Shown here piece after piece: positions 1-64,000 of a stretch of 64,000 bases of DNA (its first letter is position 1; every line of letters begins with the position of its first letter). The notes under the pieces were generated by a model that saw only the letters and a list, made by a program, of their open reading frames with translations, did no database searches and was not told the origin of the DNA. Origin of the DNA: Apostichopus japonicus (taxonomy: Eukaryota > Echinodermata > Holothuroidea > Aspidochirotida > Stichopodidae); the NCBI RefSeq assembly GCF_037975245.1, contig NC_092563.1, positions 29,537,960 to 29,601,959 of the forward strand, in the 5' to 3' direction. The position numbers were made by a program, and so were the translations under genes.

Positions 1-100
1 TGTGGTTTGACACAGAATGACCCATGTAAGAAACTTAATTGGACCGATATTCATCCTTTCAGGTTTGTTTGTTAACTATCTTCAAAGCCTCAAGACTTAC

Positions 101-3100
101 CAGCAATAGATGGATGTTTCTCCAGGGCTTCCTTGCATTTCAGAATGTCATCAACTTGTTTGTAGTTCCAGATTTGATGAACTGAAGAGAAATGTTAGTT
201 CTATATCATTTTCAACAAAAAACACTTAACCTGAAAAGGATCATTCAGTACCTCATAGGTTCAAAAGTGTACAAGGGCAGACATGAAAAAACATTGGATC
301 CATCTTTAAAACTGTTCATCAAAAACAACAACCAAATGTTCAAAACAAGAGAAGCAGTCTTTCACAGTTTCCATTACATTAACCTAAGTTGAATAGATCC
401 TCCTGCAAGCAGGAACTCGTGAAGAAGCCATCATTGGCTTATCAAAAGCCGCAAGCTGACCGAAGTCAGTCTCTTACATTTATATTTAACGTCCATGATT
501 ATGAATTGTCAATTGCCAACAACTCTACATACATTAATCTTGGAGTGACTCAAACCCGAACTAGGGACATTATGGTTGAAAGGCACTGGAGTTAACCACT
601 GAGCTAACACTCCTAACTGTAACAATGTTGACCTACCGTGACCAATGGTGCCTGTTCTCTGACCTGCTGCTCTAGATAGTCCCTGCTCACCAATTATTGT
701 GAGCTACAACAAATCTTACAAGTTCGATGAAACTTTTTTTTTCAATTAACTTCTGATTAACTATTGGTCCAAGACACTGGGGATCTTACAGTGATCAATT
801 AAGTAGCCACAAACACACACAGACACTTTTCCAACAATCTGTGTATTTACTACATTGCACATTTATGAAGTCCCAGTTCTAGTTGGACTTTGACAGCATA
901 AAAGTTGGAAATAAACAAGGCTTCCACATTTAATTGAGGTGAGTATGTGTTATAACAAACCTGTGTCAGAGGCTCCAATCTGAGTCGACAAAACAGCGAT
1001 GAGTTTTCCAGTCTGGCTCTGTTTCAGTATCTCTTCTTGAATGGAAGTGAGTCGCTTAACCTCATCTATAGCAGACTTACCAGTGATGCCAGCTGAGTGG
1101 AGATGGAGTGTTTGTAGTTGGTAGACACCTACAGACAAAATGTTGCCAGATAAGAATTGTAAGACATGACATCAATTCACTTGAAAATTTAGTGAAGAAA
1201 ACCTTTTTATTTATTAAACATTGCTTCATATAAGTGTAAATTATACTGAGAACCATGACCGAAGCAAGTTTTTGGTGATCGTGCCTGGATTTGCATTGCA
1301 CTTTTGCTGGAGTCCAGGTCTAGATCATTTTATTTTTGTATCATAAACCTCTCCACATTTCAATTCCTGCTCCACCTCTGTAGGGCATACATTTTAAACT
1401 ACTTCATCATAACCTCAGAGCAATATATTGCAAGTAAACTAAATATAGGGACATGTTTTATAAGAATATGCTTGCAGACAACTGCAATTCCTGTCAGGAA
1501 AATGATCCCTGTTTTCAGACAAATTTCTTGGTGTTAACAAGAGCCCAAGGGCACTGTGGTTCCTTGCGTAGGGATATATGACAATGCACATAATATTATC
1601 ATAGCAAGATTGGGCTCAAATAGTCCAAGTGATTGTGGTCCTACATAAAGTAACCAACACTATAGACAACACTTTTGTAATCACAAATTGTGATCGGACT
1701 TTTCATTGGAAGGCACTTTTGAGATCTGAATATGGCGTCGAAAATGTAAGAAACATAAGGTCACCTACAAGCGGGTCAACAGATATGATAACATTGGTGA
1801 CCTAAGATCACATGACCTTTAAGTTTGAAAATGTTCCACCACCCCATTCACAACTTGTCCCAAAATATCAATCGTGTCAGACCTTGGCACTGGGAGTTAA
1901 TTGCATTAAATGTCTAAAAATTAACTTTGAACTTGTATAACTTCACACATAACGGTTACCTGGGGTCAACCATTGACATTTTTGATCGGTGAGACGTGAA
2001 TATAGCATCAAAACTATAAAAATGCAAACATTTTTTTCTTTGCCCATTTTCTCCCCCCCCCCAAAATACTAGTTTTTTAACATTAATTGACCTTTGGTGA
2101 CCTCGGATTACATGACCGTTAGTTTGAAAATATTCCCCTATACCAATTGCAACTTGTCCCAAAATATCAACCGTGTCACACCTTGGCACTGGGAGTTAGT
2201 GCATTAAATGTCTGAAAATTCATTTTGACCTTGTATAACTTCACACACAAAGCTCACCCGGGTGTCAACCCATTGACATTTTTGATCACAAGGTAACTTT
2301 GATATCCAAATCTAGCATCAAACCAAACATTTTCTTTTTCACACACTTTCTCACAACAAAAGCACATTTTTTCTAATGTGACCTTTGACCTTTTGACCTT
2401 GGTTTCAGATGTAGTTTGATCTCCTGATTCCAAAAAGCAACACGACAAGTCTGTACAGCCATCCTAACTCCGACCGAAAACTTTGACCCCATATAACTTC
2501 GCACACGACGGTCACACAGGCTCAACCTATAGACATTTATGATCAGAAGGAACCTTTGATATCTGAAAATAGCATCGAAACTGTAAAAATCCCCAAAACA
2601 CTTAAAGGTCACCAGAGGTCAAATTGAGGTCAAGGGTCACACAGATGCGGGTCGACAATTGGATTACATTGAAGCAACTCCCAACCCTAACGGACAATTC
2701 GTTCTCAAGTTATCGCAAAAATACAAGTTTTTTAACATTAATTGACCTTTGGTGACCTTGGATCACATGAATGTTAAGTTTCAAAATGTTCCCCTAACCA
2801 GTTCACAACTTGTCCCAAAATATAAAAAATGTCGCACATTGGCACTGGGAGTTATTGCAGTTTTAATATTTTGGGTTTTTGGACCATAACTGACCTTTGG
2901 TGACCTTTGTGGGCACCACAAATAATAGGGCACACCTTCTCCATATGGCGGATCTATAGTCCAAGTTTGGCCTCAATCCAACTTTCCCTTATTGAGATAG
3001 AGCGTACCCAAGCAAGTGTCACATATGCACACACAGACACACACATGCCAACCTGACTACATAGGTTCCTTTTGCTAAAGCAAGGAACCAAAAAATTAAT

Positions 3101-5563
3101 CCCCAATCATGTGGATACAAGAAGCTTCAAACCACAACTCCCTCGTCCCATTCACTCCCCCTCCCACAGTCATACAAACAATCGACCTGTCAAAAGTTCA
3201 AAACTACACAATCGACCTGTCAAAAGTTCAAAACTTCACAATTTCTTTGAAGCGTCTCACTACAATTGAAATTAAATGGGAAGAAGAAAGAATGAGTAGA
3301 TTCTTACCTCCTTCTTGGATAGGAGTGGTATCTATGGATCCCCAAGTGCACTTAACAAGCTCGTTATTCTGTTTATCAAAGTGTTGGAATGCTTTAAGTA
3401 AGTACTGCTGTTTCCACTCATCATCTGAGGCAAGTGCTGCTCTTACAGACGCTCTATGGGCGAGACTATCTGAAACGTCAACGCAGGTACATTATTGCAG
3501 AAAGTTGCATCACTGGTTAAAGAACACTTTCAAATACTGCTGGGTGCAAGTTTTCTTTGACATTGGTAGTGCGCGCAAGAGGGAAGATGGGTAGAAAACG
3601 ATGAAGAACTTCATCAAATTCTGAATAAAACAAAAAAAAGTCCTGAGATTTTATTAGCTTAACACTTTCATGGAATGCAGTCATGCTACAAACAGAACTT
3701 GACAGATGCGATAAATATTGTAACATTAACCATGTAATGTTGTTAGTTGGTTTACAATTTGAGTGGCTAAGCAACATTTCAAAAACAATACGTGGAGAGA
3801 ATAATATAGCCATTACATTTTGTGTAGCACTTTGGATTTTCTGAAGTTTGGTTCACCTAAGATATTGAAACTTTTATGGTACAGAGTGTACAAACTTGCT
3901 AAGACTGTGCCTTCAGCATTTCACTAACAAGAGCAAATTGTGAAATTGTAGTTCAATTATTGCATTATTCTGTCCTATCAGTAATTGCAAGCAATGAATT
4001 AGTACTATTCACAGTTCCTGAATAGCACTTTGAATATTATGAAATTACACTCCATTTATGATTGAAGTTACTGTGGTCCAGTGAAGCTGATATATTTCAA
4101 TTTGTGTAGCAATTTACATTGTCCATCATACTTTGCAATGCCATGAAGGATGTTTTATTCCCTGCAATACAATACAATTACACAGGACCTTGTCTTGAAA
4201 CTCACCATACTCCCATAGATGTACTGATTCATTCACACCACCAAGCTCTGTCAACCAGAATCCGACCAGCTTTGAATGAGCTGTTCGTAAATGGAACTTG
4301 TCTTTGGTAAGTTGTACATATTCACCCATACATGATGGCTTGATGTTGTAAGTCCTTAGCTCAAACAGCTTCCCATGAGATGCTGTGGATGATAGTGCTG
4401 CCCTCTGCAATGAGGTAAGCTTACCAACACCCTGTAAAGTTGAATGAAATTAGCATGGTATTCAAATCTGAGTACTGATCAAGTTTGCAAGATCAAAGAA
4501 ATTAATACAATGAAACAGGATTCATTCTAACACGACATCAGAAATATATGGAGCATACTACTATGCATTATACAAGTTTTTGAGGTGATAAATGGGTGGG
4601 GTGGGAAAGGGGGGTGGTATTTCTCACATTTGCCAAAATACAGTATACCACACATTTATTGTGCAATCATATCTGTACACAGATGCCGTTTCTAAAATCA
4701 AGCGTAGCATTCCTTAATAAGGATGAGAAATAATGTTGATGCTTTTCTTTTAATGGTGTAAAAAAAATGTTCATACCCATGCTGGCTACACTAAAATTAG
4801 TTAACATGTTCATATCAGCTCTCTTGCAAATCAAGGTCTTTAATTGTTCTACCAGTCTGGAGAAAGATGATTCGCCACATACTAATCTAGATATGCAAGA
4901 TAAGCCATGGCTAATATTATGAAAACCTCCAGGTAATGATCGATGTCATCAAACTGGACACATCCAGAGATGTCGATATAGGTTACGGTATCAACTACCT
5001 CATTGGACCCACTTTTTGCACTCTTGAATGATCCTTAAGTAGGCCTATGAAAACTGGAATACACTATCATTTATCTCAGGTTTCATCCCATCCCTCCATG
5101 TTTTCCTTTTCTTCTAATTGACCTCAGTTGACAGAGCTGTAGTTTGCTTGACCCCTCCTCCTCTCTTCAGATATCTGCCCAAATTGACAAACTTGAAGAG
5201 ATTACAAACCTTTGGCCCGCTCTGGTTGAGTTTTATTGGTTGAGCAAATTGTCCTCCAATACTGGGTGAGCTACTTTTTGAAGGCTGCATAAAATAAAGC
5301 CGATTAACGTTGGTCAATAATTCAAGTGAGCTAACTTAGGACTTGATTCCACCACAGGCGCTCCCAATGTATACTAGCCTAGTTACGTTTTCAGCAAATT
5401 ATTTTATACAGGCCTAACGTATGCACTTCATTGACAGCATAGGTCTGCGGACTCCTCGTTAAAGGTAAACGTACATTTCGGTCAAGTTTACAACAAAATG
5501 TATTATTACCTTTATCTGTGATAAAACTGGACGGAGGCTACTTGCCTTTGTAAAGTGGAGCAT
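101..5563 (-). CDS. NIPSNAP3: NIPSNAP-family mitochondrial protein, five exons, 3' end outside window
   Basis: Coding exons in transcript order are 5563-5510, 4431-4206, 3469-3308, 1128-961 and 181-101. All have GT-AG borders and consistent phases (0, 1, 1, 1, 1). They give 230 codons, and a last short exon must lie beyond the left edge because animal homologues are about 250 residues. Exon 1 encodes MLHFTKASSLRPVLSQIK, a basic Ser/Leu-rich start that looks like a mitochondrial targeting peptide. Exon 2 has HLRTAHSKLVGFW and HLWEY, typical of the first NIPSNAP ferredoxin-like repeat. Exon 3 has AHRASVRAALASDDEW. Exon 4 starts the second repeat (GVYQLQTLHL) and exon 5 has HQIWNYKQVDD. Family members are mitochondrial matrix-associated proteins linked to vesicle transport and mitophagy signalling. 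The HLRTAHS and DDEW features fit the NIPSNAP3 branch better than NIPSNAP1/2. The orthology is by motif memory, not by a tree. Confidence 0.88.
386..612 (-). repeat. tRNA-derived SINE (minus strand)
   Basis: Read on the minus strand, it opens with a tRNA-like head. The A box resembles GCTCAGTGGTTAACTCC at about 608-580 and the B box GTTCGGGTTTGAGTC at about 563-545. A body follows with CTTCGGTCAGCTTGCG and ends GAGTTCCTGCTTGC at about 400. The same body and ending occur in the SINE at 49467-49693, so the two copies define one family. It lies in the last visible intron of the NIPSNAP gene. Confidence 0.72.
1557..3091. repeat. Intronic interspersed repeat with AGGTCA/TGACCT subrepeats
   Basis: Within the NIPSNAP intron, this 1.5-kb stretch is bounded by GGTTCCTTGC (1557-1566) and its complement GCAAGGAACC (3082-3091). 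Inside are four diverged subrepeats of roughly 300 bp. Each contains a CACAACTTGTCCCAAAATAT-like segment and TGACCTTTGGTGACCT-like segments. The same subrepeats, inverted, occur at 37.5-38.5 kb. No ORF of substance is present. It is probably a non-autonomous transposon, but I could not identify a target duplication. Confidence 0.55.
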
Positions 5564-5814
5564 TTTCTGATCTCCTAGCAATCGTCCAACAGTAAAAACT
5601 GAGGTCTTACTCAGCTTGCCTTCAGGCTTGATATATACTGTATCTGTATGTCTGTACAGCTGCCAGGTTTCGGTTGTAGAGCTGCTGTGCTGTTAAAAAT
5701 GTAAACAAGAGGGCAATCCAAGGAGTTGCATATCTCATCGCCAGCAAACACTGATTTCTATGGAACGCCAAAACCGACAAAAATGCAGAAACAAATTATG
5801 TAAAGTCATTATGT

Positions 5815-6240
5815 GAGTACAAAGTTATCGCCACATAATGAAAAAGGACAATTTAAGTCCTCATGTGGCACTAATAGCACCTCCACATAATGACCAAGAA
5901 CATTCTACTTATCATGCGATCCTAACACTGCCACATAATGACCGCAAATACCGACTATATTCACAAGTCCTTATGTGGGGAGTCTCTCATGTCGCCACAT
6001 AAGGACTAACGCAGATCGTTAGTCCTTATGTGGCGATTCGAGTATCCACATAAGAATTAACGAACCGCGTTAGTCGATAGTTGCGATATGAGAGTATCCA
6101 CATAATGACCAACGAACTACATTAGTCCTATGTGGCGATATCAGAGTATCCAGATAAGGACCAACCGAACTGCGTTAGGCCATAAGTGGCGATATCAGAG
6201 TATTCACAACGAACTGCGTTAGTCCTTATGTGGCGATGCC
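5815..6240. repeat. Palindromic CACATAAGGACT hairpin array
   Basis: Repeated alternation of CCACATAAGGAC-type and GTCCTTATGTGG-type half units at irregular spacing of about 25-50 bp. The clearest hairpin has 20-nt arms at 5992-6011 and 6017-6036 that are exact complements around a 5-nt loop. Intervening words such as CGTTAGTCC and AACGAACTGCG recur. It is noncoding and lies just upstream of the NIPSNAP start. Confidence 0.75.
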
Positions 6241-6313
6241 TTTAATGGTTCAGCCGCGGCCTATTCTTTACAATCTAATATTTTATACGGTGCAGATAAT
6301 TTGATAATTCCAG

Positions 6314-7800
6314 CAGTGGCGTCACCAGACTTTTCCGTCTGGGGGGGGGGGCACAGGGGGGCACCAGCATTTGATGGGGGGCACTTAGGTGGATACGGAT
6401 CGCCGTCCTGGGGGAGGGGTCTAAGGGGAGGGGGTGCCCCCATCCCCTTTGGAAAATTTTCGCATACGGAGGATGGGCTAGATGCAAAATGGTGCCACAT
6501 TTGATGCTAAATTCAATCTGAAGATATCTCCAGAATTGCTATTTTTGAGGTAATGATTTTTGCAGAGGATATGAACCACGTGCTGTCGATATTTTGCCTA
6601 ACCCTATCAATAGAACCTACATTTGTTGAATTAATGTGTGCATGACCCCCGACTCCTTTCTTGTCCTTCTCGTTTTCTCCCATTATCTGTTAAGATGTAA
6701 CAGGTTCCAGCATCGTTATTGGCTCCTATCAGGGATCTCACCATGCAATCCAAAGTTTGATCACACATCGAGTATGGCTCAGTATGCAGGTGTGAACATT
6801 CGCCATTTTTTCCTACAAGCATCTGACCTCAAATGACCTCTGCACCCCCTACACAACAGGGTTAATATATGGGTCCACAAATATGGTGCCTGCGGACCCT
6901 CACATTCTCACATTTCGTCAGCTCCTAACCTTTCAACATCAGACCAAGGCAACATACTGCAGTACCCTCCCTTCTCACAGCAGGTCCTATTTCCTCTTGA
7001 GGAATTTATCCATGATCAAATTCAATACATTACACACACATGATTTTAGCAGTACACTGGATTAGGACAACGACGTAGTTCGCTCACCCTAACTCACCCT
7101 AATGGTTTACACAACTTTGTTGCATATATTGCCTATTGCGCATATTTTCTAATCAACTCCGTATGACTGGGTCCATACTCGGAGAATAAAAGACAAAACA
7201 GTCGCATCGAAATCGCTAGTACGTAGGCTACACCACATTCGGCAACACGACATTCTGCAGCACGCAAACTTTTATTTCCTAGGACGGATAAGGGTTAATC
7301 TATTTTTCCGGGATTCTCAGAATCATGAGAAAGGTCCAGAAATAGTGTTCTCTGGAGAGTAGGGTGGCCTACTTTTCAGGAATTTGATTGGACTGCACCT
7401 AGGAAATGAAAACACGGCTGCAGCACAGCCAGAACAGGGAAATTCATTGTTTTGAACGATGAGTCTTGTAGCTCACGAAGCGGACATGTATAGCCGCTGG
7501 TATGGCGTGAGCACTGACACATTCAATGTAAATATCGACACCTGTTGTGATGGCGCGGGTTACGACTTCGATACCCGACGGTCAAGGATAAACTTTTTCA
7601 TTTTTTCGCAGCTCATTTGAAGAAAACACGAATTACTGTGCTTCTTTGTCCTTATGAAAAACCAAATCAGATGATGGGAGTTGAATATAACAAAATATAT
7701 ATATATTTTTTTACCAACCCAAATCTCAGATGGGGGGGGGCACTGGGTTTTCCAGGGGGGGCACGTGCCCCCCTGCCCCCCCCCCTTGGCGACGCCACTG
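6314..7800. mobile_element. Non-autonomous hAT-like element, 1.49 kb
   Basis: The element starts CAGTGGCGTCACC and ends GGCGACGCCACTG. These termini are inverted (one mismatch in 13) and are followed inward by G-rich or C-rich runs. The flanks are a perfect 8-bp direct duplication, AATTCCAG, at 6306-6313 and 7801-7808. CAG...CTG termini plus 8-bp target duplications are the hAT superfamily signature. No transposase-like reading frame is visible inside; the short ORFs there are chance frames. It has inserted in the region between the NIPSNAP and LONP2 starts. Confidence 0.85.
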
Positions 7801-8194
7801 AATTCCAGTGTAATCAATGATCATCAGGGCCATGCATCAAAAAATACCATTGCCAAAATAAATTCTGTGGTGGGGAACCCCCTGTCAAAAGCCCCTAATA
7901 TTAAACGCCGAACAATGAATCAATGAAGCCTAATGCAAAATATTCAGCATGGGTTAATTAAATGTATGAGTTCCAAACCACAGATCCCCTGTCATCAATG
8001 AAATTTCAAGCTTCGATCGTTACCTTTGGGAAGATGTAACTCGTTTTCGGGGACACTGCTAGTACTCCATCGCATTATTGACCTCTGTTATTGAAGAGGA
8101 CTTCATTACCTCCCGATCCTTCTTTTCCCTCAGCTAAATGGTACACTTAGAATTTGATTACCTTTTCCGCAGTTGAGCTAACCACCTCCAAATT

Positions 8195-8395
8195 CCTTGG
8201 TCTTATCTGTTGTCATATCATTGCGCAATGAATGTTGTTTTGAACTTTCACCCCAGTCACCCTAGATAGGGGATTAAAGTACAGCAAAGACAAACATACA
8301 AGCGTGCTGTCAACTGTGTTTACTATTTAGTTTCAGTTGCCCGTATAACGCTAACTGCGATATCATACACACATCGCTGGTTAGAGTGCTCTAAT
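8195..8395 (+). promoter_or_regulatory. Conserved LONP2 upstream block with C/EBP-type palindrome
   Basis: This block ends about 240 bp before the LONP2 start codon and is retained almost unchanged at 27204-27398, upstream of the duplicate. It contains the perfect palindrome TCATTGCGCAATGA (8218-8231), whose core ATTGCGCAAT is the textbook optimal C/EBP bZIP site. Retention in both copies shows the block was part of the duplicated gene. Its promoter role is inferred from position. Confidence 0.5.
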
Positions 8396-8636
8396 TTACG
8401 TACATACGAAACGGACTATCCATTATCTGTATTTACGTAACTGAAACCACCAGCTGTACTATAGTAGTTTACTACACATAAAATCAGAGTTTACAAGGAT
8501 CTCTGACTGAGTGTGGCGGATCAGACTAACCTCAAGATTATCTTAGGAGCCATCAGACTTTTCTGCTCTGAAAACGTGATCACTTAAGCTAGGACACTGT
8601 TTTGCTGTCATTGTAAAGCTGGTTGGTACCGGTAAG

Positions 8637-11600
8637 ATGAAAATGGCGATACCTAGAAACCTGCCTCTGTTAATCATTGCAGACGGTGTCCTGTTACCGG
8701 GTTCTTCGATGCGAGTTCCTGTTAATAACCCCAAAAAGTAAGTGCGAGAACTGAACAATACTAACCTTTTAGAAATTGACTTTTGAACATAGGCCTATGC
8801 TAGTGGCTACTCTACGTAGTGTAACTTTGTAGAAACAAACTTCACACCATGGTAGTGTATGCTTATTACTCTCATCTTCTCATTTGTCACAGAGGCAGAT
8901 GGCATATTCCTCCATCATGTAGAGATTACAAATAGAGTACAATGTACTTACTAAATTACTTAGAATTACTTTGTAGCGCTCGGTTGACGTTTATGTCCTC
9001 TCTAGTAGGATTTTTGCTGACTTAACCAATTCAGATTCAGATTCTTAGTAATAGTATTACTTACATAGTGACTTGCTATCTACCCAGTATGTATAGTTCT
9101 AATAAACAATAACGTAATCTGGATAAGGTTTTGGCAATGGCTTTCCCATCTACCCAGTATGCATACAGTACTTAATAATATGATTTACATTAATGTACCC
9201 TGCAACTTAACGTTAGGCGTAGGTCGAAGCTCTATCACCAATTCGTCAAGTTGATCAATAAGGATGTTCGAGAAATAGCAAAGTTAGTCACTGGCAAGAA
9301 GTCAAGATGGCTAGCCTAAGTCTAACAATCATATTAGGCTATACACATGTAGCCCCCAGGCCAGGATGCAGCTGTTATGTACCAAGAAGGCCAAACATTA
9401 ATTACTGTAGGTCTACATGAAGGTTCTTTCTAACAATTACTAAAGACATGAATTCTAATTACCCAACCTCAGAAGTGCTCCTTTTGGCAAACTTTAGGGA
9501 TTTTCCTTCATGACAGTAAAATTTAGAAGTGTTCAGCAAAGACAAATTTTTTTTTGCAAAATATGAATTTGCATAGCCTAATCCTTCTAATAAACACAAA
9601 ATGGTATCCTTCAGTCTGTGAACAGTGTTTACGTAAATCGTGTATATTAGTAAATTGTCCATAATGCATAGCGATGAGCATTGCATTATAAGTAAATTTG
9701 TCATTAAGATTACTTTACATGTTGAGAGAACCAAAAGTATTTAAGCTGTATGAGCTATCCCTAATCCTAGTTTGGTTGAAACACTACCTGTGATAGTACC
9801 CCCCCTTCCCTCCCCCCCACCCAGCTCGAAAGAGATTCTGATTATTACAACAGCAACTAACTATGTTCTGTTAGTTCTATTCTTTAATTTTCTTTGCTTG
9901 TAGTATGGTCATGGTGAAGACCCATATCTTGAGGTATAACACACTAAGCAGTACAGTCATTGGTGTAATCCCTAGAAGGGCCGGGTCTGAGGTGAGTAAA
10001 GTATTTGTGGACCAAAGTTGTCATTAATTAATTAAACCAAGCGTTGTGACTCCCTCTTTCTTAAGTGGAAGGAGAAAATCAACCCATGTCTTGGTATTGA
10101 TGACAATAGTCATGATGATGTCTTATATACTTATATGATACTTACATGAAAAATTATGAAAGAAGTTGAACTTGAACCACTGTAAAAGTCATATGAGGAA
10201 TATTATAAGAGCAAAGGAGGGAACCCTGGGTGCATCTTATACTTTGGCCCTCAAGTAGATGAATTCTAAGTTTACGATGAATGTCAAAGTTCAGAAGAAG
10301 TTCAAACATGTTAAAACCTAGGCTATGTAAACATGATACTTGAAGAAGTACAACTTGCACGGATCTCATAGATAGACTAAGATAGTGTGCATATTTCCTG
10401 TATTGAGTACAAAGGAAGTATCCTATTTCTTTTAGTGTATGTCAAAGTTCAGGAAAGACAAATTTGGTTGAAACATTGTAGTTAGCGTATTATCCATGCA
10501 AATGCATGTAATGCATCTACTGTACGTTATGCCAGCAACTACTGCAGTTTATTGCTATTACAGTAGGTATTCATTCAAACAGCCAAAAGTTTATGAGAGT
10601 GTCTTCAAAGTTGATTTATAGTAAACTAGTACTTTGAGTAATACTCATGTAGATTGGGTTTGTTCGTTGCTCTCAGCCATAAATCACTAATCTGTTTGTT
10701 TTTAACGTTTAGAAAGATGACTTGAGTGAAATTCATGACATCGGTACTGCAGCAGTTGTAGTGCAGGTAACAGGCACCAATTGGCCAAAACCTGCATACA
10801 CGCTACTAGTTACTGGTCTCTGCCGCTTCAAAGTAGATAAACTCTTGCAGGAAGACCCTTACGCAATGGCAAGAATTACTCAACTGGACAAGGTGCCAGG
10901 AGATGGAGAAGGTAACCATCATAACAAAATCTGATTGGTTATTTATGTTTTTATGTTTGGTTGTAGAAATGAAGACTGTACTGTCACAATGAAACATCTG
11001 AACTTTCTGACTTTTTTAGACACTACTCATGCACTGAATTCAGTCCCCCGAGAAAGATAAGGTCCCTCCTCACTCTGTAAACAAGAGGGCAATCCAAGAA
11101 CGTTTTGACATTTCCGTGAAGGAAAGGTTGAAGAAAATTACGCATTCTTCTATAACTGATGAATGCCTCAAACGTGATTCCTTTCCCAAAATAACACTTC
11201 TTTATATAAAATGGCTCATTATATTTATATTTATGAGTAAGATAAGGTACCTCAAGCTGTTACTTTAGTCCACCCAAATCACAGTAATATGAATGCAGAA
11301 CTTTGCAGTTGAGACAAAGTCTGCATGCTTGTGAAGTTCACAGGATAAAATTCAAAGAGTTTTGTTTGGTGAATACAAGACAGTGTAGATCTCTCTGGAA
11401 AAGTGGTGTTTTAAGCACTTAGAAAACTATTTTAGGAATGACAGGCCTACAGTACCTTACATTTATTCAAAGCAAGCATTGTCACTACTTGGTTTATTTG
11501 GTTTTCATAATACCTGGTTTATGTGTAAGATTCAGAAACACTGTTTATAAATTACAAACATGTGCATCTTGAGTAGTTATACTGTAGAATGTATACACAG

Positions 11601-13764
11601 TTGCTTCTGCACAGGAAGAAACTTGTTCTCTCAAAAGGATGTATTCCTCCTCGTCTAGTACTTGAAAATTGAGTCCATTCCTGGAGACAGCTCAGTCTAC
11701 GGGTGGGCTCTAAGATAGTGGGTTTTCCCTTGGGGATGGTGGGGCCAAATTTGAAAATTTCACATTGACAAGTGCGATGTTTTTTTTTCAATGTTTTGAA
11801 CACAAGGCTTTAGCTTTATTCTATTTTGAAATATCTTCATCTGCTTATTTGATACCAAGAATCTTTATTTGCATCTCCTTAACCCACAGAGGATATGTCC
11901 AGTGTGAATGTTGCTGAAACTTTCCGTCTCCATGCCAACCAGTTGTTGGAAATGTTAGATGTCTCTGTGCCAATTGTTGGCAAATTAAAGGTATGATGTG
12001 GTTTATTGTTGTTATGAATATATTCATAATGTCATCCCTCTCGGAACAGCAGCTCTTCAATTAGCAGAACGTTTTGGCATTTCCATGAAGGAAATGTTGA
12101 AGAAAGTTATGCATTCTTCTAAAGTGATAAATGCCTCAAACGTGATTCCCTTCCCCACTGTCATTTCTTTATTTAAAATGGCTCATTATGTGATGGCAGA
12201 TTCCAGGTCATATTTCATAATGTTATTCTCTGAGCAGTAGAAACAGCAAGTATTTTCATAGAGAAAGAGCAGACAGTGTTTGACTGTAAATCAAAGAAAT
12301 AAAAAGCCATATGCTGGGAGATGTTTGATTCCTGACAGCATGCAAATGAAACCTGTTCGTGATGACATGTACAGGTATATTTGTGAATGTCCACATGTTG
12401 ATGTGTAAACATGTATGTATGTGTGTATTTGTGGACTTTGTACACACATGCCAACTTGTACAGGTATGACAACAAACAACAGGTATGACAATAGTTGGAT
12501 TATGTGGAAAAACTATAGTATATTATATGGTATAGGGAAATGAAACCAACCTTAGGTGGGCACAATCATCAGGTATGACAATTGTTGGACTGTGGAACTC
12601 TATAGTATATTATATGGTAAAGGGAAATGAAACCCACCTTAGGTGGGCACAATCAACAGGTATGACAATAGTTGGACTATGTGGAACTCTATAGTATAGT
12701 ATATGGTATAGGGAAATGAAACCCACCTTAGGAGAGCACAAAAAACTAGTTTAGTGACAAGTGAGGAGAGTAGATAAAGTGTTTTACTCCAATTCAGCAT
12801 TGGCCAAACCTTGATAGTTCTTTGTCCAAGGTTGATTTAAAATTGCTGTTTCAGAAAGGAATTGCTCAGCTCTTGGCTTTCTGGTTTATCTTTTGCAGAA
12901 AGTAATGGAGAAGTTACCTCTCACAAGATTACCAGATATTTTTGCGTCCATCGTCAAAGCCTCTTACGATGAAAAGTTGCAGGCAAGTCTGAGAGTGTAT
13001 TGTAGTATTTGGTTTGCAATTAGACTGTAGTATATTATAAACATGTGGAATATCGATTACATTGTTCTTAGTTACATTGTATCTGACTGCAGAGCAGACA
13101 GTAACATTGGTAACCATGGTAATCGTCAAAGTATTGAAATTGCTCACAAGGTCAACAGTATAATATAGAATGTGTTCCTAGCTCATACAATCACCATATG
13201 AACAGTGACATTTTCAGATATTCTTCACTGTTCTATACTGTGAACTTTGTCATTCAAAAGGTATTCTTTGAATGGCTGGATTAAAAGAACTAGTTAACTT
13301 TCAGAAGAAGGGAGGAATAAAATTGCCAAGGTCTTGAATCTATGTAAAACTTATGATGCAACATGCAGCTATACATGATGACTTTTTTCAGTCAGTGAAA
13401 GTAATTCATGTTTTTGTTTTTTTGTTATGAAGCTTGTAAAACCAGTCATGGTTGGGATATGTTTTGGCCTTTCCCTTTTGCCTTCATTAATATTTTCTCT
13501 TTTTCTCAACTCTGAGTAGGTCTTAGATGCTGTCGATATAGAGGAGAGGTTTCAGAAAGCACTCCCTCTGCTTTTGAGACAGCTCGAAGGACTACGACTT
13601 TTGAAAGAAGCCAAGAAAGGTGGAGACAGATCCGTCCTACCGCCTGGATTGAAAGAGAAAGATACAATCATCTTGAAACCGCCGAGATTCAGAAGCCGAG
13701 ATGCAGAGAGAAGGGACCGGGACTCAGATGGAGATGAAATTTCCGAGCTGGAGGGAAAAATCAA
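8637..13764 (+). CDS. LONP2: LONP2 exons 1-6: Lon N-terminal substrate-recognition domain
   Basis: Exons 1-6 encode residues 1 to about 273. Residues 1-130 form the PUA-like beta part, with [21 protein letters not shown] and [16 protein letters not shown]. Residues 131 to about 210 begin the helical part, with [30 protein letters not shown] and [10 protein letters not shown]. This is the domain Lon proteases use to choose substrates. Exon 6 ends with a charged linker rich in Arg, Asp and Glu before the AAA+ module. Exons 1-5 are exactly the part retained in the duplicate at 35.6-54.3 kb. Exon 5 (12899-12982) ends CAG before gcaagt, so its intron uses a GC donor. Confidence 0.93.
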
Positions 13765-15121
13765 GTATGTGATAATAATAATGGTGACGATTTTGTCGCA
13801 CTCATTTACAAGAGAGAACCTCTACCGGTTTCAGAACATGAAACAAATTTTGTCAATGCTTCTTTCCAGATATCAAATTAATGCTCGTTTGATGATAGGA
13901 GGAAAAAAGATTGGAACAAACCAAAAAAAAACTTTTTTTTTGGTTCTGTTCCCACTTACTTCAAATACAGATGAAAATAACAGAATTCTGAAAGAATTGA
14001 AAAGTCTCACTATCTGCATACTCAGATCCATGATGTAATAGGATATGCATTTGTGACCATTTGAAGTATCTACTTTATAACCTTCCACATAGATAATTCA
14101 AATGCAGCTTTTTACTCGTCTGCCTTGTTATTATATGCTTTTTGATCACATTTAAATATTTTGGACTGTGATTTGAGAGAGTTTTCATAGATTGTATTGT
14201 ATGATGTGGGGCCTTCTTAATGAACTGTTCTCTCTCACAAACACTTAAGCCTGCAATTACTTAAATCAGATCGGTTTTGTCTGTGTAGAGCTGCCGGAAT
14301 GCCTGAACATGCTGCTAAAGCTTGTGAGAAAGAACTGAAGAGACTCAAGAAAATGCCAGCTGCTATGCCAGAGTATGCGATGACTCGCAATTACTTGGAG
14401 CTAATGGCCGATCTACCCTGGTCTAAGGAGTCTGATGATACTCTGGACATTACTAAAGCAAGGTAATTAAACTCTCTTGAACTCTCCTTTATGTAGTTTC
14501 ATTTCAATCAGTCTAGATTCAAGATCTTAGATGGTTGGTAAGCTGTATACTTCACCTTCAGCTAATAGTGATGAATTTTATGTCAGGTCTGACTTACGTT
14601 AAATTAGAAAAATATGGATGTGTTTTTGGTTTGTTCGTTATTCCTCATCAGGGTTGACCTAGATGCCGATCACTATGGTTTGGACAAGTTGAAAAAAAGA
14701 GTGATTGAATACTTAGCTGTTCGTCAGATCAAAAACAGTCTGAAAGGACCGATTCTGTGCTTCATTGGTCCTCCTGGTGTTGGCAAGACCAGTGTTGGCA
14801 GATCCATCGCCCAGACACTGGGCAGGAAGTTTTACAGGTACTGTTGTGGCTGGTACTGTTGTAGCTGGTACTGTTGTGGCTGGTACTGTTGTGTCTTGAA
14901 GATAACAGAGAACATGTAGCTGGTTTGTGTCATCTGTGTAGCATCTTTCCTCAGGCACATATACAAATATTACATATTTAAGTTTTTCCATATACTATTC
15001 TATCAGAGATGAATACTACAAGAATGCAAGTAACCTCCCAGACTACTTAAGTTAGACGAAGGATTCCAGAACTTCCTAGCTCATTCAGCCCTGTCATCTG
15101 GTTGTTTACAAGTTGTTTGTT

Positions 15122-15173
<52 letters not shown>

Positions 15174-18100
15174 GTATATATATATATACATATATATATA
15201 TATCAATTTATAAGTTAAGTTACAGAAGACAAAAACCTCTCTTTATAGCCATAAAATGTTGATGTCAATATTTAGTCTCTTGTAGTATAATCTTGATGAT
15301 GCAAACTGTAACTCAGAAATGTTGATGTTGTATAAAGAACACTGCTTAAAGAAAGTGGAAAATATAGATAGAAGTAAATAGAATAGGACTAACAGTAGAC
15401 ATTAAGATGAACAATGCGTAGATGTTGGTGGTTAATGGTACATTAATTTCATGCTGGGGCAAGTAGGAAATTAACCATAGGCATGGAATTAAAACTTCCC
15501 TAAAAGTCATTTTAAATTGTTACTTTCCCTTTTGTTTTTTTGCTCTGGATTGAATTACGTTTAATTTCATTCATATCGCAGGATTTCATTGGGTGGCTGC
15601 TATGACCAATCAGATATACGAGGCCATCGGCGAACGTACATCGGCTCTATGCCAGGGAGGATCATTAACGGACTAAGAACTGCTGGAGTGAACAACCCTG
15701 TCTTTCTTCTAGATGAGATTGATAAATTGGTAAAGCCTCCATTAAAACAACATGATCACTTAATGCCTTCAATCTCTTTGTGCTTGTGTGTTTAATTGAG
15801 TTTAATTGTTGGACTGTTTGCCTCATTTTCAAGCAGCTAGTCCATTATATAAATCATAAATGTGAAGTTGAACATCGGAACCGTCACAGACATTTTTTAT
15901 TTCTTAAAATTTGTGATCATTTAAAACATGAATTTAATATGACTGCAGTTTCAGACTTCATTAATTTTTTCACATCTGTGAAGTTCTTGCCTTCAGTTGA
16001 AAACTACAAAAGCAGATTGTTCCTTTCCAGTCAGAACTAAAACATGGTGAAGTTATTCAGTGGATATTATTGTTTTTATACTAAAGATGAGTTATTGCAT
16101 CTTGTAAACTGTTAGTCTCTTAAAGACAATTTTAACCATACTTTACTTCTCATTACAGTACATTGTCACTACATTATTATTATTAAAATCCAAATTTCTC
16201 TGTATAGGATTGTAAAATTGGTTAATAAATAGTACAAGGCAGAGAGTTGGTATTGCCATATCTGTTAGACAAGAGTTAACTTCATCAGATGGAGATTAAG
16301 TTTATTGGTCTTCATTTCTTTTGCCATCACAGGGTAAAGGACTTCATGGAGATCCTGCTGCCGCCCTGCTGGAAGTCTTGGACCCTGAACAAAATTTTAC
16401 CTTCACTGACCAGTATCCTTTCATCACACAGAATTGTAGCAAGGCACTTATTAATTTGACGTTTTAATGGGAAACAGTCACAAATCTACACATGTTTTTT
16501 CAGTTTTGGGGGAAGGGGTGATTGGTGTCATGACTTTTTACAACATTGTCATCACATTACACTGTTGATGACTTGGTATTATAGAGTTCCCCTTTAATAT
16601 GTTGGCCATGTTGGTTCCAATGGTCTTTGGTGCAAAACTTGGCCTTTGTCCTTTCAGTACAACATAGATACGACCTTGTTTAGTTCCATTTGATGGCCAT
16701 ACAGACTACGTTTCACCGGTGTCATTGTTAAGTAGATGTTGAACCTCTATCTGGCTAAAATGTGGAACAGTTTCAAGAGTTCCCATCTAAAGTGTTTAAT
16801 AAAATAACAAACAACATCCAATAGTTCACTGTATCAACTCCAAAGATGAGGTGCAAGTAAGATGCTATGTGAGCTTTCCTAGAATGTATCTGTGGCTATT
16901 AAACCTGTTTTAAACCTGCTTTAAAACTGTTTAAAAATAAACCAATTTGGCTGAGTGAATGCTATAAAGTTTCCAAGCTTGGTGGAATGTGCTCTTCTTA
17001 GCTGCAGTTGTTCAATTCATCATTCTACCATTTGGAAAGTGATGTTACTAACATGAAAACATCAGGCCCTCAAGATTTTACATATTTGTCATTTACTTGT
17101 TTTATTCTGAAGTTTCCTTAAACAGACCATAGTTACCTAAATGTGCCTTTCGACTTGTCACAAGTCCTCTTTATAGCAACAGCTAACAGTGCTGCCACGA
17201 TTCCTACACCCCTGCTGGACAGGATGGAGATCATTCACGTCCCTGGTTACACTCAAGAGGAGAAAGCAGAGATTGCATTGCGTCATCTGGTCAGCAAACA
17301 ACTCAAGGAACATGGTTTAACGGAAGAACAGCTCCAGTTTACCGAGGACGGGATTAAACTCATCAGTGAGTATCATGTCAAAGATTGAAAAAGAGTATCG
17401 TACTTCAGGATTGGAATTTTAGATCATGTTTGTATTACGTGGCACATGTGGTGTCTGTTATCTGCTGTGTTTATCAATGTGTCATTTTCTGATCCAACTT
17501 TATTGATTTCTTTATTTTGACGGAAGACATGAAAGTCTCAACTGGAGAGATCTAGTTGGAATAGTGATGCTCCCTTTGTTTTGCAATCAATATTACTGAT
17601 CTGGTACTGAATGTCCCATTGATGTTACTTGGACACATGTTACCATTCAATATTACTTCATGTTATTAGCAATTGCAGTATGCCAAAGTCAAAATTACCT
17701 TATATCCAATTAGCAATATTTTCATCTGGCAGTATAAAGAGCTTATATAAATATTTTAATACAAAAGCATATGAAATATACTCTTGCCTACTTGAGGTGA
17801 GACAGATTATCCTTTAGGAATTCAAGTTTGTTTATACATGATGCTTGTTCCTTATCTAACAGCTTATCATGTTTTGTCTTCTTTGTTATGCTTTCTCCTA
17901 AGTTGCAAGGTACACCCGTGAATCTGGAGTTCGTGCTCTGGAGAGAAAGCTTGGATCGGTCTGTCGAGCCGTCGCAGTGAAGGTAGCAGAACACCAGTCT
18001 CGTCAAAAGAGTATAGCCTCACCATCTGTGGAGGAGGAGGAGAAGAAGGAGGTTGCACCACGTCAACGACCAACTGAAGATGCCTTAATTGAAATGCCAC

Positions 18101-18540
18101 CTGAGATGCCTATTGTGATTGATAAACTTGCCATCAGGGATATACTTGGGGTGAGTCATCAGCCAGGGGTTAGCTATTTCCAGTCATTCTAGATTTATAC
18201 TGGAATGAATAAATGGGATGAAAAAGGTAGAAAAGCCCACATTTTAAGCAATTTTCTCCATGCTTGGATATATATACATATATCAGTCTTGTGCTCTTCT
18301 GTATTCTTCCTTCTCTTGTGTAAGTCAGGCAAATCATGTGAAGTATATGTTATCTTCCCACCCCCCCCTTACCTTCCACTCATTCCACCCTTCTGTTCCT
18401 ATGCAGTCACCTATAACTTTTAGAAACTTTAGTATTAACTGTTGAGCATGTCTGATTGTTACAATGCATAACAGGATAAAACTCAATAGAAAGGGGCAAA
18501 AATATCACATATTTATTAAATGAAAGTAACCTATTAAAAC

Positions 18541-18611
<71 letters not shown>

Positions 18612-21600
18612 TATATATATAAATGAAAATCGTAATAAGTTGAAAAATCAAGAACAGTGAAAAACTTCCAGCCTCCATCAAGATTCGAACCCGGACCTCC
18701 AGCTCTGTAAGCGGACACCCTAACCACTAGACTATGGATGCTGATTGTATGTCCAGAGGTTCTAAACCGGTAAGGAAGGTCGTAATTTTACTGTAGGCGT
18801 TTGTCACCTGTATCGAACAATAGTAGTTCTGTTTTTGGTGACATATTTTGCCTTACTCTAGAGTATATATATATAATGTAGATGTTTTGCATTTTTAAAC
18901 TTTTCAGCCTGCCATCTATGAGAGGGAAAAGTCAGAGAGGTTGTCACAGCCGGGAGTAGCAATAGGTGAGTTGAAGATATGATAACTTTATACTCATTGA
19001 AAGAGGAGACTCACTCTCCAGTTATGTATGCATATGTATAAATATAATTATATGCAAATTATGTATAAACTTGAAAGAGCAAAGAAAATTTCATGTTCTT
19101 TCAAATTTAGAAAGAGGAGATGATAGGGTTGGTCCAATTAAATGTGCCAATATTTTGGAAGGTTACCTTGGTTCCCACTAATTAGTATTATTTTTTCAAT
19201 TTTTTGGGTGTTGTTCGTGGTGCTGTTGTGAAGTAGACTATCACATCTAAAGGTTCCACAAGAGATACACTTGATAAGGGTTCTCGAGCCATGTTTTGAA
19301 ACACTAAAACTTTTAGCTACTTATTACAATTGCCATGTATTGAAAGTTTCATTTTGTTGAGTATCCCTTTCTTAATACCAGATAAAATGGGACAGATTTG
19401 GTTCAAAGTGTACAGAGGTGATAGAGAAAAGATATTTATATTCCCTTCAAGTTGAGTTGAACTATATCAATCAAACTTTCAAGTCACATATATAAATATT
19501 TGTCACTGAAAAGTTTCAATATTTTTTTCTTTTTCTGGCCAATTCTTTCTGTATTATAATTCATTTTGTCTTTTCATTTACTCTACGATAGGACTGGCCT
19601 GGACTACTATGGGTGGAGAGATCATGTTTGTTGAAGCTGCCAAGATGGGGGGCGACAGGGAACTCACGTTGACCGGTCAGCTTGGTGACGTCATGAAGGA
19701 ATCTGCCCAACTGGCCCTCACCTGGGTTCGAAGTCATGCCGCCGAGGTCTGCTATGATTGTTAGAGAACACTTAACTTATTAACCTTGACTTTGTAGTTA
19801 CTCCTGCTGATGACTACTAGATATAAACCAGAACACATAGTCACCGACAAGTTGAAGTCAGAAATTAAAAGACAGATATCCACCAACTTATCAGGTTTTA
19901 CTGTAGCAACATGTTGAAAGACTCCATGCCAGATTGTGCATTTAATGTTTTTTAACAGGAGAAAAATTCAAACTTCAATGAATTTGATTTCATTGTATTA
20001 AGTCTTACAAGAGGTCAGTTAAAAGCTGTTTAAGGGATGGGCTTGCAAACACAAAGATCATTGAATTTTGCAGCCAGCATGATAACTCATGTATAATATT
20101 CAAAATTGAATAATTACATTTATCAGACATCAACTGAGAGAGGATATTCTTAAAATGTCTGCCAGATTATACAAATAGTCACTTTAAGTACATGCCATTC
20201 ATCAATGGCAGGTTTTCAACAAAGTTTTGTTAATTTCAGAGAGTATTTTTCAATCTTTGTGACTCTTCCTTAAAGATTTGAAATTTTCGGTCCATACTTT
20301 TCTTTTCTCTTTATTCCTTCATCAGTGCGGTCTAGACCAGAAAACACAGGAAGATCTACTGAGAAAGACTGATGTCCACATCCATTTTCCAGCAGGAGCA
20401 GTGGGGAAGGATGGACCATCAGCTGGGGTAACCATTACCTGTGTACTTGTGTCCCTCTTCAGGTAACTACACACCAGTAGTACCATCACCTTTATAAGCC
20501 AGTTAAACTTAATCTTTGTCAGCTAGAACGCTGAAGAATGAAACTTTTGACATGTTCAAGCTGTTTGGTGAGTTTGAAATACACCTCAAGGCACACATTG
20601 ACAAGGCTTTATCGACTGTCATAAGTATCCGCCCAACGAATGATTATTGTGCAAGTGCTTGAGAAAAAGGCTTATTCGTCTGCTTTTTCTTTTGTGGCTA
20701 ATTTTCTACATTTTTGGCTACCATGTGATAGCTGTGGTTATAGTAAACATATAATTAGCTGTGAAATCCATCAAATAATTTGGCAGCTTTAAGTAGAAGA
20801 CTTTTTACCATTCCTGATTATCCTATATTCCTGTTGTTATAGTTTATATATTGAATATGTGTTATGACAGATGACTGTTGCATGGCATGTATAATTGTAT
20901 GTTGTTATATTTTATGTTTTATATATTGAATATGTGTTATGACAGATGACTGTTGCATGGCATGTATAATTGTATGTTGTTATATTTTATGTTTTATATA
21001 TTTAATATGTGTTATGACAGGTGACTATGTTGCATGGCATGTATAATTGTATGTTGTTATATTTTATGTTTTATATATTTAATATGTGTTATGACAGATG
21101 ACTGTTGCATGGCATGTATAATTGTATGTTGTTATATTTTATGTTTTATATATTTAATATGTGTTATGACAGATGACTGTTGCATGGCATGTATAATTGT
21201 ATGTTGTTATATTTTATGTTTTATATATTTAATATGTGTTATGACAGGTGACTATGTTGCATGGCATGTATAATTGTATGTTGTTATATTTTATGTTTTA
21301 TATATTTAATATGTGTTATGACAGGTGACTATGTTGCATGGCATGTATAATTGTATGTTGTTATATTTTATGTTTTATATATTTAATATGTGTTATGACA
21401 GGTGACTATGTTGCATGGCATGTATAATTTTCTGTTGTTGTTCTCCAGTTGGAATTTGAAGAATTTAATGTACTATATTGAAGTATAAAAGAAGTGAAGG
21501 ATCTCTTGGTTGCCATGCAGGAGTAATATTATAGCCTTCAATGTTGGTGTTATGTTAAGTACTTTGTCCATATTTTGTTATTTTCCCACAGTGATCGTTG

Positions 21601-22293
21601 TGTGCGTTGTGATACAGCTATGACTGGTGAGATCACACTTAGAGGGATGGTGTCAGCCGTAAGTTGTAAATTTCACTTCATGTAGAGTTGAGCAAAAAGG
21701 AGCTGGTTTTACTGCTGTCGATCGTTTCTGACCCAAATCACAAGAAACACTATCAACCCAAAGTTTTTCTACCCAAGAACATCACAGTTGGCTGTTATTT
21801 GTTCATTTATAGCTTTCTCTAAACAAAAACATAATCTGTGAACATTCAGAGCATCTTAAGGTTTAAGCCAAGTTCTTGTCATCTTTCAGTAGGTTAGTCC
21901 AATCAAGCAGTGTGCTGATGGTAAAATGTTTCACATTCACACAGAATTGGTTTAAACATGAAATGAGACATTTGGTCTGAATCAGTGTTTATGTCTTTCT
22001 TTCCTTGTGGATGCTGATGTATGACAAGCAGTTCTATTTTTGTTATCTTTTGAATTCAGGTGGGCGGTATTAAGGAAAAGGTCCTAGCAGCCCATCGTGC
22101 AGGAATCTATCGGATTATTCTACCAAAGAGAAACGAGACAGATTTGGAAGAAGTGCCAAAGAATGTCCTATCACAGATGACCTTCGTCTTTGCCAGAACG
22201 TTGGAGGATGTTCTGGATGCAGCATTTGAAGGAGGGTTTCCTCATCTCAAGAGAACGGTTGTGTCAGAAGATGTCATTCCAAGTAAATTGTAG
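8637..22293 (+). CDS. LONP2: LONP2, peroxisomal Lon protease homolog, 17 exons, 845 aa
   Basis: ATP-dependent AAA+ serine protease of the peroxisomal matrix, where it degrades damaged proteins and helps processing and turnover of imported enzymes. Coding exons: 8637-8737, 9904-9991, 10713-10911, 11890-11990, 12899-12982, 13520-13764, 14289-14462, 14652-14837, 15582-15729, 16333-16412, 17133-17365, 17903-18150, 18908-18965, 19592-19746, 20326-20462, 21592-21658, 22060-22293. Every junction keeps phase, and the sum is 2535 nt plus stop, close to the 852 residues of the human protein. The start ATG at 8637 ([12 protein letters not shown]) aligns with the beginning of the N domain. The protein ends PSKL, a type 1 peroxisomal targeting signal that separates it from mitochondrial LONP1. 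Intron 5 has a GC donor and intron 10 looks U12-type. No break is seen, so the gene appears functional. Confidence 0.96.
14289..18150 (+). CDS. LONP2: LONP2 exons 7-12: AAA+ ATPase module
   Basis: Exon 7 carries [19 protein letters not shown], a Lon hallmark. Walker A is GPPGVGKTS at residues 370-378 (exon 8). Exon 9 has [19 protein letters not shown] and Walker B VFLLDE at 433-438. The sensor-1 Asn is in ATAN at 484-487 (exon 11). The sensor-2 Arg is in TRESGVR at 551-557 (exon 12). All nucleotide-handling residues are present, so ATP-driven unfolding should be intact. After sensor 2, exon 12 holds an acidic insert (runs of Glu and Lys) of the kind that varies between Lon proteins. Confidence 0.94.
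15125..15204. repeat. (TA)n microsatellite in LONP2 intron 8
   Basis: A run of TA dinucleotides with a few interruptions, inside the 744-bp intron between exons 8 and 9. The rest of that intron shows no gene or repeat I recognise. Confidence 0.9.
16413..17132 (+). other. Probable U12-type (minor spliceosome) intron 10 of LONP2
   Basis: The donor GTATCCTTTC (16413-16422) matches the U12 5' splice consensus [AG]TATCCTTT exactly over the core. The branch-like TTCCTTAAA lies at 17114-17122, with the likely branch A at 17121, 11 nt before the end of the intron at 17132. Using the acceptor at ...CCATAG gives DHYLNV across the junction, the conserved Lon sequence. Using the nearer CAG at 17123-17125 would create an immediate stop. 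Confidence 0.8.
18541..18623. repeat. (TA)n microsatellite in LONP2 intron 12
   Basis: A TA/CATA repeat tract next to the tRNA-like sequence at 18660-18745. It may be the simple-sequence tail of that SINE read on the minus strand. Confidence 0.85.
18660..18745 (-). repeat. tRNA-derived SINE or tRNA pseudogene
   Basis: On the minus strand the A box reads TAGTCTAGTGGTTAGGGTG and the B box GGTCCGGGTTCGAATCTTG. The acceptor stem is imperfect and the anticodon arm pairs poorly (loop would read TAC). A TA-rich tail follows at 18541-18623. This fits a SINE head or decayed tRNA better than a working tRNA gene. It sits inside LONP2 intron 12. Confidence 0.6.
18908..22293 (+). CDS. LONP2: LONP2 exons 13-17: Lon serine protease domain and PTS1
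   Basis: Starts with [19 protein letters not shown]. The catalytic Ser is residue 732 in KDGPSAG (exon 15) and the catalytic Lys is residue 773 in [14 protein letters not shown] (exon 17), the Lon Ser-Lys dyad. Exon 16 has [11 protein letters not shown]. The usual Pro of the VLPVGG motif is replaced here, giving VSAVGG, a small deviation near the active site. The C-terminus is SKL followed by TAG at 22291-22293. Confidence 0.95.
20845..21425. repeat. 75-78 bp tandem repeat in LONP2 intron 15
   Basis: About seven units that each contain TTGCATGGCATGTATAATTG and TTTAATATGTGTTATGACAG. Units alternate between a 75-bp form (GATGACTGTTGC) and a 78-bp form (GGTGACTATGTTGC), a higher-order variation that points to unequal exchange. 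The 79-codon frame running through it is a by-product of a period divisible by three. Confidence 0.92.
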
Positions 22294-22359
22294 ATAAAAA
22301 CAATTTAATACAACAACAGTCAGAAAATGAAGTCAGTACTTTCAAGCCAGTAACAGAAG

Positions 22360-22365
22360 AATAAA
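22360..22365 (+). terminator. Candidate LONP2 polyadenylation signal AATAAA
   Basis: The first AATAAA after the stop codon, 67 nt downstream. Other AATAAA hexamers lie at 23647-23652 and 24166-24171, so longer 3' UTRs that take in the minisatellites are possible. Sequence alone cannot decide which is used. Confidence 0.4.
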
Positions 22366-22454
22366 TCAATGGCTAGTGATGCCATTGTTATATGTTACTA
22401 TGGTGGATGTTAATGATATGCACTAATATTGAGTTTGATTTTGAGTTTGATTGC

Positions 22455-22575
22455 AATGAAGTGGTAATATAATGCTGCTTTGTGTTGCTAGCTCCAATTT
22501 ATATCCACTATTATTGCAATGTAGTCTTAATTTAATGCTGCTTGGTGTTGCTGGCTCCAAGTTATATCCACTCTT
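22455..22575 (+). repeat. Two-copy ancestral form of the 63-bp satellite in LONP2 3' flank
   Basis: Two adjacent units read TAATGCTGCTT...TTGCTGGCTCCAAGTTATATCCACT with ATTGCAATGTAGTC between them. This is the same monomer that is expanded to about 43 copies at 54480-57190. It marks the 3' flank as the source of that satellite. Confidence 0.75.
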
Positions 22576-22779
22576 TGAGATATTACATTATTGATTACCA
22601 ATACAACAATGAAAGTGGTCAAGTTGTACAAACATTAATCCAAGTGATTTGATCTTATGAAAAAATGTTTCTTTCATGTAATTCAAAGCATAGTGACACC
22701 ATGTTAAGATTCTTTATAACAATAATAGTGTATGTAACATTGTGACACCACTCTGAAAGTAGGGATCATTTACTACATA

Positions 22780-23460
22780 TGATCAGATCACTGTAATATT
22801 ACATAGTGACTCCAATGTGAAGTTATCAGATCACTGTAATATTACATAGTGACTCCACTGGAGTAATCAGATCACTGTAATATTACATAGTGACTCTACT
22901 GTGAAGTAATCAGTTCACTGTAATATTACATAGTGATTCCACTGTGAAGTAGTCCGATCACTAATATTACATAGTGACTCCACTGTGAAGTAGTCAGATC
23001 ACTAATAGTACATAGAGATTCCACTGTAAAAAAAAAATCAGATCACTGTAATATTAAATAGTGACTCCACTGTGAAGTAATCATATCACTGTAATATTAC
23101 ATAGTGACTCCACCGTGAAGTAGTCAAATCACTACTATTACATAGAGATTCCACTGTAAAAAAAATCAGATCACTTTAATATTACACAGTGATGCCACTG
23201 TGAAGTAGTCCAATCACTGTAATATTACATAGTGACTCCACTGTGGAGTAATCAGATCACTGTAATATCACATAGTGACTCCACCGTGAAGTAGTCAAAT
23301 CACTACTATTACATAGAGATTCCACTGTAAAAAAAATCAGATCACTTTAATATAACACAGTGATGCCACTGTGAAGTAGTCAGATCCCTGTAATATTACA
23401 TAGTGATTCCACTGTGAAATAATCATATGACTGTATTATTACATATTGACACCACTGTAT
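22780..23460. repeat. About 43-bp minisatellite downstream of LONP2
   Basis: Roughly fifteen copies of a unit containing GATCACTGTAATATTACATAG and TGACTCCACTGTGAAGTA. Some units carry an A-run insertion (CACTGTAAAAAAAATC), and these form a repeated higher-order block. It lies 0.5 kb after the stop codon, possibly within the 3' UTR if the distal polyadenylation signals are used. Confidence 0.9.
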
Positions 23461-23469
23461 GAATGAAGA

Positions 23470-26400
23470 TTTGAGTTGTTTTAGCAATATCAATAATCTT
23501 GAGGATGTACATGTGGTTGGATTACAAAGATGGAATTGCCATTTTGTGAATGTGAAATATATGTAAACAGATGAAACCAACTTGATAGATGTTAATGTCA
23601 AATACTGGAAGGAACTCCAAATATGTATAAGTGTGAAAAGCAATGTAATAAAAATTAAAGAAATACATGAATATAGGGGGAAAAACGAAACAAAAACAAG
23701 AGAAAAAACAGGATATTACTTTCCCTTCCTTCTGCTATCATCAGAAAGAGAAATTTGCTGAGAAACAATTCATTGTATGGAATCGCTAGTGATTTCCAGT
23801 TTTTAACTCAAAAGTGAGATTGTAATTGATCAAAGTAAGATAACCCTTACCTTTGTTTTAACCAAGATGAACAATAATTTGTGGGTAATCAGTGATCCAA
23901 AACGATTCTAACACATTTCCCATAGAATTCTTATAGATGTTGCCCAAACACTGCTGCTTAACAGCTTAAAATTACATGCAAAACTAAGCCATCAGTTTTC
24001 AATATTTTCAGCTTTCTTACTTTATTAAATGTGAAATTTGATTAGTCAAATTAATGTATTTTAGTATCGCAGAGTATGAATCATTTTCCCAACATGAACA
24101 CAAGACATTGCTTTATAAAGAGGAAATAATATGTAAATGTTAATTGCTATTTAGATTTTCATGTGAATAAAGCATGGCATGGTTGTTAAGCATATTTTGT
24201 GGTTGCTATGGACACAGGGTGGTATGTTATGCTGACATTACTTTCATACTGCTGTTCTCTTCGTTTTGCATAATTAGTCAGTTTGCTTTTTCTTTGGGGA
24301 CCAACTACACATCTGAATGACTGGCAATGCCATTTTAAATGCTTCTTTAAATGTAACTTCAGTTAAAAGTTCAATTAACATGGTAAGGGTTAATTTTAGT
24401 AATTCTTTGCATGTAAAAGTTGGATTTGTATAAAGCATCTCCTTGAAATGTATAAGTCATTTAGCCTATGCCTTGAATGTAACCAAATTTTTAACAGCAA
24501 ATTGACAATTTTGGTCTACAAGTTACAACCCCTCTCATACTTTAATGAGGGTTGGAGGCCACCCAACACTCAACTATGATATGATTGAGAGGAAATGTTT
24601 ACTTGGATTGGGTAATATCTGACCCTGGTTCTGGAGTAAGGGTGAAGTAAATGATAAATTGGGACCCTTTGTTTTAAGGGTTAGTTTCAAAAGCATAAGG
24701 TTTGATTGTTGGACCACTAACACTCCATCAGACTTTTCAATTACTTCACCACCATGTCTCCTATGTATTGTATTAAGCAATTTATCCTAAGATAGCTTCT
24801 ATTTTTGTGTATATATGTGTTCCAATGAAATATTAAATGTGTATTTGATGTCTAAGATTAAAACAGAAGGCAACGCTGCCCGAATTGGGAAAAGTGCAAT
24901 GAAATTGATCGCCATAGATATCTAGCTGTTGTCAAGTGAGACCGTATCTGTAGTTTATATTTGCTTATGTTTATGTTATTACAGTATTACCATACACTAG
25001 CTGATCTTATGTTGCATAGTTTCGTAAGGTAAGTTCTTGTTGTCTTTGAACAGGACCAAGTTATGATGTACAAAATTCCATCTGATTTCATCTTACCAAA
25101 GTTTCTATGCAATTTAAAAGGACAAGATTTCACAGGGTTCAAGGAAGAAAGGGGCATTTTTCTTTAGCCTTTAAACAAAAGGGTGCAAGGTTAGTCAAAT
25201 GGGTAAAGTGATGGATGTGATTGGACGCGACAAGACAAAAGGTAAATGAATTGCTCAACTCTAAATCATCTTGGACCCCTCCCAACTCCCCTCCCCCTCC
25301 CCCTTAACTACACCCTTGCAATTATTGCATGTTACTGCTACTTTGAATCTCACAAACAAAAATAAGTATTCAGTGATGTATGAAGCTTTTACTCCCGGCA
25401 GGTTTTCTTCTGCCATGTTGAAATTTTTTGAGCTCTTACTCCTTAATTAAAGAGCTAAAAGAAATGTTTGATTCATCAAGAACCAGTCTCTTTCTGCCGT
25501 GATTTCCTGTTGATTTTTGTGTATAAGAGAATTCTTTTTTAATTCTTGTAATTCAAAGATGCTTCTATGAACAATTAAAACTATTTCTTTGTTATTTTGA
25601 TTGTGTCTTCTTGGTTTTATCTTAGATGTGAATTGTTTCTCTTCTAGGAAATGAAATATGTGGAAGATTGTAACGTTACCAAAGCATGAGTCTCACAGTT
25701 TGCTCCTTTATCTCCTACCCCTTTTTCCAGCCACTACACAAGGTGAACAAACCAATGGTTACTTGTTTTTGGTTTAATTAAAGTTGCTCAAGTTCTTTAG
25801 GAAGAACCCCCAGAGTTGTCTTCAATGACCCCACGTGTCCCACACCCTACTTTATAAATAATGGAATAAAAAAAAATAAAACTATATTTATAAAATAAAG
25901 CAGTATCCATATTACAATGTTCACAGGTACTATAACAAAACTACACACCACTTAAATTTTGAAACTTTAAAAATAAAATAAATCTTACAAAAACTCGAGC
26001 TGAAAAGCAGTTTGTATAAATGTGTTTGAAGTGACTCTAAATAAACGTTATGAGGTTGACTTGAACGAACATGTGGAGGAAGAGCGTTGAAACGTTTTGG
26101 ACCTTAATTTTCAAAAGCATGTTATCTATATACTTGAAAATCCTAGGATTTTTTCCATCATTCTTAGACTCTGTGAGACTTTTCTTTCGCCAAATATATA
26201 GAACCTGATCGAAAATTTCTAGCAGAACCGTTAACACTGAACCAATTCACATCCTTGGTTGCCTCTGGCCCTTCTATAATACCCTTAACTAATCAGTTGG
26301 GAGAAAATTGAATTTGTCCCCCCCCCCCACCTCTGAATTCCTGCTTGTCAACTTGAAGAAGAACCTGTGATAAAATAGTGAAACCCCCATGTTTGAGCAG

Positions 26401-26700
26401 AAGTTTTTACCATCTCCCCTGAGAGAATGGAACAGTTGAGATACAACAAAAATTCAAGATTATTTATTGCTCCTTATAAAATCAATACTTTCTTTTTCTA
26501 CAAGATACAATACTATCAGTTTGGAACGGCTATTAGGCAAACTTCTACACTTTTATGGTAAAGCAAAACACACGTACCTTAATACTGAGTGTGTTTGAAG
26601 ATGACATTGGGAAAGCTTAATAAATATACACATGCATTCGAATGATTTCCATGAAATAAGACGTTAATGGAGTTTGCACAATCAATCAATTCAAATTACA
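23470..26700. other. Intergenic DNA with no recognised gene
   Basis: AT-rich single-copy-looking sequence between LONP2 and its duplicate. Apart from short homopolymers, such as the C run near 26320 and the A run near 25868, I see no exon, RNA gene or element I can support. Confidence 0.5.
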
Positions 26701-26729
26701 GTACATTTATGTCCAATCTTTGTGATTAC

Positions 26730-27200
26730 CTTGTATAGTCTGTCACACAGGGCAGTCATTCCAACTGTCACCTAGGCACCACCTGTCACACAGGTGCATT
26801 CATGGTCACACCGGCATTGTCATGTAGGCAGTCCCAACAGACAATCTCACACAGGGACAGATCTACCATACAGCTTATATTCCTACCTGTCACACTATGA
26901 CAAAGTCTAGCTGTTAAGCACTATCACACAGGATCAATCTGACAGCAGCAGCCTTACTGTCACACAGTATGTGGCACAGAGGTGCAATCTGACGGTCAAA
27001 CAGGGCCTGGGCCTGATTGCCTCAACATGGATTTATCTGTCATACAGAGCTATATTCCCACTCAGCTGTCACATAAAGACGGTCCGGCTTACATGAACAG
27101 TGCGGTGACTGTCACACTTAGTCTGACTAGCATTGGCTGTCACATAGAGGCAATCTGACAATAAATAGTAGCACTTTGGCTGTCACACATATTCCGACTA
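26730..27200. repeat. Degenerate CTGTCACACAGG repeat tract
   Basis: A loosely periodic run (about 25-40 bp) of CTGTCACACAGG-like words separated by variable sequence (TCTGACAG, GGCAATCTGA and similar). It ends immediately before the duplicated LONP2 upstream block at 27204. I do not recognise the family. Confidence 0.65.
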
Positions 27201-27203
27201 TAC

Positions 27204-27398
27204 TCCCCCTGGTTCTTTGGTCTTATCTGTTGTCATGTCATTGCGCAATGAATGTTGTTTGTCACCCCAGCCACCCTAGATAGGGGATTAAAGTACACTG
27301 ACAAAGACAAACATACAAGCGTGCTGTCAACTGTGTTTACTATGAAGTTTCAGTTGCCCGTATAACGCTAACTGCGACACACATCGCTGGTTAGAGTG
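27204..27398 (+). promoter_or_regulatory. Duplicate of the LONP2 upstream block
   Basis: Matches 8195-8395 nearly base for base with a few small deletions. The C/EBP-type palindrome ATTGCGCAAT is kept at 27240-27249. Homology stops after GGTTAGAGTGC and resumes near 35567, just before exon 1', so about 8.2 kb of foreign sequence now separates this block from the exons. Confidence 0.7.
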
Positions 27399-27529
27399 CA
27401 GACTGCTGTTTTTGCTCAGCGACGCGAATAAGTAGGAAATGCTACTATATTTCCTCCTCTTTCTACAAGAGTCCACATCGCAAGCCGTTTTAGTTTTTAT
27501 TCTGTATTTGACGATATCACAATCATTTG

Positions 27530-28670
27530 ATGAAATCAGCAAATCATTTGATGATATGAATTAGTGATATGTACATATCACTTAGGCTATACATATCACT
27601 AAGGCTAAGGCTATGTACATATCAACAAATGATTTGTTGATATCAGCAATTCATTTGCTGATATCACCAATTCAATTGCTAATTTCAAGGTTACTGATAT
27701 CAGCAAACGAATTGCTGATATCATCAAATATAAGACATATCTCTATATCAATTGGTGATATCATCAAATCATTTGCTGATATCACCAAATCAATTGCGGA
27801 TATCACCAATTAATTAACAATATGTAGAATTGCTGATATCACAACAAAAAAGCAAATCAATTAATGATATCAGCAATTGAATAAGTGATATGAACATATC
27901 AAGAAATGATTTGTTGATATCAGCAATTCATTTGCTCATATCACCAATTCAATTGCTGATATCACAAATTATTTGGTGATATCAGCAAATCATTTGATGA
28001 TATGAATTAGTGATATGTACATATCACTTAGGCTATACATATCACTAAGGCTAAGGCTATGTACATATCAACAAATGATTTGTTGATATCAGCAATTCAT
28101 TTGCTGATATCACCAATTCAATTGCTGATTTCAAGGTTACTGATATCAGCAAACGAGTTGCTGATATCATCAAATATAAGACATATCTCTATATCAATTG
28201 GTGATATCATCAAATCATTTGCTGATATCACCAAATCAATTGCGGATATCACCAATTAATTAACGATATGTAGAATTGCTGATATCACAACAAAAAAGCA
28301 AATCAATCAATGATATCAGCAATTGAATAAGTGATATGAACATATCAAGAAATGATTTGTTGATATCAGCAATTCATTTGCTCATATCACCAATTCAATT
28401 GCTGATATCACCAATTATTTGGTGATATCAGCAAATAATTTGCTGAAATCATCAAATATTTGATGATATCACCAATTATTTGATGATATCAGCAAATCAA
28501 TGGATGATATCAGCAATTGAATTGGTGATACCAGCGAATGAATTATTGATATGTACATATACAAATGATGCTGATATCACCAATTCAATTGTTGATATCA
28601 ACAAAGGTCGAATTGCTGATATCATCAAAGGAATTGATGTACAAATCAGCAATTCAGTTCCTCATTGGCT
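27530..28670. repeat. TGATATCA palindromic satellite with a 446-bp higher-order repeat
   Basis: Dozens of copies of TGATATCA spaced about 20-25 bp apart, joined by short linkers such as GCAAATCATT and CCAATTCAATT. Many linkers are themselves near-palindromic. A 446-bp block, including the non-satellite insert CACTTAGGCTATACATATCA, is repeated almost exactly (27613 onward and 28059 onward). It lies in the sequence that separates the duplicated promoter block from exon 1'. Confidence 0.9.
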
Positions 28671-28679
28671 TACAAACTA

Positions 28680-30008
28680 AATCACAAAAATAATGTGGTT
28701 TTAAAGTCTAGAGAGAAGTTCTCACTAGCTAAATGCTACCAATCACTGAAAGCTGACAAGTATAGCCATTCATGGCACCATCAATTTTCCGTATCATGAC
28801 GATGGAGATTTTTTGGTTATGAGAACCTGAAGTTTTGATCAGGGGTTGCAGCAGTAGCTCCAGCTCAGTGAATTGAATTATTCATATACTGCACTGCACT
28901 AGTATTTTGGGTTTTTTCTCCACCTGAGGGTAGTCTGTGGCTCCGCCTATTTTCTATAAGACACCGCCTTTTCTACAGCTGAGGGTTGCATGAAATGTCG
29001 ATCAAATCACATTGTCGATGTCAATTGGATATAAGTAACGCCTTAGTAATACATATTCATATCACCCGACTATCGATGATACACTGTTTGACCCGCGAAG
29101 CTCGAATGCACAGCCGTCTGCTGAAAACAACGTTCTTGCACGGACTTATTTTCAAGTTATATTAATTGTATTCTATGAAAACTTGACTGGGACAACGTTT
29201 TATATCTTTTATGTAATAACAATTTTTGACGTCACTTCTTAACATGTAAATGCTACAAGGCAAACGTCGTCAATACGGTTATTTGCCATCAGTGTAACGG
29301 TCTTTACCTTAGCCTTAGGTAAGCTATAGGCTGTAACTGAGTGAAACTTTATGTCGTTTGCGTTTAAATGAATTAGCCCCGGTTATACTACATTAACTAC
29401 CCATACGACGGAGTACTACTACTGGCATTGCTATAAGTACTAAACTATTACTAGTAGTACTTGGCTAGTAGTAGGCAAGTGTGTTGTAGACCTAGCACAT
29501 TAGCCTAGACCTCAAATATGGTTTATGCTAGCACCCTTCACTCTCCAGTCCTAGACCCTAAATTAAATATAGAAATTCCCAAAAGGCTATGCCTAGTTCA
29601 ACCGTGTAAATCATTACCATTGGTTTTAGGCCTAGGCTATTCACTTTGCATGGGTCGGCCTATAATATGAAAGAAAAACAGTTCTAGCTGGTTTAGGACT
29701 AGAAGTAGTGGGAGTTTGTGGCAATGGGTTAAGCCTAGGCAATGGGTTAAGCCTAGGCAATGGGTTATGATATGGTAATAATTGCTGTATAATTTTTTAA
29801 TTTTTTTTTTTAGGATATAGTGTTGCTTTATTGTGGAAAATGTAACAAATATGTTATATATGTGTACAAAGCTGATAGAAATTCATGTAACTGTACAATG
29901 TTTTACTGGATACATATAATGTCCCAGTTTTGGGAAAAGCTGAGGTTGTCCAAAATTTTATAGTAAACATTAATTTTATTTATTCTTTACTTCTTACATA
30001 TAAATATA

Positions 30009-30043
<35 letters not shown>

Positions 30044-31370
30044 TATACATATATATATATACATATATACATATATATACATATATATATATATATACAT
30101 ATATATCTATTTTTTTGTGGTACATCGATTATATTTAGAGTTCTGATAACAACATAGGTATGTCATCTGAATGAAACAAAGGATAATGTATAATAGTTGT
30201 TTAGGCCTTGTCCACAGCTGCAGATTCACAAAGATGGTTCATTAAGCAAACACAAAGCTTCATATTTATCAATCAATTTTATTTTCACACCTTCTCATAC
30301 ATATGAAAAATATTCATTGTGGGAAAGCATCTGTGAAACTGAATTTTGGCACATTGATAAGGCATATAACAAAGAACTTTTATGCAAAAAAAATGTGATG
30401 GTAGTCTCCCCCTAACTGGAACTACTTCTTTCTGCAGTTGGAGAAAATGTAAAATTTTGGCTGAAGTTGCTGATATTCGTTATGTACATTCTGCGTCGGC
30501 ATAGGTAACACTATTTGATGTCTGAAATTACAGATATTGTGGAAGACATGTGACCACTCTTCTAGTTTAGCTAACTTTGAGGAAAATTTACGGTCTCAAA
30601 TTTTCGTATTAAACAAGTAATTTAAAATGGCAGAAAATGAGATAGGGGCCTATCATGGCCCTACTTTGAGTGTATTCTAAATTCACAAGCAAAGGCATGT
30701 TTGAGATTTAATTTGCATAGGATCCTTGTTCAGTGCCAGTTGTACAGGAAAAGTGCCAAATGAAGGTCAAGCGGGTTGTACGTTTTACGAAAAGCGCCCT
30801 CAAACTTAAGAAATCTCACTTCTGGCCCTATTTGGGGGTCCAATTTGGGCCTGTGTGTAAGTTTTTAATATTTCTTTAAACACCATATTCCAGGAGTGTA
30901 TTCACCTTATTTTTAAAAACTCAGGTCAAAAGTTTGTGTTTTATTTTTATATACTCAAAATTTATGTACGACTTGAAAACTGCGAAAATCACGCATTTCA
31001 TATGTATGAAATTGCTTGCACAAGCCGATTTGAGTAGTTCAAATAACAACAACTTCTTAGCTTTACCATACAGGTGCCTAACAAATAAAGTGTGGTACAC
31101 TAGCATAAGGACTCCCAATAAAGTGCCTTATCTGGGTCATATACCCAAAGATGGCTGAGAACAGCGCCCTCAAAAATCACAATTTACAAAAATTGTGGGC
31201 TATTTTGTACATATACCGCACGGTTAGCTGCTCATCGGAGCATTAATAAATTGTCAAAAAGATGTTTTAACTTTCTCTTTGCATCTTAACTATACATTTC
31301 TTACTAGTTTTGTATTGATAACCAAGAAAAACCCTTTTAATTATGACCAACTCTGACTTTGAAATGCCCA
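28680..31370. other. Non-genic insert sequence with microsatellites
   Basis: Part of the 8.2-kb insert between the duplicated promoter and exon 1'. It includes a triple repeat of CAATGGGTTAAGCCTAGG near 29728-29768 and a TA/CATA microsatellite at 29999-30112. I see no exon with supported homology. Confidence 0.5.
29999..30112. repeat. TATATA/CATATA microsatellite
   Basis: About 110 bp of TA dinucleotides punctuated by ACATA steps. The short frame of alternating Tyr and Ile across it is meaningless. Confidence 0.9.
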
Positions 31371-31379
31371 TGTCGATTT

Positions 31380-31965
31380 AAACTGGTATAAGTCAAGTTA
31401 AATTGGTATATGTCGACTTAGTCAAAGTTAAAGACTTTATCATATTAAAAAAAAAAACAATGATAAGTAAAATAAATCGATATATGTCAAGTTAAATCGA
31501 CAAATACCAGTTTAAATCGATGATATGTCGAATTAAATCGGTATATGTCAATTTAAATCGACATATACCAATTTAATTCGACTTATACCGGATTAAATCG
31601 ACATATACCGATGTAAATCCACATATATACCAATTTAAATCGATGACATGTTAAATAAATCGGTATTTGTCTTTAAATCGACATCTAGCAGTTTAAATCG
31701 ATGATATGTCGAATTAAGTCGGTAGAAGTCAATTTCCTTGGACTTATAACAGTTTCTAACAACTCAAATTGACATTCTCCTATCTAAATCGCAAATCATC
31801 GATTTCGCTCATTAACATATTCCAAATCCCGATTTCGGTGATGATTGACATGTGGTCATATGTCGATGTAAATCGGTAGATGTCAATTTCAGCTCCTAGA
31901 AACTGGTATAAGTCGAAGGAAATGGTATATGTCGATTTAAATCGGTATATGTCGATTACCCACGA
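31380..31965. repeat. AAATCGACATATACC palindromic repeat tract
   Basis: Repeated half units TCGATTTAAATCG, GGTATATGTCGA and TCGACATATACC occur in both orientations at about 20-25 bp spacing, with scattered variants. It has the same architecture as the TGATATCA satellite, built from a different core. No gene is present. Confidence 0.82.
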
Positions 31966-32880
31966 CTGATGGCCCGCCATAGTGTTCTACCTCTTGTGTA
32001 ACTTACTTGCGTTACTTTCTTGCCTTTACCACAAATCCACGCCACTTGCTTTAGAAGCTACAGACACGAACGGTCTATTTGAACACCTACGTGGTTCAAA
32101 AGTATTTTGATTTGGTTTTTATATTTAGTCGAGACAATTAATCCTTCTTATCAATCGTTTAACATGATAACAGGAGGTTTTGTTAGATGCAAGAAGCAAT
32201 GTGGAAAACAATTACGTCGTCCCCCTAAGCTTATTGTGGGTAAACTGGATAGTATATCGAACAGCATTAGTACAAACTCGCGTGAGGGACTTGCGATACC
32301 GTTACACGATAGATTAGCGCACCTTCCCCGGCGATCAATAGCGTTGAATCTAATGGGCTACATTTTTCTCCCGCTGTGGTTGTGGTGAATCAAAAGCGCG
32401 GAAAATACAATCCTTTATGTGGAAAGTAATAATCGGTTCCAAATAGGCCTAATCGGTAGTGCAATGGATTTGCCGATGCCGATTATTTACCGATTGTCTG
32501 ATAATCGGCCTAGGAACTTTTGGATTTGGTTTGAGCTTTTAAATATCTCGACCTCAGTGTTGCATATTTCCTTGAATTTTAGTTTCATTCAGTACTTTAC
32601 TAATAACCTGAAATGATAATCCTTTGAATGTATTGACATATTTCATGTTGCATCATATTTATCAATGTTTTCCTATTTTGTTTTACAGTAAACACCGTTT
32701 CACACTGAACATTGTTGTTTGCTCCACCGCCCTTTATTTTTATTCTTATGCTTATACTTACATTGATTTCATTGAAATCACTGGCCGTTAAACCCAGTGA
32801 TATTCAGGAACCATAATAGAGAGACGAAAGATAAATTGTTTGTTTCATTCTCTTCGAGTCTCCACATCAACAACTCTGTA

Positions 32881-32960
32881 ACTGAATGACATACATTAAT
32901 GTTGGAGTGACTCAAACTCGGGACCTCATGCTCGAAAGGCACTGGCGTTAGCCACTGAGC
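32881..32960 (-). repeat. tRNA-like SINE head, split by a hAT MITE
   Basis: The minus strand reads GCTCAGTGGCTAACGCCAG (A box) and GTCCCGAGTTTGAGTCACT (B box), like the SINE head at 386-612. The element is broken at its 5' edge by the MITE at 32961-33440. The remaining few bases (CACTGAGCTAAC) continue at 33441. Confidence 0.6.
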
Positions 32961-33440
32961 CAGCGGCGTAACGCCTATGGGCTCGGATGCCTCAGAAAAT
33001 TCAAGCTCTAGCCTTTCCAAGTTCTCGGGAACTTTGATACCATTTGTCCACAGGATGGAAATATACATGTTAATGTTAATTGGACATTGATCATTTGGTC
33101 TTATTGTCCTTTCAATCTCTTTATGTATTCTAGCTTTGCAACACATTTTTTTCATGTAGTATGACAGACAAGGCGGACCAAATGTGTCTATGAACGCAGG
33201 TTTTCCCCCAAATCTCAGTTGATAAAATCACCACGAAATGTTCCATATACGGCTTAGATTGCACCAGAGAGCTTGTAGAACCCCAGAGCTTCCAGGGCCC
33301 TAAGGCGGGTCCTGGACCCACGCCTTTGGGACTCGTGATGTGCGCTGCGCGCACATCGGTTGATTCTCCGCAGCAGCCAGGGGGGGCCCTTCCTTCCCTA
33401 CATGGACCCAGGGGCCCCCAGACTCATAGTTACGCTGCTG
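32961..33440. mobile_element. hAT-like MITE, 480 bp, nested in a SINE
   Basis: Termini are CAGCGGCGTAAC and GTTACGCTGCTG, inverted with one mismatch in 12. Flanking direct repeats CACTGAGC at 32953-32960 and 33441-33448 are a perfect 8-bp target duplication. The interior is GC-rich with G and C runs and no transposase. Confidence 0.82.
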
Positions 33441-34193
33441 CACTGAGCTAACCTTCCTTATGGTTATTGAAAACCCTCTTACGATTTTGATGTTGTATAA
33501 ATAAAACGCATGCACATTTCCTGATGAATCCCCAGTTGGTTTTGTTGTTTAAAACCTTATGTCTGCCAAGGAGTCCAGTCAGAAGAACTGAACATGGTAA
33601 GTTTTCTTCAACTTGGCTGCAGTGAATTAAAACTGCTAGTCTTAGCCATTTTTAATGCACTTTCCATTATTTTGACTGATGTGACAGTCCAGTTCAGTTG
33701 CAATGTGCAAAATTAACAGTGTGTAGCAAGCTTAAAGGCAATGGCAATCTAGAGCTACATCACTTTTGCCATTTCTGAAGTTTGTTGCTGGTCGTCCTTT
33801 ATAATTTTCCACTTCTTTTCATTTGAATCTGTACACTTTATTTTGGGTTACAGACTTTTGCCATCACAATGAATGAATGCCAGTGTTAGGAAACCTGTAA
33901 GACTGGAAGGTTGCAGTTTGGTTAGAGGTACGTTCGAAGGATCTTTACTATCTGGTATCTGGTGATATTTAGTGTTTCTTATGGTAATTACTGTTTATGA
34001 ACTGGGACTGACACAATCTGACCATTCAGTTGCTGGGTGTGGCTGTATACTTGTAATCAACAGGTTTTAAAGTGTATATATACACCTATTATGTAATTGC
34101 CAGCTGACACACATTTTCCCAACTGACTTTACTGTACATAGCTGCTACTCCTGTGAATGGCACATGGCCTATATTACTGATTAAGAACGAGAA

Positions 34194-34673
34194 ATGGAAA
34201 CGTCTTGTCCTCAAGTTCCTTATATTGTTACAAAAAGCCAACCATACTTGGCAACCCAATTGGGAGAGGAAGGTGAAGAAAGTGAAAGTTCAGCAAAGAC
34301 GGACTTAGTGTACGATGCCAATGAAGTCAGCAGTAGCAGGAATACACAAGATAGAGTCACCTGTGAAATGTGTTCGATGACTTTGCCAAAATGCAGTCTA
34401 AAGAGGCATATTGAACAACACCATGGAGAAGATACAAAGGCATATGGAATATGTGTGGACAGTGAAAATGGAGTTTACATGGTAAGAAAAGAAAACAGAG
34501 GGGTGAACTTCCCTTGTCATGTGAAAAAGAAAGTCTGTGATCAGTTACGAAAGAAGTGTTATGTGAAATTGCAGGTTGCTTCCAAATGTGCAATTATACA
34601 TTCCCTGTCTAGTAAGGGAGAGCACAAGTTAAACTCTGATTCAAGTATAAAGGGGGCAACAAGAAAACAATAA
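34194..34673 (+). CDS. Putative 159-aa protein with a C2H2-type zinc finger
   Basis: An open frame from ATG 34194 to TAA 34673. Residues 1-53 are acidic and Ser-rich. Residues from about 55 hold CEMCSMTLPKCSLKRHIEQHH, a C-x2-C-x11-H-x3-H finger with a short basic helix. The rest is Lys- and Cys-rich (GVYMVRKENRGVNFPCHVKKK). AATAAA overlaps the stop and another follows near 34697. I do not recognise the family. It could be a single-exon gene, one exon of a larger gene, or part of a transposon, since it lies in the 8.2-kb insert between duplicated LONP2 parts. Confidence 0.4.
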   Translation: METSCPQVPYIVTKSQPYLATQLGEEGEESESSAKTDLVYDANEVSSSRNTQDRVTCEMCSMTLPKCSLKRHIEQHHGEDTKAYGICVDSENGVYMVRKENRGVNFPCHVKKKVCDQLRKKCYVKLQVASKCAIIHSLSSKGEHKLNSDSSIKGATRKQ

Positions 34674-35631
34674 ATAGGGTATTAAACATAATTTACAATA
34701 AATAAACAGGTCCATTACAGTCATAAGTTATAGCTATTTAAAAAAAAAAAGTATTAAATTTGGTCAAAATCGAATTTAAAAACATTCCACTATCAATGGC
34801 GTTAGTGAACTACCCTGAGGTGGAGCTGGCTGAAATTAATACATAGGATACTTAACATAAATAACCAGGTCTATTAGACTCATCAGTTATCGATATGTCA
34901 TTCTAAACTTCGATCGAAAGTCGATACTATAAAAGTTCCGCACTCAATCGCGTTACTGAGCTGCTATCATAAGGTGGAGCCGAGTTTTAACCTCGAAAAA
35001 TCATCATAATTGTCCATAAACGTGACTGATATAAATACAAAGTGTTTTCAAGAAACTTTGGAATGAATACCTAGTCCTTTTTATAGAGTTTTTACCTTTT
35101 TGTAGAAAGAAACACCAATTAAAATTTGCAGTAAATCACAGTCCACATGAAGCTTCCGTATCACTTTTATCCGCTAGGTGGAGCTTATTTTGGTGGGCAC
35201 AACCCCTGATGCAATTGATTTACATGTTATTATCTACCCTGAGGTGGAGAAGTTCACAGCTGCAACACCTGATGGCAGTTTTCGTCACAAACCTCTTCAC
35301 TCAGTAGTAAACAGTTTTCGTACGCTGTTGCTGTAGAGCCTTGCAGGGTTATAAAATTGCTTTAACTGGCCAAATTTGTGCACTACATGTACTTTCCATT
35401 CATGCTCTTCAATATGCAAGCCACTAAAACCAGATCCTGATTGATAACATATCAAAAAAGATGTTCTCCTGCTACTTTTTGGCACTTTTTCTGAGATAGG
35501 AGAACACTCGGGCGGAGTGATATAGACTCTAATATGATTAGGAGTGTGCATATGCCACGTTACAATCCATCAGAGTTCTCTGATGTGAAAGCATCACCTA
35601 CTTACGGTAGGCTTAAAGGTAACTTAGAATC

Positions 35632-35696
35632 CTGATTGCAGACCACAAGCTTTTACCGGGTTCTCCAATACGAGTTCCCGGTAAGAACCCAAAAAA
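35632..35696 (+). pseudogene. LONP2 duplicate, exon 1' (start codon lost)
   Basis: Matches the end of LONP2 exon 1: ADHKLLPGSPIRVPGKNPK against [19 protein letters not shown]. The length from the GAC codon to the donor gtaagt is identical (56 nt), so phase 2 is kept. The segment that held ATGAAAATGGCG in the parent is missing and an in-frame TAA lies at 35620-35622. This exon cannot begin translation itself. Upstream homology to LONP2 is recognisable from about 35567. Confidence 0.8.
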
Positions 35697-35907
35697 GTAA
35701 GTGCGAGAAAAAAACAATACCAACCAGTATAAAAATCTATTCCTAAGCTAGTGGCTACTGTAACTTAAGTTTGTAACGTTAGGCGTAAGTCGAAGATCTA
35801 TCACCAACTCGTGAATGAATAACTATGTTCGAGAAACAGTTGGTCACTGACAATAAGTCAAGATGCCTATGACTAGGTCTAACAATCGTGTAACATTGTT
35901 AGGCTAA

Positions 35908-36668
35908 GAAATCTAAAGAATTAATTATTCAGAACATTAACATTAAGCATCAAGGTCTCATTCAGACCAGGGTTCAGTAAACTTATGTTCAAGGCTCAAT
36001 TGTTGAGCGGGTATCTCATACTATGTATCTTAGGAGTTGATATTGACGCCAAGTCAACCTTTACGAACCATATATCTAATACGATGTCTAAGGTGTATTA
36101 TATTGTATTAACGTTCGCATACATTACGCCCTATTTTCATTCCAATGTAAGAGATAATGTTGTCAACTCATTAATTCTGCCAGTGATTGTATATGTAGTC
36201 CTAACTGGTATCACCTTTTACTTGAAAAGGACAAGAAAAGAATCAGAAGTTTCTTGAAATACTGCTCAAATATATTTAATCTAGACTATGAAAGCCTGGT
36301 TGGTAAAGTAAACACTGCTGCTAAAATGAATTTATAAGACTAGCTAAGAATATGCATAGTTCTAAAGATCACCCACTTCACTCCGAGTTGATCTCTCTGT
36401 GCATTAGATCCAACAAGTACAATCTACGAAGTCCTACTATATTACAAACTTTCAGAATTATGCTTTTTAAGAACTCAATTATCTACAGAGCAGCCCTTTC
36501 TATTCAAAAAATCTCTGTTATAATCCTTGTAATCTCTCAAACTTCTAATCCTCCATCTTATTTCTTATTTGTTCATGCTTTCATGATTGTACATGTTTAC
36601 GTCTTTTATGTATCATGATTATGTATCCTATTTATAAAGTTTGTAATTTATACTCGAATAAAGAAATT
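35908..36668 (+). mobile_element. 3' fragment of a non-LTR retrotransposon (LINE)
   Basis: Frames at 35985-36257 and 36352-36618 resemble the end of a LINE reverse transcriptase ORF: LGVDIDAKSTF, then an N-terminal-to-C-terminal run resembling the thumb region, then NKYNLRSPT near the C-terminus. It ends in CGAATAAAGAAATTG before LONP2 intron 1 sequence resumes. The frame is broken between the two pieces, so it is dead. The parental intron 1 shows the empty site. Confidence 0.6.
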
Positions 36669-37234
36669 GTAGTCACCTGGTCAGGGCAGGCTGCAGGTGT
36701 AACTTACCAAGAAGGCCTCACGAGTCACATTAGGTTTACATGACGGTTATGTAAAATTACTAAATGTATGATTAATCATGCAGACCTCAGTAGTGTTCCC
36801 TTTGCTTGTTAATTTAGTGATTTTATGTTATGTTATGTTAATTTAGTGCCTATGTTAATTTAGTAATTTTTCTTCATGACATAACGTTCAGCAAAAACAA
36901 AAAATCAGGTGAAAAATGTTAATGAATATGACTCCTAATAAACACAGAATGGTATACATCAGTCTGTGAACAGTGTTTAAATAAATTGTGTATATTATTA
37001 GTTTGCCCATATTGCATTGTGCATATTGAGCATTGCAATGCTGAACAGATAATATGTAAATCTGTCAGTAAGATTACTTAACAGACTGAGAAAACCTAAA
37101 GTAGGTTGTATGAGCTATCAATAATATTGTTTCCATCTCAGTTTGGTTGAGACAATACCTGTGACATTACCCCTCGCAGCTCGAAAGAGATTCTGATTAT
37201 TATGACAGTGACTATGTTCTGTTAGTTTTTGGTT

Positions 37235-38920
37235 TCGATGAAATCGTAACCTATGCATTCATGCAGGCGGAGATTGTGTGTATGTGTGTATGGGTGTTTG
37301 TGTTTCATTCAGACCGAGGACCCCATTGTATTTTCCATTGTTCAAATCCACGTACCCTAACTTTAACAATACCCCCATACAATAGAATTCTTCCGAGGAC
37401 GTGTTGATTCTTTAGAAATCACAACCGAGGACCTGAAATTCTTTTGTTTAAGTCCTCGGTCGGATAGCAAAACAAACGCACGTGTGTGTATGTATGTGTG
37501 TGTGCGTTTTTGGAATCAGCGTGTCAAACTACATCTGACTGCGAGGTCAAAAGTTCAAAGGTCAAATCTTAAAAATATGCTCATTTTAGGAGATACGGGG
37601 CAAAACAAAACAGAACAAAGATAAGTTTAAAAATGTTGACATTTGATAGAGCTTTTTGTGCTGAATATGGGAAACCAACTCCCGCTTCAATCGGACACCC
37701 AGTTCTCAAGTTTTGAGGGCCAAAGGTTGGTTTTGATACATTTCTAGCAATAGCATTATGTGTGTACATTGTAGGCCATACAAATTTTAGGACAGAGTGC
37801 ACCTCATCAAGAGGAACATTTTTGATAAAAACCATCAGGTCATCCAAGGTCATTCAAGGTTGATTATGTGCAAAATACTCCCAACTTATGCTAATTTTTG
37901 CAACAACTTCTAGTCACGAAGTCTGACATGGCTGGTATATAAGGACAAGTTGTGAATGAAGTAGGGACACATTTTCAAAAATAACCGTGATGTGATCCAA
38001 GGTCACCAAAGGTCATTTATGGGTCATAATGTGTTTTTTTTTCCTCAATAACTTGTGAAACTACCACTGACAGGGTCCGACATGGTTGATAATTTGGGAC
38101 TGGTTGTGAATGGGGTAAAGGATCGTTTCAAAACATAACGGTAATACGATCCAAGGTCAACAAAGGTCAATTAGGGGTCAAAAACTAGTATTTTTGCAAT
38201 AACGTGAGAACCAAATGTCCATCAAGGTTGGGATTTTAGGACAGAGTGCACATCATCAAGGGGAAAATTTTTGATAAACACCATTGGGTCATTCAAGGTC
38301 ATTCAAGGTTGATTATGTGCAAAAAAACTCCCAACTTATGCTAATTTTTGCAACAACTTCTAGTCACGAAGTCTGACATGGCTGGTATATTAGGACAAGT
38401 TGTGAATGAAGTAGGGACACATTTTCAAAAATAACCGTGATGTGATCCAAGGTCACCAAAGGTCATTTATGGGTCAAAATGTGTTTTTTCCCGATAACTT
38501 GTGAAACTACCACTGACAGGGTTGAGAGTTACGCTATTGTAGTACAATAGTCGAACTGCATTTGGGTGACCTTTGACCTCAGGTTGACCTCCAGTGACCT
38601 GTATTGGCTTCTTTCAAGTTGATTCTTTGAAGTTTCGTGGGCATATTCCAATCTAACTTGTCCATAAGTGGACTCCTCTGCAACCCTAATGTGCACAGTT
38701 ATTAGAGATTTGGTTTGGTTTTGTAATACTTGGTGTGTGGATTCATAACATTGAGTACAAGAACCCTATTGCTTTTGATGGAGGTGTGTATAACCACGTA
38801 CAGTAGACTGACCTGTGTTAGCATGCCATAGTGTTATTGTATCAGCTAGTTCTGGTTATACTAACAAGCAGAAGTCTAGTGCATTGAAGTCATCGAAACC
38901 TCAATGCATTTTGCCTTCTG
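37235..38920. repeat. AGGTCA-rich interspersed repeat in the duplicated intron
   Basis: Contains subrepeats CCAAGGTCACCAAAGGTCA and GGACAAGTTGTGAATGAAGT, the inverse of the family at 1557-3091. The right end (TTGAGTACAAGAACCCTATTGC, CCACGTACAGTAGACTGACC) matches the repeat at 63560-63640. It is noncoding. Confidence 0.6.
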
Positions 38921-38948
38921 GTTATTCTTTAATTTCCTTTTCTTGTAG

Positions 38949-39036
38949 TATGGTCATGGTGAAGACCCATATCTTGAGGCATAACACACTAAGCAGCACA
39001 CCAATTGGTGTAATCCCTAGAAGGGCCGGGTCTGAG
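38949..39036 (+). CDS. LONP2 duplicate, exon 2' (intact)
   Basis: An 88-nt exon, the same length as LONP2 exon 2, with acceptor cttgtag and donor gtacgt. It encodes [18 protein letters not shown] then [11 protein letters not shown]. Phase is retained. The ATG at its second base is in frame, so it could serve as a start codon now that the exon 1' ATG is gone. Confidence 0.75.
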
Positions 39037-39733
39037 GTACGTAAAGTATTTGCAGACCAAAATTGTCATACATTTATTCAACAAAGCGTTGTGACTCTTC
39101 TTTTGTAAGTGGAGGGAGAAAATCAACCCATGTCTTGGTATTAATGACAATAGTAATGATGATGTTTTTTTTCCTATATACTTATATGATATGTAGTGAA
39201 AAATTATGATAGAAGTTGAACTTGAACCACTGTAAATGTCATTTGAGGTCTACTGCACTTGGAATATTATTGGAGCAAAGGAGGAAACCCTGGGTGCATC
39301 TTATACTTTGGCCCTCAAGTAGATGAAATCTAAGTTTACGTTGATGGTCAAAGTTCAGCAGAAGTAAAAACATGTTAAAACCTATGTAAACATGATACTT
39401 GAAGAAGTACAACTTGCAACGTTCTCATAGATAGTTTGCATATTTCCTCTATTGAGCACAAGGGAATTACATGTATGTAAAAGTTTAGTAGAGGACAAAT
39501 TTGGTCGAAACATTGTTTAGTAAACATATAATCCATGAAAATGCATGTAATGATTCTACGTTATGCCACCAACTACTTCAGTTTATTGCTTCTAGGTAAT
39601 TATTCAAAAAGCCAAAACTTAACGGGAATATCTTCAAAATTGATACCTTTGTTGAGTAATACTCATGTAGATTTGGTTCGTTCGTTAATGCTCTATGCCT
39701 TAAATCACTGATCTGTTTGTTTTTAATATTTAG

Positions 39734-39962
39734 AAAGATGACTTGAGTGAAATTCATTACATCGGTCCTGCATCTGTTGTATTCCAGGTAACGGGCACCA
39801 ATTGGCCAAGACCTGCATACACTCTGCTACTCTCTTTGATAATTGTTTTGTTACAACTAGTCACTGGTCTCTTTCGCTTAAAAGGCGATTACTTTCGAAA
39901 AGATGACCCTTACCCATGGGCCCGATTTTCTGAAATGGACAAGGTTCCAGGAGATCGAGAAG
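39734..39962 (+). CDS. LONP2 duplicate, exon 3a (open, +10 codons)
   Basis: Matches LONP2 exon 3 ([36 protein letters not shown]). It carries an extra 30 nt encoding hydrophobic residues (LSLIIVLLQL) in the middle of the PUA-like fold. The insertion is a multiple of three, and the splice sites (atttag, gtaacc) and phase 1 exit are preserved. The inserted hydrophobic stretch would probably disturb the fold. Confidence 0.72.
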
Positions 39963-40124
39963 GTAACCACCACAAAATGTCTGATTGCTTATTTATGTTT
40001 TATTTTATTGTAGAAATGAAGACTGTACTGTTACAATGAAACATTTGAAGGCTTTGTTCTGTTTTTACCTCCATGGTTTGACACTACACATGTGCTGAAT
40101 TCAGTTCCCTTCACTCAAGCTCAA

Positions 40125-40489
40125 AGGGTGTGAAGACTCGCGCACAAAGAAACGTCTCATGGCGGTAATCTAACCTAGTTTCGATTGAGGTGTAACAGAA
40201 GTGTTAAACACCAAACAGCTCGCTACCGTATGTAATTAGACACTAGTGTACAGTCAATACATACAGCTACGGTCAATACCCACAACACAGTGTGCATAGC
40301 AGCATGGAGGTTTTACCTTTATGATAGCAGCGATGGACATCTCATGTCTAGATAAAAGCATGGAGGTAAGGTATCACGTTTTATTACTGTCTGCATTTTG
40401 TAGCGACAAGAAAAAAACTCCACTTGCGGAAACGGACAATTAACTTTTTCAGAGCGCCGCACGCGATTTGGGGTGAGTCTTCAATGCCT
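40125..40489 (-). mobile_element. TTAA-flanked MITE, copy A (365 bp)
   Basis: In inverse orientation to copies B and C. Inverted termini are AGGGTGTGAAGACTCGC and the complement of GAGTCTTCAATGCCT. Flanks are TCAA (a mutated TTAA) and TTAA. Sister units at about 42513 and beyond read GCTTAAATGAG with no insert, which is the empty target TTAA. TTAA targeting is typical of piggyBac-like elements. No transposase is present. It lies in the intron between exons 3a and 4a. Confidence 0.78.
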
Positions 40490-40840
40490 TTAAATGAGAA
40501 AAATAAGGTCCCTCGTCAATCTGTTACTTTAGTCCAACCAAATCACAGTATAATGAATTCAGAAATTTGCAGTTGAGACAAAGTTAAAAAACTTGTTTAG
40601 GTATGATAGGTCAATCTTACATTTATTCAACGCGATCATTGTCACTGTTTGGGTTTTTCTTAATATCTGGTTAATCTGTAAGAGTCATAAACACTGTTTA
40701 TAAATTACAAACATGTGCATGTTGAGTAGTTATACTGTAGAATACACGTATTGAGCACTGTCACTGTTTGGGTTTTCTTAATATCTGATTAATGCTTGTA
40801 CCAAGAATCTATATTTGACTCTCTGTCTCTTTAACCACAG

Positions 40841-40920
40841 GTGGTATTTCAACTTTGGTTGGTGCTGCAACTTTCTGTCTCCATGTGATCAAATTGAATC
40901 TAGTATTGCTTTTGTTCAAG
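40841..40920 (+). CDS. LONP2 duplicate, exon 4a (open, -7 codons)
   Basis: Counterpart of LONP2 exon 4, with AATFCLHV against AETFRLHA and retained acceptor ccacag and donor gtatgg. It is 21 nt shorter (80 instead of 101) but still open and phase-correct, ending LLLFK. It is the most diverged of the duplicated exons. Confidence 0.62.
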
Positions 40921-41136
40921 GTATGGTATGGTGTACTGGTGTCATGAATATCCATTATGTCACCCCTCTCTGAACAGCAGCTGTTTAATTAGCGAAACCT
41001 GACATTTCCGTGACGGAAAGGTTGAAAAAATAACGCATCCTTCTATAACGGATAAATGCCTCAAACGTGATTCCCTTCCCGAAAAAATTCTTTATTTATA
41101 ATGGTTCATTATTTGTATATTTATGAGTAAGATTAG

Positions 41137-41470
41137 CAGTGGCGGAGCTAGGGGTATTGGTCAGAGGGGGCGAGAATGGTCTGTAGGAGCGCTATCCAAG
41201 CGGAGCGCCACCACGGGTTGGCGCGGAGCGTACAGATTTTTTTTGAGTAAAGATACTCCCTAGATCGCCGGAAATGAGCCTTTCCGGACCATGCTTATTT
41301 GCAAATAATGTGGCAAATGTCAATAGGTAGATGAGAGCACAATATAAAAAGGCAATAATCGCGAATAAGTAAAAAGTGGTAAAAAGCTGAAAAGGGCGCC
41401 AGCAGTCCATTTGAGTCCGTCAGGGGGGGGGGGGCATCCGCCCCCTGACTGTATGGACGCTCCGCCACTG
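41137..41470. mobile_element. hAT-like MITE, 334 bp
   Basis: Termini CAGTGGCGGAGC and GCTCCGCCACTG are perfect 12-bp inverted repeats. They are flanked by a perfect 8-bp duplication AAGATTAG (41129-41136 and 41471-41478). The sister copies and parent read GAGTAAGATAAGGTACC at this place with no insert, giving the empty site. The interior has a G run and no transposase. Confidence 0.9.
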
Positions 41471-41900
41471 AAGATTAGGTACCTCAAGCTGTTACTTTAG
41501 TCCACCCAAATCACAGCACAATGAACACAGAACTTTGCAGTTGAGACAGAGTTTGCAGACTTGTGATAGAAAGATTTAAAAGCATTAACTTTGAACACTT
41601 TTGTCTGTTGAATTCCCTTCCCCGCTGTCACTTCTTTATTTAAAATGGTTCATTATGTGATGGCAGATTTCGAGTCATTATTCATAATCTTTTCATGAGC
41701 AGTAAAAAAGCAAGTATTTTCATAGACTAAGAGCAGACAGTGCCTGACTGTAAATCAAAGAAATAAAAGCCATATGCTGGGAGATGTTTGATTCCTGACA
41801 GCAGGCAAATGAAATCTGTTCGTGATGACATGTACAGGTAAATTCGTGAATGCACACACGTTGATGTGCAAACATGTATGTGTGTAAGTGAGGACTTTGT

Positions 41901-43617
41901 TCTATGTCAAAGTTCAGGAGACAACAAATTTGGTTGAAAAATTGTATTTAGCATATAATCCATGCAAATGCATGTAATGCTTCTACGTTGTGCCAGCAAC
42001 TACTGCAGTCTATTGCTATTAGGTATATGCGACCAAACAGCCAAAACTTTAGGAGAGTGTATTGAAAGTTGGAACTAACCCTATTTGAGTAATACTCATG
42101 TAACTTTGGTCCATTCGTTACTCTAATAATCCTTAAATCTCTTATCTGTTTGTTTAATATTTAGAATTACGCATGTTTTTACATCCATGGCATCGGTACT
42201 GCAGTTGTTGTATTCCAGGTAACAGGCAACAAATGGCCAAGACCTGCATACACTCTACTAGTTACTGGTATCTACCGCTTGAAAGAACATTATAACTCTT
42301 GGTTTGAAAATCACCCTTTACTAAGGGCTGGATTTACTAAACTGGACAATATTACAGGAGATGGAGAAGGTACGTAACCTGATTAATTATTTATGTTTGA
42401 TGTTATCGTAGAAGTGAAGACTGTACTGTTACAATGAAACATTTGAAGGCTTTGTCTGACACTTCACATGTGTTGAATTCAGTCCCCTCGCTCAAGCTTA
42501 AATGAGAATGATAAGGTCCCTCCTCAGGTTGATGTGTATGATTCAGAAACACTGTTTATAAATTACAAACATGTGCATCTTGGGTAGTTATACTGTAGAA
42601 TACACTGTTGCTTCTGCACAAGAAACTTGTTCTCTCAAAAACATGTATTCCTCCTCATCTAGTACTTGAATGTTTAGTCCACGGGTGGGGTCTAAGATAG
42701 TTGGTTTGCCCTTGGGGATGGTGGTGCCAAATTTGAAAGTTTCACATTGTCAAGTGAGATGGGTTTTTTTTCAATGTTTTGATCACAAGGCTTTAGCTTT
42801 ATGCTATTTTGAAATATCTTCATCTGCTCATTTGAAACCAATTATCTTTATTTGCTTCTCCTTAACCCACAGAGGATATGTCCAGTATGATGGTAACTGA
42901 GACTTTACGTCTTGATGCCAAGCAGTTGTTGGAAATGTTAAATTCTGTGACAACCGTTGGCAAATTAATGGTATGATGTGGTTAATTGATGCTATGAATA
43001 TTCATAATGTCATCCTCTCAGAACAGCAGTTGTTCAATTAGAAGAACGTTTTGACATTTCCGTGAAGGGAAAGGTTGAAGAAAATTACGCATTCTTCTAT
43101 AACTGATAAATGCCTCAAACGTGATTCCCTTCCCAAATAACACTTCTTTATATAAAATGGCTCATTACATTTACATTTATGAGTAAGATAAGGTACCTCA
43201 AGCTGTTACTTTAGTCCACCCAAATCACAGCACAATGAACACAGAACTTTGCAGTTGAGACAAAGTTTGCAGGCTTGTGAAAAAAATCAAAGTTTATAGC
43301 ATTAACTTTGAACACTTTTGTTTCTTGAATTCCCTTCCCCACTGTCACTTCTTTATTTAAAATGGCTCATTATGTGATGGCAGATTTCGAGTCATTATTC
43401 ATAATCTTTTCATGAGCAGTAGAAAAGCAAGTATTTTCATAGACTAAGAACAGACAGTACCTGACTGTAAATCAAAGAAATAAAAGCCATATGCTGGGAG
43501 ATGTTTGATTCCTGACAGCAGGCAAATGAAATCTGTTCGTGATGACATGTACAGGTAAATTCGTGAATGCACACACGTTGATGTGTAAACATGTATGTGT
43601 GTAAGTGAGGACTTTGT
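41901..43617 (+). CDS. Lon N-domain exon cassette, unit 1
   Basis: The first of six tandem units. Exon 3b is 42165-42369 (205 nt, two codons longer than LONP2 exon 3) and reads [29 protein letters not shown] and TKLDNITGDGE. Exon 4b is 42873-42970 (98 nt) and reads EDMSSMMVTETLRLDAKQLL then EMLNSVTTVGKLM. Splice sites are intact (ttag/gtacgt and ccacag/gtatga). Exon 3b enters in phase 0 and exon 4b leaves in phase 0, so each unit adds exactly 101 codons. The unit runs from mid-intron 2 to mid-intron 4 of LONP2. Expression is not shown. Confidence 0.7.
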
Positions 43618-45334
43618 TCTATGTCAAAGTTCAGGAGACAACAAATTTGGTTGACAAATTGTATTTAGCATATAATCCATGCAAATGCATGTAATGCTTC
43701 TACGTTGTGCCAGCAACTACTGCAGTCTATTGCTATTAGGTATATGCGACCAAACAGCCAAAACTTTAGGAGAGTGTATTGAAAGTTGGAACTAACCCTA
43801 TTTGAGTAATACTCATGTAACTTTGGTCCATTCGTTACTCTAATAATCCTTAAATCTCTTATCTGTTTGTTTAATATTTAGAATTACGCATGTTTTTACA
43901 TCCATGGCATCGGTACTGCAGTTGTTGTATTCCAGGTAACAGGCAACAAATGGCCAAGACCTGCATACACTCTACTAGTTACTGGTATCTACCGCTTGAA
44001 AGAACATTATAACTCTTGGTTTGAAAATCACCCTTTACTAAGGGCTGGATTTACTAAACTGGACAATATTACAGGAGATGGAGAAGGTACGTAACCTGAT
44101 TAATTATTTATGTTTGATGTTATCGTAGAAGTGAAGACTGTACTGTTACAATGAAACATTTGAAGGCTTTGTCTGACACTTCACATGTGTTGAATTCAGT
44201 CCCCTCGCTCAAGCTTAAATGAGAATGATAAGGTCCCTCCTCAGGTTGATGTGTATGATTCAGAAACACTGTTTATAAATTACAAACATGTGCATCTTGG
44301 GTAGTTATACTGTAGAATACACTGTTGCTTCTGCACAAGAAACTTGTTCTCTCAAAAACATGTATTCCTCCTCGTCTAGTACTTGAATGTTTAGTCCACG
44401 GGTGGGGTCTAAGATAGTTGGTTTGCCCTTGGGGATGGTGGTGCCAAATTTGAAAGTTTCACATTGTCAAGTGAGATGGGTTTTTTTTCAATGTTTTGAT
44501 CACAAGGCTTTAGCTTTATGCTATTTTGAAATATCTTCATCTGCTCATTTGAAACCAATTATCTTTATTTGCTTCTCCTTAACCCACAGAGGATATGTCC
44601 AGTATGATGGTAACTGAGACTTTACGTCTTGATGCCAAGCAGTTGTTGGAAATGTTAAATTCTGTGACAACCGTTGGCAAATTAATGGTATGATGTGGTT
44701 AATTGATGCTATGAATATTCATAATGTCATCCTCTCAGAACAGCAGTTGTTCAATTAGAAGAACGTTTTGACATTTCCGTGAAGGGAAAGGTTGAAGAAA
44801 ATTACGCATTCTTCTATAACTGATAAATGCCTCAAACGTGATTCCCTTCCCAAATAACACTTCTTTATATAAAATGGCTCATTACATTTACATTTATGAG
44901 TAAGATAAGGTACCTCAAGCTGTTACTTTAGTCCACCCAAATCACAGCACAATGAACACAGAACTTTGCAGTTGAGACAAAGTTTGCAGGCTTGTGAAAA
45001 AAATCAAAGTTTATAGCATTAACTTTGAACACTTTTGTTTCTTGAATTCCCTTCCCCACTGTCACTTCTTTATTTAAAATGGCTCATTATGTGATGGCAG
45101 ATTTCGAGTCATTATTCATAATCTTTTCATGAGCAGTAGAAAAGCAAGTATTTGCATAGACTAAGAACAGACAGTACCTGACTGTAAATCAAAGAAATAA
45201 AAGCCATATGCTGGGAGATGTTTGATTCCTGACAGCAGGCAAATGAAATCTGTTCGTGATGACATGTACAGGTAAATTCGTGAATGCACACACGTTGATG
45301 TGTAAACATGTATGTGTGTAAGTGAGGACTTTGT
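43618..45334 (+). CDS. Lon N-domain exon cassette, unit 2
   Basis: 1717 bp, nearly identical to unit 1. Exons are 43882-44086 and 44590-44687, both open with intact splice signals. By eye it differs from unit 1 at only a handful of bases, all seen outside the exons (for example CTCCTCG for CTCCTCA before exon 4b). Confidence 0.7.
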
Positions 45335-47050
45335 TCTATGTCAAAGTTCAGGAGACAACAAATTTGGTTGAAAAATTGTATTTAGCATATAATCCATGCA
45401 AATGCATGTAATGCTTCTACGTTGTGCCAGCAACTACTGCAGTCTATTGCTATTAGGTATATGCGACCAAACAGCCAAAACTTTAGGAGAGTGTATTGAA
45501 AGTTGGAACTAACCCTATTTGAGTAATACTCATGTAACTTTGGTCCATTCGTTACTCTAATAATCCTTAAATCTCTTATCTGTTTGTTTAATATTTAGAA
45601 TTACGCATGTTTTTACATCCATGGCATCGGTACTGCAGTTGTTGTATTCCAGGTAACAGGCAACAAATGGCCAAGACCTGCATACACTCTACTAGTTACT
45701 GGTATCTACCGCTTGAAAGAACATTATAACTCTTGGTTTGAAAATCACCCTTTACTAAGGGCTGGATTTACTAAACTGGACAATATTACAGGAGATGGAG
45801 AAGGTACGTAACCTGATTAATTATTTATGTTTGATGTTATCGTAGAAGTGAAGACTGTACTGTTACAATGAAACATTTGAAGGCTTTGTCTGACACTTCA
45901 CATGTGTTGAATTCAGTCCCCTCGCTCAAGCTTAAATGAGAATGATAAGGTCCCTCCTCAGGTTGATGTGTATGATTCAGAAACACTGTTTATAAATTAC
46001 AAACATGTGCATCTTGGGTAGTTATACTGTAGAATACACTGTTGCTTCTGCACAAGAAACTTGTTCTCTCAAAAACATGTATTCCTCCTCGTCTAGTACT
46101 TGAATGTTTAGTCCACGGGTGGGGTCTAAGATAGTTGGTTTGCCCTTGGGGATGGTGGTGCCAAATTTGAAAGTTTCACATTGTCAAGTGAGATGGGTTT
46201 TTTTTCAATGTTTTGATCACAAGGCTTTAGCTTTATGCTATTTTGAAATATCTTCATCTGCTCATTTGAAACCAATTATCTTATTTGCTTCTCCTTAACC
46301 CACAGAGGATATGTCCAGTATGATGGTAACTGAGACTTTACGTCTTGATGCCAAGCAGTTGTTGGAAATGTTAAATTCTGTGACAACCGTTGGCAAATTA
46401 ATGGTATGATGTGGTTAATTGATGCTATGAATATTCATAATGTCATCCTCTCAGAACAGCAGTTGTTCAATTAGAAGAACGTTTTGACATTTCCGTGAAG
46501 GGAAAGGTTGAAGAAAATTACGCATTCTTCTATAACTGATAAATGCCTCAAACGTGATTCCCTTCCCAAATAACACTTCTTTATATAAAATGGCTCATTA
46601 CATTTACATTTATGAGTAAGATAAGGTACCTCAAGCTGTTACTTTAGTCCACCCAAATCACAGCACAATGAACACAGAACTTTGCAGTTGAGACAAAGTT
46701 TGCAGGCTTGTGAAAAAAATCAAAGTTTATAGCATTAACTTTGAACACTTTTGTTTCTTGAATTACCTTCCCCACTGTCACTTCTTTATTTAAAATGGCT
46801 CATTATGTGATGGCAGATTTCGAGTCATTATTCATAATCTTTTCATGAGCAGTAGAAAAGCAAGTATTTTCATAGACTAAGAACAGACAGTACCTGACTG
46901 TAAATCAAAGAAATAAAAGCCATATGCTGGGAGATGTTTGATTCCTGACAGCAGGCAAATGAAATCTGTTCGTGATGACATGTACAGGTAAATTCGTGAA
47001 TGCACACACGTTGATGTGTAAACATGTATGTGTGTAAGTGAGGACTTTGT
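45335..47050 (+). CDS. Lon N-domain exon cassette, unit 3
   Basis: 1716 bp. Exons are 45599-45803 and 46306-46403. A single T is deleted in the polypyrimidine stretch before exon 4b (ATCTTATTTG), which accounts for the 1-bp shorter unit. The exon frames are unaffected. Confidence 0.7.
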
Positions 47051-48767
47051 TCTATGTCAAAGTTCAGGAGACAACAAATTTGGTTGAAAAATTGTATTTA
47101 GCATATAATCCATGCAAATGCATGTAATGCTTCTACGTTGTGCCAGCAACTACTGCAGTCTATTGCTATTAGGTATATGCGACCAAACAGCCAAAACTTT
47201 AGGAGAGTGTATTGAAAGTTGGAACTAACCCTATTTGAGTAATACTCATGTAACTTTGGTCCATTCGTTACTCTAATAATCCTTAAATCTCTTATCTGTT
47301 TGTTTAATATTTAGAATTACGCATGTTTTTACATCCATGGCATCGGTACTGCAGTTGTTGTATTCCAGGTAACAGGCAACAAATGGCCAAGACCTGCATA
47401 CACTCTACTAGTTACTGGTATCTACCGCTTGAAAGAACATTATAACTCTTGGTTTGAAAATCACCCTTTACTAAGGGCTGGATTTACTAAACTGGACAAT
47501 ATTACAGGAGATGGAGAAGGTACGTAACCTGATTAATTATTTATGTTTGATGTTATCGTAGAAGTGAAGACTGTACTGTTACAATGAAACATTTGAAGGC
47601 TTTGTCTGACACTTCACATGTGTTGAATTCAGTCCCCTCGCTCAAGCTTAAATGAGAATGATAAGGTCCCTCCTCAGGTTGATGTGTATGATTCAGAAAC
47701 ACTGTTTATAAATTACAAACATGTGCATCTTGGGTAGTTATACTGTAGAATACACTGTTGCTTCTGCACAAGAAACTTGTTCTCTCAAAAACATGTATTC
47801 CTCCTCGTCTAGTACTTGAATGTTTAGTCCACGGGTGGGGTCTAAGATAGTTGGTTTGCCCTTGGGGATGGTGGTGCCAAATTTGAAAGTTTCACATTGT
47901 CAAGTGAGATGGGGTTTTTTTCAATGTTTTGATCACAAGGCTTTAGCTTTATGCTATTTTGAAATATCTTCATCTGCTCATTTGAAACCAATTATCTTTA
48001 TTTGCTTCTCCTTAACCCACAGAGGATATGTCCAGTATGATGGTAACTGAGACTTTACGTCTTGATGCCAAGCAGTTGTTGGAAATGTTAAATTCTGTGA
48101 CAACCGTTGGCAAATTAATGGTATGATGTGGTTAATTGATGCTATGAATATTCATAATGTCATCCTCTCAGAACAGCAGTTGTTCAATTAGAAGAACGTT
48201 TTGACATTTCCGTGAAGGGAAAGGTTGAAGAAAATTACGCATTCTTCTATAACTGATAAATGCCTCAAACGTGATTCCCTTCCCAAATAACACTTCTTTA
48301 TATAAAATGGCTCATTACATTTACATTTATGAGTAAGATAAGGTACCTCAAGCTGTTACTTTAGTCCACCCAAATCACAGCACAATGAACACAGAACTTT
48401 GCAGTTGAGACAAAGTTTGCAGGCTTGTGAAAAAAATCAAAGTTTATAGCATTAACTTTGAACACTTTTGTTTCTTGAATTCCCTTCCCCACTGTCACTT
48501 CTTTATTTAAAATGGCTCATTATGTGATGGCAGATTTCGAGTCATTATTCATAATCTTTTCATGAGCAGTAGAAAAGCAAGTATTTTCATAGACTAAGAA
48601 CAGACAGTACCTGACTGTAAATCAAAGAAATAAAAGCCATATGCTGGGAGATGTTTGATTCCTGACAGCAGGCAAATGAAATCTGTTCGTGATGACATGT
48701 ACAGGTAAATTCGTGAATGCACACACGTTGATGTGTAAACATGTATGTGTGTAAGTGAGGACTTTGT
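47051..48767 (+). CDS. Lon N-domain exon cassette, unit 4
   Basis: 1717 bp. Exons are 47315-47519 and 48023-48120, open, with the same splice sites. An intronic variant GATGGGGTTTT marks it apart from its neighbours. Confidence 0.7.
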
Positions 48768-50749
48768 TCTATGTCAAAGTTCAGGAGACAACAAATTTGG
48801 TTGAAAAATTGTATTTAGCATATAATCCATGCAAATGCATGTAATGCTTCTACGTTGTGCCAGCAACTACTGCAGTCTATTGCTATTAGGTATATGCGAC
48901 CAAACAGCCAAAACTTTAGGAGAGTGTATTGAAAGTTGGAACCAACCCTATTTGAGTAATACTCATGTAACTTTGGTCCATTCGTTACTCTAATAATCCT
49001 TAAATCTCTTATCTGTTTGTTTAATATTTAGAATTACGCATGTTTTTACATCCATGGCATCGGTACTGCAGTTGTTGTATTCCAGGTAACAGGCAACAAA
49101 TGGCCAAGACCTGCATACACTCTACTAGTTACTGGTATCTACCGCTTGAAAGAACATTATAACTCTTGGTTTGAAAATCACCCTTTACTAAGGGCTGGAT
49201 TTACTAAACTGGACAATATTACAGGAGATGGAGAAGGTACGTAACCTGATTAATTATTTATGTTTGATGTTATCGTAGAAGTGAAGACTGTACTGTTACA
49301 ATGAAACATTTGAAGGCTTTGTCTGACACTTCACATGTGTTGAATTCAGTCCCCTCGCTCAAGCTTAAATGAGAATGATAAGGTCCCTCCTCAGGTTGAT
49401 GTGTATGATTCAGAAACACTGTTTATAAATTACACACATTTACACAATTTACACAATTACACACAAGGCGGAGTGTATAGCGTAGTGGTTAACGCCGGCG
49501 TCTCCCAGTCATGAGATCCCCGGTGCGATTCCCCGCCGACAGCAATGTGTGTCGTCTGGCAAGGGTGTTGTTCAATAACAACTTCTTGACATGGACGTTA
49601 AATGAATGTGTGCCGAGAGATTGGCTTCGGTCAGCTTGCGAGTCTATAAGCCTCCATGGCTTCTTTCGCGAGTTCCTGCTTGCGGGAAGATCACATATAC
49701 ACATGTGCATCTTGGGTAGTTATACTGTAGAATACACTGTTGCTTCTGCACAAGAAACTTGTTCTCTCAAAAACATGTATTCCTCCTCGTCTAGTACTTG
49801 AATGTTTAGTCCACGGGTGGGGTCTAAGATAGTTGGTTTGCCCTTGGGGATGGTGGTGCCAAATTTGAAAGTTTCACATTGTCAAGTGAGTTGGGTTTTT
49901 TTTCAATGTTTTGATCACAAGGCTTTAGCTTTATGCTATTTTGAAATATCTTCATCTGCTCATTTGAAACCAATTATCTTTATTTGCTTCTCCTTAACCC
50001 ACAGAGGATATGTCCAGTATGATGGTAACTGAGACTTTACGTCTTGATGCCAAGCAGTTGTTGGAAATGTTAAATTCTGTGACAACCGTTGGCAAATTAA
50101 TGGTATGATGTGGTTAATTGATGCTATGAATATTCATAATGTCATCCTCTCAGAACAGCAGTTGTTCAATTAGAAGAACGTTTTGACATTTCCGTGAAGG
50201 GAAAGGTTGAAGAAAATTACGCATTCTTCTATAACTGATAAATGCCTCAAACGTGATTCCCTTCCCAAATAACACTTCTTTATATAAAATGGCTCATTAC
50301 ATTTACATTTATGAGTAAGATAAGGTACCTCAAGCTGTTACTTTAGTCCACCCAAATCACAGCACAATGAACACAGAACTTTGCAGTTGAGACAAAGTTT
50401 GCAGGCTTGTGAAAAAAATCAAAGTTTATAGCATTAACTTTGAACGCTTTTGTTTCTTGAATTCCCTTCCCCACTGTCACTTCTTTATTTAAAATGGCTC
50501 ATTATGTGATGGCAGATTTCGAGTCATTATTCATAATCTTTTCATGAGCAGTAGAAAAGCAAGTATTTTCATAGACTAAGAACAGACAGTACCTGACTGT
50601 AAATCAAAGAAATAAAAGCCATATGCTGGGAGATGTTTGATTCCTGACAGCAGGCAAATGAAATCTGTTCGTGATGACATGTACAGGTAAATTCGTGAAT
50701 GCACACACGTTGATGTGTAAACATGTATGTGTGTAAGTGAGGACTTTGT
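48768..50749 (+). CDS. Lon N-domain exon cassette, unit 5 (carries a SINE)
   Basis: 1982 bp because a SINE is inserted in the intron between the two exons. Exons are 49032-49236 and 50005-50102, open and identical in frame to the other units. Confidence 0.7.
49467..49693 (+). repeat. tRNA-derived SINE inserted in unit 5 only
   Basis: The head has A box TAGCGTAGTGGTTAACGCC and B box CCGGTGCGATTCCCC. The body has GCTTCGGTCAGCTTGCG and ends GAGTTCCTGCTTGCGGGA. The other five units read ATTACAAACATGTGCATC here without an insert. An AC-rich simple tract (ACACAATTTACACAATT) precedes it. It is the same family as 386-612. Confidence 0.85.
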
Positions 50750-52364
50750 TCTATGTCAAAGTTCAGGAGACAACAAATTTGGTTGAAAAATTGTATTTAG
50801 CATATAATCCATGCAAATGCATGTAATGCTTCTACGTTGTGCGAGCAACTACTGCAGTCTATTGCTATTAGGTATATGCGACCAAACAGCCAAAACTTTA
50901 GGAGAGTGTATTGAAAGTTGGAACTAACCCTATTTGAGTAATACTCATGTAACTTTGGTCCATTCGTTACTCTAATAATCCTTAAATCTCTTATCTGTTT
51001 GTTTAATATTTAGAATTACGCATGTTTTTACATCCATGGCATCGGTACTGCAGTTGTTGTATTCCAGGTAACAAGCAACAAATGGCCAAGACCTGCATAC
51101 ACTCTACTAGTTACTGGTATCTACCGCTTGAAAGAACATTATAACTCTTGGTTTGAAAATCACCCTTTACTAAGGGCTGGATTTACTAAACTGGACAATA
51201 TTACAGGAGATGGAGAAGGTACGTAACCTGATTAATTATTTATGTTTGATGTTATCGTAGAAGTGAAGACTGTACTGTTACAATGAAACATTTGAAGGCT
51301 TTGTCTGACACTTCACATGTGTTGAATTCAGTCCCCTCGCTCAAGCTTAAATGAGAATGATAAGGTCCCTCCTCAGGTTGATGTGTATGATTCAGAAACA
51401 CTGTTTATAAATTACAAACATGTGCATCTTGGGTAGTTATACTGTAGAATACACTGTTGCTTCTGCACAAGAAACTTGTTCTCTCAAAAACATGTATTCC
51501 TCCTCGTCTAGTACTTGAATGTTTAGTCCACGGGTGGGGTCTAAGATAGTTGGTTTGCCCTTGGGGATGGTGGTGCCAAATTTGAAAGTTTCACATTGTC
51601 AAGTGAGATGGGTTTTTTTTCAATGTTTTGATCACAAGGCTTTAGCTTTATGCTATTTTGAAATATCTTCATCTGCTCATTTGAAACCAATTATCTTTAT
51701 TTGCTTCTCCTTAACCCACAGAGGATATGTCCAGTATGAACATTGTAGAAACTTTACGTCTTGATGCCAAGCAGTTGTTGGAAATGTTAAATTCTGTGAC
51801 AACCGTTGGCAAATTAATGGTATGATGTGGTTTATTGATGTTATGAATATTCATAATGTCATCCTTTCAGAACAGCAGCTGTTCAATTAGAAGAACGTTT
51901 TGACATTTCCGTGAAGGGAAAGGTTGAAGAAAATTACGCATTCTTCTATAACTGATAAATGCCTCAAACGTAATTCCCTTCCCGAATAACACTTCTTTAT
52001 ATGAAATGGCTTATTATATTTACATTTATGAGTAAGATAAGGTACCTCAAGCTGTTACTTTAGTCCATCCAAATCACAGCACAATGAATACAGAACTTTG
52101 CAGTTGAGACAAAGTTTGCAGACTTTTGAAAAATCAAATGTAATAGCATTAACTTTGAACACTTTTGTCTGTTGAATTCCCTCCCCCATTGTCACATATT
52201 TATTGAAAATGGCTCATTATGTGATGACAGATTTCAGTTCATTTTTCATCATGTTATTCTCTGAGCAAATAAAACATGTTTGTTACGACATGTACAGGTA
52301 TATTTGTGAATGGACACATGTTGATGTGTAAACATGTATGTATGTGTGTATGTTGGGACTTTGT
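50750..52364 (+). CDS. Lon N-domain exon cassette, unit 6 (last)
   Basis: Exons are 51014-51218 and 51722-51819, open. Exon 3b has one substitution, QVTSNKW for QVTGNKW. Exon 4b reads EDMSSMNIVETLRL, closer to parental [11 protein letters not shown] than the other units, so it may be nearest the founder at this end. After it, LONP2 intron 4 continues past the amplification breakpoint at about 52364. Confidence 0.7.
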
Positions 52365-52379
52365 ACGCACATGCCAACT

Positions 52380-54050
52380 TGTACAGGTATGACAATAGCT
52401 GGACCATGTGGAAAAACTATATTATATTATATGAAACCCATCTTAGGTGGGCACAATCAACAGGTATGACAATAGGTTGACTATGTGGAACTCTATAGTA
52501 TATTTTATGGTACAGGGAAATGAAACCCATCTTAGGTGGGCACAAACAACGAGTATATGACAATAGTTGGACAATGTGAAATCTATAGTATATTATATGG
52601 TATATGAAAATGAAACCCAATTTAGGTGAGCACAATAAACAGGTATGACAATAGTTGGACTATGTGGATCTCTATAGTATATTATATGGTATAGGAAATG
52701 AAACCCACCTTAGGTGAGCACAATTAACAGGTATGGCAATAGTTGGACTATGTGGAACTCTATAGTATATTATATGGTATAGGAAATGAAACCCACCTTA
52801 GGTGAGCACAATTAACAGGTATGGCAATAGTTGGACTATGTGGAACTCTATAGTATATTATATGGTATAGGAAATGAAACCCACCTTAGGTGAGCACAAT
52901 TAACAGGTATGGCAAAAGTTGGACTATGTGGAACTCTATAGTATGATATATGGTATAGGAAATGAAACCCATATAAGGTGGGCACATCAACAGGTATGAC
53001 AATAGTTGGACCATGTGGAACTCTATAGTATATCATATGGTATAGGAAAATGAAACCCATCTAAGGTGGGCACAATCAACAGGTACGACAATTGTTGGAC
53101 TATGTGGAAATTTATAGTATATCAAATGGTATCAGGAAATGAAACCCACCTTAGGTGAGCACAAACAACAGGTATGACAAAAGTTGGAGTATGTGGAAAA
53201 ACTATAGTATATTATATTATATGGTATAGGAAATTAAACCCAACTTAGGTGGGCACAATCAACAGGTTTGACAATAGGTCGACTATATGGAACTCTTTAG
53301 TATATTATATGGTATAGGTAAATGAACCAACCTTAGGTGAGTACACACAAAAGGTATGAAAATAGTTGAACTATGTGGAACTTTATAGTATATAATTTGG
53401 TATAGGAAATGAACCCACCTTAGATGGTTACAATTAACAGGTATCGTTGGAATATGTGGAAAAACTATAGTATATTTTATGGTATAGGAAATCAAATCCA
53501 CCTTAGGTGGGCACAATCAACAGGTATGACAATAGGTCGACTATGTGGAACTCTATAGTATATTATATGGTAAAGGAAAATGAAACCCATTTAAGGTGGG
53601 CACAAGCAACAGGTATGACGATAGATGAACTATGTGGAACTCCATAGTATATTATATGGTATAGGAAATCAAATCCACCTTAGTTGGGCACAATCAACAG
53701 GTATGACAATAGGTCGACTATGTGGAACTCTATAGTATATAAAATGGTATAGGAAAATGAAACCCAACTTAGGTGAGTACACACAAAATGTATGGCAATA
53801 GTTGGACTATGTGGAACTCCATAGTATATTATATGGTATAGGAAAATGAAAGCCATCTAAGGTGGGCACATTAATAGGTATGACAATAGTTGGCCTTTGT
53901 GGAACTCAATAGTATATTATAAGATAAAGGGAAATGAAACCCACCAAAGGTGGGCACAATCAACAGGTATGACAATAGTTGGACTATGTGGAACTGTATA
54001 GTATATAATATGGTATAGGAAATGAAACCCACCTTAGGTGGGCATTAAAA
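52380..54050. repeat. About 88-bp minisatellite expanded in the duplicated intron 4
   Basis: About 18 units with AGGTATGACAATAGTTGG, ACTATGTGGAACTCTATAG and GAAACCCACCTTAGGTGGG. The parental intron 4 has the same repeat in only three to four copies (12466-12740). Units are diverged from each other, unlike the exon cassettes. Confidence 0.9.
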
Positions 54051-54218
54051 CCTAGGTTAGTGACAAGTGAGGATATAGTGAAAGTGTAAAGATCCCATAA
54101 ACATGTTTCACAGTTGTTGTGTAGGTTTATGGTCATTGTTTTATGTTAAGGCAGATTTAACATTGCTATCTCAGAAAGGAACTACTCAGCCTTTGGCTTT
54201 CTGATTTATCATTTGCAG

Positions 54219-54290
54219 AATGTATTGGAGAAGTTAACCCTCACAAGATTGCCAGATATGTTTGCATCCATCCTCAATGAAAACTTACAG
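54219..54290 (+). CDS. LONP2 duplicate, exon 5' (open, -4 codons)
   Basis: Encodes NVLEKLTLTRLPDMFASILN followed by ENLQ, against parental [18 protein letters not shown]. It is 72 nt instead of 84, so a multiple of three was lost and phase 0 is kept at both ends. The donor is gcaagc, again a GC donor as in the parent. A second, broken copy of the exon start follows at about 54325-54356 with in-frame stops. Confidence 0.72.
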
Positions 54291-54324
54291 GCAAGCCTTT
54301 GGTTTTCTGGTTTAACATTTGTAG

Positions 54325-54440
54325 TAAGTAATGGAGTAGTTACCTGTCACAATAATTTGTGTTATTTTTGTCTTGATCATCCCAGCCACGTATATTGTAC
54401 ACTTTCTGGAAAGATTTTAATACAACAACAATGTTTGAAC
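54325..54440 (+). pseudogene. Broken exon 5 copy joined to the end of LONP2
   Basis: TAAGTAATGGAGTAGTTACC after ttgtag matches the beginning of LONP2 exon 5 but has stops. Further on, CCACGTATATTGTA and TTTTAATACAACAACA resemble the last codons and the first 3' UTR bases of LONP2 (CCAAGTAAATTGTAG, TTTAATACAACAACAG at about 22278-22320). I infer an internal deletion that removed exons 6-16 and joined exon 5 to the gene's tail. Confidence 0.5.
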
Positions 54441-54479
54441 TTTTATTCCTGGTAGTACTGCTTTTTCCACAACTATTAC

Positions 54480-57190
54480 AATGTAGTCGTGATGTAATGC
54501 TGCTTTTTGCTGATGGCTACAAGTTATATCAACATCTATTACAATGTAGACGTGATGTAATGCTGCTTTTTGCTGATGGCTACAGGTTATATCGACATCT
54601 ATTACAATGTAGTCGTGATGTAATGCTGCTTTTTGCTGATGGCTACAAGTTATATCAACAACTATTACAATGTAGTCGTGATGTAATGCTGCTTTTTGCT
54701 GATGGCTACAAGTTATATCAACATATATTACAATGTAGTCGTGATGTAAAGCTGCTTTTTGCTGATGGCTACAAGTTATATCCACATATATTACAATGTA
54801 GTCGTGATGTAATGCTGCTTTTTGCTGATGGCTACAAGTTATATCAACAACTATTACAATGTAGTCGTGATGTAATGCTGCTTTTTGCTGATGGCTACAA
54901 GTTATATCAACATATATTACAATGTAGTCGTGATGTAAAGCTGCTTTTTGCTGATGGCTACAAGTTATATCAACAACTATTACAATGTAGTCGTGATGTA
55001 ATGCTGCTTTTTGCTGATGGCTACAAGTTATATCAACAACTATTACAATGTAGTCGTGATGTAATGCTGCTTTTTGCTGATGGCTACAAGTTATATCCAC
55101 ATATATTACAATGTAGTCGTGATGTAAAGCTGCTTTTTGCTGGCTACAAGTTATATCCACATATATTACAATGTAGTCGTGATGTAAAGCTGCTTTTTGC
55201 TGATGGCTACAAGTTATATCAACAACTATTACAATGTAGTCGTGATGTAATGCTGCTTTTTGCTGATGGCTACAAGTTATATCAACAACTATTACAATGT
55301 AGTCGTGATGTAATGCTGCTTTTTGCTGATGGCTACAAGTTATATCCACATATATTACAATGTAGTCGTGATGTAAAGCTGCTTTTTGCTGGCTACAAGT
55401 TATATCCACATATATTACAATGTAGTCGTGATGTAAAGCTGCTTTTTGCTGATGGCTACAAGTTATATCCACATATATTACAATGTAGTCGTGATGTAAA
55501 GCTGCTTTTTGCTGATGGCTACAAGTTATATCCACATATATTACAATGTAGTCGTGATGTAAAGCTGCTTTTTGCTGATGGCTCCAAGTTATATCAACAT
55601 ATATTACAATGTAGTCGTGATGTAAAGCTGCTTTTTGCTGATGGCTACAAGTTATATCCACATATATTACAATGTAGTCGTGATGTAAAGCTGCTTTTTG
55701 CTGATGGCTACAAGTTATATCCACATATATTACAATGTAGTCGTGATGTTATGCTGCTTTTTGCTGATGGCTACAAGTTATATCAACAAATATTTAAATG
55801 TAGTCGTGATGTAATGCTGCTTTTTGCTGATGGCTACAAGTTATATCCACATCTTTTACGATGTGGTCCTGATCTTATGCTGATTTTTGTGTATGGCTAC
55901 AAATTATATGCACAACTATTGCAATGTTTTCGTTCTGAAATGCTGCTTTTTGTTGATTGCTCCAAGTTATATCCACAAATATTGCAATGTAGTCGTGATG
56001 TAATGCTGCTTTTTGCTGATGGCTACAAGTTATATCCACATCTTTTACGATGTGGTCCTGATCTTATGCTGATTTTTGTGTATGGCTACAAATTATATGC
56101 ACAACTATTGCAATGCTTTCGTTCTGAAATGCTGCATTTTGTTGATTGCTCCAAGTTATATCCACAAATATTTAAATGTAGTCGTTATGTAATGCTGCTC
56201 TTTGCTGATGGCTACAAGTTATATCGACATCTATTACAATGTGGTTCTGATGTAAAACTGTTTTTTGTTGAAGGCTCCAAGATATATCCACAACTATTGC
56301 AATGTAGTCGTGATGTAATGCTGCTTTTTGCTGATGGCTTCAAGTTATATCAACATCTATTACAATGTAGTCGTGATGTAATGCTGCTTTTTGCTGATTT
56401 ATCCAAATTATACTTATATTTATTACAACTTAGTCGTGATGTTATGCTGCTTTTTGCTGATGGCTACAAGTTATATCAACAACTATTACAATGTAGTCGT
56501 TATGTAATGCTGCTTTTTGCTGATGGCTACAAGTTATACTCACATCTTTTACAATGTGGTCCTTATCTTATGCTGATTTTTGTGTATGGCTACAAATTAT
56601 ATGCACAACTATTGCAATGTTTTCGTTCTGAAATGCTGCTTTTTGTTGATTGCTCTAAGTTATATCCACAAATATTTAAATGTAGTCGCGATGTAATGCT
56701 GCTTTTTGCTAATGGCTTCAAGTTATATCAACATCTATTACAATGTGGTTCTGATGTAAAACTGTTTTTTGTTGAAGGCTCCAAGATATATCCACAACTA
56801 TTGCAATGTAGTCGTGATGTAATGCTGCTTTTTGCTGATGGCTACAAGTTATATCCACATCTATTACAATGTAGACGTGATGTAATGCTGCTTTTTGCTG
56901 ATGGCTACAAGTTATATCAACATCTATTACAATGTGGTCCTGATGTAAAACTGTTTTTTGTTGATTGCTCCAAGTAATATCAACAATTATTAAAATGTAG
57001 TTACGATTTAAATCTGCTTCATGTTGATGGCTACAAGTTATATCAACAACTATTAAAATGTAGTCGTGATGTAAAGCTGCTTTTTGTTGATGGCTCCAAG
57101 TTATATCAACAATTAATGATATGTAGTCGTGATGTAAAGCTGCTTTTTGTTGAAAGCTCCAAGTTATATTCACTACTATTACAATGTAGC
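54480..57190. repeat. 63-bp satellite, about 43 copies, open on both strands
   Basis: Monomer TAATGCTGCTTTTTGCTGA + TGGCTACAAGTTATATC + AACATCTATTACAATG + TAGTCGTGATG, 63 bp. Units 54.5-55.8 kb are nearly uniform, while units 55.8-57.2 kb are more varied and show a multi-unit higher-order pattern (GTTTTCGTTCTGAAATG units recur). Because 63 is divisible by three and the monomer lacks stops in one frame of each strand, long chance frames arise (54395-56977 plus, 54417-55724 minus). The monomer exists in two copies in the LONP2 3' flank (22455-22575). Confidence 0.93.
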
Positions 57191-57199
57191 CGTGATGAA

Positions 57200-57700
57200 A
57201 TATTCATGAACATACTGTACCTCCAAGTAAAGTTGTTCAAAACTAAATATGTAATACAAATAATACAAAATTCTACATTCAATACTAATTAATACACGTT
57301 TCGTTGTATTGTTACTCAGACATGATAGAATATACAGGAGACAGATACACTCTGGCTCTAGACCAGAGAACCCATTTATATGTATTCATTTGTTACACCC
57401 ATGCCTTGGAACCTTTCGGTGTCTTGTAAACTAGTTACCTTTTCCGAGAAAGAAAATTGTCGAGGAGGATTATTTGTAGTCATGGCTGTCTTGGAGTCTT
57501 CGACGAAATTAGGAATTGTGATTATTGATTAACACGCAAGATCCTCTCTAGCCTGCATGGGAGCCAACACTTGTTAAAAGATCTGAAGAAACTCTTGCAA
57601 GATCATCATTCTCCACGTCCAATAAGTCATTGCTGAAAGACATAAATTCTGAACTGCTACACAAAGTGAGAATTAGTCTGTATCATCCTTCATTCTAAGA
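57200..57700. other. Unassigned flank of the satellite
   Basis: AT-rich sequence between the 63-bp satellite and the MITE at 57706. I see no exon or repeat family I can support. Confidence 0.4.
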
Positions 57701-57705
57701 CTTAA

Positions 57706-58042
57706 AGGCATTGAAGACTCGCCCAAACCGCTTACGTCCATCTGAAAGCTTGCAAGTGGCGTTTTGTTCGTGTCGCTACAAAATGCAGACAGTACAGAAT
57801 GAAACGTGATACCTTGTTATCTTTAGCTGGACCTGAGATGCCAGTCGCTGTATTGTTTGTACACTGTGCTGTGGGTATTGATCGCAGCTGTATGTACTGA
57901 CTGTACACTAGTGTCTAATTACCAATGGTAGCAAGCTGTGTGCGTGCGTATTTTCTGGGATCTATGGTGGTGTCTTACTTCTGTTACACCTCATTCAAAA
58001 CTAGGCATTAGACGTTTCTTTTTGGGCGAGTCTTCAAACCCT
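57706..58042 (+). mobile_element. TTAA-flanked MITE, copy B (337 bp)
   Basis: Flanked by TTAA at 57702-57705 and 58043-58046. Inverted termini are AGGCATTGAAGACTCGCCC and GGGCGAGTCTTCAAACCCT. Internal blocks such as CAGTACAGAATGAAACGTG and GACTGTACACTAGTGTCTAA are shared with copies A and C. No transposase. Confidence 0.85.
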
Positions 58043-58139
58043 TTAAAATAAGTTCTTATTGCAATTTTTGGAACTTTTTACAAGAAGTACTTTGCGACCG
58101 TCTGGTGTCTGGATTATGGCATGCCAAAATGTTTTAAAC

Positions 58140-58430
58140 TCAAACGCAGTTGTTTTCAAGGGCTGATCTAACATTTGGAGATGCAAAGACCAAGTGCTTG
58201 GCCGACGAAATGGCTTCTTACGCTACCAAAGATTACCGTGACTTGCTCCCGTACATGCGGTGTATACAGAGAAGTCAAATTGTCGCTCTAAACCATCTTG
58301 AAGTCGTGGAACATTACCTTACAAGTGCAGAGGTTGTGGGGGTGAACACAAGCGTACAGATTGTCCATACAATGATGTTATCTGTCAAAAGCAGCATTGT
58401 TACGAACTAATGATTCCCCATCCGGGACGG
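58140..58430 (+). pseudogene. Decayed Ty3/gypsy gag fragment with a zinc knuckle
   Basis: An open frame with the LTF.DA..KCLADEMA pattern seen in gypsy Gag C-terminal regions gives way, in another frame at about 58320, to a CX2CX3HX4C zinc knuckle. The frame change between the two parts shows it is dead. It is probably the 5' part of the element whose pol remnants lie at 61200-61500 and 63690-63866. Confidence 0.6.
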
Positions 58431-58639
58431 GAGGCAAAATCTTCAAATTGCTTGCAGCCTGCGGAGAAAAAAACACCCAAGTACACACACTCGCAATTAG
58501 GCCTATGAACAACACAAAAAAAAACAATATTGAATGGACTCTTTATTTATAAAAAAAAGAAATCTTTTCTACAGAACTAAAGTTTCTTCTAATCCTACAG
58601 ATGATTGAAAATTGTTTGAATATGTATAAATCATAACAA

Positions 58640-59100
58640 ACGCATATCTCAAGAAGGGAAATTTGGGCAAACCTTATATTCGGTGTTTAGAAGTACCACA
58701 TTGAGTACAAAAAGCCTATTGTTTTTGGTGGAGGTCATTTAGGGTAACCAGAGGTCAAATTGTGAAAATCTCGTTAACACGATATATCAATATTGGAAGC
58801 TTAGAGAGATCTTATACTTAGTAGGAAGGTGTATAACATTGAGTAAAAAAAGGCTATCGATTTTGGTAAAAGGAGGTCAAAGGTGATTTGAATTCAACAA
58901 ACGCCAAACATTTACTTTACTCCCCATTTAACTGTCTCTACACTTACGCACCTACCTAAACATAATATCGCAAATGAAGCTTGGACAGATCGTATATTTG
59001 GTATGTAATTGTACCAAATTGAGTACAAGAAGCGGCATGTTGTGGGCGGAGGTCAATTGTCATTTGAATTCACCAGTGGTCAAATTTTGAAAACCATTTT
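58640..59100. repeat. About 150-bp AGGTCA-containing subrepeats, block 1
   Basis: Recurrent words are ATCTCAAGAAGGGAA, ACATTGAGTACAAAAAGCC, GGTGGAGGTCA and GGTCAAATTGTGAAAA, with about 150-bp spacing. The same words recur at 61575-62010 and 63400-63600. It interrupts the gypsy remnant. Confidence 0.7.
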
Positions 59101-59329
59101 TTGAACAATATTTCAACACGGACAGATGTCATATTTAGTAATGTTGATGTATCACATTTAGTACAAGAAGCCTGTTGTAAGGCCAATGGTAATTTCAGGA
59201 CAACCTGTGTCATCGTGAATGTATTGTGTGTCACATCACACTGCTTTTTCACTATTACTAAGATCAAATATGTTGTACACCCTCACTATACATTACGTCA
59301 GATTTATGAAGAAACCTGCTCGTGTTACG

Positions 59330-59591
59330 CCCAGCAAACACAAAAGCGTTTTTAAAACGTTATTAAAACGTTTAGTCTTTTGTTTTGAGAACGTCATTTG
59401 TGGTGTAATAAATATCACGAAAACGTTTTCAGAATATTATTTCAAAAAATATTTTCGTTTAAAAATTAATATAACATTAATATCTCATTAAAACGTTATG
59501 CCGTTGTTTTTATAACACCACATTTAACGTTATAAAAACATATTTTAGAGGCTCTTTTAAAAATGTTATGATAACATTTGTGTTTGCTGGG
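59330..59591. mobile_element. MITE with CCCAGCAAACACAAA termini (262 bp)
   Basis: Perfect 15-bp inverted termini, CCCAGCAAACACAAA and TTTGTGTTTGCTGGG. The interior is AT-rich with many AACGTT and AAAACGTT words. No convincing target duplication and no ORF, so the superfamily is unassigned. Confidence 0.78.
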
Positions 59592-59799
59592 ATCAAAATG
59601 CCTTTTAGCATTCTGGTTTCTTTCGTGCACATAATAGCCCCTTCATTTATAGGTTCCAATTGCGCACAAGCCAATGTTTTGTCAGGGGTCTGTAGCTAAG
59701 TATTGTGCGTTCCTGTAGAGGCATTTTAAAGTGCATATTTTCGTGGCAACTGTAGGGAGGCAAGTTTTCTTTTCTGAGCTGACGCATATGGTTTGCCAC

Positions 59800-60500
59800 A
59801 GACATATATTCCATTTAATGCTGACATTAATTCTGAGGCAATCAGGAGGCAGGTATATGTCTACATGAAATCGATTTAATGCTCTTATAAAATCGATTTT
59901 ATGCTGACATATATTCGATTTAATGCTGACATATATTCGACCAATGAGAGAGCAGGAATGTATGTCTGCATATATTCACTTCCGACAACGATTCCCGCCA
60001 CATCCGACAACAAATTACCCACATTCGACAACGATTCTTCAACAGCCAATCAGAAATGAATCACGGCGCTGGGTTTTTAAATACCGATCGTCCAGTTACT
60101 CAGCCTGGCCTAGGATACTAGTATATAGACTAGTATAGTGTTAGCACCGAGCATTGTTTGGCTATATCCATGGCAAGAAAGAGTCTAACGTTAAGCCTGA
60201 GGTTGTTGTAAGCTTGTTTGTCAAGTTACCCCTGATATGACCCGTGTAAACGCCCGAGATATACGGTATTCCTTCAGGATTTTTGGATATATATACTGAC
60301 ATTAAATCGAACATATGCTGACATTAATTCGAATATATGTTAGCATTAAATCGAATATATGCTAGCATAAAACCGATTTATAGGGGCATAAAATCAATTT
60401 TATGTAGACATAATTGCCTCCTGATTGGCTCGGAATAAATGTCTGCATTAAATCTAATTTATGTCAGCATTAAATCGAATATATGTCGGCATAAATTCCC
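59800..60500. repeat. Large inverted repeat built of ATATTCGATTTAATGCTGAC units
   Basis: The left arm (about 59800-59942) and right arm (about 60285-60500) are imperfect complements. Both include GGCAATCAGGAGGCA-type sequence (CAATCAGGAGGCA near 59840; TGCCTCCTGATTGG near 60411) and 22-bp units like GACATATATTCGATTTAATG. The spacer 59943-60284 is unrelated and unrecognised. It looks like a fold-back element whose arms are made of short palindromic-style units. Confidence 0.7.
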
Positions 60501-60590
60501 GAATTTTGTCTACTGTGGCGAATCATAGACGCAAACATTTTTAAGACGTTGCGGCCCGTATATACGAGTTAATATGCGTATATGCACCCG

Positions 60591-60988
60591 ATACTCATAG
60601 CTAGTACAGTAACTACTGTTCATGTTCCACAACCGTGCATCAGTAACTACTGCGCTGTGTTCGCAACACGGTAACATGTGTTACAGTTGGCACAGTAATT
60701 ACTGGAAAGCTGTTACACGTTGAACCACGAGTCCGACAGGTGACAATTTGCAGTAATTTAAAAAAAAAATCTTAATTTTTTTAAATTTTTAAATATTTTA
60801 AATGTAAATTTTAAACTTTAAAAATTAAATTTTAAATTTTTAAATTTTTAAAATTTGCAGTAAGAAAACACTTGCAGTACTTACTGTGCCACCTGGAACA
60901 CATGTTAACGTGTTACGAACACAGCGCAGTAGTTACTGATGCACGGTTGTGGAACATGAACAGTAGTTACTGTACTAGCTATGAGTAT
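60591..60988. mobile_element. Fold-back element with 73-bp perfect arms
   Basis: The first 73 bases of the left arm from 60591 (beginning ATACTCATAGCTAGTACAG) are an exact complement of the right arm ending at 60988. Weaker pairing continues for about 50 bases more. The centre is an AT-only stretch (60760-60855). The arms repeat the words CAGTAACTACTG and CAGTAGTTACTG. Confidence 0.85.
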
Positions 60989-61189
60989 TGGCTGGTATAT
61001 GTTCGTATTTGTGCAAGGATATTGACCTGTATTATGCGGTGCTTGTTCTATATGGCTTGCCATACACGAATCTCACCGAAGACAGTATACTTCGATAGTG
61101 TTCAATAGGAGGACCAAAATCAATGCTTTGCACTCAACAATGTCAACCACAATGTAGGTTCTAACATATCGCCTTACGATGGATATTAG

Positions 61190-61560
61190 CTTCCAAATGT
61201 ACAAGACTTGTTTGCTAAATTGGCGCAGGAAGGTTCACAACCTGCAGTGTATTATGTTATTGATTTGGTCGGTGCATTCAATCAATTGTACCTAGACCAA
61301 GAATCGGCGCAGTTGCTAATTTTGAATATGCATAAGGGTTTATTAGTCCCCAGCGTCTATGCTTTGGTGTGAAAACAGCCCTGGTGCTGTTTCAGTCCAA
61401 GATGGAAAAAAAAATACTGAATGGTATTCCTAATGTATTTTTTTATGTAGACGATATTCTATTAGCGACAATGTCGGAGATCATTAGTTTGGATGATAAT
61501 CGTATAGATCCATGGATAGTTGAGCAGGCGGATGCCCAGTATGGGTGCGTGTGTAATTGT
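61190..61560 (+). pseudogene. Ty3/gypsy reverse transcriptase fragment, frameshifted
   Basis: The frame from about 61203 shows the early RT motif region (IDLVGAFNQLYLDQ). It then shifts by one base near 61345-61350 into the frame that contains the catalytic YVDDIL motif at about 61444-61461. The shift and the adjoining repeats show that it is inactive. It is the pol part of the decayed element beginning at 58140. Confidence 0.82.
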
Positions 61561-61574
61561 GTGTGACGCCTTGC

Positions 61575-62030
61575 TTGTAAACAAGATATCTCAAGAAGCA
61601 AAGGAAGTTGGACCAATCTCATATTTAGGTGAGCGGGTGTACCACATTGATTAGCAGAACCGATAGTTTTGGTGGAAGTTAAAGGTCATTTGGGGTCAAG
61701 GGTCAAATTTTGAAGACGTTGTAAACACGATGACTCAAGAAGGGAAGCTTGTACCATGCAGTCTCATATATTTAGTATGCCGTTGTGACACGTTGAGTTC
61801 AAGATCCCTGTTGCTTTTGGTGGAGGTCAAATGGGGTCACTAGGAGTCAAACTGTGAAAACCTTGTAAACACGAAATCTCAAGAAGGGAAGCTTGGACAA
61901 ATTTCATTTTAGTATGTAATTGTAACACGTTACGTACAAAATGCCTATTGTTTTTTGTGGTGGTCAAAGGTCATTTGGAGTCACCAGAGATCAAATTTTG
62001 GAAACCTTGTGTAATAATCTACCGTGTCTC
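61575..62030. repeat. About 150-bp AGGTCA-containing subrepeats, block 2
   Basis: Three units with AACACGA...ATCTCAAGAAGGGAAGCTTG, CACGTTGAGTACAAG-like and GTGGAGGTCAAAGGTCATTTGG-like words. Same family as 58640-59100. It separates the gypsy RT from the RNase H remnant. Confidence 0.7.
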
Positions 62031-62420
62031 CAACCGACCAATCTATTAGATAACATGTGCGTTACGCCTCATAAGAGTAAGAGAGGTTGTTGGCGATTAG
62101 AAATTAGCTTATGAGCACATAGTATCAGCAGGGAGTTGTTATAACAACTCCCTGGTATCAGCGACCAGCGTGCCATTGAATTAACTGTGTCGCTACATGT
62201 GTCGCTATTGGCACTCCGTCCATACATGTGAATAATGGTTCATGTATTGCTTGTACATTCAACGGGAAGGTAAACTTGGGTTCGGTAAAACAAAAACGTG
62301 AAGGAAAAGAATGTTTCGTGTCAGACTACCAATACACTTAATTTGGCTAAACATCTTCAAAATTGTTTCTTAAGGGCGCATTTCCAACATGGCATCAGTA
62401 ATATTGGCAAAGTATACAAC

Positions 62421-62785
62421 AGGCGTTGAAGACTCGCTCAAAACCGCGTGCCGCCCTCCGAAAAAAAAGTTAACTTTCCGTTGCTTGCAAGTGAAGTTTT
62501 CTTCTTGTCGCTACAAAATGTAGACAGTAATGAAACGTGATACCTTGTTATCTTTAATCTAGACCTGAGATGTCCATTGCTGCTATGTACACTGTGTTGT
62601 GGGTATGATTGACCGTAGCTGTAAGTATTGACTGTACACTAGTGTCTAATCATCGATGGTATAGCAAGCTGTGTGTGTATTTTCTGGGATCGATGGTGGT
62701 GTTTAACACTTCTGTTACACCTCATTCGAAACTATGTCAGATTACCGGCATCAGACGTTTCTTTGTGCGCGAGTCTTCACTCCTT
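62421..62785 (+). mobile_element. TTAA-flanked MITE, copy C (about 365 bp)
   Basis: Starts AGGCGTTGAAGACTCGCTC and ends GCGAGTCTTCACTCCTT, followed by TTAA at 62786-62789. The left TTAA is not preserved. Internal blocks match copy B (AATGAAACGTGATACCTTG, TTGACTGTACACTAGTGTC). Confidence 0.75.
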
Positions 62786-62829
62786 TTAAGGAGTTTTGAT
62801 ACAACTTTGCTGTTATTGCTGCGAATTTA

Positions 62830-63430
62830 GGCGGTGTAATAGAGTAATAGACAAGATAAATAATTGGGAAAATGTACTAATCGCGCTAATAGATAGCGGT
62901 TCAAAGTAGCAGTGAGATAGGACTCGCGCACACCTAGCTACTGTATGGTATATGCCTAGTACTCAAGGAGCCCAAATGTAACAGAAGCCAAGCTATCTTC
63001 TTGGGTATTTTTGCAGATGTTTTATTTTCATTTGTTTCAGACACTACAGTAGGCCTAGCTGCTTATTTATGATTCTGCGACATGTTTTACTTTGTTCATC
63101 ACCTACTTTTGGTGGAAAAAGTTTAAATTTCATACTGCACAGAAACATGGTTTTCCATTGTGAAATTATGTAGCACCATGTATTTGCCTAAGTGCCTTAT
63201 CTTTGTTCATTGAAGTATTGATGTCGTACTGTAGATCAGCACTATGGAGGCTTGAAGAGCAGTCTTAGTGGAAAGTGAATTTTGCGTAGATTTTTAGTCA
63301 CGGACGCCAAATAGCGAGGAATGTTTAAACTATTTCAGTGTCGAGGCTTGGAAGCCTTAAAAAAATGATTTATCATGGTAGAAATCATGGATACTTTTCA
63401 TACATGGTATATGGATTTGCCATATTGAGT
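62830..63430. other. Unassigned sequence
   Basis: Between the MITE and the next repeat block I see no exon, RNA gene or repeat family that I can support. Confidence 0.4.
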
Positions 63431-63434
63431 ACGA

Positions 63435-63650
63435 GAATCCTGTTGCTTCAAATCTCATTTGACGTTAACAGAGATCAAACTCTGTGGACCCGTTTTCATG
63501 ATATATAACGATGGGAATAGTGGATACGTCTCATACTTGGTGTGTGGAAGCATCACATTGAGTACAAGACCCCTATTGTGTTTGGTGGAGTTGTGTATTG
63601 CCACGTACAGTAGATTGACCTGTGTTTACCATGCCATAGTGCAAATATGC
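63435..63650. repeat. 3' end of the AGGTCA-type repeat family
   Basis: CATTGAGTACAAGACCCCTATTG and CCACGTACAGTAGATTGACC match 38755-38815 closely, which defines the shared 3' end of this interspersed family. Confidence 0.6.
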
Positions 63651-63689
63651 ATCAAAAAATGTTTCGGGCCATTTATATTGGTATGTCAG

Positions 63690-63866
63690 CTATTTCTGGT
63701 AAATGAAGCAGAAGTCCAAACTTTAGTTTCAAAATTCCATCCGTTGTACGCTTTGCTGGAGCATAAATCCGAATGGAATTGAACCGATAATTGTCAGGAA
63801 GCATTTACGTATGCAAAGCGCGTACTTATAGATAACAAAGTTCTAGCTTAATACGATCCCTCTAAA
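63690..63866 (+). pseudogene. Ty3/gypsy RNase H fragment with stops
   Basis: The frame shows LYALLEHKSEW, then a stop, then a C..AF..AKRVL pattern, another stop, and YDPSKP, the usual beginning of gypsy RNase H. At least two in-frame stops make it non-functional. It is cut at about 63867 by another element. Confidence 0.72.
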
Positions 63867-63868
63867 CC

Positions 63869-64000
63869 TGGGGCGGGCAACCTACGGCCCGCGGGCCATA
63901 AGTGATTTTTTTGCGGCCCGTGAGATGTCTCAAGAAAGAGAATCAATATATTTTACATCATCACACAAAACGAGCTAGCTGCTTAGAATTTATCGGCAAT
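63869..64000 (+). mobile_element. hAT-like element terminus (Charlie type), runs off the window
   Basis: Begins CTGGGGCGGGCAACCTACGG and continues CCCGCGGGCCATAAG. This resembles the CAGGGGTGGGCAA...GGCCCGCGGGCC terminus of Charlie-type hAT transposons. Only the first about 130 bp are in the window, so no target duplication can be checked. Confidence 0.55.

Follow-up and report, generated by a model that had tools for sequence, protein, structure and literature searches.

The 64,000-nt window of Apostichopus japonicus DNA (the whole stretch analyzed here) contains an array of six tandem cassettes derived from exons 3 and 4 of LONP2. Judged from the DNA, the array sits in a damaged tandem partial duplicate of the neighboring LONP2 gene. 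We consider it fairly probable that partial duplication, break-up of the copy and a young amplification have produced a locus that is now decaying and has no working Lon N-domain product.

The parental gene is intact and was delimited by its exon peptides. It has about 15 exons, as read from the sequence, and its C terminus (...VIPSKL) is of a type that we take to be peroxisomal targeting. Exons 1 to 6 encode positions 1 to 199 of the 200 positions of the LON substrate-binding domain PF02190, with a score of 105.8 bits against a family cut-off of 28.7 bits. This domain also occurs in LONP1, CRBN, and the LONRF proteins. The features of the parent that the comparison needs are as follows.

8637-22293, + strand: intact parental LONP2
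10713-10911, + strand: parental exon 3, 199 nt, starting in phase 0
11890-11990, + strand: parental exon 4, 101 nt, ending in phase 0

A second LONP2-like region is colinear with the parent from position 8193 through the end of exon 5. Apart from the array, it comprises the following elements.

27213-27399, + strand: copied sequence from upstream of LONP2 exon 1 (8193-8389), 88.5% identity
35612-35696 (start approximate), + strand: exon 1', a decayed copy of exon 1 in which the Lon-frame ATG is absent
38949-39036, + strand: exon 2', 88 nt, open, its first codon an in-frame ATG
39734-39962, + strand: exon 3a, 229 nt, open, with an in-frame 30-nt insertion
40841-40920, + strand: exon 4a, 80 nt, open, poorly conserved, with a net in-frame deletion of 21 nt
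52431-54044, + strand: 88-bp minisatellite, ~18 copies, in intron 4 of the copy
54219-54290, + strand: exon 5', 72 nt, open, with an in-frame 12-nt deletion
54325-54370 (end of similarity approximate), + strand: exon 5'', a broken second copy of exon 5, its first codon TAA

Comparison with the parent shows that a tandem duplication placed a second version of LONP2, beginning some 450 bp before exon 1 and running through the end of exon 5, on the downstream side of the gene, and that the copy was later broken up, with loss of the start codon, doubling of exon 5 with one of the two broken, and growth of minisatellites. For the upstream stretch, the genome search found no second location besides 27213-27399 (both of its two candidates were scored), and this copy now lies ~8 kb from exon 1'. 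Exon 1' carries a TAA at 35620-35622 and has lost a net 16 nt, with its donor GT retained. Exons 5' and 5'' are separated by 34 nt, and the donor of exon 5' is GC, as in the parent. The 88-bp minisatellite has three copies in the parent (12472-12741), and the locus shows further tandem growth of a 63-bp unit in about 43 copies. Measured against the parent, exons 1' and 5'' are broken and exons 2', 3a, 4a, 3b, 4b, and 5' are open; the first-pass annotation had correctly listed 2', 3a, 4a, and 5' and had overlooked the two broken exons. Its statement that the array has no ATPase or protease part was borne out: exons 6 to 15 each have one strong place in the window and no second copy, the best of the weaker extra matches (E 0.012) falling on the opposite strand of a minisatellite.

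The array itself is evident in self-comparison, in which 41471-47722 matches 43185-49439 with 99.5% identity over 6,256 bases. It spans 41903-52267 (~10.4 kb).

41903-43619, + strand: unit 1, 1717 nt; exon 3b 42165-42369, exon 4b 42873-42970
43620-45336, + strand: unit 2, 1717 nt; exon 3b 43882-44086, exon 4b 44590-44687
45337-47052, + strand: unit 3, 1716 nt; exon 3b 45599-45803, exon 4b 46306-46403
47053-48769, + strand: unit 4, 1717 nt; exon 3b 47315-47519, exon 4b 48023-48120
48770-50751, + strand: unit 5, 1982 nt; exon 3b 49032-49236, exon 4b 50005-50102
50752-52267, + strand: unit 6, 1516 nt; exon 3b 51014-51218, exon 4b 51722-51819

The unit length of 1.717 kb given previously thus holds for units 1, 2, and 4 and not for units 3, 5, and 6. 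Exon 3b is 205 nt long in all six copies (TTTAG/AAT at the acceptor, GAAG/GTACGT at the donor), and exon 4b is 98 nt long in all six (CACAG/AGG and AATG/GTATGA). All 12 exons have their splice sites and are open in the Lon frame, as first described, and each pair amounts to 303 nt, or 101 codons. The cassette begins and ends in phase 0, as does the parental exon 3-4 pair, so that the frame is kept however many units are spliced in. When exons 2', 3a, and 4a, the six 3b-4b pairs, and exon 5' are joined, the 762-codon frame reported earlier is reproduced with no stop.

Units 1 to 5 differ pairwise by 2 to 6 substitutions per ~1717 nt, none of them exonic, which indicates that the amplification is young. 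Unit 5 owes its length of 1982 nt to a SINE-like insert in intron 3, at about 49440-49700; a genome-wide search for this insert gave 1,406 first-look candidates, and the 40 of these that were scored, the insert itself included, are 96 to 100% identical. Unit 6 is recognizable up to 52267 only and follows a separate lineage from inside exon 4b on: compared with unit 2, it has 3 differences in 970 positions before exon 4b, 8 in 98 within it, and 33 in 446 after it. From within exon 4b onwards, unit 6 is, on this comparison, an older and diverged right edge. A chance repeat was rejected, as the units are 96.6 to 99.6% identical over kilobases. The segment from intron 2 to intron 4, with exons 3 and 4 and phase 0 at both ends, would first have been duplicated inside the copy, and a later amplification would have brought it to six units that are nearly the same. 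Unequal crossing-over between introns is the most likely route, given the near-identity, the hybrid last unit, and junctions that lie in introns.

Near-identical units are difficult to assemble, and the count of six might for that reason be an assembly error. We regard this as very improbable, as unit 5 is marked by its SINE-like insert, unit 6 is a hybrid, and the probable source assembly was built from HiFi reads (64x; PMC10344927) whose mean length of 14.7 kb exceeds the 10.4-kb array.

A protein-level search covered the whole 671.6-Mb genome; all 15 candidates were scored, 14 matched, and all 14 lie within the window. A DNA search of the genome with one unit (1 of 2 candidates scored) had only four places in the parent among the matches listed, and it is weak as a negative because the other units of the array are themselves absent from those matches. 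Among the matches listed for PF02190 genome-wide were exons on C14 and C20 as well as exon 3 of the parent, but no cassette of the array.

The cassettes had been described as Lon N-domain, or substrate-recognition, modules, and this description does not hold. A single 3b-4b cassette matches positions 62 to 139 of the 200 in PF02190 with 17.8 bits, which is below the 28.7-bit cut-off and short of the whole domain, whereas parental exons 3 and 4 score 44.6 bits. The single-unit version 2'-3b-4b-5' reaches 21.7 bits over positions 60 to 172, and 2'-3a-4a gave no match to PF02190 at E 0.1. A chain with three of the six cassettes scores 54.4 bits summed over three stretches, and so tops the cut-off only through the addition of partial matches. 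The cassette lacks the strands at the N terminus of the Lon N domain as well as its C-terminal part. Its alignment with Escherichia coli Lon (3LJC) is weak (E 0.019, about residues 69 to 164); by the domain boundaries in PMC6722904, this weak alignment would make it equivalent to roughly the final 48 residues of the 116-residue N domain, followed by the opening helices of the domain after it. By these comparisons the cassette is about half a domain and not a complete Lon N domain. The sequence gave no sign that a working Lon substrate-binding protein would be made from the array, and no support was found in it for the proposed role as adaptor or competitor for LONP2 substrates. Among 20 randomly mutated versions of the parent, 2 scored above the cassette against PF02190, 3 scored below it, and 15 had no match, in controls that contain no indels and whose weak scores may be hidden by the HMMER filters. 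This third place among 21 is a weak hint of some constraint.

The retention of frames and splice sites exceeds what neutral decay predicts. Six of the eight copied exons are open, and all 14 splice dinucleotides are intact. In neutral simulations with an assumed substitution level on the copy branch of 0.08 to 0.22 and exons handled as independent, the outcome of the same six exons being open (2', 3a, 4a, 3b, 4b, and 5') had P values of 0.0002 (4 of 20,000 runs) and 0.0014 in two mild settings; in both settings that used the observed substitution levels, it appeared in 0 of 20,000 runs. Because the finding was picked for its open frames, these values understate the true P by an unknown factor. 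Indel rates for these six-exon runs were taken from the introns and halved, multiplied by 0.63, or quartered. With eight-exon runs at 0.006 or 0.0118 indels per site, under the same assumptions and selection bias, at least six of eight open exons had P values of 0.00025 to 0.05 over four settings. For 14 of 14 intact dinucleotides, P was 0.002 to 0.1. Across the six open exons there are five net length changes (+6, -3, +30, -21, and -12), each a multiple of 3, where the +6 may be +2 and +4; the net change of exon 1' is -16, and 8 of 30 intron indels are multiples of 3. Frames and splice sites kept beyond the neutral prediction suggest that, during some period of its existence, the copy probably underwent splicing and perhaps translation.

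These same features would be expected of a living gene in which translation starts in exon 2', all cassettes are spliced in, and a protein of ~760 residues or more has its length set by the number of units, as in LPA. The product would be a fast-evolving string of half Lon N domains no longer adopting the Lon fold. If exon 1' is spliced on, the ATG of exon 2' has A at -3 and G at +4, presumably a favorable start context. In addition, the exons are at least about as diverged as the introns despite a constrained parent, which could be acceleration. Against this stand an exon 1' with a stop and no start codon, the upstream stretch 8 kb away, the broken exon 5'', and the substitution pattern described below, and we consider this joint reading possible but doubtful. 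Stated in full, as a new gene for near-identical 101-residue half-Lon-N modules that varies in length between individuals, with the frame under selection and the sequence off the Lon fold, the proposal appears unlikely.

The copies change at the amino-acid level as though free of constraint, with omega about 1 in a small sample, where exon 3a alone has 0.36 against the parent (2dlnL 6.3), a value that includes the parent's own constraint. Omega between the parent and the b copy is 1.01, and on a star tree, fixing both copies at omega 1 costs 0.73 log units relative to the model with all values free. On the b branch omega is 1.29, an excess over 1 that is unsupported, and omega above 1 is unsupported on either copy branch. 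Synonymous changes are raised alongside non-synonymous ones, a pattern better explained by mutation or conversion than by selection. On these two grounds, no positive selection on the copies is claimed. In none of four comparisons with 120-nt flanks were the exons significantly less diverged: exon 3b has 45/199 against 42/199 (P 0.81), exon 3a has 36/199 against 42/212 (P 0.71), and the exons are more diverged in the other two, 4b (17/98 against 21/237, P 0.036) and 4a (30/80 against 22/114, P 0.008).

Splice sites retained while amino acids drift, together with the missing start codon, would also fit a non-coding RNA, transcribed and spliced or altering transcription in its neighborhood, with open frames left from the parent and due to short exons. 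Splicing alone would not restrict length changes to multiples of 3, and we judge this role improbable. In the decaying-locus history that we prefer, the copy would probably have been spliced and translated during part of its past with weak or no amino-acid constraint, and today it would most likely be decaying, possibly variable in copy number, and without a working Lon N-domain product. It resembles an unprocessed pseudogene in its kept introns, adjacent parent, lesions in 1' and 5'', and no detected amino-acid constraint; in contrast to one, it keeps six of its eight copied exons open and their splice sites intact. Its likeness to PF02190 reflects descent of the array exons from LONP2 exons 3 and 4, which encode the middle of the domain.

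By analogy of layout, the closest counterpart of the array is the two-exon KIV-2 array of LPA. Both are head-to-tail two-exon cassettes that keep the frame per unit with little variation between units, and both lie in genes or copies born from a protease gene, LPA by duplication, deletion, and conversion of plasminogen (PMC4378929). Like KIV-2, the LONP2 array is tandem and phase symmetric with near-identical copies; judged by sequence coverage, its unit does not hold one complete folding domain. The KIV-2 unit is 5.5 kb, with exons of 160 and 182 bp, one whole kringle, and 1 to >40 copies, and LPA is expressed and retains a protease-like domain. In contrast, the LONP2 array has a ~1.7-kb unit with about half a domain, a lost start exon, and no protease exons, and is not known to be transcribed. 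EXOV of Arabidopsis (PMC8824575) is likewise a young partial 5' duplicate of its parent with fast amino-acid change. Its abstract describes expression, mutant phenotypes, and positive-selection signals for EXOV, and the text consulted mentions no cassette array. In the open-licence PMC literature, nothing was found on LONP2 exon duplication or sea cucumber LONP2, one Vibrio study was the only item on Apostichopus japonicus Lon protease, and one paper on plant serine proteases was the only item on Lon N-domain architecture.

Arrays of exon pairs, LPA KIV-2 among them, tend to be examined only well after their origin. Here, the parent, the older edge copies, and the recent sixfold amplification lie within 46 kb, and with these stages side by side, partial duplication, phase-0 internal duplication, and unequal exchange can be read directly. 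With RNA and long-read data that already exist, the locus lets one ask which comes first, the product or the repeat. If translated, it would give a new repeat protein from part of a protease recognition domain, and the chain of half modules, if true, would be a birth-stage analogue of apolipoprotein(a) beside its parent. If untranslated, it shows how far gene annotation can be led astray by open frames and symmetric phases.

Divergence between the parent and unit 1 is patchy, ranging from 2 to 19 differences per 60-nt window. The first 27 nt of exon 3b contain 13 changes, and outside the array this start is best matched within intron 3 of the copy (40060-40076, 16 of 17 bases, E 0.014), which is suggestive of a templated origin. 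Exchange between the copies is indicated by a stretch of intron 4 in the units that shares 95% identity with intron 3 of the parent.

LONP2 is present in the window as an intact gene on the + strand, with the exon 1 ATG at 8637, a last exon reading ...VIPSKL before the stop, and a stop codon that ends at 22293. In a profile search, exons 1 to 6 of this parental gene provide the full Lon substrate-binding domain (PF02190 positions 1 to 199 of 200, 105.8 bits). Its introns 3 and 4 have in common a 126-nt stretch of 87% identity (11097-11222 and 12066-12189), which is a possible recombination substrate around exon 4. Upstream of LONP2, an open frame at 4126-4449 (- strand) resembles a NIPSNAP3-type exon.

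Downstream lies a partial copy of the gene, whose exons are denoted by primes or by the letters a and b. When the peptides of all parental exons except 3 and 4 were each searched against the window, two further copied exons, 1' and 5'', were recovered that the first-pass annotation had not included. The principal features of the copy are as follows.

About 35612-35696, + strand, exon 1'; donor GT kept, net loss of 16 nt close to its start
41903-52267, + strand, array of six units, each an exon 3b and exon 4b pair with flanking intron
From 54325, + strand, exon 5''; begins 34 nt after exon 5', first codon TAA

Exon 1' lacks a Lon-frame ATG and carries a TAA at 35620-35622. No second copy of exons 6 to 15 was detected within the window by the exon-peptide search, which gave only weak matches (best E value of 0.012). 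A stretch upstream of LONP2 (8193-8389) recurs at a single other genomic place, 27213-27399 (both of two candidates scored in a genome search), showing that the duplication started upstream of exon 1. Together, exons 1' and 5'' and this upstream stretch indicate that the copy is a tandem, unprocessed, partial LONP2 duplicate extending from approximately 8193 through exon 5. The recurring stretch and exon 1' are at present about 8 kb apart, and the copy was enlarged after duplication by insertions and tandem repeats. Intron 4 holds an 88-bp minisatellite, of which the parent has 3 copies (12472-12741) and the duplicate about 18 (52431-54044). The donor of LONP2 intron 5 is apparently GC (CAG/gcaagt at 12982/12983), and this is retained in the duplicate (CAG/gcaagc at 54290/54291). 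A 63-bp minisatellite of about 43 copies occupies 54466-57201; an 866-codon open frame that it leaves (54377-56977, + strand) matches Pfam Bflower_3 with an E value of 3e-22, probably due to repetition, and a 443-codon frame runs on the opposite strand. Open-frame fragments at 35925-36618 and 61190-61566 (+ strand) resemble LINE-type and Gypsy-type reverse transcriptases.

The unit count, position and 762-codon frame first proposed for the array were confirmed. All six units contain a 205-nt exon 3b and a 98-nt exon 4b, with splice sites placed as in the parent, and every 3b-4b pair is open over 101 codons, with phase 0 at both ends. Because the phases around exons 3 and 4 are both 0, extra units stay in frame automatically. 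Exons 2' (88 nt), 3a (229 nt), 4a (80 nt), the six pairs, and exon 5' (72 nt) join into 762 codons with no stop.

The proposal that the cassettes are Lon N-domain modules was not supported. Parental exons 3 and 4 match PF02190 positions 57 to 124 with 44.6 bits, and a 3b-4b cassette matches positions 62 to 139 with 17.8 bits, under the cutoff of 28.7 bits; exons 2', 3a, and 4a gave no PF02190 match at an E value of 0.1. As coverage and score both fall below what PF02190 requires, the array is not classified as a Lon N-domain protein. A genome-wide PF02190 search (671,581,487 bases in 35 contigs, the window being C3:29537960-29601959) listed six places, namely, exon 3 of the parental gene plus exons on C14 and C20 resembling parts of other Lon-type genes, with the array cassettes absent among them. 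Counted along a weak alignment to 3LJC (E value of 0.019), the cassette corresponds to about residues 69 to 164 of Escherichia coli Lon, for which PMC6722904 places the N domain at residues 1 to 116 and helices from 124 onward. The cassette would thus take in the closing part of the beta N domain, roughly two fifths of it, together with the first helices beyond, a region that does not appear as a free-standing module in these structures.

The amino acid sequence of the copies gives no clear sign of constraint. Codon models yielded an ω of 1.01 between parent and b copies, 0.58 between parent and a copies (2ΔlnL of 2.6), and 1.01 between a and b, and on a three-branch tree freeing both copy branches, relative to an ω of 1, gained only 0.73 lnL. 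Exon 3a alone against the parent gave an ω of 0.36 (2ΔlnL of 6.3), a value that includes the parent's own branch. None of the exons is significantly less diverged than its own flanks (3b, 22.6% versus 21.1%; 4b, 17.3% versus 8.9%; 3a, 18.1% versus 19.8%; 4a, 37.5% versus 19.3%). Parent and cassette differ at 42 of 99 aligned residues, inside the range of 35 to 47 produced by 20 simulations of random mutation of the parent with equal substitution number. Two of these mutants scored above the real cassette against PF02190 (27.4 and 20.0 bits), three scored below (15.5, 12.1, and 11.8 bits), and 15 were unmatched; third place among 21 is not significant and is a weak hint of some constraint.

Frames and splice sites were assessed by neutral simulations with indel rates taken from introns. 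Since the finding was picked for its open frames, the resulting P values are underestimates, to an extent that is not known: all six reported exons remained open with a P of 0.0002 (substitutions of 0.10, indels halved) or 0.0014 (indels quartered) and in 0 of 20,000 runs in each of two settings at observed substitution levels; at least six of the eight copied exons remained open with a P of 0.05, 0.005, 0.001, and 0.00025 in four settings; and the 14 of 14 intact splice dinucleotides with a parental counterpart had a P of 0.002 to 0.1. In the six open exons, all five net length changes are multiples of 3 (introns, 8 of 30), where the +6 of exon 3b may combine +2 and +4; exon 1', at −16, is the exception. 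Taken jointly, drifting amino acids and kept frames and splice sites lead us to read the copy as one that was probably spliced and translated during part of its history, under weak or no sequence constraint, and now partly broken. The suggested adaptor function finds no support.

Between any two of units 1 to 5 there are 2 to 6 substitutions in approximately 1,717 nt, none of them in the 303 exonic nt. Unit 6 differs from unit 2 at 3 of 970 positions before exon 4b, 8 of 98 within it, and 33 of 446 beyond, and is thus a hybrid whose right edge is older. The eight exon 4b differences between units 1 to 5 and unit 6 (exon at 51722-51819) are packed in 11 nt (42891-42901; 44608-44618 in unit 2) and may reflect either two 1-nt indels that offset each other or the replacement of a short segment. 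The parental counterpart of a unit runs from intron 2 (from about 10438) to intron 4 (about 12440), and the junctions are therefore intronic. Near-identity, the hybrid end unit, and intronic junctions are consistent with recent unequal crossing-over as the probable mode of growth. Within intron 4 of the units, one stretch matches parental intron 3 at 95% identity; this, with the 126-nt likeness of introns 3 and 4, suggests exchange. Unit 5 carries a SINE-like insert (49440-49700) of a young, dispersed family with 1,406 first-look candidates genome-wide, of which 40 were scored, all 96 to 100% identical. At 10.4 kb, the array is shorter than the mean HiFi read of 14.7 kb given in PMC10344927 for the Apostichopus japonicus assembly that is probably the source here.

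We consider the array genuine: a young amplification of an exon cassette, set in a partial duplicate that is decaying, with a putative product only. Searches of open-licence PMC literature turned up no account of the locus. Of known designs, the array most resembles KIV-2 of LPA, a plasminogen-derived gene with 1 to more than 40 units of 5.5 kb and two exons, as summarized in PMC4378929. Both have a two-exon unit and descend from a protease gene, whereas the KIV-2 unit, unlike the one here, corresponds to a complete domain in a protein that is expressed. Elsewhere in the genome, contig C35 carries a mitochondrial COX1 that stays open under both genetic codes tried, 5 and 9; translation with code 9, the code of echinoderms and flatworms, yields the conserved TNHKDIG start. 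Besides this C35 copy, five of the six COX1 matches lie in pieces on contig C29 (C29:14745-31219), representing either fragments of mitochondrial DNA or a mitochondrial contig that has been rearranged.
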